Shown here: positions 1 to 64,000 of the stretch, piece after piece
How the letters are laid out: every line of letters starts with the position of its first letter
How positions within the stretch are numbered: position 1 is the stretch's first letter
NCBI GenBank assembly: GCA_000697665.1
Contig: KL197727.1
Span: forward strand, 682,001-746,000
Origin: Jaapia argillacea MUCL 33604
Lineage: Eukaryota; Basidiomycota; Agaricomycetes; Jaapiales; Jaapiaceae
Length of the DNA stretch: 64,000 nt
Reading direction: 5' to 3'
Notes under the pieces: generated by a model
Seen by the model: the letters and a program-made list of their open reading frames with translations, nothing else
Told to the model about the DNA's origin: nothing
Database searches by the model: none
Program-made: the position numbers and the translations under genes

Positions 1-1
1 T

Positions 2-3960
<3,959 letters not shown>

Positions 3961-4229
3961 AAACTGCGTCCTCGGCGTGCTTTTCACGAATCTTAGACAG
4001 TGTAGAGTGTAATAGAATGTTGACTGATGAAGGATGTTGGACTAGACATGGGAAGGGAGCGACGATCTCCTGTTGACATGGTGATTGTTTGACTGCGTAA
4101 ATCGGACACACAGGCCAAACTTCCGAGCCTTCTTGGCTCCGGCCCTATGGAGGGCTAATTCTGCCTTGACAGTCGTCCGCCTTCCTCTATACATATCTTA
4201 GCCAACATCTTAATTGCTTTCCTTTGACC

Positions 4230-5970
4230 ATGGCCATGTCAGCGATGAACGCGGCGCAGGGCGCACCACCATCTTTCCGATTCCAACAGTCGTCTCCTCT
4301 CGAGAATCTCGTCCGGAGAACTTCAAATCGCAGAGTGAGGCAGGGCGACTTGCCTCATATCCGGGCACCACCATCCACCCCTTGTCCTGATCCCCCGATT
4401 TCCCTTTCCCCTCAAACCACCACCCCACCCCGCCAATCTCGACGCCCTCCGTCCTCTCCGCTTCTGCACACCCAGTTCCGGGGCTCGACCGTCACTGCAT
4501 CCACCTTTGACGGCAACTCTTCCTACGACTACGACCATCATGTCCGATGGCGTGACTCCGAGAGCATCTATTCCGATGTATCACAGCACCATCTTAGCTA
4601 CGATGCATCTGTTGTTGACCCCCATGCCCCTATCGTTGACCCCCTTCCCGCTATCGTCGAGCAACCACCCCCATCGAGCTCACCCGCTGTTCAGTTGCCC
4701 ACCGTTGTCATCTCCTCACCCCCCGAACTAAGTCGAAACGAGTCCGATCCCACCACCCGGTCGACTTCTCCCTACGGCCGAGCACCCAGTGTTCTCCCTC
4801 CTAACTCTAACTTTTCGCGGCCCGTCCGACCACCAGCCGACTCGAAGCAGCAAGTCCTGGAAAGGAATGCTCACAGAACGGGCTCGTCCTCACGAAGCAT
4901 ATATCCGACCTCGGACACACATTCTTACAATGGCCCTTATCAGGGTTCTCAAACATCCCTGCTATCATCGAGTGATGCTCGCAATGTCCGTAGCCCTAGC
5001 CCTCAACTTTCGATATCACAGCAACGTCACGAGCATTCCGACCCTCACGTTTCACCGAATGGATCGGGTCGTGCACCTCTCCCCCTGATATCACTTCCAG
5101 GCCGCCCCCCATCTCGGGCGGACACGCCGACGAGCGTTTATTCATTATACTCTTACTATCAATTTGATAGTGCCGTCCCTTCCCCAGCCGCAAGCACACA
5201 TAACCTTCAATCAAATGGCCTAACACCATCTCGCTCGCCCTCACGATCTGGTGATAGAGGTATGGCTGCTCCCTCCGGTGAGCCCCAAACACCGCAGCAG
5301 TATCTACAAACGGGTATCCAACACCACGAAGCAAACAGACTGCAGGATTCGGCTCGGTGTTTCGAGCAGAGCGCAAAGGGTGGCTATGGTGCTGGCATGT
5401 TGATGTGGGGTCTGACTCTGAGACATGGATGGGGATGTGAAAAGAACGAGAAGAGTGGCTTTAATTGGTTGAGGAAGGCTGCAGAAATTGCAGTGGATGA
5501 TCTCGAGACAATGAGAGATGGGTCAGAGAAAAGCGCGATCAAGGTATGCCCCACCGGAAACTCACTGCTTGAACTCTCCTAATGATTAATCTGCAGTCCG
5601 AACTCGTCGTGGCTATTTACGAGGTTGGACAGTGCTTCTTTCAGGGTTGGGGTGTACCCAAGGATCAGAAGATGGCAGTGGTGCGTGCTCCTCACTCGAT
5701 GACTCGGTTTGAAGGATCCAATCGGCCCTTAGAATTATTATCGGACCGCCGCGAAGTTGGGTGATCCAGACGCGCAACAGGATCTTGGCTTCTGTCTTGC
5801 CAATGGGAAAGGATGCAAGAAGGACAGGAAGGAAGCAGCTCAATGGTATCGAGCAGCAGTAAGTCTACCCCCGGGAACTACTATCAATCCTCTCAATTCC
5901 GCCCCATTAGGTTCAGCAGGGAGCCAGTGATGTTGGTTTGGCTTGGATCTATAAGGAAAAGTTCAAATGA
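4230..5970 (+). CDS. Sel1-like repeat protein, Dsf2/Nif1 type
   Basis: Exons are 4230-5543, 5597-5680, 5733-5858 and 5911-5970, giving 527 residues. The first ~350 residues are low-complexity, rich in Pro and Ser, and probably disordered. The C-terminal ~150 residues hold Sel1/TPR-like helical repeats, recognisable by the repeated pattern of Gly-Ala pairs and GxGxxKDxxKAxxWxxxAA (for example around residues 380-420 and 440-520), and the protein ends in WIYKEKFK. This layout, a long Ser/Pro-rich head with a few Sel1 repeats at the end, is that of yeast Dsf2 and S. pombe Nif1, the latter a regulator of the Cdr1/Nim1 mitotic kinase. That functional link is inferred from architecture only. The ATG at 4230 is used because the in-frame codon at 4224 is TTG. 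A chitin-synthase activator of the Skt5 type also has Sel1 repeats but carries many more of them. Confidence 0.8.
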
Positions 5971-7759
<1,789 letters not shown>

Positions 7760-7915
7760 ACTACCTCGAGTCTGCGCTAGACCATGGCCACCCAATGCCA
7801 TCACAGTCACAGTCACGTTCACATGTCACGCTGACGTCAGGCGTTGAACCGATCTCCTTATCAAGCGAGGTGTGCTTTGCTCTCGCCGCCCATATTTTTC
7901 TTCGTCCTCCCCATC

Positions 7916-8820
7916 ATGAGCTTGCTTCAAGATCTCCTTGTAGACTCATTAGAGAAGCGCAAATTCGCCTCCCCGCAGCGACGCAATCATACCCAATTCA
8001 GTCCTGATTCTATCAATGATTCCGACGATGATTTAGTCAACGTTGTCAGCCCCTCTTGGTTTCATCCGAGTGTGTCGCTGTCGCTGATAATCCACAGGTC
8101 TCTGTCCCAGGAACTCCGTCGGTCCTCTCTCGTCCCTCCTCCAGACCTCCATCGCCTTCGGGAGGATCGAGTCGGCTTCGATTAGGAACAAGCCGTGCAT
8201 CGCACAGGGTTTCAAGCGATCCGCTCCGAGCGTTCCCAACGGATATCTCGCAGCTAATATTCAATCGCTTGAGCATAACAGATCTTGCAAAGTGTTCTCG
8301 GGTGTCACAGAAGTGGAATAAAAGTCAGACTTTAAACTATGGTGCGTGTGCTCTTATCTTGCAGGGGTAGTGCTAATAGGCTATGATAGTGTGGTTCCAA
8401 CATTACCGGAAGGAGAACTTCCATGACGAGAGTTTACCCCCCGGAAAGTGGACGAAGAGGGAATCGAAACAAAACTGGGTGAGTGTACCTGAACGTGTCC
8501 CGCTCTCCCGCAGTGATGTGATTGCTTCCATCTAGCGTATGACTTACATGCAGACGATACCCCACCGCAGTCCTCCTTCTGGATCCCATTCTCGCGGCTC
8601 CGGATACTCGACACCCTCTGGGTATCAGACACCGAAAGAGGTCAGGGAAGAGAGATGGCGAACAGAAGAAGAAACATCGTCGAGACCTAGCAAGCAAGAG
8701 ATGAGAGGGATGTACAAAGAGCTTGGGGGGAGGAAGGCAAAGACGAAGAACAAGTTAGGGAGTACCGGCCGGGGAAGGGACAAGGGCGGATTAGGATCCG
8801 ATGATATGGATGGTTATTGA
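7916..8820 (+). CDS. F-box protein of unknown substrate
   Basis: Four exons (7916-8041, 8098-8341, 8390-8478, 8536-8820) give 247 residues. A Ser/Pro-rich linker is followed by an F-box at about residues 80-125, recognisable by LRAFPTDISQLIFNRLSI and the later CSRVSQKWNK, the usual Skp1-binding pattern. After it comes a conserved-looking stretch with WFQHYRKENFHD and LPPGKWTKRESKQNW. The tail is rich in Lys, Arg and Gly and probably disordered. F-box proteins recruit substrates to SCF ubiquitin ligases; no WD40 or LRR substrate domain is present, so the substrate cannot be guessed. The first intron uses a GTTGTC donor, chosen because it keeps frame and gives a normal 56-bp length, so residues near that junction are uncertain. 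Confidence 0.75.
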
Positions 8821-9527
8821 GTGGGTGTCAGCCTGAACTTTATCGTGCCAACCACAGAGTGCGATAGCCACAGGTCACCACAACCGTGTTGGCTCTTCAG
8901 CACCATGTGACCGTCGTTGCGCTAGATGGTGGCAGGGGAGCGGGGTGGCGGTCATAAGTGGTGGGAAGTGGTGGAGTGCACTGTGTAATTTTTGAGTGGT
9001 GCGAGAGTCCGCATATTGCAAGGCTCAATGTCGGGGCATACACAGAATCGTGGCCGTGGTCGACGCCAGTGATGAGTTGGTGCATTTTATAGAACCATCA
9101 TACAGAGATTCAGCCAATGTGTTGGTAATTGAAATGGTGGCAAGAAAAGAGGTTTCTTTACAGCGCTATTCATAATTATACTTCGGGAGTTGCTGTATTT
9201 ACGGAGACTCCAAAAACTATCACACGGGTAGTCCTTAGCACTGTGTATCAATCTTAGTGATCCTCAAAATGACTCCCATAGCCTTCCACACTTCCTCTAA
9301 AATTCTATGATATGGCACACCACAACTTGAGATACATATCCGGGGGTCTGTCCAGTTGAAACAAAAAAATCGACAGTAGTGGGGCTCAGGAGGCAATGAT
9401 CCATGACAAATTGGGTGGCCACTCACTTTCCCATCCACCATTTGAGGTCCACCACCTGCCTTATTCAGTGAACTTGAGACCAAGAACTGTGATGCAACTG
9501 TGACAGAGTGCTAAGAACTGTACACAG
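8821..9527. other. Intergenic transition into the repeat island
   Basis: No gene is recognised. To the left, sequence has the CpG-containing look of the host genes; by about 9.1-9.5 kb it becomes CpG-poor, like the repeats that follow. The 5 bp at 9523-9527 (CACAG) are the left target duplication of solo LTR B1. Confidence 0.5.
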
Positions 9528-10442
9528 TGTAACAGGTGTTTACTGGGGAGTACTCTCTAGTATCACTCTTCTGTTGAGTGTGGGCAGTTGGGTGTTGGAG
9601 TTTGAATCTCATTGTGTATTTGTGTAGTTGACACTTTCAAACATCATCTTTACTGCCTATTCACGAATTGACCTCTTTACTGAGTGTGTTGATTGTGTGA
9701 ACTAGGCAACTTATCTCATTTATAGCTGGTTATTAATACTACCAGCACTGCTCACAACTCAACCTCTATGAGAGGGTTGAGTTACAAGACTCTTTAGACT
9801 GCCAGAATCAAGAGTGACCTTTGGTCGCATTGTGGACACCTCTTCAACACAGGACAGCTGCAAGAGCAGCTGTGCCTAGCTTTCAGACAGCCAAGGGAGC
9901 TACTTACGAGTAGTGTGACAGGTGTTTACTGGGGACTGTTACTCTCCAGTATCACTCTGTATTAAGTGTGGGAATAGGTTGAGTGGAGTTTGAATTGCTT
10001 CAGGTATTTGTGTAGTTACTCTTTCAGAATTCATTCATCATTACAGTCCATTCACCTTCGGCCTCCTAAGAGAGCATGCTGATAGTGTGAAGTGGGCTAT
10101 CTTCATTTACTAGCTCTTCTCGAGACTCAGCCTCCCAGTGAGGGCTGAGTAGTGAGACATTACTTGGTTCCCTCGATGAGATTGCAACTAGGTTGCTATC
10201 TCTCTCTCCCTCTCCTGTGGAGGACATGCACACAGGTGCATGTGCCCTGGTTGATTATCCTCTGGTGTCCGTAGACAGCTATGGTCCTGAGGCATGCTCT
10301 GTGTGTATAGTCGACTACAGGCTACCTACAAGGTAGCTGAGGCTTTATGCCTTAGTGCCAGGCTCGAGGCTCGCCAGCCTCTCTGACAACATCTTTTCCT
10401 CCCATCATGGCAACACAGGTCAATCCCTGCCTGTCACAAAGG

Positions 10443-10455
10443 TGGACACTGGGAG
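10443..10455 (+). other. Candidate primer-binding site of A1
   Basis: The sequence TGGACACTGGGAG begins four bases after the left LTR. The same position relative to the LTR in A2 (about 24144-24156, minus strand) carries the same first bases. The leading TGG is what a tRNA 3' CCA end would pair with; the tRNA species is not identified. Confidence 0.5.
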
Positions 10456-13400
10456 ACTCGTCGTCTAACCTGGCTGGCCAACAACAAGCCCATTGATCAA
10501 GAGAATCAAATCTGTTGCATTCAAAAGAACACCACTCTACATGTACACCTCGCCCTTTTCTCAACACAAGATCGCGTGGATCTTCCTTGCAAGAATAATA
10601 CCTATTGAATTCTGCATCTCTGTGCATTCATACCCTCACGGGTGGCCAGACGTTCACAGCCTGGCTTCCATCACCTCGCCCTATTGCAAACGAGAGCTCT
10701 TCTGATCCGTATCTCTGCCACTGTCCATCGCTGTCTGTTCAAACTTACAGAGACTAGAATCTTGTCCAGTCCCTTCTCTCTCCTGTGCTCATCACCCCTC
10801 GATTGGCGCTCAGGCTTGCTCATTTGTGTGTTCCGATTCAATTTGTTGCCATGCCGTTGTGCACTCCAGCTAATTACCAAAGTGCTCGAGCAACCTCAGC
10901 CTTGAATTGTGACTCGACCTCCTCGCATGAAGAAACATCACCCATTATCTACCTCGCGTGTGCAACTACACCTCCTACATGCTACAGATCTACAACTCAC
11001 CTCTTGCTTAGGACAAGTTATTTGCTCCATACAATTCATGCTTCTTGTTCAATTTGACCCATGCTCTGTGCCTGCCTAGTCTCCACACTCCTGAGCACTT
11101 TGACTGTCGTTGTCACTGGCCCACTTGATGCTCGTACCCTCTATTGTGCCAATAGAGCCATGTGGACATCCTTGGAGCCTCACTTCATATATCTGCAAGC
11201 ACCCACAATTCCATAAGTGATCATCTTTCTGCTCTTGAGAGCCTCAGCACTCGAAGTGATTGTTTCCTACTCTGTGCGTTCCGAGGTGGTTGAACAAGTG
11301 TCTGTGATTGGTCGACATCTACTTCATATGTGTTGCTCAGATCACGCTCAACTTCTCTTGGCTTTGCCTCTCCAGGCTTTTGTGAATCAACACTCAATCT
11401 GTGCTGACTTGCTTGCTCGGTTTCTGATTCAGTTTTGTGTTCCATTCCTATTAATCCTCATTATTGTGGATAGTTTGAACCACAGCTCTCGGTGACTAGT
11501 CAACATTTACTTCTTGTGTGCTGCTCACCTCACATTCAACTCCTCTCTGCACCCTCTCACAAATATCAAGAGTTTTGTTTGTTCAGACCAGTCTTATGTC
11601 CTCCCTCACACAGTCATCTCATCACCCTCAATGACCTTGTGTGACTTTTGCAAACTCAAGCATTTGGCAGCGGTGTCCATCTTAAACCGATCACACACAC
11701 TATCTCCCTCACCCTCATCAGTTCACGTTCATTCCTATCAGTGTGTACTTCCTCGCGCTATCACTGCTTCTGCATTGCCTAGAAATGTCTGGAAACAACA
11801 TCTGTTTACCATTCATGGCAGTCTCCGAGGCTTTGGGGGGCTATAAACAATGGGTTTTGGAGAATCAAGAGATATTCAGGTGGATCATGAGAGTAGAGGC
11901 TTCTACACAAGGAGCACATCTTGTCTTAGGAAGCTACAGAGGCTTCATAGAACCATTGTGTGTACTGGGCTGTCTTACCCAGCTTACATCAACAGCTCTC
12001 TAATGTATTTCGAAGCTTCCGATCCATCCTGGAGGTGGACCCAGCCTTTTTGTTTGAGGCTGATCTTGGTCCTCACCAAGTTCTACTTCGAACACTCACC
12101 AAGAGCCTCTTCTCATGAAAGGTTGGACACTGCATAGTCAGGATTTCAAAACCTCCTCCTCTCCTTCTGTGCGAGACTACTTGAATATTATTGCAAGGGC
12201 ATCCTGGCCCTTCAGCAACATATTGAAGTTTTAACTACACATACCATTGTCGATGCTGACAATGATGTAACCTCATATGCAAGAGGAGCTATACAGGCAC
12301 TTTCACGCCTTGTGGGGGATAACCAATTGAATGAGCGAGATTATCAGAAATATCTGAAGGCTAAATCCTATCTTGACATCTGCACAAATCTCTGTAGCCG
12401 ATGTGACAGTCTCTGCAATGTTCACCACCACAACACTCGAATAGTTCAAGCTGAACTCAAAGCAGCTTGGTCAATGCTATCCTCTGTGGACATTGCCACC
12501 ACCGCCAGTGAAGCTCTCTTGTCAACTGTCCTTCTAGCTTGTGAATCTTCTTCCTCTCACTCTCTGCTGTCTGGGAGCCCAGATTCTCCTCATATCGAGA
12601 CCACTGGTGCCAATTGCAACAAGCCTCTGATGTCTATTGATATTTCGGGCTTGCAGAGTCCCTCAGGCATACACTATCCTATGAAATCACATCCTCCTAA
12701 AGCTGAAACCACTCCGCTGGGCTCTTCTACATTGTCAGAAACCCAAGGGGTACAAGAGAACTATGAAGGGTGTCAGGCACTTGGTGTGCCTCTGCTCATT
12801 TCAAGCACACAACTCGCAAATGACTGTTACAGTCATCAAGATTACCTGTGGATCCCACAGAGCAACTCACAAATCCTACCCTCCTCTCAAGAGCTTGGAC
12901 ATGTTGGATCGATGCCACCTCACACTGTTGATCCTCTTGCTCTCTCTCCCTGCTCGCTCCTCTCAAGGCCTTGCTCTGGGTTACCAATCACTCTGGCAGT
13001 CACAACTCCATCTCACTTATTTGTTCCACCTTTCGACAATGACAAAATGGCAGTACCTGGACAAGCTGAACCAACTTCATTGTTGGTTCACTATGCTGCT
13101 CACAGTTTATCTGGTCGATGTTTGGCTGTATTATCACACAGTGCGGCTTCAAGCAAACCCTTTCGTGCTGCCCAGCTCCCCACCTTCCAAGAAGGGCCTG
13201 TCGATAATGTTGGTTCTTGTACCCTGAATGTTTGGCACGACGGTCTGGAGTCCCCCCAGACTAAGCAATCTAGCTCGTGAATGATGTTGGGCTCATTGTT
13301 GTTGTGCCCTGTGAACGTGAAGCTTACTCTCTCACAGCCCAATTCTTCCTGGCTCAAGTGTCTGTTCCGACCGACATACTCAATGTGGCGAATGAGGAGG

Positions 13401-13928
13401 ACACTGGACGCCCCACTTGTGGAAAGTGGCACTTGATACTATTCAGGCTTGATGGTTGCTCCAAACGCTACTGCAGGCCTTGGTGATACTCAGCCTGACA
13501 TTTATTCAGACAAGACTAATGTGCATCAAGTACTCTGTCTTGCCACATCATCTCTGTCTGAAAGCACATCGTTCTATCTCACTCCTCGACATCCTCCACC
13601 CAGGCCAACAGCAACAGAATTTGTGCTGAAGGACCCAAACAAGCGACTGAAGGCCAGTGTGTTACAACTTTGTATACCCATTTCATTTTCTCTTATCTTA
13701 TCTTATCTTGGACGTCCTTGTGATGGGCAGGGATCAACCTGCTTTGCCACTACAGAAGGAGTTGGTGCTGTCAGATGGGCTGGTGAGCCTAGAGTCCCGG
13801 CACTGAGGTGTGATGACCTTGGTTGCCTCGTAGGTAGCCTGTAGTCATTACACACATATGAACGTGCTTCCAAGCCTGCAGCTGTCTGCAGTCTCGGAAC
13901 AAACAACCACAGAGTGCACACACCTTTG

Positions 13929-14461
13929 TGTAACAGGTGATTACTGGGATATACTCTCCGGTGTCACTCTGGATTGAGTGTGGGAAGTTGCAAGTCAGAG
14001 TTTGAATTACTCATGTATTCATGTAGATTCCTTTTTCAAAGAATCATCTTCTTACTGCCTATTCACGAATCGACCTCTTTACTGAGTGTGTCGATTGTGT
14101 GAACTAGGCGACTTATCACTTTTATAGCTGGTTACTATGATCACCAGCACTACTCAGAACTCAACCTCTACAAGAGGGTCGAGTTACGAGACTTTATCTA
14201 CTTCAAAATCAAGAGCAACCTTCAGTCGCATCGTAGACTCCTTGTTGACGCAGGACAGCTATGTAAACAGCTGTGCCTAGCTATTGAGTGTCTCAGGGAG
14301 CTATGAGAGTAGCACCTGAGGACACGGTCTCCACATATTCGATAGCGGGGCTCCCTGTGAGGGGTCTCACACCTCAGTACCAGCTCCAAGGCTTGCCAGC
14401 CCTCTAGACGACATCCAACTCCTAAGCTGTTGTGACGTGCAGGTCTTGCCTGGCCATTACA
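13929..14461 (+). mobile_element. Solo LTR, family B copy 2 (B2)
   Basis: This 533-bp copy starts TGTAACAGG and ends CCATTACA, with target duplication CTTTG at 13924-13928 and 14462-14466. It sits inside the 3' LTR of A2; the intact counterpart site can be read in the other A2 LTR near 24372. It is the youngest layer on this line of the nest. Confidence 0.92.
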
Positions 14462-15280
14462 CTTTGTGTATGCCCTAAGTGGGGAGGATCGGGACCTAGT
14501 CATGATCCAATCAAGAGAAGTCTTGCTACTCAACCCTCTCTAGGAGGCTGAGTCTCGAGGATCGCTAGTAAAATAAAAGAGAGCCCACTTCACGCTGTTG
14601 GCACTCTCTCAGAGGAGGCCAATTGTGAATAGGTAGTAATGATGAATGAATTCTGAAAGGATAACTACATGGATACATGAAGAGATTTAAACTCCGCTTA
14701 AATTATTCCCACACTCAATACAGAGTGACACTGGAGAGTAATCCCCAGTAGACACCCGTCACAGAGCCCCCCACTCTCCAGTATCCACTTCTGTAGTAGC
14801 CCCCCAATATATTGACTCTAAGCTCTTTGCATGTCCACAGCACTCCTTTGCATTAAGTGTATTCTAGGTGAATCTTCAGGAGTGAATTAGGAGGAATGTA
14901 TGGGTCACAAATCATAGGCATTGAGATAAAGGAGAGAGTTTGTGATCATCACACTTGGGTTTGAGGTAAACATTGATTGTTACCAAAAGCAGGGTGGGAG
15001 TGATTCAGGATTGGCCAAGGTGCCATCCTAAGCAGGGTGATGAGGGCTGAAGTGATCATACCAAGAGACAGGGGGATAGTCCCCAGGGGCCCTTACTCTG
15101 TTTGGAGTGACACCTTCTAGAGACGATGATATGGCATTCAAGAATGACAGAGTGTTGGGTTGGCCAGCAAAACAGGATAATGAACTTGCAAACGAAGTGA
15201 TAGTCCTGTACTTTGCTCAATGAAGAGCAGGATGGTCTAGCACATTGATGAGGGTGCCTGCTGTGGGGTTCAAAGCAAAC

Positions 15281-15382
15281 TTGAAAGGCTTGATAGATCT
15301 GGGTTGCCTGAATTCTGTCACTGATTGAACTTTGAAAGGCTTGATAGATCTGGGTTGCCTGAATTCCGTCACTGATTGAACT
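15281..15382. repeat. Tandem duplication, 2 x 51 bp
   Basis: Two nearly identical 51-bp units lie inside the A2 internal region; they differ at about one position. The duplication is not seen elsewhere in A1 or A2. Confidence 0.85.
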
Positions 15383-16078
15383 CTTGAACTCTTGAACACA
15401 GCTTTGGTCAAACTGGGCAGAGCCAGCTACAAGTGAGAGGGTGAGAGAGAGATTGCGATTGAGAATGGTATTGCAATGACTGGAAATATTCAAGTTTGTG
15501 TAAAATGCAGACTTGACCTTCAAAAACTCGTGGTGGTCTCTGACATTGAATCTTGCATAAACCAATGAGGACCCCATTGGCTTCTTCCAAAGGGTCAAGA
15601 TCCCAGTAGGTGACCAGTAGTCACTGTGCATACAAGAGCATGTCTTCGGGCACAGTGCTCTCGCCACACCACAAAGAAAACAACTATAAGGCAGGCACAC
15701 CTTTGTGTACATCCTACTCTGACTCAGGGATGAATGTGTCCATTGGCATTCCTGGAGAGTGCTGGAGTCATGTTTGTTCAGATCCTTCAGCACTTCCCAT
15801 ACCACAATGGACATAGGTGGAGGATGTGGAATATTTGTGGCCATGGGTTTGATAGTTGGTGAGAGTGAGTGGAAGTAATCAGCTATTAGTATTGTAGTGG
15901 GAACAAGATGACCATAGCTGTTGATCCATGGGCCTGGATATACACCTGTTACCAGGAGACTGTGGACAACCTCAGGATAGCAAAGGAATGAGAATGATTG
16001 TCCAAGCTCAACAAAAGAGTGCCAATGGTGTTTGCATGAAGTGTATGGAAACCAAGAGTTGACGTGAGTGGACCTGGT

Positions 16079-16441
16079 TGTTAGGGCAACACTATCCAAA
16101 CAACAAGGCCACCAGTCTTAAAGGATGTGGAATACTGGTGATGGTGAAAGGTAAGATTAAGAATATGCTGATGAGGATGAGTATATAGGCTGAGGACCAA
16201 TGACTTAGGCAGACATCCACATACTAGTGGTAATCCTAAGAGATTGAAGCTGGGGTAGTACTACAGTACAGGGGTTTATATACCTATGCCAAGGCTTGCT
16301 GACTAAGCATTGGCTGAGTAAGCTAGTGCTGACTAATTATTCTAGAAGGTTCTAGTAACCTCCAGCAGATTCTCTTCTATCATCATGTGACTAGTCATGT
16401 GATATGACCATTTAAGGAAACAGAAATGCTGACTCCTGACA
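16079..16441 (+). mobile_element. Solo LTR, family D copy 1 (D1)
   Basis: The 363-bp copy starts TGTTAGGGCAACAC and ends CTCCTGACA, with target duplication CTGGT at 16074-16078 and 16442-16446. It is almost identical to D2. Its right part is repeated across the assembly gap (16690-16890), which looks like an unmerged contig overlap. Orientation is arbitrary. Confidence 0.9.
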
Positions 16442-16457
16442 CTGGTACTCTGAGTTT

Positions 16458-16689
16458 NNNNNNNNNNNNNNNNNNNNNNNNNNNNNNNNNNNNNNNNNNN
16501 NNNNNNNNNNNNNNNNNNNNNNNNNNNNNNNNNNNNNNNNNNNNNNNNNNNNNNNNNNNNNNNNNNNNNNNNNNNNNNNNNNNNNNNNNNNNNNNNNNNN
16601 NNNNNNNNNNNNNNNNNNNNNNNNNNNNNNNNNNNNNNNNNNNNNNNNNNNNNNNNNNNNNNNNNNNNNNNNNNNNNNNNNNNNNNNNN
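16458..16689. other. Assembly gap 1 (232 N)
   Basis: The run of N is flanked by the same sequence on both sides: 16242-16457 and 16690-16906 agree except for one extra G in a G run. Confidence 0.97.
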
Positions 16690-19582
16690 GATTGAAGCTG
16701 GGGGTAGTACTACAGTACAGGGGTTTATATACCTATGCCAAGGCTTGCTGACTAAGCATTGGCTGAGTAAGCTAGTGCTGACTAATTATTCTAGAAGGTT
16801 CTAGTAACCTCCAGCAGATTCTCTTCTATCATCATGTGACTAGTCATGTGATATGACCATTTAAGGAAACAGAAATGCTGACTCCTGACACTGGTACTCT
16901 GAGTTTCTGGTTCCCAAGGGCCCAAGTATTGAAATCGATTGGGCCCACAGTCAGATAGACTGTCGGTGGAGACTCTAAAGGGCCTCACGTTTGTTGCAAC
17001 TGAAGTGAGGAAGACCAGAGCGCAATGAGGATTGGGTTCATAGTTGAGCTTGTTCTCAATTGTTGTCAACCACTGAGCACGGCTGTTGCTTTGCAGAGTG
17101 ACCAGATTGAGATCATGGGGAGGTGAAGGAGAAGCATCAGCAAAAGTGTTGCGATAACAGACACTTGTCACTTCTTCGAGACTCCAAGCAGTGATTGGAA
17201 ACACATGGGGACACTGAAATTGAGTTCTCAATGTTCTGTGTACAGAGGGTTGTATTTGAGTTGGAACCAACTGCTCAAGAGGCCAGGGTGTAACATTCCA
17301 GATGGACTGAGAGTCAAAACTGCTAGCCAAGCAAGAGAAGGGTTTCCAAACTGGTGTAGTAGTCGCATTGGCAGCAATATCCCAACCAACAAAAAGGCGA
17401 GATTGATCTCCCAGGCTCTGAGCTACATAAATACTCAAGAGCAGACAACCTTTGCTATCTGAAGAACAAGAAGCAGAACTGAGTGGGGTATTAGTGGCCA
17501 ACAAAGCCATCATCGTCGATGATGAAGCCTTGCCATCAGTGAAAAATTGGGAGACAGGATAGGAGGGTAATGCCATGATGGAGGGGGTAGTTCGTAACTG
17601 AGGACTTGAACTTGGAAGGGTTGTGTGGATGGGAGGCACAGTGAAGAGTCAGTGGTGTGACCGTATCAATCTGGTGCACAGAGGCTCTTGGGTAGATAGC
17701 CCAGTTCGAGTATTGCTTGGTGCAGCCCAAGGAGAGTCTTGACAACTGTACCAGTACTTCACTGAGGCAGGATTGCCTCGGTTGGGCACAATATTCATGG
17801 GTGTACCAATTCCTATGTCCTCCCACACAACTTCTCCACTCTTCATAGCTAATTTTGACCATTGTCCGTCTCCCAAGTCTTGCTGGGTACCTGATAGAAC
17901 TTGAGGAGTTGCCCAGACAAGATGACCATGCAATTCTCAGTAGTCAGTAGGTTTGCAAGTAATCGATAGTGATTTCCTGGAGCCCAACTGGAAATTTGAG
18001 AGGCAAAAAAACTCTGCACCGGAGACGGAGACTGTGGTGGTGGAGGTTCGCTGTCTGTATCAGAAACTGCCATACTTGAAAATCCACTACTCCTTGTTTT
18101 CCTGAGCTGCATCTGCGAGGATGAATAGATGCTGGCAGACGAGTGAGGACAAAAAGTGGCTGGAGGTAGCTCTAGGGTCTCAAACTTGGACTCAGAGATA
18201 GAGATGTCAACATTCACAATTGAAAGCCCTGTGGCAACAAGGAACAAGAAACAGAGCTGCGACCATGCAAGGTGAAGTCCTCGAACATCAAAGTGGCGAC
18301 TGTAGTAGAGCTTTACGCAAACCTCCAACTCAAGGATGGACATTGACTCCCCTGTGTGTGAATGGTCTCTATTCCTGACCATGGTGGCATGAGCTAGTAG
18401 TATCCCACTTGATTCCCCCCAGAGGATTGGGATCCTAGCAGGTAACCAGCAGCCACTACACACACAAAGTGTGTCTTCAGGCTGCGCTCTCACAACCCAC
18501 AGAAGAGAATGGCTGCAAGGCAGGTGTACCTCTGTACACATCCTGCACCCGTTAGGGAGTATTGAACTCTAGCTAGCTTATTTGGATCTTTCAACACTGT
18601 AAGGGAGTTGAGAGCTTGCAGAGCTGGAGTTGAAGAACCTCCTCTTGCAAGTGAAGCCTCTATAACTTCTACTCCTATTCACCTTGAGAAGGAAACCCAT
18701 GTATGAGACTCAAATGTGAACAATCTTGCCATATGAACCACCAGGTGCTTGTTCACATGGCCTGCCATATCTCTCCCAGCCCCCCGAGCCTTTGACAATC
18801 CTCGGATCATTTGCTGATTCTCCTCCATTTGATCTGTGTCAAAATCCAAGGACTGAGGTGCCATAGTTGGCAATCCAGCATGCAGGAGAGGTTGGCAGGG
18901 GCGAGTGATTGAGACGATTACATGGTTCACGATAGAGGATGGCAGAGCACCTGGAGTATTGGGTCCGAAGCCAACCATAGCTAGTAGGCAGTTGTCACTG
19001 GACACTATACTTGGAGAAGGAGTGTAGTTCAATTGTTGCCAAGCCTGAGGACAAAAGGCAGAGCAAGTGGGTGAGCAATTGCGAATGTGAGGTCCCCCGA
19101 TCAAAAGAGATACAGTGACCCAATGTGAGCTCATGGGAGGATCGTAGAGCGATAGGCAGTTAAGCACAAGACCAGCAGTATTCTGAGCGGGCAAAGAGGT
19201 CGATAACAATGGCATTGAACATAACTGTTTGCAAGTGTTCAAGTAGAATGGAGAAACATCATTGCACTGCATGCAAAGCTTTGACTCTAAGTCGATGTAA
19301 GTTTGGAGGATCCATACAGGGGTCCCAGTAGGTAACCAGCAATTGTCACACATGCAAGGCATGTCTTCAGGGCTGTGCTGTCGCAACCCATGGAAGAGGA
19401 CAATTGTAAGGCATGCACACCTTTGTATATGTCCTACATTGGATAGGGTGGCCAGAACTCGCTTATTTGGGTCCTTCACTACTTCGATGACCTGAAGAAG
19501 ATTAAATGGAGTGGAATTGTCAACCAGGATAGGCACTGTTATCCACCTTTGCCCTGAACTCGTGGGTAGCATTCTACACAAG

Positions 19583-20069
19583 TGCTATTACGACTTTGTG
19601 TATCTGTTTCATTTTTCGTTATCTTATCTTATCTCGGACATCTTATCTCGTCTCACCACGCCTTCTCTTGGGCTCATTCTATTTATACCCCGCTGTTCTA
19701 TTATTAACTTGACTACTCCATCTATACCCCATTCGGCAGGTTACCGACTCCCTGGACGTTCCACCCTATTCTCTATCTTTCTATCATGTTCTCTTGTATT
19801 CCTTGGATGCTATTCTTAGCGCCTTCTATATTGTTCTACTATGTTCTCCCCTTCTAGCCCTAGTATATAAGGTGCTCTCGCCCTCCTGTATTCCTTAAGC
19901 TTGTCCACTTGAACAATACAGCATCTTAGTCTGTACCCTTCAACTGGTTCGCTCTTGTTCGCCATCCTCTACAGCCTCAACTCATCGTAGCCTGAGTACT
20001 CAGTAAGCAAAGTATCCAAAAGACTTACAAGCCTTACTCGCTATCTTCGCTAACGCTAAGATGCTCGTA
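19583..20069 (+). mobile_element. Solo LTR, family C copy 2 (C2)
   Basis: The 487-bp copy resembles C1 along its length, including the TATATAAGG-type TATA box near 19864 and the pyrimidine-rich start. It is flanked by a perfect 5-bp duplication ACAAG (19578-19582 and 20070-20074). With these borders it would begin TG and end TA rather than CA, so the exact right border may be off by a few bases. Confidence 0.75.
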
Positions 20070-21240
20070 ACAAGTGTGGAGATTGTGCAAGAGTGGATTG
20101 GTTGTCTGACTCGTCTCCTGCCTTGTATGAAATTGCTCCCTTCAATATCTCTGGTGTTGAATTCCTAGGCTCCATGTTTGGAGGGCAAGGTCTCAAGATT
20201 GATTGTTCACTGAAATTGAATGGGGATCTTCCTCGTGTGTGGCCTGTCTGTTGCCCAGAGAGAGAGGCAGAATAGAGAGGTGAGGGAATGAGCCACTGTC
20301 TGGGAATACTACATTCATTGGAGATGAGTGTTATCAGTTTGTGACTTCAATGCACTGTAAAGCATCCTATGGTTTGCGACTCGCGAGGAGCCTTTTGGCC
20401 ACCTTCAGTACTTCTGAGCTCTCCCCAGGTTTGAGTAGCAACATGAAGACGGCGGGGTTGAGATCTCATTGTGCGAGGTCCAGAGGGTTGTCTGCATGCA
20501 GGCACCAATAAGTGAGAGTAGGGTTCACCACATTCAAGGCTCTGAACCACACAAGTACTCGAGAGCAGACATCCTTCACTATCTGGAGAATGCAAAGCAG
20601 AACCAAGGGAGTCACTCATAGCCAACAAAGCCATCGCTGTTGATAACAGAGCCTCACCATCACCAGGAAATTAAGAGACCAAATGAGATTGTGATGTTGT
20701 CATTGAAGGGATAGTTTGTAACCGAGGGTATGAACTCAGATGAATTGCATGGACGGCAGGCACAGGGAAGAGTCGGCTAAGTGGCCGCATCCTTCTGGAG
20801 CATGGACGCTCTCGAGCGTGTAACCCAGTTTGAGTATTACTAGGCGAAACCTATGGGGAGCCTCAATGACCATACCAGTCCTTCGCTAGAGCAGGACTGA
20901 CCTGGTTGAGTGTGATATTCATGGGTGTATCTATTGTCAAGACCTTGTCCTGATGCAGCTGAGTAATGTCCATCCTGGAGGGTAGTTCACTTGCAAATGA
21001 AGGTTCCGGAGTTGAGGTTGGTAGAGCGATTCCTGAATCTGAGAGAGCTGGAGACCTGGGGTGTTGGACAAGAGAAGTGGTTGTATGCTCCAAGACTCTT
21101 CTACCAGTCAACACCGAAGGACAGCCGTAGGCAAGCATAGATGTGACATTACAAGAATCCAAGCTACCAGTTGGGCAGACTTGTCCTCAGAGAGGAGGCT
21201 CTGAACACAGGAATTCTTGAGTAGTCGACGACGAGAGAGT

Positions 21241-21603
21241 TGTTAGGGCAACACTATCCAAACAACAAGGCCACCAGTCTTAAAGGATGTGGAATACTGG
21301 TGATGGTGAAAGGTAAGATTAAGAATATGCTGATGAGGATGAGTATATAGGCTGAGGACCAATGACTTAGGCAGACATCCACATAATAGTGGTAATTCTA
21401 AGAGATTGAAGCTGGGGTAGAACTACAGTACAGGGGTTTATATACCTATGCCAAGGCTTGCTGACTAAGCATTGGCTGAGTAAGCTAGTGCTGACTAATT
21501 ATTCTAGAAGGTTCTAGTAACCTCCAGCAGATTCTCTTCTATCATCATGTGACTGGTCATGTGATATGACCATTTAAGGAAACAGAAATGCTGACTCCTG
21601 ACA
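21241..21603 (+). mobile_element. Solo LTR, family D copy 2 (D2)
   Basis: This 363-bp copy is almost identical to D1, with target duplication AGAGT at 21236-21240 and 21604-21608. It is inserted in the A2 internal region. High identity to D1 suggests that family D was active recently. Confidence 0.92.
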
Positions 21604-21989
21604 AGAGTGTCGTTACTCAAGCTGATGTTTGCTGCATCCGGGGGCCAGTTTTTTGTCATTGATTTGTGGTAGGTAAGCAGAGTACAAGGATCCAACAAAT
21701 CAGCCACTGCAGATGAAGAGAGATTGCTGTGAGGCGTTGCCACAATGCAGGCTGAGATGTCCACATCTGCAAAGACAAGATCTGCAGCAGCTTGAAGGAC
21801 AGTGGATAGCAGAGACCAAGCCACATTGAATTCATCCCAGACGACTCAAGCATTGCAGCCACGTATATCAATGTTGTAGAGCCTATCGCAGCAGTTGCAG
21901 AGGTTCATGCAGATCCCAAGATAGGTTTCAAACTTCAAATATTTCTGATAATCTCAATCAGTCAATCGGTTATCCTCTGTAAGGTGTTT

Positions 21990-23245
21990 GCGGGTAGATA
22001 ATCTGGCTATCAGAAGGCCAAAACCACAACACACCACAAGATAGCCAGCTCCGGATTTGTCGTTAAATCAGGTTAATGTTTTGGAAGCTCAAGTTCTCAG
22101 AATCTTTAGACTTCCTTTTTCTGTTGTCTCGGTCCTGGGTTCTTATTCTCGGTGACTTTGTCTTGTTGCTCGTAGCAACAAGTTCTTCTCGATTGGTAGG
22201 CTTGTGGGTGATCCTCTGAGGATCTACTGAAATTCTTACTTGCACCTAGAGGGTCTAGGAAAAAGGTTGGAAAAAGCTAATATATTTCAATCTACCAGTC
22301 CTTATATAGTCTAGTGTGAGGCTGTGTACCAAACAAAGTGTAAATAGTCCGAAAATTGAATATTCTAGTCTGTCCAATCAGAAAAATCCAAGGAAAAGGA
22401 ATAAAACAAGGGGGCTGTGTTGTGGCTGTGTGTCCCACGTGGTCTTGCACTGCCTTTGTCACAGCCTTGCATAGCCATCTTAGGCTAGTCCAGAACTTCT
22501 TCAGCCACTGACTGAGTCATTCCTGCTTACTCCCGGTTCTAGCCCTAGTCTGACCAGATGTCATGACATCATGGAGTTCTAGAGTGCCCAGATGCTAGAT
22601 TGCTATGATCTCATGGTCCTGGGACATCTCTTTCTTTGCTCTACCCTTTCTTTGCTCTACCTCTCTTTGCTCTCCTATCTTTTGTTGTATGCTCGTCCTA
22701 AAATTCTTGAAAAATATAAATAAATATAGTCCATTACTAGAAATGCTTTCTTTCTAATTTAAGGGTTCTGTGAGAGGGGAGAATTGACTCTACAGACGTC
22801 TTAATGTCCTGTACTGAATTTCCTGTGGAAAGAAGGTTGTCTTGACTTGATGTGATTATAGTCTAAGAAAATTGGAAGCGGTAGTATCCTTTGTACTGTA
22901 TTTCTGGAGTATCTGAGACTGGTCAAACATGTCTTGAAGTGAAATTGGGTGCTAGAAAAAAAATAACAGAGGTCTGCACTCTTTTATTTCCCAGGTCTGC
23001 AATGCGCCTGTCCTGTCATTTCCCAAGTCCAAAAGTGATCGATTACAGCCAATGGGGTTTTATTCAGGGTCCAAGAGTGGGTAAGTAAGTACATGCACAT
23101 AGGGGAGAGTCAATCTGGATACAGGTATACAAGGGACGAGCAGATGGGAAGAGTAGTCAACAGATAAATGATGGTGGTACGGATAGTGAAAGAAACATTC
23201 AGTAAGGATAGTGAAAGAAGTGTTCAGACCAGCACAGTCGTCTGA
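21990..23245 (-). mobile_element. Unassigned LTR-like insertion in A2 (about 1.25 kb)
   Basis: The A2 internal tract that is collinear with A1 (12.2-12.4 kb) is interrupted here by about 1.25 kb absent from A1. On the minus strand the insert would begin TGTCAG near 23245 and holds a TATATAAGG-type TATA box near 22315, as a solo LTR would. No clean target duplication could be read, so the borders are approximate. Confidence 0.45.
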
Positions 23246-26200
23246 CAGCGTGTGAGTGCCTCTATCACTCCTCTCGCATACAAGGTTGCATCGTTGTCGA
23301 CATCGACAATCTTATGTGTAGTTACAACCTCGACATGCTGTCGAAGTGCCCAAACAGCCTTATGATAATACTCAAGCAGCATCTCATGAATTGAGAGGGA
23401 GAGGTTTTGGAAGCCCAACCAAGCAGTGTCCAACCACTTGCAAGAAGTGGCTTTTGTGAGTGTCCAAAGTAGAGCTTCTTGAGGATTAAGATCGACTTCA
23501 CAGAAAAATACTGGATTGGCCTCCAGGATGGCTCAGAATGTTCTGAATGTGTTGGCAAACCGTTGGCATAACCTGGGCAAGAGGGCCCAGTACACACAGC
23601 AGTTCTGTGATACCTCCGTAGTCTCCCAAGATAACATGTGTTCCTTCTGTAGTCTTGCACTGATGTCATGTAGGGCAGTAAGGTGACCGCAATTGTGTTT
23701 CCAATTCTTGATTCGCAAACACAAGTTTGGACGAAGGCAACTGCAATGATTGCTCGAGTGCAGACTGTTTGAAGAGCACTGGGTCATCGAGGAAGGGACA
23801 CAGTTTCATGAGGTGGTGTGGAGTGCAGGACAAACAACAGAAGACCCAAGATAATTAATACAGGTTATAGGTGAGGTTTGCAAGTCATGATAGCGACATG
23901 AACAAGAGTGTCAGGTTTCATGGGGTGAGGGAATGCAAGCCAAACAAATGAACAAACAAACACAGTATTTAGTATTCGTGTGAGACAGCAAAGTAGATTG
24001 ACAATTCAAGAGATACTGAGTTGTCGAACCAAGAGCCTTGGGTGGAAGGGAAGGCTGAAGGTTCCTGAGGGGTGCAAGGATGAAGACTGGATTTATTGAC
24101 TGATTTGAGCTCGTCGTTGGCTGGCCAGGTTAAACGATGACTCCTCCCAGTGTCCACCTTTGTGATGGGCAGGGATCGACCTGCTTCGCCACTACAGAAG
24201 GAGTTGGTGCCGTCAGATGGGCTGGCAAGCCTAGAGCCCTGGCACTGAGGTGTGATGACCTCAGTTGCCTTGTAGGTAGCCTGTAGTTGTTACACACGTA
24301 TGAATGTGCTTCTGAGCCTGCAGCTGTCTGCAGTCTCGGAACAAACAACCACAGAGTGCACATGCCTTTGCATATGCCCTAAGTGGGGAGGATTGGGACC
24401 TAGTCACGATCCGATCAAGAGAAGTCTCGCTACTCGACCCTCTCTAGGAGGCCAAGTCTCAAGGATTGCTAGTAAAATAAAAGAGAGCCCACTTCACGCT
24501 GTCGGCACTCTCTCAGAGGAGGCCGATCGTGAATAGGCAGTAATGATGAATGAATTCTGAAAGGATAACTACATGGATACATGAAGAGATTTAAACTCCG
24601 CTTAAATTATTCCCACACTCAATACGGAGTGACACTGGAGAGTAATCCCCAGTAGACACACCTGTCACAGTCCTATCTCATCTTATCGTGCCTTATCTTG
24701 GACTCATTCTATTTATACCCTGTTGTACTATTATTAACTCAACTTCTCTATACCCTATTGGGCAGGTTACTGATCTCTTGCACATTCTGCCTTGTTCTCC
24801 ATGTTTCCATCATGTTCTCTTGTATTCCTTGGACACTATTCTTGGTTCCTTCTCTATTGTTCTCCTAGGTTCCACTGTTTTGACTCTAGTATATAAGGTT
24901 CCCTAAGCTTGTCCACTTGAATAATACAGCTCTTTAGCCATACCCTTCAACTGGTTCACTCTCGTTCGTTATCCTCTACAGCCTCAAGTCATAGCCTGAG
25001 TACTAGTTGCTAAAGTGCTCCTAACACAGTGATGCTCGACAGGCATGCCTCACAAGTTCAGTGTCTCATTGCCAACCCTCTTGTACTACATATCTCTCTA
25101 GTTGTAGCTCGCATTGCAATTTGAGATTTAACTGTCTCACGTCCCCTTCTTGTCATGGCACAAAGGGTGTGCCACAAGGTCCATATCTGGGTTTAGTGAG
25201 CACTCTCCTCTTTCGGACGGCCTTCTCTACAACTCTACAACACCAATCTCTCAAGCCTTCCTCAATGGAACCTGCAATTAAAGATCCTGATAAGATAGTC
25301 GCCTCTCCCCTATCTAATCTAGGACATATACAAAGGTATGCATACCTTACAGTTACCCTCTTCTGTGGGTTGTAAGAGCACAGCCCTGGAGACACACATT
25401 GTGTGCATGGTGACTGCTGGTTACCTACTGTGATCTCTACCTCTTCTGAGAAATTAATGGGAATATCGCGAGCACATGTCACAGAATTCAATGTCAGACA
25501 ATGTTGTCTGAAGGTCAAATTCCTCCTCAAAGATTGGACAAATCTCTGTGACTGTGATGACTCAGATATTCTCCATGATGTTCAAGTTGGTTGATGCTCC
25601 CCATGCATATACAATCAGCTACCGGCCTTGTGTTTGCAATCATCAAACTCTCAGCTTCCAGCTCAAGAGTACACAACTCTACCTTTGAGGCTTCCAAGAC
25701 TTGGACACGACAAGCCACCACCAGCACCAAGATCCTCTCATCGGTGACTACTTGTCGACACATCCACTTGATATCTCCTCATTTTCAGCCAACCAGGTTC
25801 TCTTTCAATTCGCCATTCGCTCAGTGTTCCTCTCATGCATACTCAAGACTGGACCCTCTGCTGGAGATTCTCCACCTCACAGCGATAATTCACTGCCAAC
25901 TATGACTCAGATGATCAACCATCTGAAATCCTATGTTATTTGACCTCCTGTAATTACGGTCTCTCTCAAAGTTGCTGGTTATCTGGAACCCCATTATTGG
26001 CAAGTCCAAGCAGTTCTGGTCCAGAGGATCTCAATGAAAGTAGCCTCTCAGTATGTTCACCCTTGGAGGGAGCTTTCCAGGCCCTATCGGGTACCAGACA
26101 AGATTCAAGAGAACCACGAAGGTCAATAGAAACTATTGGAAGTGGACTGGCCGCATGTAGTGACACAGGACCTGCTGTGTCAACAATTGTCATTCCCGAT

Positions 26201-29200
26201 TGCACCGACTCCAAGTCTGCCACCGCCAAGGACTGGTATGGTTGTCGAGATTGCCCATGGGTTTTACTGAGTGATTCTTGAACCAGGCTATCCACCCAAG
26301 AGCTTCCATGCACCAGATCGATATGGCTGCACAGCCAACTCTCCTCTGTGCCTGCTATCTGTGCAACACTTCCAAATTCATGTCCTCGGTTACGAACTAC
26401 CCCTTCCATTGTGGCATTACCCTCCTATTCCATCTGCCAATTTTTTGGTGATGGTGAGGTTCTGTTATCGACGATGATGGCTTCATCGGCCACTGATACC
26501 CTGCTTGGTTCTGCTTCTCATTCTTCAGATAGCAAAGGTCATCTACTCTTGAGTATTTCCATGTCTCAGAGCTTAAAATGTGGTGCCAGGCAATCTCACC
26601 TCTCCATTGATTTGAGTGGTTCTGGCACTGCAGCCACTACCTTGGCTGGGAAACCTTCCTCTTGCTTGTCAGCTTTGACTCACAGATGACCCTCTGGACC
26701 TCACACAATGAGATCTCAATCCTGCCTTGTTCATGTAGCCACTCAAACATGTGGAGAGTCCACGAGTTCTGAATGCAGGCAAAAGTGGACCCCTCCTTAT
26801 GAGTCATGAACCATCAGAGGCTACAGGATGGTCAGAAACCCAGAGGGCTACAGAGGAGTACGAAATACACCAGAAACAGGGCATCCCTCATGCTGTAACA
26901 AATGCTCCAGTCATGGATGATTGGTGCAGCCAGCAAAGCTCTCCTTGGATCAGACAACACAAATCACAAGTGATATCATCCCATCCAAAGTTCGAACATG
27001 TTGTGGCAAGCGCTAGCCTTGTTTCTTGTTCATTCCTATGGACAATGAGAGTACAACCTTACTGTTGTCTACCTGATTCCTTTGGCCCCACCAATGAGTC
27101 CTCATCTAAACTCAGGTCCCTTTCACTTTCTGGGCATCACTCAGTGGCGATACAATGATTTCGCTGCAACATTCACTAATGCTTCCTTGCCGTTCTACTT
27201 CCACACTTTGGTGCTGATATAAGCTCCTTCACACCAAAGGGCCCTATGGATGCTTGCTTGTGTGCTCATTCCACATCAAGAATGGTTGTCAATGGCTGTG
27301 CCAAGGCTCTGTCCCTGGCTCTTCAGAGACACATCTACCCTAGGCTTCCTTCCTCTCAGACTCTACCACCAGCAATTAAACAATGTAAACAATGTGATCA
27401 CCCTCAAGTGTCGACCAGCATTTTGCCTTTGCATGTCACTTCTCATGCACAAACACCTACCAAATTATGCCCCACCAGCTACAACACCACTTCCTCTCAA
27501 GTATTATCCAGCAATATATTCAACTGTCCAACTGTGGCCACTTCTCGGAAAACTGTCTTCACGGCTCAGCTACAGCCACCTCCAGCAATTATTATTTGGG
27601 TAGGAGTGTTGAAGGATCCAAACAAGCAACTAAGGGTCCCTTCCTCAATTCTCTTTGATGTAGGACATACATATAGGTGTGTGTGCCTTCTGGCTGTTCT
27701 CTCCTTTGAGTTGCGGAAGCTCTGCATGTGTAACGGCTGGTGGCTACCTACTAGGACTTCTCTGTGGATCCTCCAAGTTTGCATGGATTTTAAGTCAAAG
27801 CTCCCTACACCATGGTTATTGATCTCTTCACCTGCTCAAAATACCGCTGGTGTGGCACTGAAATGCTTCTCCCTGCAAGTCTGCCATTTTCCCGCAAGTT
27901 TACAAGTTCCTGTATCTCCTTTGATCCAGGGACTGCATGCCCATGATGGCTTGTTATCCACTTGCCCCTTGCTGAGAATTGAATTTTGCATTATCTCTGA
28001 GCATGGTACTTATCACAATGTCTCCTCCCACCACAAAGGTGTATCGTGTGCTTGATATGTGCATAGTGCCCAGCGACAGGTGTCTGCTGACTATAGTTGG
28101 CTTTGGACCCAGCACTCCTTGCCCTCTGTCACCCTCTATCGTGAACTATACAGTTGTTTTGATCACTCCAAATCTCCACCGACCTCTCCTGTGCCCAGGA
28201 ATCCCAGTCTGGGTGTACTGGTATCAGTCCTTGGGTCCCAGTGATGCAAATAAACACAAGGATTGGTGGAATATCTGAGGATTGTTGGAACCTTGGGGGG
28301 CTGAGAGAGACACAGGCCGCTCGAACAAACACCCAGAGGATAGTTGTAGCCCTTGGGATCTAGTCATGCTTCAATTGTGTAGTTCATCATCTCTTGTTCC
28401 CACTTTCACCACACCATCAAGTTGATCCTCTGCATTACAATCCTCAAGGCAAAAAGAGGATTGTGAGGTGCATTGGATCTGGGACACAAACTAATTCAGA
28501 AGATCTACTCCTTTGGTCACATCACCATCATGCTGGCTCACTAGATCTCTCAGTGAGGGTAAGACCAGTATTTTGGTTTCCTATATCCATTCTCGCACAC
28601 TCACACCTACCAGGAGTTCTGGCTCTACAACTACTTGTCAACTTCCCATTCCACCACGAGTCCAAGCCCTTGGACCTCATCCAGAACTATGAATGCTGGT
28701 ACCCCAGCTTCCATGGCCATATATTGGGTACTTAACAACTTAACCTCATTTGAGTACATATTCTAAACAAGACTCCTTGGCTCTCTTCCTCTCAACTATG
28801 AACTATCATTATATTCAACATACCACTACAAATGCTCACTATCATGCCTATGGCCTATGTTTTTCAATCCTTATCTCCCTTTTTAATTCACTCTCAACTT
28901 TTCTACTGGACTATATTGCAGAGAGGTGTTACAGAGACATGAGTAATTTCCAACCAGGGGAATGGGGGGCTGATACAGAGTGGATACTTGAGAGTGGGGG
29001 GCTATGTGACAGGTGTTTACTGGGGACTGTTACTCTCCAGTATCACACTGTATTGAGTGTGGGAATAGGTTGAGCAGAGTTTGAATTGCTTCATGTATTC
29101 ATGTAGTTACTCTTTCAGAATTCATTCATCATTACAGTCCATTCACCTTCAGCCTCCTAAGAGAGCATGCCAATAGTGTGAAGTGGGCTATCTTCATTTA

Positions 29201-29686
29201 CTAGCTCTTCTCAAGACTCAGCCTCCCAGTGAGGGCTGAGTAGTGAGACTTTACTTGGTTCCCTCAACGAGATCACAACTAGGTTGCTATCTCTCTCTTC
29301 CTCTCCCATGTAGGACGTGCACACAGGTGCATGTGCCCTGGTTGATTATCCTCCAGTATCTGTAGACAGCTATGGTCCCAAGGTATGCTCTGTGTGTATA
29401 GTCGACTACAGGCTACCTACGAGGCAGCTGAGGTCTTTACACCTCAGTGCCAGGCTTGAGGCTTGCCAGCCTCTCTGACAACATCTTTTCCTCCTGTCAT
29501 GGCAACACAGGTCAATCCCTGCCCATCACAAGTAGCACCTGGCAACACAGTCTCTGTGCATCTGACTGCAGGGTTACTTGTAGAGGGTTTCACACCTCGG
29601 TCCTGGCTTGAGGCTTGCCAGCCACTGGATGGCACTCAGATTCTCCCACTGTAACGTAGCAGGTCTTACCTGGCTGTTACACACAG

Positions 29687-30186
29687 TGTAACTAGAATCT
29701 GCCAAGCTCAGTAATTCACTGCCAATGGGCTCCCTACCACAAATTATATTATGTGGATTTTATGGCATATAGAGCACAGTATATTGCAGAGGTTCCCATC
29801 AAAAGTGTTCCCATAAGTGAAACATGGGACAAGCCAGACACAAACATTAAATCAGTGCTAAGAACTAACTACCTGTGTGATAGTATGGTTTGGAATGTTT
29901 TGTTTAGTCTTCAAGTTTCAACAAGATATACTGTATGTATACTTAGGAGTTGGGAGACCACTGGCCAACATTTTCAATTATTGCTATTTTTGGAAAAGAT
30001 GGCTCATGTAATTTTTTTGTGTGGAATTTTTGTCCTCCACCTCTTGTTAACATCACAAGGACAATATCTCCCCAACACCTGTGTGTATCATCTTCATTCT
30101 TGCTGTGGGCTCTAGCCATGAAGTGTCTCTAGGTCCTCAACAAGGCTTAATGACAAAATCTGGTGTTTCTCAGCCTCCATCATCTG
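29687..30186. other. AT-rich intergenic stretch
   Basis: No gene, repeat or RNA was recognised. This is the flank into which B1 and A3 inserted; the last five bases (ATCTG) are the left target duplication of A3. Confidence 0.5.
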
Positions 30187-30701
30187 TGTGACAGGTGTTT
30201 ATTGGAGATTACTCTCCAGTATCACTCTCTACTGAGTGTGGGAATAATTGAGGTGGAGTTTCAATCCTTCATGTGTTCGTGTAGTTACTCTTCCAGAATA
30301 CAATCATCATTATCAGCCTATTCACCCTCAGCCTCCACAGCAAGTGTGCTGATTGCATGAAGTAGGCTACTTGTTAGTTTACATCTCTTCTCAAGACTCA
30401 GCTCTCAAGGGAGGCTGAGTAGCGAGACTTGTTCTGTTTCCTTCTTGAGAACACAACCTGGTCACATTCTCTCCCCATAGGACATGTACACAGGTACATG
30501 TACCTGTGGTCAATCCTCTCTGGTGGCTGTAAAAAGCTACAGCTCCAGAGACACATTTACATGTGTGTAATTGACTACAGGCTACCTCTACCAGGCAGCT
30601 GAGGTCCTCACACCTCAGTGCCAGGCTCGAGGCTTGCCAGTGCCTCTGATGACACCAGGACCTCCTGTAGTGGTGATACAGGTCAATCCCTGCCTGTCAC
30701 A
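30187..30701 (+). mobile_element. Solo LTR, family A copy 3 (A3)
   Basis: The 515-bp copy starts TGTGACAGG and ends CCTGTCACA, with target duplication ATCTG at 30182-30186 and 30702-30706. It is clearly related to the LTRs of A1 and A2. Confidence 0.92.
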
Positions 30702-31086
30702 ATCTGCAGCATTCTCAACCACCAAACCCCTCTCACACATAGTTCATAGACTCACACTATGATGCTTTGGCCTCTCAAAAGTACCCTCATTCAACCCTGT
30801 GGATGTCTACTTGAGTCTCCAGCCCCTTGCTTTGCATCTGCAGTCCCAATCTCAGGTGGGTTCTTTGTTCTATCTGTTCTGTTATGTTCTGCACAGTAGC
30901 ACACTTGTTTTGTATGTCCCTCTGACTGCTATCCCCTGGAAGGCTGACAGCAGCTGGAAGTAATGTTTTCAGCTTGAATTGTCACCCATTTGATGTTAAT
31001 TTTGGCTGCTTGTGTTGTTCAAGACACATTTTCCTTGCCCTTTGTGTAATCACATCTATCTGAGCCGGTCTTCAGTCCTAGTTGGT

Positions 31087-31190
31087 GTTGGGAGCTGATT
31101 GACTGCGACCACATCTGTCCCCACAGGGGATTGAACTCAGGACCTCCTGGTATGGCTGAAGGTTGGGGTTAGGATTGGTCCATAGTGGAC
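31087..31190 (-). repeat. SINE-like repeat, copy S1 (head only)
   Basis: On the minus strand the copy carries the pol III B-box match GTTCAATCC inside GAGTTCAATCCCC, like a tRNA T arm. The same ~100-bp head recurs at 34966, 35160, 35776 (reverse) and 37096 (reverse). Confidence 0.7.
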
Positions 31191-31364
31191 GCTGAATGTT
31201 GGTCAGGTAGGTTGTGACCAGGTTTTGTGCAATTCTCAGACAGGTGTCCAAGAAAGCTGGGGGGTTTGGGCTGTATCCACGGGGACAGAGGACGAGTCTA
31301 AGGCAAGCTCAACACCAGGTTTAAGGTGGAGTGCTAATCTGGGGGTTTGGGCTGTATCCACGGG

Positions 31365-31731
31365 NNNNNNNNNNNNNNNNNNNNNNNNNNNNNNNNNNNN
31401 NNNNNNNNNNNNNNNNNNNNNNNNNNNNNNNNNNNNNNNNNNNNNNNNNNNNNNNNNNNNNNNNNNNNNNNNNNNNNNNNNNNNNNNNNNNNNNNNNNNN
31501 NNNNNNNNNNNNNNNNNNNNNNNNNNNNNNNNNNNNNNNNNNNNNNNNNNNNNNNNNNNNNNNNNNNNNNNNNNNNNNNNNNNNNNNNNNNNNNNNNNNN
31601 NNNNNNNNNNNNNNNNNNNNNNNNNNNNNNNNNNNNNNNNNNNNNNNNNNNNNNNNNNNNNNNNNNNNNNNNNNNNNNNNNNNNNNNNNNNNNNNNNNNN
31701 NNNNNNNNNNNNNNNNNNNNNNNNNNNNNNN
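31365..31731. other. Assembly gap 2 (367 N)
   Basis: The N run is flanked by the same sequence on both sides (31182-31364 and 31732-31915, one extra G in a G run). The flanks include part of an 82-bp tandem repeat. Confidence 0.97.
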
Positions 31732-31808
31732 ATAGTGGACGCTGAATGTTGGTCAGGTAGGTTGTGACCAGGTTTTGTGCAATTCTCAGACAGGTGTCCA
31801 AGAAAGCT

Positions 31809-31972
31809 GGGGGGTTTGGGCTGTATCCACGGGGACAGAGGACGAGTCTAAGGCAAGCTCAACACCAGGTTTAAGGTGGAGTGCTAATCTGGGGGGTTTG
31901 GGCTGTATCCACGGGGACAGAGGACGAGTCTAAGGCAAGCTCAACACCAGGTTTAAGGTGGAGTGCTAATCC
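31809..31972. repeat. Tandem repeat, 2 x 82 bp
   Basis: Two almost identical 82-bp units, each starting with GGGGGGTTTGGGCTG, lie right of gap 2. About one and a quarter more units lie left of the gap (31258-31364), so the true array may be longer than assembled. Confidence 0.88.
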
Positions 31973-33640
31973 TAAGAGGTAGAAGTTTGTTAGTAACCAG
32001 TAATATGGGTCGCCCAGTAGGCATAGCAGTATGCCCAAGCAGAGGAGAACAAGAGTAGGATAGTATGAAGCTAGCAAGCAGGATACGAAAATAGCAGAGA
32101 GCAATGGAATTGAAGCAAGCAAGGGCTTTTAAGCCTAATAGGCTCAGCGAAGTTTCCCCAAGATACGTTGCTGAGGTCAGGACACAATAGTTCAGTATGT
32201 GTGAGGGTCAACAATAACTGCTTTGGCAATATTGGACAGGTTAGGACAATTAACAGTTATAAACTCTTTTTGTAGAAAGGGAAGTGGGCAAAGCTCTGGT
32301 TGAAGAATGTGAAAGGGGTAAAGCACTGGTTGTAGAACATAGAAAGGGGTAAGCTCTGTTCAAAAAAAGTGAAGAGGATGAAGTGCTGGTTGAAGAAGGT
32401 GAACAGTTACAAGCTCTGTTCGTAGAAGGAGAAGCTGATGCCTGAAGCGATCAAGGGGGGACAACCAATGAAGGTCTCCAACAAAGAGAGGCCAGGGACA
32501 GATAACAGCGAGGGATAAAACAACGATAAAGGGGGGACAACCAATGAAGGTCTCCATCAAAGAGAGGCCAGGGACAGATAACAGCGAGGGATAAAACAAC
32601 GATAAAGGATAAAACATACATGCAAAGGTTTCAAACATACATGCAAAGGTTTCAAACAGTTGTAAAATCACTAAGTTTGAGCAGAGAGATGAGTACCAAG
32701 TAAAGGGTTGTTCCAGATAGTGGGCAAAGTCCAGTTAACTCAAGTGGGGTCAAAAAGCTGAATTGTTTCAAGTCAAGCATCTAGGTATAAATACAAGGAG
32801 GTCTCAGGCCCCCAGAGACACTGGCTGAGTCAAACATACATAGCAGAAAAGCCAGGAGGACGTGTGCCGAGCCTCCAAATAGTAAAAGACAAATAGAACA
32901 TGGAGAGTATCAGGGAGGTGTCAGAGAAAGAGCAAAAACATACAAGAAAATTGGAGATCAATGATAAAACATGAGTCCAGACATGTGGGTGAACAAGTGG
33001 CAAGTCGGCGAGTTCAGAAGAGTTCAGTATTGTCAAGCAATTGTGAAGATCAGTGACAGGAGCACATTGACGATGGTGTGGCAATAAAATGATTGGAATA
33101 TTTGTGAAGGGAGGAGTGAGGTTTCTTGGTGGAATTTGACCAAGTCAGAGGGTTCTTTGAAGTTAAAAGCTTCTCGGCACTTCAGCAAAGTGTGAATCAC
33201 TGGTTCCTGACACAGTCTGGGGCATATTGCGAGGTTCCTGATGTGAGTGTTGTCGATTCATCGAGTTGTAGAGAAGGAATAGTTGTGAAGATGAATTGCT
33301 ATACTGCTGCAACAGATCGCCAAGGTTCCGAAGTCTGGAGTGCGTGTGGTAGGTCACTGAGGATTCACTGAGTGGCGACCAGCTGAATCACTGAGACACA
33401 CGGTTATCTTCGCCGAGTTATCGCAGAGTCGTTAGAACATGCAATTATCATTGCTAAGATATCACTGAGTGGTAATTGATTGAGTTGCCGAGATGTGTGT
33501 GGTTTCTCACCAAGTTATCGCCGAGTCTTTGAATTGTTCCTTCTGTGTTGTGCAGTATGCTTTCTTGTTGATTTCTCTATCTCTTCTCTGTGTTGTCTCT
33601 CCACCACATCCATGGCTAGTCCATGGGCAAGCCCTACAAC
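31973..33640. other. Repeat-rich stretch without a recognised gene
   Basis: The stretch includes a degenerate tandem repeat of about 35 bp at 32265-32430, a 2 x 76-bp tandem repeat at 32455-32606, and a directly repeated 21-bp unit around 32616-32657. The open frames on either strand match nothing I know. Confidence 0.5.
32455..32606. repeat. Tandem repeat, 2 x 76 bp
   Basis: The units start GGGGGGACAACC at 32455 and 32531 and differ at one base. A 21-bp unit containing CATACATGCAAAGG is duplicated immediately downstream. Confidence 0.9.
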
Positions 33641-33711
33641 ACTTGTGTTCTTCACCTCTGACACAGCTTGACCCAGGCTCCCCAAGTGCTAGATTATTCC
33701 AGCGCTTCACA
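33641..33711 (+). repeat. SINE-like repeat, tail fragment (S6)
   Basis: This fragment matches the 3' part of S3 and S4: a CTCTGACACAGCTTGA segment followed by a small hairpin (AGTGCT...AGCGCT) and CTTCACA. Confidence 0.55.
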
Positions 33712-34016
33712 GTTGGACCATGGTTGGTTTGTTCTTGTCATAGGAGTGCCAGGGAGATGGGGAGGAGTCAGATTGATTTAGTTGAGAGTGCTTCATGTGG
33801 TGCCACTGAGATCTGAGGCTGAGTAGAGATTTCTCCATTGTATCATTACATGATAAGTTCCTCTAGGCAGTCTAATTGGGTAACAATCATTGCCTGTTAC
33901 CATAGCATGTTGCAACACATCTATAAGATGTCCTGTGAGTGCTTGCTGACCTTTTGAACCCCATCAACCCTCACAACCTGGTTCTGTATAGCCCCTCCAT
34001 TTTGTTTGGACATCAT

Positions 34017-34948
34017 GCATTCTGGTAAAAATGCCCAGGACCACATGATGAAGGCTGCACAAGCCAGTGCATGTCAGGCTAGCAAATCCTCGGCCACTGC
34101 AACGCCATCACCAGCAATGAACAACACAAGGCCATGCCTGAGGCCAGCCTACAAGACTGCAAAATGAGTGTTGAAGGCCATTGTGGAAGTGGAGCTCAAT
34201 GTCAAGCAAATCACTATCATTTTGGCTGAAGAGGAGGCAGAGGACTTCACCGCTGATCTCAATCGAGTGTCAGATGAGCATGAGGCTGTTGATGATGGAT
34301 TGGGTTTGAGTGAGCCTGAAGGACCAGTGACTGCACCAGGTATTCAGATTGTTATGTTTCATCATACTTTGCTGCTTCTAACCAATTGCTGCAGTCACAG
34401 TTGTTGCCTCAACAAAGGGTGCACATAGTTCTTGGAAGACAGCACCTCCACCTGCTGTCACTGTTCCCACTCAATCCTCCATTATCCTGTCTTGCTCTGC
34501 CATGGATGTTTCCAACATCATCCAAGTCAAATTTGAAGTTCCAGATAGAAAAGCTGTCCAGGATGTTGTGATGTCATCTTCAATCAGTTGGCTTGACTGT
34601 AAGCTCCAGGTTGCAAAGGCTGTTGTTTGCACTCTGGCTAACCTTCAGCTTGGGTATATGCTTTTGTTTAATGTGAGCAAACCTAGTGGTAAGACAGCTA
34701 AGCACTTGGACTTGGAGGAAGTGTTTGAGGGTGTGAAGGAAGAGATATTTTTGTGGGTGACAGAGAAGAAGTCAAAGAAGAATGGAAAGGGTATTGTACC
34801 TGTGTTTTCAGTTCAACTTGTAGATTTGAGTGCTCTGGTAAAGGGTGGAGGAATGAAGGTTTGTGGTGCACTTCTACTTCAGAGCCTTCATTCTCAGTTT
34901 GAGTTTGCATCTCCAGGGATCTGGTACAAGCAAGGCCAAATCCAATAG
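34017..34948 (+). pseudogene. Decayed gene of unknown family
   Basis: Coding-like blocks begin with an ATG at 34017 and include residues such as MHSGKNAQDHMMKAAQ. They continue through an acidic region near 34230 and a block at 34502-34948 with VKFEVPDRKAVQDVV and VTEKKSKKNGKGIVPV. Blocks are separated by plausible short introns, for example around 34340-34390. The frame is not continuous, and SINE-like copies lie directly downstream. Basidiomycete repeats and gene families often carry an uncharacterised domain with this kind of beta-rich start followed by a Lys-rich turn, but I cannot name it. It could be cargo or a protein of a DNA transposon. Confidence 0.4.
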
Positions 34949-34965
34949 TAATGTTGGGTTGATCT

Positions 34966-35159
34966 GTTGGGAGCTGATTGACTGCAACAACATCTGTCCC
35001 CACAGGGGATTGAACTCAGGATCTCCTGGCATGGCTAAAGGTTGGGGTTAGGATTGGTCCATGGTGGATGTGGCTTGGAACTGCACACTATTATGTAACT
35101 GTTGACTTGTTCTCTGCAGAGTTGGGCTTGTGTTCTTTGTCTCTGACATGGCTTGACTT
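34966..35159 (+). repeat. SINE-like repeat, copy S2
   Basis: The copy starts GTTGGGAGCTGATTGACTGC and carries the B box in reverse. It runs through a GGTTGGGGTTAGGATTGG segment to a CTCTGACA tail, and is followed head to tail by S3. Confidence 0.75.
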
Positions 35160-35470
35160 GTTGGGAGCTGATTGACTGCAACCACATCTGTCCCTATAGG
35201 GATTGAACTCAGGTCTCTTGGAGTGGCTGAGGATTAGGGTTAGGAGCTGATTTCTCTCTGATACCTGTGGGAAGAAGTGGCTTGGTGCTTGACAGTATTA
35301 TGTAATCACTGACTTGTTCTCTGCAGAGTCAGGCTTGTGTTCCTCATCTCTGACACAGCTCAACTCAGGTGTGTAGCCAGGTGTGTAGTATAATGGTTTT
35401 GTAATGAATATATCTCTGACACAGCTCAACTCAGGGTTTTCTGAGTGCTTGATTATTCCAGCACTTCACA
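35160..35470 (+). repeat. SINE-like repeat, copy S3
   Basis: This copy has the same head as S2 and includes a short internal duplication near the tail (around 35350-35435). It ends in a small hairpin (AGTGCTTGATTATTCCAGCACT) and CTTCACA. It faces S4 tail to tail across a spacer of about 70 bp. Confidence 0.75.
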
Positions 35471-35539
35471 TGATCTCGGCTGGAGCAAAGTTGACAACAG
35501 ACCTAAACATCCACACTCCCAAAGCCCAGGTGATCATTG

Positions 35540-35776
35540 TGTGAAGTGCTGGAATAATCTAGCACTCAGAAAACCCTGAGTCAAGCTGTGTCAGAGATGA
35601 AGAACACAAGCCCAACTCTGCAGAGACCAAGTCAATGATTACATGATACTGTGCAGTTCCAAGCCATGTCCACTGTGGACCAATCCTAACCCCAACCTTT
35701 AGCTATGACATACCAGGAGGTCCTGAGTTCAATCCCCTGTAGGGACAGATGTGGTTGCAGTCAATCAGCTCCCAAC
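35540..35776 (-). repeat. SINE-like repeat, copy S4 (inverted)
   Basis: This is the reverse-oriented copy of S3, with the hairpin tail at 35540-35570 and the B-box match GTTCAATCC near 35730 in plus orientation. It ends at CAGCTCCCAAC. Confidence 0.78.
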
Positions 35777-37029
35777 AGTATGCGGGTGAACCTGTAGCTC
35801 CACAATGCATCAGTGAGTAACTGCTCCAGAACACATCAAGGACAAGTATTTTGGTCCCTATCAGATTGGCCAGTGGACTCAGGGAGGATCCTATGTGTTA
35901 AGAGAATTAAGCAGAGCACTCCTCAGGAAGGGGGTTGCAGCATTTAGGCTTCTGCTGTACACCCAGCATATCCCTAGAGGACTAGATGCAGCTAGTTCAG
36001 ATTTAGGTTCCTCCAATGGAGAAGCATCAGAATCAGAGTCAGAAGGTTCTGTCACCAGCCTTTCAGAATAATAGCCCTTGGACATCCACCTTCTGTCCTC
36101 TGTCTTAACGGCCTGCTGAGCATCTATCCTTTTTTCTCATTCTCATCCATCACCATCATGGCCATCAGACCAGTACTTCCACACATGTCTATGTCATCTC
36201 CCTCCCAGGTACATGTACTCCACCTCTGCCACTCCATCCACTTCCCATCAGTACTCTCAGTATTGCCTGACAAGATCCCACCATTGCTCATAACTACCTT
36301 CATACCTCCGCCACTCAGGTCATACCCATCCATCTTTATCAATCTCTGCAATAAATTTCCTGGTCCATTGCCAGACCCAGTGCTCAAGCAGCTACAGCCA
36401 CAGGTGGACACTCATCACTTCTGCAAAGAGGGCCATGCCAGTTGCTTTGAAGGATGAGGAGGTGGTGGAAGGATCCCACTAGGGCAGTGGTGCTTGTTGC
36501 CCAGAGTCAGCTTTACTCTCATCACTGGAGTTTACACCATTGAGTCTGGTTATGTAAGGATTGTGGGATGGTGCTTTGCATCACCTGATGTAGTCTGTGC
36601 AGAGCCATTGGTTGCTGCACTCTTCCCCATCTGCCTCCTGGTTGCCCATTCAGCTGTTACCCTACCATGGTACCATCAACTTAGGCTTGGTCTTCCTGCC
36701 ATTGTACGCCACTTCCTGTCTTATCTAGGAGTCTGCTGCCACCAGGTAGAAAAGGATTGTTAGTTTGAGATGGAACCAGTTGCAGTTTAGATAGGAGTAA
36801 ATTTTTGGATCATCCATGTTTTTTGCATTCCTTTCTGTTATGTTTCTTTTTTCTTGTATAATTATTTGACTTGTTATTCATTTGTGGAATGCCACCTGGG
36901 GTCTGGCAATTAATTGCTGTTGCATGATGTTATTTAGTCTTGCTGATTTAGCTGTGATCTGCACCTCAATTGGAAGAAGCTGTCTGGTTATTTTTTTCTG
37001 CCTCAAAGGCTAAATAAGCTTTGACCACC
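35777..37029. other. Stretch without a recognised gene
   Basis: Open frames up to about 100 codons exist on both strands, but none resembles a known family. No RNA gene was seen. Confidence 0.4.
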
Positions 37030-37096
37030 TGGAGCAGGAGGTCATGAGTTCAATCCCCCATGGGGACAGATGTGGTTGCAGTCAATCAGCTCCCAA
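37030..37096 (-). repeat. SINE-like repeat, copy S5 (head fragment)
   Basis: It contains GAGTTCAATCCCCCATGGG and the conserved end GCAGTCAATCAGCTCCCAA, the same head as in S1-S4. Confidence 0.65.
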
Positions 37097-37545
37097 TATG
37101 TTATTTGCTGTAGTGCGTGCCATGGAAGCCAACTCCTTACCATCATCATTCGCTGCAGCCCACACCATGGATATGTCAGCAACAAACAACAACCAGGGAT
37201 GTGACTTGCAGCAGCACCAGAAGAGTAGTGCAAGTAGCAGCAAGGAGTAATGAGGTTGACCAATGACACACAAGAGTGGTTTGGAATAGACCAGCTCAAG
37301 ACTGGAGATTGCATTAAGATGGTACAAGTTTATATACTACATTGCTAGTCTAATAATAGTCCAATGGTGCAATAAGGTGTCATACCAAGTCAGAAGAGAT
37401 CTTAATGCTACTGGTCAGAATGTAAATGAATGTTCTATGAGTCATGTGAGCAAAAGCAAAAAGAATGTGACAGGATACCAGCATCCATACATCTGCCATG
37501 CATGGCAGCACACCTCATACTGTCCACTGCACAGCTCATTCGTTT

Positions 37546-37645
37546 GCAATGCTCTTCTCCACACCCCCATGCAATGCTCTTCTCCACACCCCCATGCAAT
37601 GCTCTTCTCCACACCCCCATGCAATGCTCTTCTCCACACCCCCAT
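37546..37645. repeat. Minisatellite, 4 x 25 bp
   Basis: Four exact copies of a 25-bp unit (starting GCAATGCTCTTCTCC) lie in a row. They sit in an open frame of about 209 codons (37498-38127, +) that matches no family I know. The unit is not a multiple of three, so all three frames remain open across it. Confidence 0.95.
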
Positions 37646-38129
37646 GCAAGATCGATGATGAAGACCCGTTATTGGTGCAACAATGGCTATCTATCCATTC
37701 TGTTACCTTCACTGCACTCTGGCTTTGCTGTATTCCCTATCTATCCAGTCCTCCTTCACTTCCTCTTCCCAAATCAGCACTTAATACCGACATATCCCCT
37801 CACTACTTCAGTGACATGGTTAATGATGGATATCAGCTGGGTCAGGGTCAGAAGGATACTGTCAGATTGGGAGAGTGTTTGCGGGTGTGCCATGAGGGAT
37901 TTCTATTCCTCACTCACATCTACTTGTATGGTGTCAGGTATATCTGTGTCACAGGTTGGAGGTTCTTCTACCCTTATGCTACTGAGGCACCTCTTCCTTT
38001 GGTGTCCCTCTCTCCTATTCATATTTATGTCACCCCATCCACAGTTCTTTTGCCTCGACACCTTCGTCTATTTTACTGCTTACCTGCATACATACAGACA
38101 GTGCTTCTTGCTGCTAGCAGGCATTGAGT

Positions 38130-39220
38130 GAAGCCCTCATTCACACATCCTGATAGTTTGGATGTGGTTTTGGATTTGTTTCCAGAAGGGATGGGCTAAT
38201 TGTTGGAGGACATTTTTCTGCCCTTTTGTCACTCTATGGGTATTTCTTGCCTCTTTGTCATCTGTCATTTTTTCCCTATTGTTTTGTGCCATACTTGCTG
38301 CAACAGGGACATTGCATTTATGTGTGGGGTAGATGACCTGCAGGAAAAGTGATTCAATAAGACACCCAGGCCTATAGGAGAGGGCTAAGTCAGTAGGAGA
38401 GGGCTAGGTCTATTTAGACAAGGGCCCAGGACTCAGGGCCTAGATCACCTGAATCATTATTGTTCTAGAAATTATTGCCCTATCACAGACAATGCCATTG
38501 CATTGTCTAGTGACAACTATGGCCAGCCACTCCTGGTCTTCTTTATTCCACCTTTGTACTCAGAGAAATGAGACAATGATCCCTGTCTTTGTCCAAGCTC
38601 TCTATTCTTCTTGCTCCTGCCCTTTTTTTTTCTATCTAACTCAGCCAGCATTGTTCACCAGAACAATGCATTCTTATTCACTGCTCAAAATAGAGAACAA
38701 TGGCTGTCAAGGGAGTATAAAAGTAGCAGTGTGAGAGAATTTAGAGAGAGAGCATCTTGACAAGTAACCACCACCATCTCACAGGAGATTGTGCCTACCA
38801 TTAGTACTATCTTGAGACTGTACTCTGTAGCGGAACAGAATCAATCTAAGTGATAGTTGAACCCTAAACTTGAAGCCTAAGCTACTGAGCATTGACTTCT
38901 ATTCTCTTGTTTTCCATTGCCATATCTTGCCTGACTTTCAACTTGGAAGTCTAGGGACAGGATACTTCTTGATCCTTACTTGACTCTACCTAAGAAGCTC
39001 TAACCATTGAACAACTGGGTGATACTTGACCTCGTAACTGGTCCAGTAAACTCAGGAGTGGTTGCTTACTAACCTAAGAACTCAGGTCTTTATAGGAAGC
39101 ACTCTTCTCACTCATTATTGGGCATGACTATACACTACTGGAGATTAAACTTGAAAGCCCCAAGAACCAGAGCAAGTCTCAATAATGGTTTAACTACATG
39201 ACACAAGCACATGTTCAGTC
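38130..39220. other. Stretch without a recognised gene
   Basis: The sequence is AT-rich with a TATAAAAGT box-like motif near 38717. It looks like old repeat sequence, but no borders or coding domain could be assigned. Confidence 0.4.
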
Positions 39221-39222
39221 TA

Positions 39223-39372
39223 CTATACTGATACAACCAAAGCAGTATGATTTTGGTGATTTTTTGATTTTCCCACAGCTCAGAAATCCGGAAAATTTGA
39301 GAAAAAATTATTGTGAATATGGGTGGAAAACAGCTGTGACATGTAACCACTGCTTTGGTTGTACCAGTACAG
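39223..39372. mobile_element. MITE, 150 bp, TA target duplication
   Basis: The terminal inverted repeats are about 24 bp; the left begins CTATACTGATACAACC and the right, reversed, begins CTGTACTGGTACAACC. Both continue AAAGCAGT, with only two mismatches. The element is flanked by TA at 39221-39222 and 39373-39374. There is no coding capacity. The TA duplication and size suggest a non-autonomous relative of Tc1/mariner transposons. Confidence 0.78.
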
Positions 39373-39374
39373 TA

Positions 39375-40421
39375 TTTGTACTGGTACCATCTATGGTGAC
39401 TTGAAGACTCCAATTCCAACACTGGAACGGAATGCATCACACAGAAACCAGAACAACAAAGAAGAGAAAGAGTAAGTATCACGAGGGGAAACACCAATGT
39501 ACATCATCATTTGCCCCTCCTTTGGTTGGAAAACTTGCCAAGGTTATTTGAGACTCCAGCCTGATGGGAGCTTAATCAATACTTAAGTCTGTGGAATTAC
39601 TCTACGACAAATGTGATGCCACAAGTCTAGAGGGGAAATATTATATTTTGTGGATAGACACCAAGCACATCTACAGGAACTTGGAAGAAATGACAGGAAT
39701 AGCCATGGCTCGGAAAATGAGATCATCTCACTGGATTTTGAGCTCTGCCTAGTATATAGAGGAATGCTGCTGTGAGGAATAAAGATAGTGTATTCAAGAT
39801 GAATCACAATGAACTGCTGTAGTCAAATGAGATGATTCAGAGCACCAACTTGGAACTTTTTACACAACAGAGCAATTGGAATGACGATTGAGGCTGCCTA
39901 AGCACTAGAATATTGCTCTTGTGGATGAAGGCAACTCAGGCAAGATGAAGATGAAGCAGAATAGATTAGCAGATAAGTAAGGTGCACACATTGACAATGT
40001 ATTGAACTTGATTGCACCAGAAAGATGTCGTGGGAATTTAGATTGGTGCCACCGGGAACAAAGAAGGCACGCGCCGGTTGGTCGAGAAACGTGGACGAAA
40101 TATAGGGGTGGGAGAACCCCTTAAAGGAGGGGCATACCATATTGGTGGGTATGCTCATTACACCCCTGTACACCCTCGTAATCTCCAACCTCAGACGTAC
40201 AAAAGGCAATGAACATCTGATATTCCAAGGCCAACTCTCGGAGAGCGACGGAAGGAACGGGGGTGCAACAGCAAAGACGTCCGAGTCGGTGGTGGATGTA
40301 GGGTAGACAGGTAGACACGAGGTATAAAACTTGAAGGGAGTCGGGAACTGGCACTTGCCACCGCTATGATTGAATGGAGTCATAATTTTCAAATTCCTCA
40401 GCACAGGTCCGACTGCCAGCA
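39375..40421. other. Right border of the repeat island and SPC25 3' flank
   Basis: No gene was recognised. The right half (from about 40.0 kb) regains the CpG-containing composition of the host genes. A minus-strand open frame at 39898-40425 overlaps the SPC25 stop but has no recognisable domain. Confidence 0.45.
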
Positions 40422-41324
40422 TCAATGTACACTACACAGATCAGCAAAGGCTAAGCGAATGTTCTTCACGAAAGCATAGACATCTCGGGATTCATTGAGT
40501 TGGTCAATCAAGATAGGGAGGGTTGGAAGCACCGGAGTTGATGTTAAAACTGTCCGTGCCCATGAGGAGGTAACCATCCGAGGAAGTGGGAATACACACC
40601 TCGGTACACCCTTGATGAAACGTCGATAACGAAACTGAATTCGCGAGAGAGGTCCGAGGAGTCGATATGTGAAAAGCGAAAGAGGAGACGGTCCTTGTCG
40701 ATACCCTCGATGATGCATTGTAAAGGGATCTCGCAGGCACCCAGCTCTGGTGACAGTCGTGTTGCATGGGAATCGAGAATAGATCGTTCCTTTGACTTTT
40801 CTGATAGTGGTGTGCCAAGTCTGTGGCTGGAATCAGGGCAATGAGGATGGGAACTCACCTCGACGAAGGTTCGATGTCAAGGTGCGATATTGCTCGACTT
40901 CAACATCGACCAAAGCGCACTGTTCTCTAATGGACGCCAGTTGACGTCGAAGTGCAGCCACAGACGACTCTGCCTCTTTGTTCTCCTCTTGTTCCCGTTC
41001 CAACTCTATTGTATTGCGCAACGTCGGCAATGACTCCGACCAGTAGATTGGAGCGACCTCACCGTTAATGAGTTCAATCTCCTTTAATTTACATTGATTT
41101 GTTTCGGCTTGCATTTGTTGAGTCTTGTCTGCAATGCGCTTCTTCTCAGAATGGTGGGCATTTTTGCGATTTGTTATTTCGGCGACGGCGCGATTTGAGT
41201 AGCGGGAGACGGCAGCGAGAAAGCTCCGTGTAGAGTCGTCGTATGCCTTGATCTTGATGTCAATTTGTGGGTTGGGAGTAGCAAGAATGGCGGCGAGGTC
41301 AAGACGGGCGTTGCGCATGGCCAT
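40422..41324 (-). CDS. SPC25: Kinetochore protein Spc25 (Ndc80 complex)
   Basis: Exons (minus strand) are 40859-41324, 40600-40800 and 40422-40549, giving 264 residues. Residues ~40-150 form a long charged coiled coil. The C-terminal ~85 residues are the Spc25 globular domain: EGIDKDRLLFRFSHID, then FSFVIDVSSRVYRV, then a VYAFVKNIRLAF helix. Spc25 pairs with Spc24 to anchor the Ndc80 complex to the inner kinetochore. The start at 41324 (MAMRNARLD) is the first ATG; the upstream open frame begins with TTG. It shares a 160-bp divergent promoter with the Sid2-type kinase. Confidence 0.9.
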
Positions 41325-41484
41325 GGTGGTTGGAGAGCAGGAGACGCGCGCTTCGAAGATCAATCAACGCGTTCGACGAGACGAACGCGACTCACCACGT
41401 GACTGTTGAACCCTAGATTAGCTGTTTGATTGAACAGCGATTGAACTTGGTTGTTGTATGCTCTCAAATCGCGGACAGCAAACG
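41325..41484. promoter_or_regulatory. Divergent SPC25 / Sid2-type kinase promoter with MCB box
   Basis: The 160 bp between the two start codons contain an ACGCGT motif (41367-41372), the MluI cell-cycle box bound by MBF-type factors in yeasts, and a palindromic CACGTG (41396-41401). Cell-cycle regulation of both genes is inferred from these motifs only. Confidence 0.5.
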
Positions 41485-43496
<2,012 letters not shown>

Positions 43497-43635
43497 TTCA
43501 ATTTTCACTATACTTGTCCCTTGATCTCGACGTTATATCCATTAGACCCATAATTGCGACGCAGAATATTCCCAGTTGTAACAAAAGTCCAAAAATCGTA
43601 ATACATGAACAGGTCGTGAAACATCAATGCAGGGC

Positions 43636-45634
43636 TTAAGTACTGGCAGCAGGCTCGAACTTTTCGAGGGGCTGAATACGTCCAGACTCGTCCATACGGA
43701 CACTTTCGAATATCTGGTCAATATGCTATTTGTCTCGGGATTAGGGGCAGGAACTCACAGAGCCTCATCGTCTATGACGGTGTGTTCCTTGACACGTAAA
43801 TAAATCATGGGAAGGGCGAACAGGAGGCCTGCTACAAGAAGAGCCCACGTGGAGGCAAAGATGTTCATATACCTGAGAAGGGATGAGTGTCAGGTCATAC
43901 CCCTTTGCTCAAGTGCAACAACTCACGGGATCCCGATGGCATCAGCACGCCAAAGTCCAGCAGCTCCAGCAGACTGGATGGATTTATCTACGAAAAATTC
44001 AAAATCAATCACACATACCACTATCCGTCCCATAATAGAGACTCACAGAAGCCAGTAAAGTTGGCCAGCTTGGCAGGGTCGTTGGACATGGCGCCCATCA
44101 TCCAGTATACAGCAGTTTGCCACATGGCGTCCAAAAGTCCGCAGAAAATGTAGAGCCAGATCCTGCCAACATACCTCTTGTCGAAGATGTCAATCTTTGG
44201 TTGTACAAGGACAGAGGCGCGTGTATACTGCCTATAGTCAAAGAGCGTTAGAGATGAAAAGGGTAGAGATGCAACAACGTTCGTGCGTACTTTTGGTAGA
44301 AATAGGCCCAGATGTGGACGATGAATACCATGACGAAGAGAACGGCCCAGCCAGAAAAGGCTCGAACTCGACGACTGAGACGCTTGTTATCGAGAAGGAG
44401 GCCGATACCAACTGAACCGAAGATTTGTGAAGTCCAATACACGAGATTGTTCAGGGAGCGAGCGCGGATATTGAAAATGCTGCCGTTGTAGTCATTGAAC
44501 TCTGGTGCGCTGTTAGTTGCAGGGATTCCAGGATGGCACATTGGAACTCACGCCAAGTATAGAACCAGTTACTGGCCAAAAACATGGGGAAGAGAAGGAA
44601 GATCATCGGGTCGGTCCTCATAACGACCCACAACCCAACAAACTCGGTCTTCCAAGAAGGGTGGCGTAAAGCTGGGAGTCTCGTTCCATCCGTACGGATC
44701 ATTTTCTTGGGGTCAGCCATGAGCATCGGGATGCAGACTCCGATGAGGGTGAGGATGAGGAAGCCGATCTGAGAGGCCAACATAAGTATTTGCCGTCCAA
44801 TATAAGATTCTACATACGTATGTCCCATTACTGACTGGAGGAGGGGAAATTATTAGTCCCGTCAAATTGCAAGGTTCAAACATCACCACTGACCAGTTCC
44901 AGCCTGGAGAACGATGATGGCTCAGATGACGTTAAAACCAATGTCAACAGTACGCACGGTTGAATGGAAGTTCTGCCCAAGCGAAACAGATGCCCCGACA
45001 ACACCTCCCAAGTTGAAGATTGCCCAGAAAATGCCGATGAACCTTCCCTTCTGCTTCTCCGTGGGGTATGCCAACATGAGAGAGCCTTGAGCAGTCCAGA
45101 GCAGTGCGGCGCAAATACCGAGAATTGCTCCAGCAGTAACGACAAAGGCACCGGCATGAGGATGGATGTTCATAGAACTAGCAAACGCGTTAAGATCACT
45201 TTATGGTCAAGGGGACAAGGAAGACTTACAGGTAGGATCCAACGAAGAGGGGATAACCGGCCGCACCCAACAAAAGGGTGAGACGGGATCCAAGTACGTT
45301 GTTCACCGACCTAGTACCAAATTGTTAGAATTTCTAGATGAAAGTGCAAAACAACGACGTACCCAGCAAAGAAGGCAAAGAAGGCAAAAGTAGCATACAG
45401 CGCGGCGTTGGCATTCGCACTCGTGGTCGGGTCGAGTTGTCCACCACCACCAAGACCGGTCAGAGCGTTGAATAAACCAGGGCACATGAAACAGACGAGA
45501 CCCAACATTGAAACTTGGGTGTAGGGATTGTAGTAGAGACCCTTCAGACCCGTTGGCCGTTCCAGTATCTCCTGCTGAGGGATAGAGGAGCCATCGTCGG
45601 TGCCATACCCTTTTTCGTGAGCAGCGTCGGACAT
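43636..45634 (-). CDS. UNC93-like multipass membrane protein
   Basis: At least nine exons (minus strand) are 45363-45634, 45230-45310, 44939-45177, 44818-44834, 44552-44768, 44291-44501, 44047-44231, 43927-43987 and 43759-43872, for about 466 residues. The protein belongs to the fungal UNC93-like branch of the major facilitator superfamily, with about 11 hydrophobic segments. Family landmarks are GLYYNPYTQV at the start, LLWTAQGSLMLAYP, FIGIFWAIFNLGG, VSNGTYIGFL and WFYTWQFNDYNGSIFN. Function of fungal members is unknown. Exon 4 is only 17 bp. The 3' end is unclear: reading on after 43759 gives a stop at 43755, but a coding-like tail (IFESVRMDESGRIQPLEKF) lies in a different phase and ends at 43636. 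The start at 45634 is the first ATG. Confidence 0.82.
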
Positions 45635-46031
45635 TGTGGAGATCAATGCGACGAGGGGTAAAGGGAAGGGAAGGAGGGTTGGGAACGTACGAAGGCGGGG
45701 AAGCGCTATGTTATAGAAGAGCGAATTCTATACATAGAGTCGACTCGTGCATATCGCGAAGGCACTTATCAGCTGCTCCACCGTGAGGGCGATGTGATAG
45801 ATTCCCAAGGCTTCGTATTCTCGTCCGGAATGGACAACGGAACCCTCGGCTCGTCTCGCAGAAACAGGAAGAAGCAGAGAAGGGCATCCTCAGGGGACGT
45901 CTGCCGTATGCCATGCATGATTGTATCAACACAGATTGATGATAACTCGGTCGTGTGACTGTTGCGTGGAGGAGGATCAATGGCACACGGGCGAAACGAT
46001 CGATGGAGGGCATAGACTTGTCTTCGGAACC
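45635..46031. other. Intergenic, 5' flank of the UNC93-like gene
   Basis: No domain or repeat was recognised. It presumably holds the UNC93-like promoter and, if the downstream small ORF is real, that promoter as well. Confidence 0.45.
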
Positions 46032-46397
46032 ATGTGCACCACTCGGGCCCTATCACCGACTTTCTTTCTTGCCTTCGTCCTCAACACAATCCTTGCCTCC
46101 GCGCCTAATCTGACAGGCCTTTTGTTCCCGAGGAAGGCCTGGTTCCTGGGTCAACGTTCAACGGTGTATCTTCCCCTGCGAGGGAACTCCCATTCAACCA
46201 ACCCTCCACAACTGATAAACTGGCTATCGTCGGCAGCTTCTCGGGAATACGATGAGGGAATCCATGATTCCATCTTCGGAAGAGCCAGGCAAAGTGCTAT
46301 CCTCCACACACAACGGCCAGGGCGGCGAGGCGCGATTCCAAGTTTACTTGAATACATTGAGCAAGATAATCGTCTATGTTTGACCACCTTATCGTGA
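46032..46397 (+). CDS. Candidate small secreted protein (uncertain)
   Basis: An uninterrupted 121-codon frame begins MCTTRALSPTFFLAFVLN and continues TILASAP, which reads like a signal peptide with a cleavage site near residue 24-26. The remaining ~95 residues have no cysteine pattern or known domain and are moderately basic. It lies between two divergent/convergent conserved genes with enough space for a promoter. It may equally be a chance open frame; no intron or homology supports it. Confidence 0.3.
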   Translation: MCTTRALSPTFFLAFVLNTILASAPNLTGLLFPRKAWFLGQRSTVYLPLRGNSHSTNPPQLINWLSSAASREYDEGIHDSIFGRARQSAILHTQRPGRRGAIPSLLEYIEQDNRLCLTTLS

Positions 46398-46677
46398 CGA
46401 CAACCACCGATACAGAGAGCACGACGTCTGATGCGTGCCGCCTACCGCCTCCGACGCGGCATCTAGAGGATAGGAAAATTATTCGTAACAGTCGTTTCGC
46501 ATCAATCGTAGCATATACAAATAAGACCGTGAAAGGACGGATACGAATGCGTATAACTTTGAGAAACGAGGTCGAAGAAAATCATGGCAAAGTCCTCAAG
46601 TCTACTGAACCCGAGTGAAAATTTCGACACCACTCCCTACCAGAGGCATCACGACCAACTCAACCCAAACCCGAAAT

Positions 46678-47342
46678 CTACTCCGAAGCGGAAGCAGTCT
46701 CGGGATACGACGTAGTGACGTTCGACACCGCCTTGGAATGGGTGGCGTTGGCGAGGACAGGCTTCAACACGGACACGTAGATGGTTTGAGCACCCTACAA
46801 GATAAATCAGGAACCGACGTCAAGGAACGGGAGCAACAACATACTCGGAAAGCGGGCAACTGGAGCCAAAGAATGAAGACGGTCTTGAATGCGAAGTACC
46901 AGGGAAGGTAGTAGAGGACGAGGCGAAGGGCGAAGCTCTCAAGGAAGTTGAAGAACCCGAACACAATCCAGTAGGTGAGCCACTGCTGGTCATCCTGAGG
47001 ACCAGGTGTCTCGAGGGCTTTGAAGGAGAAAAAGGCGGGGAGGAGCCAGCCGACGAGGTTCGATGCGGGTGCAGCGAGAGAATTGATCGAATGGAGGAGG
47101 GCAATGAGGGAAACAGCCCCAAGGAAGGCGTAAGTTTTCGGAATCTGAGTGCGTTGCTCAAAGTTGTTCAAGGCGGGATATTTCGTCAGCTATAAATAAA
47201 AGTGAGATCAACGTGCCACCAAGAGGCAAAGAAGAGAACCACAAATACGAACCTCCTTGTCAAGCTGGCCTACATAGTAGTTTGCCTTGTTCTGAGCCTG
47301 AATGAAGGCGGGGTGTTGTTGCACCTTGTCTTTGGCTGACAT
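46678..47342 (-). CDS. YOP1: ER-shaping protein Yop1 (DP1/TB2/HVA22, REEP5 family)
   Basis: Exons (minus strand) are 47253-47342, 46845-47189 and 46678-46794, giving 183 residues. Yop1 inserts paired hydrophobic hairpins into the outer leaflet of the ER membrane to curve tubules. The family signature is clear: LTKYPALNNFEQRTQIPKTY at the N-terminal side, then the hydrophobic hairpins, DDQQWLTYWIVFGFFNFLE, the WYFAFKTVFILWLQLP helix, and an amphipathic C-terminal helix with IYVSVLKPVL. It has the usual length. A divergent partner, OST5, begins 274 bp away. Confidence 0.95.
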
Positions 47343-47616
47343 TCTACGTGGCAAATGGAATGATAAGAGCGCGAATTAGAATCTGAAAACGCAGTAAGAC
47401 AGCGAAGAAAGGAGATACGGACGTTGTACAGATGAAAACAAGGGGGAGTGAGATAGTAGATGGAGGTTGTAAGGGGGATTTTGAGAAAAGAGGGAGCCTT
47501 GCTGCGTTGATATGGCGTTGGTTTGCACGTGTTTGCGTGCTGACGTAGCGGTGGCATGGTGCCTGGCTGGCACACGTACGCGTATTCCTTGCCATCTTGC
47601 CTCCGCGTTTGACGAC

Positions 47617-47975
47617 ATGGCCGACTATCCTCAAATCATCGTATGTCACTCTCCACCCTCCATACTGCATCAGCCCCCATAATCTCCCTTTTTCAGGCAC
47701 TGCACAGGTCCCTCCCATCTTTCACTCCTTACATTCCAGTCGCCTTGCTCCCATACATCGCCTTCCTCTTACTGGGCTCCACTTTTGCTCTTGCATTCTA
47801 CTTTTCAACGTGCGTAATCATCACGTCTTTCATTCCCCACCTCGTCATTTACACCATCATTAGCCTCCCAAAAACAACCATCCCCGCACATGAAACTATG
47901 GTAGCTTCACTTGCCAGTGTCCTTGGTGGCTTCGGTGTCGTGGCACTATTCTGCAGTGTTGGAGTGTATGTATAG
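47617..47975 (+). CDS. OST5: Oligosaccharyltransferase subunit Ost5 (TMEM258)
   Basis: Three exons (47617-47640, 47697-47809, 47864-47975) encode 82 residues. Two membrane helices are visible (residues ~22-45 and ~58-80), and the end VASLASVLGGFGVVALFCS followed by VGVYV is the diagnostic TMEM258/Ost5 C-terminus. The protein is a small structural subunit of the ER complex that transfers N-glycans to nascent proteins, so it acts downstream of DPM1 in the same pathway. The first exon has only 24 bp. The gene is convergent with RPA12, 91 bp away. Confidence 0.9.
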
Positions 47976-48066
47976 ATATCACTACGCCCGATCAGATACC
48001 CTGTGTCCTCGTGCTGTCCTGCCAGCAACTTACGCTAGGCGCACCTTCATTGCTCGCGCGAGCCAA

Positions 48067-48727
48067 TCAGTTATTGACACGCCAGCCGTGTTTACATTCA
48101 ACACACTATTGCGTGATGGTGTTAGGATTGTCCGTCTCGAGGCGTGGTGGATTGACTCACAGTATAGAGGATTGTGGACCCTTCGTCGGCACTTCGCAAC
48201 TGGGGCCATCGTGGATTCGTCATTCAGAGCGCCAAGGCTATCGCTTGTGCACTCACCTGCATTTCTTTCGAATAGGCCTCCATGTGTCCACATTCCGGGC
48301 ACTTTTCTGTGACCTAGGGAGACGCTGTCCGGAGGCTTTCGCGCACCAAGCGGAAATCACCCACCTTAAGCAATGCCTCTCCTCCCTCGTGGATTTTCGT
48401 TTGCGTCTTGCCTTTCTGCCTCAGGGCTGATGGGAAGGCATCGGGATGTGACCGCGTTGTGATCTCGATATTCTCATACGCTTCAAGTGAAAATGCGTTC
48501 ACAAAGACCGAGCAACATGGCATGAGAGCAGAGAGACGTACAGCTGGCGGGTTCCTCGTGTCCACACTGTTCGCAATTCACTATTGTATCATCACCTTGC
48601 GGGAGATCAAGCAAAGTCCCACAATCGGGACAAAAAAGGAGGGAACCTATGAGACGAACTCCAATGAGTCACTTCCCTAGCAACGATTTTCCTTGTCCTG
48701 ACCTATTTTCTGAGCAAGTTTCGGCAT
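48067..48727 (-). CDS. RPA12: RNA polymerase I subunit A12.2
   Basis: Six small exons (minus strand: 48703-48727, 48542-48646, 48365-48480, 48257-48313, 48161-48199, 48067-48105) give 126 residues, the normal length. An N-terminal zinc ribbon (FCPDCG and CEQCG) and a C-terminal TFIIS-like ribbon (CPECGHMEAY, then CVECKHGWRVNN) are both complete. The acidic LRSADEGSTILYT loop contains the DE pair that reaches the active site for RNA cleavage. The subunit provides proofreading and termination functions to Pol I in the nucleolus. The very short first exon (start at 48727) is chosen because it joins in frame to GSLLFCPDCG; it is the least certain part. Confidence 0.92.
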
Positions 48728-49289
48728 GATTGTTGGTCGATCCGGTTCCAAGACGAAATTTCTGTTGCTTGCCATGTTCTTGCAGACCTGCCTAAAGTGG
48801 AACAACGTCCACGTGGTAACGCTTCCCATTCACCCTTCCGAATCCCGCTCAAGAGTCGTATCCTGACTTGAACTCCGTACGTCGCGACAACGGAACCCTA
48901 CGTGAAATCGACCTTCGCGTATGATCCCCCTCCAATAGGATGTTTGAAACCCGTTCCAGCTCGCAGCTTCACAGTGTTGCTAGACTCGGCTAAACTGTTG
49001 CACAAAATGTGTCAAACATGGCGCCCACAACTGTGATCACAATAAGCACAAGGTCATCCAGATCAAGGAACACACTCTTTTGTGTTCCGTCGTCCCGCTG
49101 CTCTGCTATGTAAAGGCTTTCTGTGGACGAATACCTGTCCCCAACCTCTCTACCCTGGTTCACCATCCAACACACACACGCAGGCGTATTTTTATTTTAT
49201 CTCTCTAGAGGCTGGTCCACCATCAATCCCTCACGGCGATACACTCACTTTACGACAACTCTTTAATCTTATCCGACCCATTTATCGTC
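48728..49289. other. Divergent intergenic region
   Basis: The region lies between RPA12 and an unrecognised gene. It has a pyrimidine-rich stretch just before 49290, typical of fungal promoters near transcription starts. No RNA gene or repeat was seen. Confidence 0.45.
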
Positions 49290-50527
49290 ATGTCGTCTCC
49301 CTCATCATCTTCCTCTCGAGCCGTCTCGACGGAGGCCGATTATCGTGCCTATCACGCCTCCCGTTGCGCGGATATTATAGAAATCAATAGACAAGCAAAC
49401 GCAAAGATCGAAATCATTGCGGCTGAATTTCGCACACTTAATGAACTCAAGCGCCACCTTTACAGTCGGCGACGCCCGTGTATGAGGGTCGACACCCTTG
49501 CGGCCACATCCCTCAAATGGAAACATATCAGCAAGGAGGCCAGACCAATAGTTTCCCAACAGACGCCCATTGAAAAAAGCGATCGTCGAGCATCGTGTCC
49601 GACTTGTCTTGAGGCCCAACCCCAGTAAGGATCGATTTCTTCTCCCGTCTTACTCTATCCTGACTATCCTAATCCAGCCTCTCCCGAAAGGCTCGCATTC
49701 AGTCTCAGGACCACTGCGAAATAACGCGAGGGAATGTCCAAGATGCATCCCTTGATTATTTGCGCTTATGTGACTTCCATAAGGTGGCCATGTGGGTTGA
49801 TCACTGGAGTAGTTCGGAAAGAGAGAGGGCAAAGGAAGAACGGCTTCGTGCACTCGAGGAAAACACTGTCCGTTCCATCAAAGCCCCTCTACGACATCGT
49901 CGATCTCATGGCGCGAACCGCACCTCTATCCCCCCCATCGTCATCCCGCCCAGTTACCATAGACAAGCACTGCCACTTTCACCTCTTTCAGCACTAAAAT
50001 CTGTTACAACCACCAATGCCTCCACTGGTGCTTTGACGATGAGAGCGAGGTATGACGAGTTGACCTCCGACGACTCGTACACCCCTCCTCCTGCTCCGCG
50101 AATTTCACCCAAGGTTCTTCCGATAGTATCGGACCAAATAATAATCGGGGGATGCGGGACTGCGATCAAACGCAAACTGTGCGACGTTGCCGAGGATGAC
50201 GCGCCTCATCGAAAGGTACGGCTGTCAAACGTACTCTCTCAAATATCTGACTCAAACTCGCATTCAGTGTGCCCGTCCACGGACCAGAATGGAGATCACG
50301 AAACTTGTATTGACTACTTACTAGGGGTGTCATCTTTTCCCCTCTTCGTCGTTGATCGGGACAGTGTGTATAACCTCTCCGTTGTGCTATTATGTATAAT
50401 CTGTCTCGTATTATGCCCATGTTACCACCTATGGACGATATGCTCATGCTCCTTTCTTTTCACGATGGTTTCTACAGGTTTTTGTCTTCTTTGTGCATCA
50501 CTTAACCATAATCTCCCTCGTACTTAA
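49290..50527 (+). CDS. Hypothetical protein
   Basis: I do not recognise this gene. Two exons (49290-49624 and 49678-50527) give about 394 residues, with a good GTAAGG donor and a CTAAT branch-like site before the acceptor. The N-terminal third is helical and charged, with IIEINRQANAKIEII as a possible coiled coil. The second exon starts with DYLRLCDFHKVAMWVDHW and a run of Glu/Arg, then a Ser/Pro-rich linker. The last ~80 codons of the frame turn hydrophobic and may be intron or 3' untranslated sequence, so the true stop may lie earlier. Codon composition resembles neighbouring host genes. Confidence 0.5.
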
Positions 50528-50625
50528 AGCATAGATTATTTTAGGCCATCGATGTGCTACTTAATTGGTTTCGCGTCCTTTGCCTCTACCGTTCGACATT
50601 CTCTCACTATTCTGTCAATCCTGCG

Positions 50626-53357
50626 ATGTCTGATCCTACCACTCAATCCAACTATCACGAAGTCGCCACCGAGCATGTTCACTTTATTTGGGATGTCGAC
50701 TTCAAATCTCAAGTGATCTCCGGCTCTGCTACACACACCGTTCTCGTGAAGAAAGCTGGTGCGAAGGAAGTGATGTGAGGATCACCAGCCTGAGATGCCC
50801 CGATGGAGTCCTCACTCAGGCTGATGTCTTTATGGCAGTTTCGATACAGCTGATTTGGATATCTCGGAAATTGAAGTCGAGGGAAAGCCTGTAAAGGTTG
50901 GAGCCCCCACCAGTCCTGTGATTTGCCCATCTCACGAACGCTATTGCAGTACGATATAAAACCGAAGCATGCAGTCATGGGATCGGCATTGCATGTACCT
51001 CTCCCCGCTGGATTGAAGATAGGCTCGAAAGTCGATGTCAAAGTGAAGTACAAGACGACAGAAGACTGTACAGCCTTGCAATGGTTAGACAAGGAGTGTG
51101 TGTCGTTTTCAAAGATCGCTTCTCCATCAAGTTCTCATTCAACTTTTAGGCAGACGCAGGGCAAGAAATTTCCCTATCTATTCAGTCAATGTCAACCAAT
51201 CTATGCGAGGACGTTGGCACCGTTGCAGGGTGAGTCTTATTTATTCCTCCCTTTTCCGAAAATCGGCTTACATTACTCCAGACACACCGTCTGTGAAGAT
51301 AGTACGTCCTGGTCTTTCAAGAGAGTTCATGCATTTACCCAGCGCCAGACATACGATGCTGAGGTTTCTTCCGTTCTTCCAATCTTGCTCTCGGCCGTCC
51401 GGGTGTCTCCCCCCTCGGATGGCCCCGCTCACGACGGGAAAGAAATTGGCAAGGACATTGTGTTCTATTCTTACAAGCAGGTATGCTATGAACAATGTAT
51501 GCAAATGTCATTGACTAGTTTGGTGATTAGCCTGTCCCGATACCCTCCTACCTCATCGCTATCGCAAGTGGGAACCTTCGCTACCATGCCTTCCCGTCTT
51601 TGCCTGGAAGGAGCTGGACCACGGGGATCTGGGCAGAGCCCGAAATGATCGATGCGGCGTACTGGGAGTTTAGTGCCGATACAGCAAGGTCCGTTCACTA
51701 CCTCAATCTCAAGGCTCTTGTGACCTACGAATATTTCCTCCCCAGATTCCTCGCAGCTGAGGAAGATATTGTTACACCTTATCGATTTGGCGTGTATGAT
51801 TTGCTGGTACTCCGATTCATCCAGCCATGTTGCCCGCACAAAGTTCGAGCTCATACGTTGCACAGGTTTTGCCACCGTCTTTCCCATATGGAGGGATGGT
51901 AAGCCAGCTCGGTAATCATATTTTCATTAATATGCTGATCGCGTGTAGGAAAATGCATGTTTGACATTCTTGACCCCGAGTACGTTTGCATGCATATCAT
52001 GATGCACCTTCTCATCTGGCGTAACGGGATGTAGCACTCCTTGCTGGCGATCGAACACTCGTTGATGTCGTAGTCCACGAGTTGACACATTCATGGTTTG
52101 GGAATGGGGTGACGTATGTTTCGTCTCGATCCCCCTTTGTTGCCAATGTTGACCCCTCTCCCTCAGTCATGCCTACGCCTCACATTTCTGGCTTAACGAA
52201 GGCTGGACGACATACATGGAGCGGGTATTGCAACAAGTTCTACACTCTCCTGCGGAACGCGGTTTCTCGTTCTTAATAGGGTCGAAAGCCCTCCGAGATG
52301 CTCTCGAGGGGTACCAAGATCGCCCCAAGTACCAGAGACTTGTTATTGAATTCGAGATGGGAGAAGACCCCGACGACGCTTATAGTAGCATCCCCTACGA
52401 GAAGGGTGCCAACTTCCTGCTCCATCTAGGCAAGATGTTTGGTGTCAACTAAACAGCTGTGCCGCTAACTCCTCTGTGCAGAGCAGAAGCTGGGCGGAAC
52501 GGATGTTTTCCTACCATACGCAAAACACTATGTCAGTACGTTTATGGGGAAGAGCATTACCACCGAGCAATGGAAGGAGAACCTCTACGCGTATTTCAAG
52601 CAACATGGAGGAGACGAGAAGATCAAAGCACTCGATAGTGTTGACTGGAATGTGAATACGAATCGTGCTTGGAGGAGTACATCTAATGCTGATTTATGCC
52701 TTAGGCATGGCTCTATGGAGAAGGCACCTCACTCCCTGTACAGATGGAGTACGATATGTCTCTGGCCCGACAGGCCTACGAGCTCGCTGAGCGGTGGGAC
52801 GCTTCACGTTCAGTTTCCGATGTATCTCGTCTCGATTTCAAACCGGGTGACGTCGAAGAGTTCAATTCTAATCAGAAGGGTTCGTTTTCAGTTCAGCCTC
52901 TTCTCCTAAAGAATTTACCGAGACCCAAAATCCATATCCAGTCGTGTTTTTAGAGCGCTTACAATCATACTCGGCTCTCCCAAGCAGCCATATCTCCCAC
53001 CTCGGTTCTCTATATGAGCTGTCGCGTTCTTCAAACGCGGAGATCCGGTTGAGGTTCTATCAGGTGGCTCTGGTCGATCCTTCTTCCGATGCTGCGAAGA
53101 AATTTGCGTCGGAAGCCGCGAAGTGGGTAGTCGGCGACGATGGCACGGGAGTTGTCAAGGGAAGAATGAAGTTCTGTAGACCCGTTTTCAAGGCTGTATT
53201 CAAAGCGGATCATGAATTGGCCATCGGAATCTATGGCAAATCGAAGGCCGCTTTCCACCCGATTGCCAGAAAGTTGATTGAGAAGGTACGCTCTCCTCAA
53301 TTCTTCCTGTCTCGAGTGATTTTGAATCGAGATACATAGGATCTCGGATTATCGTGA
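50626..53357 (+). CDS. LTA4H: Leukotriene A4 hydrolase-type aminopeptidase (M1 family)
   Basis: Sixteen exons (50626-50774, 50839-50896, 50950-51095, 51150-51229, 51282-51301, 51349-51480, 51531-51688, 51746-51806, 51866-51898, 51949-51979, 52035-52113, 52167-52429, 52482-52651, 52705-52879, 52942-53285, 53340-53357) give about 638 residues. The bifunctional LTA4H family cleaves N-terminal residues and hydrolyses epoxides. The exopeptidase motif GGMEN is split across exons 9 and 10; the zinc site HELTHSWFGN followed by NEGWTTYMER is complete. The ALQWL and PYLFSQCQ segments and the C-terminal HEAT-like domain are typical of LTA4H rather than other M1 enzymes. Exon 5 is a 20-bp microexon. The intron 52430-52481 begins GC, not GT. 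In yeast the homologue is LAP2. Confidence 0.95.
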
Positions 53358-53493
53358 TGACTTGTCTTGAGGGGGGTATCCGGAATCTGCCTACAGAATG
53401 AGAAGACGAACTGAAGTGTAATTGTTATAAGAGACACGACTCATCCATAATGACTACATGATGGGTTAGGGTTCGAGACCACTGCTCTCCCAG

Positions 53494-56086
53494 TCACAGC
53501 GGCTTGCCCTGATCCAACTTCGTGAGAGCGCCTCTGGCGCGTAGCTTCAAGGCGGTCTGGCAACAAGCAGCGTCAGTCGGTTCTCAAGTCATATAACAAT
53601 GACAGGACTCTTACCTGCATGCTGTACTTGCCCTGACGCAGCGGCGAGATGGCCCGAATGAGGCAAGTAGTAGGCTTGCATAGGACTCGAAAGCACTTAC
53701 CTTCCTAGCTGACGGACTGGCCTCCAATGATTTCCCTGAACTAATTATCAGAATCCAGGATTCCCCCAGGAGTTAACAAGGGGTCAAGACGAACGAACCG
53801 GAGAGAATCAGGTTCAAGTGACATCTGGCTTCGGTCTCCTTGTTCTGGTGGGATAACAATCGAGCGTACTCGAAATCTACAAGGATCTCAGTATGAGAAA
53901 ATACGCTGGCGAGACGACCGCTCACAGGCGTGATACAACAGATAATGGTCCACTTCGATTTTCTTGCCATTCGCAATCGCACACTCGAAGGCGTCAGTGG
54001 CCAGAGCTTCAGCCGCTTCTCTAGTGATGTGCGTTTCGTCGTTATTCTCGGGGTGGGCGTCCGGGTTCTTGCGGTTCCCCAGGTCAGACAACCTTTGAGC
54101 CAAGAGAGGGCTCATCGCTTACTGAGTATGCAACGTATGAGGCGCAAACACCTTCCAGAAAGCAAGCCAGGCACAAATCGTCCCAGTATCCTCTGCCATT
54201 CTCGTACCAATCTGGTCTATCGAAATACCCTTTAAGCTTGTTCCGAGCTCTACGAATGAGAGGAAGCATTGTTCCCGCAAGAATGGCCGGCGGAGCTCGC
54301 ATGAGGGCCAAATTGATATATGCGAGTTCCAATCCAGGTAACATAAGTCGTCTTGCCTGAGACTTGAACTTCTGAGCTTTCCGCTGAGCGAATTTTTGAA
54401 AGCGCGCGAGCTCAAAGGCGGTATCATATGGGACGGAGGCTCCTGGAAGACTGCCCAACCGCCGGCTGATTTCCTGGGGAATAGACTTGGCAGCGAGTTG
54501 AGGGATTGAGTCCAGCTGTTTGGTAGCCTCTTCGACATCCCCGCTCTCCAGGAGGCAAACCGCGTACCCATAGACGTACGTCGCACGAGACCACTTGAAA
54601 ACATACACCAGTTGGTATTGAACACGCTCGCAGACTTTGAATTTACTCACAGTCGCCTCAGTCACGAGATACTTCCAAGATTTCTTTGATTCCTCGATGT
54701 CCCATAATGAGAGGTTCGCCAGAGCAATTTCCCAATTCGACATATGTCGGACAGTGTAGAATTCTCCGGCTCTTTCAATCATCTCCTTGAAGCATCGTAT
54801 TGCATCAGATGGGCGAACTTGGCACACGTGCAATCGACCTGCAGTACCCGAGGCAAAGAAACCTTAAAAAGAAAATTGATATTAATACCAGTCTTGTTCA
54901 AGAACATTGGAATACCTACTATCGGGGAAACGCCTGACATTCCATTCTACTATTTTCCTTGCCACCTTGATGTCGACTCCGTTATGCACAACACTTGGGA
55001 AAGCCATGTGGAACAGTCCAAGTGACATGTCACAAAAGCTTCGACGAAATCCTTCAACCTCTAAAGACGCCACATAAATCATTCAGATACTTCATATCGG
55101 TTTGCACGTACGAACCTGCTTCCACAGACGGTTGATCATGGTCCTCTGACCATCCTCCCGGCTTGGCGAGAAGATCAAGAGCAACACGGCGATCAGCCTT
55201 GCAGTCCCAAGCCTTGACGATGCTCCGCAGCTTGGAAGGAATCAAACTCAGAATCAGGTTTGCTATTCCAACTCCAAAGCAGATCCCGGATCTGAAGTGG
55301 ACATCGATCGACGGGTCCTCGGAACCCTCGCTGTGAATTGCGAACTGGGCATCCATCTCCTCGACGAATTTACCCAAGGCCATGTAGATTTTGAACCCGG
55401 TCATCATATGAAAGCTGACCAAGGGAAATCCTCATGAGCAAGAAAGACAAATTGTGAACATGAATACCACCAACGCTTCCTTGAAGAAAACTGTCCAGCT
55501 CGAGGCGCACGCCAAAGCAACTAGTGCCTGTTAAACAGTAAGATAAATACTCGCCGCAGAGTGACGGCTCGACGCACGTTGGCAAAAAGAGCTTCTGCGT
55601 ACGCAAGTTCGGCGTGGAGTTCAACAACGGTCATACTTCTGATCCATCGGCGGCCAGTGGTGCTGTACACAGAGAGAAACATCCCAGCCAGCCTGTTCGC
55701 CAACAGAGATGGCTTTCGATAACGATTGATTACCTCGAGGTCGTGTTGAAAAGCTTGCAAGGCATCCAACAGGTCCTATATACACCGCGATTTAACGAAA
55801 TAGAGCATTGGGAGAGTAGATACGGATCCTCAACCTTTCGCTCAAAGGTCAGAAATGCATTCATGCATTTCATCGCCGCAAATCCATGAGCTGTGTAAAG
55901 CCGTTGTCTAGCAAAAACATCAGGACCCAGACACAATTGCTCAAGGAAAGAAAAATACCGCTTGGGATCAACCTTGCAAATGTATTCAGCTGCGTCCTCC
56001 ACTCGGGGACCAAAGAGTAGATTCATTGCCTCGTGTAACTTCGGGAGGTCCAGCAGAGGGTCCGTGTCAGCGGTGAGAGGGGTCAT
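53494..56086 (-). CDS. IML2: Iml2/TTC39 family protein (DUF3808)
   Basis: A multi-exon minus-strand gene starts at 56086 (MTPLTADTDPLLDLPKLHEA). Recognisable coding blocks lie near 55560-55770, 55090-55420, 54090-54830 and 53494-53930; I did not fix every junction. Family features are HEAMNLLFG near the start, RKPSLLANRLAGMFL, WIRSMTVVELHAELAYAEAL, and TPR-like helices later, with WEIALANLSLWDIEESKKSW and YVYGYAVCLLESGDVEEA. It ends in a helical ARGALTKLDQGKPL tail. Yeast Iml2 is needed to clear protein inclusions with lipid-droplet help; mammalian TTC39 proteins relate to lipid traits. Location and partners here are unknown. It is convergent with the LTA4H gene, 136 bp apart. Confidence 0.85.
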
Positions 56087-56860
56087 ATTGTTAGTGATGG
56101 GAGAAGATATGAGAAAACGGGGAAGGGATGGTGGACTTTATATGAATCATTCTCGATACCTGTATCAGGCGTCCCGAGACAGAAATGGGTAGACTCCGTA
56201 ATTGGACAATAGTTCGAGACACCTGCCCTTGATGATCCTATCACCGAGTAAGCGCGCAAGACAAGGCTCCTCGGACTCGATGGGAACGACACTCAGAATA
56301 CGGAGCAATTTTGACAAGAGCCTTCGCGGCTCATTTTTGGGGAGACAGGCTGCTGCCTTTCAGCATAATAAGAGGACCTGAATAAGAACGGTGGGGAAGA
56401 AACACTCAGAATGGGCAAGCGAGCCGAAGATGGGAACCTCACGCTGACTTGTGAACACCGAGGCGGACGTAAACGGAGGTCAATAGAAATTCCAAGTGAA
56501 GACAAGGGCCCACAAGAGCAATACAAGAAGAATCAATAAGTTGTGATAGACGCCCACAGGTGACGGCAGAGCTGTTCGGAACTGCAGATCGTTGAAGACA
56601 ATACGGGAGATTGGCTGCAGGAGCGTGTCGGACGGACAATAACAAAGGGGAAAAGGCGGACTATCCAGTCATCCTGACGTTGACACAGATTGACAGAGTG
56701 GGCAAGGAAACAGCAAGAAAAGCACGGAATTCGAAGTCAAGGCAACGCGAAGGCGATGTACCTCACGTGGCGGGGCCGGGCTCAGATCGGGCTCACAGTA
56801 CAGGGGGATGGCAGGAAGGCAAGACTGACTAGACGAGGTACGCGACGATGCACAACAGTG
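56087..56860. other. Intergenic, IML2 5' flank and ArfGAP 3' flank
   Basis: No gene or RNA was recognised in these ~770 bp. Short open frames on both strands lack domain similarity. Confidence 0.45.
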
Positions 56861-58276
56861 CTACTTGAAATCACTCCACAAATCCCCAAACACATCGTCC
56901 TTCTTCTGCACTGGCGCAGCTGTGGAAAATGGTGTGCTGAACAAGTCCCCACCAGCCTGAGCGGCAGCCCCTGAGTTGGGTGAAGAGCCCCAGACATCAC
57001 TTGTCGTGAAAAGCGATTGCTGAGATTGTTGCGGTGGAGGTGCTGGTTGCGCCGGACCCGGTGTTCCCCAAAGATTGGATTGGGTCGGCGCAGCTGGGGT
57101 GGCAGCGCTCCACCCAGAGCTGACTCCCCACATCCCTGCTCCGCTGTTGCCCACCAAGCTCGTTGGCTGAGCTTGTTGATGTTGATGTCGCTGCTGTACC
57201 GGAGCACCGCCAAGTTGGTCCCAGGGAGATGCTTGGGTAGGCACTGGTGCTGCCTGACTGAACGGGGTCTGAGAGGAAGAAGCGAAAAGGGAGAGGATGT
57301 CTTGTTTGACATCTTTCTTTGGAGGCGGTGATGTGGAAGTGGATGGAGGGGCAGCGTGGAAGTCTAGGCTGAACAAGTCGTTCGTTGGTTGAGGCTGTGG
57401 AGGTGGTTGAGCTGGAGTAGGGACGGGGGCGGATTGCGGAACAACACGGGATGTCTGAGTACGATCAGCCATGGCAGTTGACAGTAGCTGATGTGGTTGA
57501 GGCTGTCGACTTGTGACGGGGGGGACTGAACGACGATTCTCTGCAAATGAGGAGCGAGCCTGTACTGTTGACGCCGGCGGTGGTGTGGGAGAGGCAGAGA
57601 CGGATGGGGTGGAAGAATGGGAATAAGAAGCATGGGCAGGTGCTCCATTATCGAAGATTGAGGGGTCCGCAGGAGGTGGCCCTTCCAGAGCCCAGCGACG
57701 AGATTCATATTTCGACCGAATGAACGACTCCATTTTGCTAATGTGACATTAAGAATGAAGAGACGTTCAGAGCATACGTATCGAGGTGACATACTGTTCC
57801 GGAGGTGTATGCCCAGGTTTCAGATGAGCTTCCCAGTAAGAATTCGCCCGGGTGTTTCCCCATTTCTGAATAGACTACGGTCACAGAAAGTCGGTTCCTT
57901 CTGCAAAATGGCAGAGAAGATCACATCAACTCACCTCCATCTGCTCAGGAGTCCAAATATCAAGGTCCACCGACTTGACTCTGCTTATGTGCGTCCCCAT
58001 CGATCTGTGGATACCAGAGCATCTGATACACAAGAAAACTCCGCTTCAAGGAAGTCAGAAAGTCAATCCTACAGAAGGGAGATTCTGGTCGTACATATTC
58101 CAGGAGGCCCAACGAGGATCTAGTGAGCGTGCCATGTCAATGGAGGCTTCGGAATAGATAGAGGCAAACTCGCCATTTCTTTTGCAATCAGCGCAGACTT
58201 TATTCTCCGGTTTCTTCAGAAGTTCTCTGAGAGTCTTTGCATGTCTCTCCGTGGTTGCTTTATCCTGTCGAGACAT
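56861..58276 (-). CDS. AGE2: Arf GTPase-activating protein, Age2/SMAP type
   Basis: Five exons (minus strand: 58174-58276, 58095-58119, 57935-58043, 57795-57874, 56861-57737) encode 397 residues. The ArfGAP zinc finger is complete: CADC, 16 residues, then CIRC, with the catalytic Arg in [11 protein letters not shown]. Next come [10 protein letters not shown] and [13 protein letters not shown]. The long C-terminal part is Pro/Gln/Ser-rich with short DLFSLDF- and DLWSDF-type motifs, the kind that bind coat adaptors. Such proteins stimulate GTP hydrolysis on Arf at the trans-Golgi and endosomes. The first intron (58120-58173) starts with GC. The gene is divergent from GET2 with 153 bp between the starts. 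Confidence 0.92.
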
Positions 58277-58429
58277 GATGGTGGATGATACAAGCTAGTT
58301 GTACGGGCACGATGGTGGAGGCAGGCAGAAGTTCGGAAGGCGCGATATTTGTCTCTGTATCTAAGCATGCGTGGCGTGTCTGAGTCGTGTCCAACAGTTA
58401 TTCACGACGTCCACGAATATTCACGAATA

Positions 58430-59553
58430 ATGTCGGCAGCAGCAAGAGCAGAAGCCCGCAGAAAAGCAATCCTTGCTCGAGGCGGCGACCGTCTCGCAAA
58501 GCTTACAACCTCCGCCAGAGGCGAAGACGCACCAGCTTTCACCCCCAGTGGTGAGTCCGACGTGGCTTCCTTCCGTCGTTCTTCCTGTCTGACCTATTCC
58601 TCAAATAGAGCGCCCGCTTTCGAACCGTACTGTTGAGCTCGAGAATTTTGTTGGCGAAGAGTCACCTTCCCCACCGTTGCAACTTCCACGCAGCACCACG
58701 CACTCCCGTGGACAGTCACCGTTCACCTCGGCTGGATTGGGCGCTCCTCCTGATCCGTCAGTATGGTCAGAGGAACAGCAGAGGCAATTCATGCATGCTT
58801 TGATGGGCGCAGGTCTTGCCACTCCCCCAGGACAACCTCAGCACCCTCAGCTCTCCGCTTCTCCTTCTCTCACTAGCAGTGAGAATGTCGAAGATCCCCT
58901 TGCCAAACTCATGGCGTCTATGGCCAACTTTGACCCACAGTCGCAAGGTGGGTTTCCTGGTGCACCTCCAGCGCAGGCCACATCACCGCCAAAACCTCCG
59001 TCATGTATCCGAAAATTCATGCCGCTGGTTCACATCTTGGCTACGTGGATTCTACTCGCATACTTTGTGTTCTGGAAGGAACCAGCAGTGTTTGATGCTC
59101 AGACTAGTGGGGCTCTGATAGATCGGCCACGTTGGACACGATGGGCGGAGCTTGCGCAGCGAAATGCAAAGGGAGTGTTTGGAGTGCAGTGGGTTGTAAG
59201 CGTCATCTCTAACTCGCCTTGCTGTATTATTCTGACACTCAAGTAGCCTTTCTTTTGGGCCTTCACAACTCTCCAAGTCGTTCTGCACTCTTTCCGCATA
59301 TTCTCCGGATTCGTGAGTGACGCCCTCCCCCGATCATAACCTAGCTAGCGAGCTTGACATATGTTCACAGGACTCGATACGACCGCCAACGCTTCTCCAA
59401 CTAGCCTTGCCACACATACCTCCACCTTTCCCAACACTGATCCTCAGTGGAATGAAGTATTTCCAAATGGGTGGCATGCTGCTCGATGATCTGGCAGCAT
59501 TACTATTCGCTGTTGGATTCATTGTGTTTGTCGCGGGATGGGTAGTTGCTTGA
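58430..59553 (+). CDS. GET2: GET complex membrane subunit Get2 (CAMLG-like)
   Basis: Four exons (58430-58550, 58609-59195, 59247-59312, 59371-59553) give 318 residues. The N-terminus has the basic helical motif that captures Get3 (ARAEARRKAILARGGDRLAK), then a long polar linker, then three C-terminal membrane segments (HILATWILLAYFVFW; FWAFTTLQVVLHSF; DLAALLFAVGFIVFVAG). This layout is that of Get2, which with Get1 inserts tail-anchored proteins into the ER membrane. Sequence conservation outside the basic motif is low in this family, so the call rests on architecture. The exon 2 donor GTAAGC at 59196 keeps phase. Confidence 0.82.
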
Positions 59554-59631
59554 AATATGGATTATATTAGGTTGTCATAACATTCCTTCACATCGAGCAG
59601 GCAGACTGGTAAACTCTCAATCGGAGCCCTG

Positions 59632-60370
59632 TCAAGGCAAAACAGCCGCAGCCCCCGTCTTAGGTCGCGAAGCAGCAGCCTCCTCTTCCAAAGCAATCCG
59701 CAAGGCTGCCTCTTGCGCAATAGCTTGCTCCGTTGCCTGTTCCCTCAACCTAGACTCCATACTACGAGCCCGGTGCGCCCCTTCAATCACTGGAAGACCC
59801 TGCGCTTCCCTCTCAGCCTTCCAACGCTCCCATGCATTACCACCGGCAACATTCATCAACTCTTCGAAGATACTCGTCGACCACTTTTTGCCCATGTCGA
59901 TCTTGTGTGTGTCTCCGTTGCCTGCGTGTCAGAGCACCAGGTAGCCAATGAGCGTGGCAATGCGAGTGTCGTGGAGGGCCTTAAACTTACGGAATTCGAG
60001 GGTCATTTGTGGTGACCAGACATCAGCCTTCGTTTTTGAGACCTTGTTTACTTGAATGTCGAGAGTGGGGTTGGCATATCGTATCCTGGGCAACTCCTCC
60101 TTCATGAAATGACTTTAGAACAATACGTCACAGTCATGACAACAATGGAGAAGGCCACATAATTACGATTCAAGCAAAATGTGAGAAGTCGAAAGCAACG
60201 TGAAGACTAGCGAGCCAAACTTACCGGGCACCGAAATGGTCGTTTCGAACAGCAAGAGTCATTTTCAGAGCTTTCACACCAGCCAATGTCAGGCGAGGGG
60301 GCTTCCTCAGCTCCTCGAGGATTTTGGAGAGTCGTGACGGCCCAGCGATGAATTTTGGCTTTCGAGGCAT
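59632..60370 (-). CDS. MRP49: Mitochondrial ribosomal protein with L51/S25/CI-B8 domain (Mrp49/mL61-like)
   Basis: Exons (minus strand) 60225-60370, 59991-60112 and 59632-59921 give 185 residues. The thioredoxin-like L51/S25/CI-B8 domain spans roughly residues 30-115, with AVRNDHFGARHFMKEELPRI and RYANPTLDIQV as the best landmarks. A basic N-terminus (MPRKPKFIAGPSRL) suits a mitochondrial ribosome protein. The C-terminal helix is rich in Ala, Glu and Arg. The same fold occurs in mS25 and the complex I subunit B8; the N-terminal GPSRLSKILEEL points to Mrp49/mL61. Confidence 0.78.
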
Positions 60371-60487
60371 GTTGAGTGAGGAAGGAAACGAATGTCACGC
60401 TTGTCACACCGTGTTCCTCCTACTTACTCTCATCTGGCCTCGGGAACTGCTCGACCTCATTGGCCCTGAGTTGGCTAGCATCCCATC

Positions 60488-62126
60488 ATGGCAGACGAAG
60501 AAGACTCATTGGTGAGGCGTAGGTCGCGGAGATCTACAGCTGGAAACCGGTATGCTCCATGATCTTCTTGCCTCTGCTCCCTCCCACCTGCTTTGGAGCT
60601 AGCATGGAAGCGGCTCTAGCGGAAATGGTTGAAGAACTCGCACAGGAAGTGGAGGAAGATGTGGATTTTGTGATTGACAAAGGTCCTTCTGATTTAACTG
60701 CGTGTGTGATACTCTAACCTATCTTGCAAACCCTAGACGAAGACGATGTCTTTGAATCAGATTTCGAGAGCACAGATGAGGAAACTGCGAATCAAGGCGA
60801 CCCCGAAGCGAGTGAGAAAGCTATTGTTGACGAGGAGAAAAGAGATCGGAAGGTACCCGTTGCCCAGCTAACCCAGGATCTACCACTAATTTGTATGCAA
60901 GGCGGCTCGTTCCCGAGCGGAGAGGGCAGTTGCAGGAGCTCACGCTCGGCAAAAAGTGACTTTCAATCCACAAGTCTTGCCTTCGTCCGTCACGGTGCCC
61001 ACGTCTACCCCAAAGCCAAAACGTCGTGTTTCCTTGGGGGTCGCCGTCAACGCTGAGACGGGTGAAGTTGTCGAGGGTACGAAGGGTCAACGGCAAAGCA
61101 AGAGGACAAGCACAATTCTCAACCGGTCCGCTACAGAAACTCGGATCAAGGATGCTGAAGAGAAGAGGGTATGTGTATCCTTCATCTTTCAATATCGGTC
61201 TCTGCGCTCACCTATGCCCATCGTAACCAGGCTGTTATCCCCAAGAAAACTAAAACCTACATACGAGCACCCACACAAGATGAACTCATCGCACGTGCTT
61301 TGGACATGGAAGAAGGTAATATCTCAGAGCATCGCAACTACCTTTCGCTTGAAGAAGAGAAGCGGAAACGCGCCAGAGTTGTACGTGCTTCGGTAGAAGG
61401 ACCATTACTGCGATGGTTGAGTCGGGGGGAAGAGGTACAAGTTCAGGTCGACCCTCCAGCTACACATCCCTCGAACATGGCTGCGAGTTATCCTTACATG
61501 CATGCAAACACTTCGTCTCATGGGACCTACCCTGCCGGACAGCCATGGGCAAACCCACCAGCGTTTCAAAACCACACATTGGGGTCAAACACCTCTCACA
61601 CTCCTACCCCCACTTCTACTCCCGGCGCCGCTCACCACCTTCAATATCAGTACACATATGCACAGTATTACCCTCCACCCCCTCCACCACCACCACCTGA
61701 GCCAACATACGTAACCAGTAAGGTTACAAAAAACTACGTGATTCATGAACTCGGTCAGGAAACCTGGGCCCCCAAGCCCGGATGGACGGACACAATGAGA
61801 GCCATGTTTGGTGACGACATTCACTGGGAGGAGTTGAAAGTGTATCTTGCAAAAGGACGTCCGCTCAGTATGTCGAGCTCTATTTTTCCTCCCTCTCCTC
61901 AATCATTCATGCGCCCTTCTGCGCAGCTCGTCCGGTGCAGCTGTGTCCCATCACTGGGCTGCCTGCTCGATACAAGGACCCCAGAAGTGGTGTTCCGTAT
62001 GCAAACGCGCGAGCTTTCGAGGTGTTGACGGGTATTCTCAATCACGAATTCATATGGAGTGATACCCTGCATTGCTATATCGGTCGAGAAGGAGAACCCA
62101 CGGCGATGGACGTTGACGACGGGTAG
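60488..62126 (+). CDS. VPS72: SWR1-complex subunit VPS72/YL1 (Swc2)
   Basis: Six exons (60488-60549, 60603-60682, 60737-60852, 60902-61168, 61231-61867, 61927-62126) encode 453 residues. The N-terminal half shows the YL1 H2A.Z-binding pattern: RRSRRSTAGNRM, a highly acidic stretch (EVEEDVDFVID; DEDDVFESDFESTDEE), then basic and coiled segments. Near the end comes the YL1_C domain with RPVQLCPITGLPARYKDPRS, which fits this family closely. The linker around residue 300 is Pro-rich, with a nine-proline run. Swc2 delivers the H2A.Z-H2B dimer to SWR1 for exchange into nucleosomes. It shares a 117-bp divergent promoter with the mitochondrial ribosomal protein gene. Confidence 0.93.
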
Positions 62127-62559
62127 CCCACTGACGTCGTGCATCGTAGCAAAGGTCTGCTCAATGTTCGTGGCTGGTCGACATCCGAAACTGACTCATT
62201 GAGCTCAGCATCTTTCACTAGAATCATCCCTAACACGACAGGATCATATGCTCCAGTTTATTCTCTCGCCTCTACGGCAACCTGGGTGTCATGGTAGTAG
62301 CACGCAAATTGCACGGTGACGGACGCGACAGTTACTCCTTTATTGGGTAGGCACCAGTTGTGTTAGAGGCAGATAACATATGTCTCATTGTGTGATCACG
62401 CTGGTCCGTTCAATAAAGTTGGGACTGAGGCTACCCCAGATCAGAAAAACACCAGTAAATCCTGCCGAATAGGTGTGACCGCAATCACCTCTCGTGTGAC
62501 AGTACGCGACTCGTCTCTCCAGGTCTCTCCCCCCTAACCGCGTTGCGCCTCAACGTTTG
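62127..62559. other. Intergenic, MSH4 promoter region
   Basis: No gene or RNA was recognised in this ~430-bp stretch. A pyrimidine-rich tract (about 62515-62535) precedes the MSH4 ATG. Confidence 0.45.
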
Positions 62560-63974
62560 ATGGCTTCATCTCGTCCTGTTTCGAGGTTTGGTATGGGATC
62601 CAGAATGACGGACTCACGACCTGTTACTTCCCGCCCATGGACTGGGGCGTCTCGCCCAACAACTGCTCGTCCCCAGACTGCCGCATCCACTCGCCATGAG
62701 GGTAGTTACGTGATCGCTGTCCTCGAAGGAAGAGGTATCTCTCGTGAAGTTGGCATAGCCGCACTAGACAAGGATACCGGAAGGGCTATTCTGGTCCAGG
62801 TTGGTGCTCGTGTAAACGATCGAAGTCGGTTCCCAACCTTCACCTTTAACCAGCTGGCAGACTGTCAAACATATGTCAAGACTCTTCACCAGATGCATTT
62901 GCACTCACCTTCCCTCATCATCATTCCTGATACTTTTCTGGGTCTCACTGATGCATCCCTGGCGTCCTCGACGAAGAGGTCTTCGTCAACGTCCCTCTTG
63001 GTCCGATGTATTCAAGAAGAATTTCCCGGAGTACCTATCGAGACAATCCTACGCAAGTATTGGAACGAGAAAGTCGGCCTCGAATTCATCCACCAACTTT
63101 GTGTTGAGGATGATGAACGTGCTGCTACCCTCGTCGCAGCTTCAAACAAGTGGGTATATGCGCAATCCACGATGCCCTTCTCATGGCCTTCATCGCGTTA
63201 CACAGATACTATGCTCTTTCCGCTGCATGCGCACTCTTCAAGCACGCGGAAACAAAGTTGAACATTCGATACACCGCCTATTCGCTTCGGATTCGCTATG
63301 TGCCTGTCGAAGGAACCATGATGATCGATCCCGACACTGCCCGCAACCTCGAGTTAGTTGGCAACATGACGCACAAGAAGTCATCTCATTCTGTCTTCGG
63401 GTGGGTAGCTATTCTGCCCCGGTACCTGATTCTCATCATCCGACAGGCTTCTCAACCACACCTACACTGCCATGGCGTCTCGCTTGTTAAGAGTGAACAT
63501 ACTGTCTCCGGTCACGGGTATGACATCTTGAACTTCGCCCGCTTTGTTCTCATCGACGTTGTTCAGTTTTGAGTGCTATTGATGCACGTCTCGACGCTGT
63601 GGAAGGTAACAATTTCGATCATATCCCCACATTCCGACAATGCCTTGATCGGTCGCTCTTCTCGTAGAGCTCGTTCAAACCGGAGAGCTCTTCACATCCA
63701 TCAAGGATGCCCTCAAAACTCTAAACAAGATGGATTTCGACAAACTTATCGCCGCTGTGAGTGGATCTCTCGAGTATCCCTCAAAATCATCCAACTTCAT
63801 TTGGCCTTCCTTCCTCAGCTCATCGCATCTGAAGCTCGACAAACAAGTACCGCCAAACCAGCCTCGGCCCGCGTTGCTCAGATCTTGAATCTCAGAAGCG
63901 TTGTGTGCAACTTGCCCACATTACAAAGAGCTCTCTCTAGCTGCCACTCCCAGTTGCTGCGAATTATCGGAGAG
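62560..63974 (+). CDS. MSH4: Meiotic MutS homologue Msh4, 3' end outside window
   Basis: Exons in the window are 62560-62799, 62854-63149, 63206-63400, 63447-63517, 63567-63605, 63668-63756 and 63819-63974, ending at a good GTACGG donor, so the gene continues past the window. After a Ser/Arg/Thr-rich leader, the MutS connector domain begins with VIAVLEGRGISREVG and LADCQTYVKTLHQM. The core lever domain then shows ARNLELVGN followed by HSVFGLLNHTYTAMASRLLR and AIDARLDAVEELV, the pattern common to MutS proteins. Msh4 lacks the N-terminal mismatch-binding domain of Msh2/3/6, and none is present here. With Msh5 it stabilises meiotic crossover intermediates. Its presence argues for a working sexual cycle. 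The ATPase domain is outside the window. Confidence 0.92.
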
Positions 63975-64000
63975 GTACGGTTATCACTGCGTCAATGAAT

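Follow-up and report, generated by a model that had tools for sequence, protein, structure and literature searches.

Comparison of the paired long terminal repeats (LTRs) of one retrotransposon family, family A, revealed that their divergence is concentrated at CpG dinucleotides. In the tabulation of substitution types that the initial annotation had proposed, carried out on eight LTR pairs and 3,803 aligned columns, 189 of 246 differences (228 of them transitions) were CpG-type, i.e., at one and the same dinucleotide each copy has a different one of CG, TG and CA. This divergence is confirmed as real and general within family A. On the sequence evidence given below, the process behind it would be a slow deamination of methylated CpGs in transposon DNA (estimated probability about 0.85), and the raw LTR distance is, in all likelihood, best understood as a saturating CpG clock and not as an age clock.

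The window, i.e., the whole 64-kb stretch of DNA analyzed, lies on contig C19, one of 95 contigs in a genome assembly of 43.7 Mb. CpG observed/expected (o/e) ratios, calculated in 2-kb and 0.5-kb bins, delimit within it a CpG-poor transposon island, with values of 0.06-0.39 in all 15 of the 2-kb bins between 10 and 40 kb, against 0.63-1.01 in the remaining 17 bins, which form the island flanks. At the left edge the ratio falls from 0.51 (9001-9500) to 0.13 (9501-10000), and the right edge, near 40000, is sharp (0.15 at 39501-40000 versus 0.81 at 40001-40500); a single exception within the island is the 0.5-kb bin 10501-11000 (0.69). Genic controls had a median of 0.94 and a range of 0.65-1.07 (28 overlapping loci at 21 separate places, comprising 25 SNF2 loci at 18 places and three methylase loci). 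The elements A1 and A2, named without definition in the initial annotation, were taken as 13719-24669 (minus strand) and 9914-29530 (plus strand), respectively, A1 being nested in A2 on the opposite strand. The features are as follows:

9501..40000, no strand: CpG-poor transposon island, delimited by CpG o/e in 2-kb and 0.5-kb bins
9527..9881, plus strand: LTR fragment, same broad family as the A1 and A2 LTRs
9909..9913, no strand: target-site duplication AGTAG of A2, with an exact second copy at 29531-29535
9914..10438, plus strand: 5' LTR of A2, starting with TGTGAC, with 39 differences to its partner, 29 of them CpG-type
13719..13928, minus strand: 3' LTR of A1, piece 1 (this LTR is split by a solo LTR), with the exact A1 duplication GTCCT
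13929..14461, plus strand: solo LTR of the same broad family as the A1 and A2 LTRs, inside the LTR of A1, duplication CTTTG
14462..14763, minus strand: 3' LTR of A1, piece 2, whose first five bases are the CTTTG duplication of the solo LTR
16079..16441, plus strand: M-family solo LTR without CpG, within A1, duplication CTGGT
21241..21603, plus strand: M-family solo LTR without CpG, within A1, duplication AGAGT, an insertion separate from that at 16079..16441
24161..24669, minus strand: 5' LTR of A1, with 35 differences to its split partner, 33 of them CpG-type
29005..29530, plus strand: 3' LTR of A2, ending in TCACA and followed by the target duplication AGTAG
30187..30701, plus strand: solo LTR of the same family as the A1 and A2 LTRs, duplication ATCTG

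Exact 5-bp target duplications accompany A2, A1, both family-A-like solo LTRs and both M solo LTRs (six of six). The repeat at 16077/21239 was considered as a further LTR pair and rejected, its target duplications showing two independent solo LTRs; its copies have four differences, none CpG-type, and it is not among the eight family-A pairs. Family A itself is characterized by TG...CA LTRs in direct repeat and by a 5-bp target duplication in all eight pairs (three with one transition). A Pfam scan of 10 of the 14 open reading frames (ORFs) of the C8 copy and of 10 island ORFs gave nothing above cut-off, and none of the RVT_1 (150 of 178 candidates scored) and RVT_2 matches listed lies inside the eight paired copies; the family may be non-autonomous.

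Over 525 columns, the A2 LTRs have 35 transitions and four transversions between them; the roughly thirty sites in about 500 bp of the initial annotation are thus 39 differences, 29 of them CpG-type, and its description of them as mostly C/T or G/A at CpG sites stands. These 29 columns sit in 19 dinucleotides, namely nine TG/CA, one CA/TG and nine with CG in one copy; one more CG is intact in both copies. The A1 pair, said to show the same pattern, does so even more strongly: aligned as two pieces, with about five columns double-counted where the pieces overlap the duplication CTTTG, it has 35 differences in 512 columns, exclusively transitions, of which 33 are CpG-type. A random transition would look CpG-type with a chance of 0.17-0.25, and the binomial p values for the CpG excess are 5e-16 for A2 and 5e-12 and 8e-10 for the two A1 pieces, all calculated as if columns were independent, though one TG/CA site occupies two.

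The six other pairs (C8, C27, C54, C4, C1 and C14) were obtained from at least 47 genome matches to the A2 LTR. The weakest of the eight pairs is C14, the alignment of which omits the first 7 LTR bases, with 28 of 47 differences CpG-type; the C8 row covers 208 columns only, its second LTR being a fragment. Alignments contain 0-2 gap columns per pair. The 57 differences that are not CpG-type comprise 39 transitions and 18 transversions. A1 and A2 have exact target duplications, as do, by eye, C27, C1 and C14; in C4, C8 and C54 the duplications are, also by eye, one transition apart. Those of C4 and C8 are CG/CA, which indicates that host bases beside the insert decay too. In 378 comparisons among 28 LTR copies (30 of 47 A2-LTR matches had loci and two short ones were dropped, L028 and L031 being left out), the CpG-type share of differences declines from 0.89 at 95% identity or above (one pair) to 0.24 below 75% (203 pairs), as expected if CpGs saturate first.

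The more the non-CpG sites of a pair have diverged, the more CpGs its copies have lost (rho 0.88, p = 0.004, n = 8 pairs). The non-CpG distance, raw distance and estimated fraction of CpGs lost per copy are, respectively, 0, 0.0096 and 0.15 for C8; 0.0023, 0.0176 and 0.12 for C27; 0.0044, 0.0684 and 0.66 for A1; 0.0090, 0.0557 and 0.48 for C1; 0.0152, 0.0681 and 0.61 for C4; 0.0206, 0.0743 and 0.82 for A2; 0.0310, 0.0998 and 0.71 for C54; and 0.0391, 0.0904 and 0.89 for C14. The lightly decayed C27 pair retains 30-34 CpGs per LTR, and both of its copies still carry 28 of the 36 CpGs that are visible. Relative to transitions at other cytosines, CpG cytosines change about 46 times as fast when the pairs are pooled (bootstrap 31-86) and 25-115 times in individual pairs, C8 being without any non-CpG change; this ratio is, if anything, low, because the non-CpG transitions are unpolarised and were attributed in full to C or G sites. 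For comparison, the mammalian CpG rate ratio is 10-15; the value obtained here exceeds it, and more than simple deamination may be at work.

Both predictions of the initial annotation on dating are borne out. CpG sites decay much faster than the rest (7.4% raw versus 2.1% non-CpG distance in A2, and 6.8% versus 0.44% in A1), and raw LTR dates are too old, the raw distance being inflated by a factor of 2.3 to 15.5 in those seven pairs that have non-CpG differences and about four-fold in the eight pooled. LTR dating is in wide use for timing transposon bursts, and here it overstates divergence. By raw distance A1 and A2 appear nearly equal in age, which blurs the order of the two insertions; the non-CpG sites recover it, making A1 the younger element in agreement with its nesting within A2. 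What the presumed CpG methylation costs in mutations can also be estimated directly from the family-A pairs, at about 46-fold the rate of other cytosines.

In the proposed scenario, the host of the family-A LTR elements would be a fungus whose transposon DNA is methylated at CG sites. Upon insertion, the two LTRs would be identical, with CpGs presumably methylated on both strands; each methylated C would then turn into T slowly and independently, yielding TG for a change on the top strand and CA for one on the bottom strand, until almost all CpGs are gone, and the remaining sites would diverge at the ordinary slow rate. Random-strand CpG decay combined with a slow change of the rest would lead to pairs that differ mainly as CG versus TG or CA, or as TG versus CA. 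Of the CpG sites, 51 survive in both copies, 99 in one and 45 in neither, counts compatible with an independent random-strand model (56, 89 and 50; p = 0.36), in a comparison to which same-way changes in both copies are invisible. Stops within RVT_1 matches are predominantly TGA (99, with 5 TAG and 7 TAA; raw counts from the 150 scored of 178 candidates, including two equal-scoring C58 rows that are possibly one duplicated stretch), as they are within 30 RVT_2 matches (39 TGA, 7 TAG and 3 TAA; raw counts), an excess predicted from CGA to TGA changes.

The search for DNMT and RID-like genes suggested in the initial annotation yielded the former. A PF00145 profile search of the genome returned five exon matches, from nine candidates, at three loci (C4, C5 and C2); no fourth locus was seen in this six-frame search, which can miss short exons. 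At the C4 locus an SNF2 domain follows downstream of the methylase, both on one strand, and three adjoining ORF pieces match PDB entry 7r76 in order from methylase to SNF2 (residues 388-592, E 2.2e-85; middle part 634-1122, E 1.3e-118; SNF2 part 1151-1592, E 1.5e-85). This entry carries the name Rad8, and we take it to be the Cryptococcus Dnmt5; by its DNMT5 layout, the locus is a predicted DNMT5-type gene. At each of the C5 and C2 loci a BAH domain precedes the methylase, whose pieces find their best PDB matches in DNMT1 structures (E 5.8e-9 and 1.3e-13, respectively), and the two are predicted to be BAH-bearing DNMT1-like genes. Judged by domain content, none of the three loci is RID-like, within the same limits of a six-frame search. 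This set of methyltransferases suggests that the genome is a basidiomycete one. Taken together, the DNMT genes, the low CpG o/e of the island (0.06-0.39 versus the genic 0.94) and the TGA excess lend indirect support to the methylation-linked deamination suggested at the outset.

The RIP-like process offered alongside it, in which repeats would be recognised in the sexual cycle and their CpG cytosines actively mutated, many at once, is not supported and is considered very improbable. RIP mutations run along one strand, in bursts. The restriction of low CpG to the transposon island and the rate ratio of 46 would suit such a process, but of 173 adjacent pairs of CpG changes, 87 fall on one strand (versus means of 88 and 91 after shuffling; C8 was read on the contig plus strand with the element on minus, its two strand labels therefore being flipped), in a test whose simulated power is 0.68 and 0.97 for sharing probabilities of 0.60 and 0.65, respectively. 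No flanking-base preference was found at the CpG changes, for either the preceding (p 0.51) or the following base (p 0.92). The nine TG/CA to one CA/TG split of A2 gives, in this pair alone, a hint of strand bias in favor of the RIP-like view; as a sign of strand-processive mutation it was rejected, heterogeneity over copies having p = 0.10. The TpA/ApT index is slightly above that of the flanks in the island (0.75 versus 0.60-0.62), a small shift in the RIP direction, but (CpA+TpG)/(ApC+GpT) is raised (1.41 versus 1.19-1.20), whereas CpA-type RIP lowers this index (PMC4165359). A CpG-biased hypermutation in Rhizoctonia solani has been termed RIP-like (PMC4014442), and single Neurospora crosses are described as leaving 0 to 108 mutations per repeat construct (PMC12543289); here, by contrast, young pairs such as C27 are lightly affected, loss tracks age and none of the PF00145 loci is RID-like. 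Tests of shared strand, flanking motif, relation to age and RIP indices led to the rejection of a RIP-like activity as the main process, though a weak mutator limited to CpGs and lacking strand memory may operate.

Gradual methyl-CpG decay might also be sped by weak T:G repair or by a deamination-promoting enzyme, a variant compatible with the best explanation and given a low probability. It would account for a ratio of about 46 with a bootstrap range of 31-86, but few replication errors per year would presumably also raise the ratio, and no repair gene is shown to be missing. A PF03167 search of the genome gave no match, but two UNG-like loci have exon matches to TIGR00628, and C24:378113-378576 has two to TIGR00584 (Mug/TDG type; E 1.7e-5 and 1.6e-3), all below the curated cut-offs; these matches undercut the PF03167 negative, and lost T:G repair was dropped as an explanation of the high ratio. 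Three HhH-GPD loci are also present, one of which (L079) matches endonuclease III and, more weakly, ROS1 in the PDB. That the signal is an artefact, with LTRs paired from different insertions or errors in alignment or assembly, is scarcely credible: the assembly has N gaps with near-identical flanking stretches (16458-16689 and 31365-31731) and the 16077/21239 repeat, at first sight a pair, comprises two solo insertions, but the exact duplications of five pairs, the one-transition duplications of the other three and the near-absence of gap columns speak against mispairing. Slow decay of methylated CpGs is retained as the preferred reading.

The M family, a separate LTR family with a 363-bp LTR, presents a different picture. 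Of its 18 matches, which include two partial repeats beside N runs, 12 copies were read; the data concern LTRs, the interior at L076 and L081 consisting of N. These copies are 96-100% identical to the window copy and contain no CpG in ten cases, one in one and two in one, where about 15 would be expected from composition; four of 31 minority changes are in CpG context. If M had still carried its CpGs when it spread, numerous CG/TG/CA columns would be expected at this divergence, as in family A; most likely the M family had shed them by then, either by selection or by passive decay of the source copy. That CpG methylation and its mutational cost selected for CpG-shedding retrotransposon lineages, with M escaping methylation and promoter decay while family A keeps decaying, appears unlikely; if true, CpG shedding by M would be an arms-race outcome.

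CpG decay is known in fungi, methyl-CpG decay having already been described for basidiomycete transposons, and it is cleanly measurable here. Family A shares with RID-dependent Neurospora RIP the C to T transitions in repeats, and differs in that the CpA context, the many mutations per cross and the RID of Neurospora were not seen. Like Rhizoctonia solani AG8 and Heterobasidion parviporum, for which CpG hypermutation is reported for SNPs (PMC4014442, PMC5870257), it displays a CpG to TpG bias. TGA is the commonest stop of annotated R. solani genes, and genes and repeats are both affected (PMC4014442); here TGA is commonest in RVT matches, and the island flanks retain a CpG o/e of 0.63-1.01. 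The combination of a CpG-only signature, BAH-bearing DNMT1-type genes and no RID agrees with basidiomycetes as treated by Amselem 2015 (PMC4352252) in its account of a CpG signature with Masc2-like (class IIA Dnmt1) genes and no RID; Table 2 of that paper gives three basidiomycetes with one Dnmt1 each, compared with two predicted BAH-bearing methylases and a DNMT5-type gene here. The closest parallels are Austropuccinia psidii, in which transposon CpG loss is described as growing with age and lacking a classic RIP signature (PMC8063080), and two Pleurotus, basidiomycetes with methylase genes of these kinds, in which CG methylation is reported to be concentrated in transposons (PMC5974365). Family A resembles the rust in that CpG loss grows with age; methylation is hypothesised in the rust, measured in Pleurotus and deduced from sequence here, and the present data add resolution at the level of single insertions, through LTR pairs and target duplications, together with a rate ratio.

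CpG decay extended beyond the ends of the inserts. The target-site duplications of the C4 (L014/L016) and C8 (L008/L031) insertions of family A, the LTR elements whose paired LTRs differ mainly at CpG, show a CG versus CA difference, and therefore the host bases adjoining an insert also undergo CpG decay. One family-A copy has decayed only slightly, and its internal region was analysed:

C8:154601-162750 (L077), interior of the copy

This interior harbours three occurrences of a 129-bp repeat. Of its 14 ORFs of at least 110 aa, 10 were scanned, all without a Pfam match over the cut-off; it is possible that family A is non-autonomous.

A separate LTR family, M, was read in 12 copies (loci L064-L075); it has two LTRs within the window:

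16079-16441 and 21241-21603, M-family LTRs, 363 bp

Ten of the 12 copies read contain no CpG at all (about 15 expected), and seven are single LTRs with an exact 5-bp target duplication. The spread of the M family probably came after the loss of its CpGs.

Two runs of N interrupt the window:

16242-16457 / 16690-16906, stretches flanking a 232-base gap
31182-31364 / 31732-31915, stretches flanking a 367-base gap

The stretches beside both gaps (~184-217 bases) are 99.5% identical to each other, and these are probably assembly gaps left unclosed, rather than genuine duplications. The situation at L067 is similar, with part of an M copy located after a run of N.

The transposon island is poorest in CpG at 34-40 kb, where the bins have observed/expected ratios of 0.06-0.12; this part includes a cluster (34955-35777) of repeats ~200 bp long, both direct and inverted.

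Elsewhere in the genome, a glycosylase ORF was located:

C21:290303-290728 (L079), HhH-GPD glycosylase ORF, 324 aa

Compared with solved structures, it matches endonuclease III and also the plant glycosylase ROS1 (E 5e-14).
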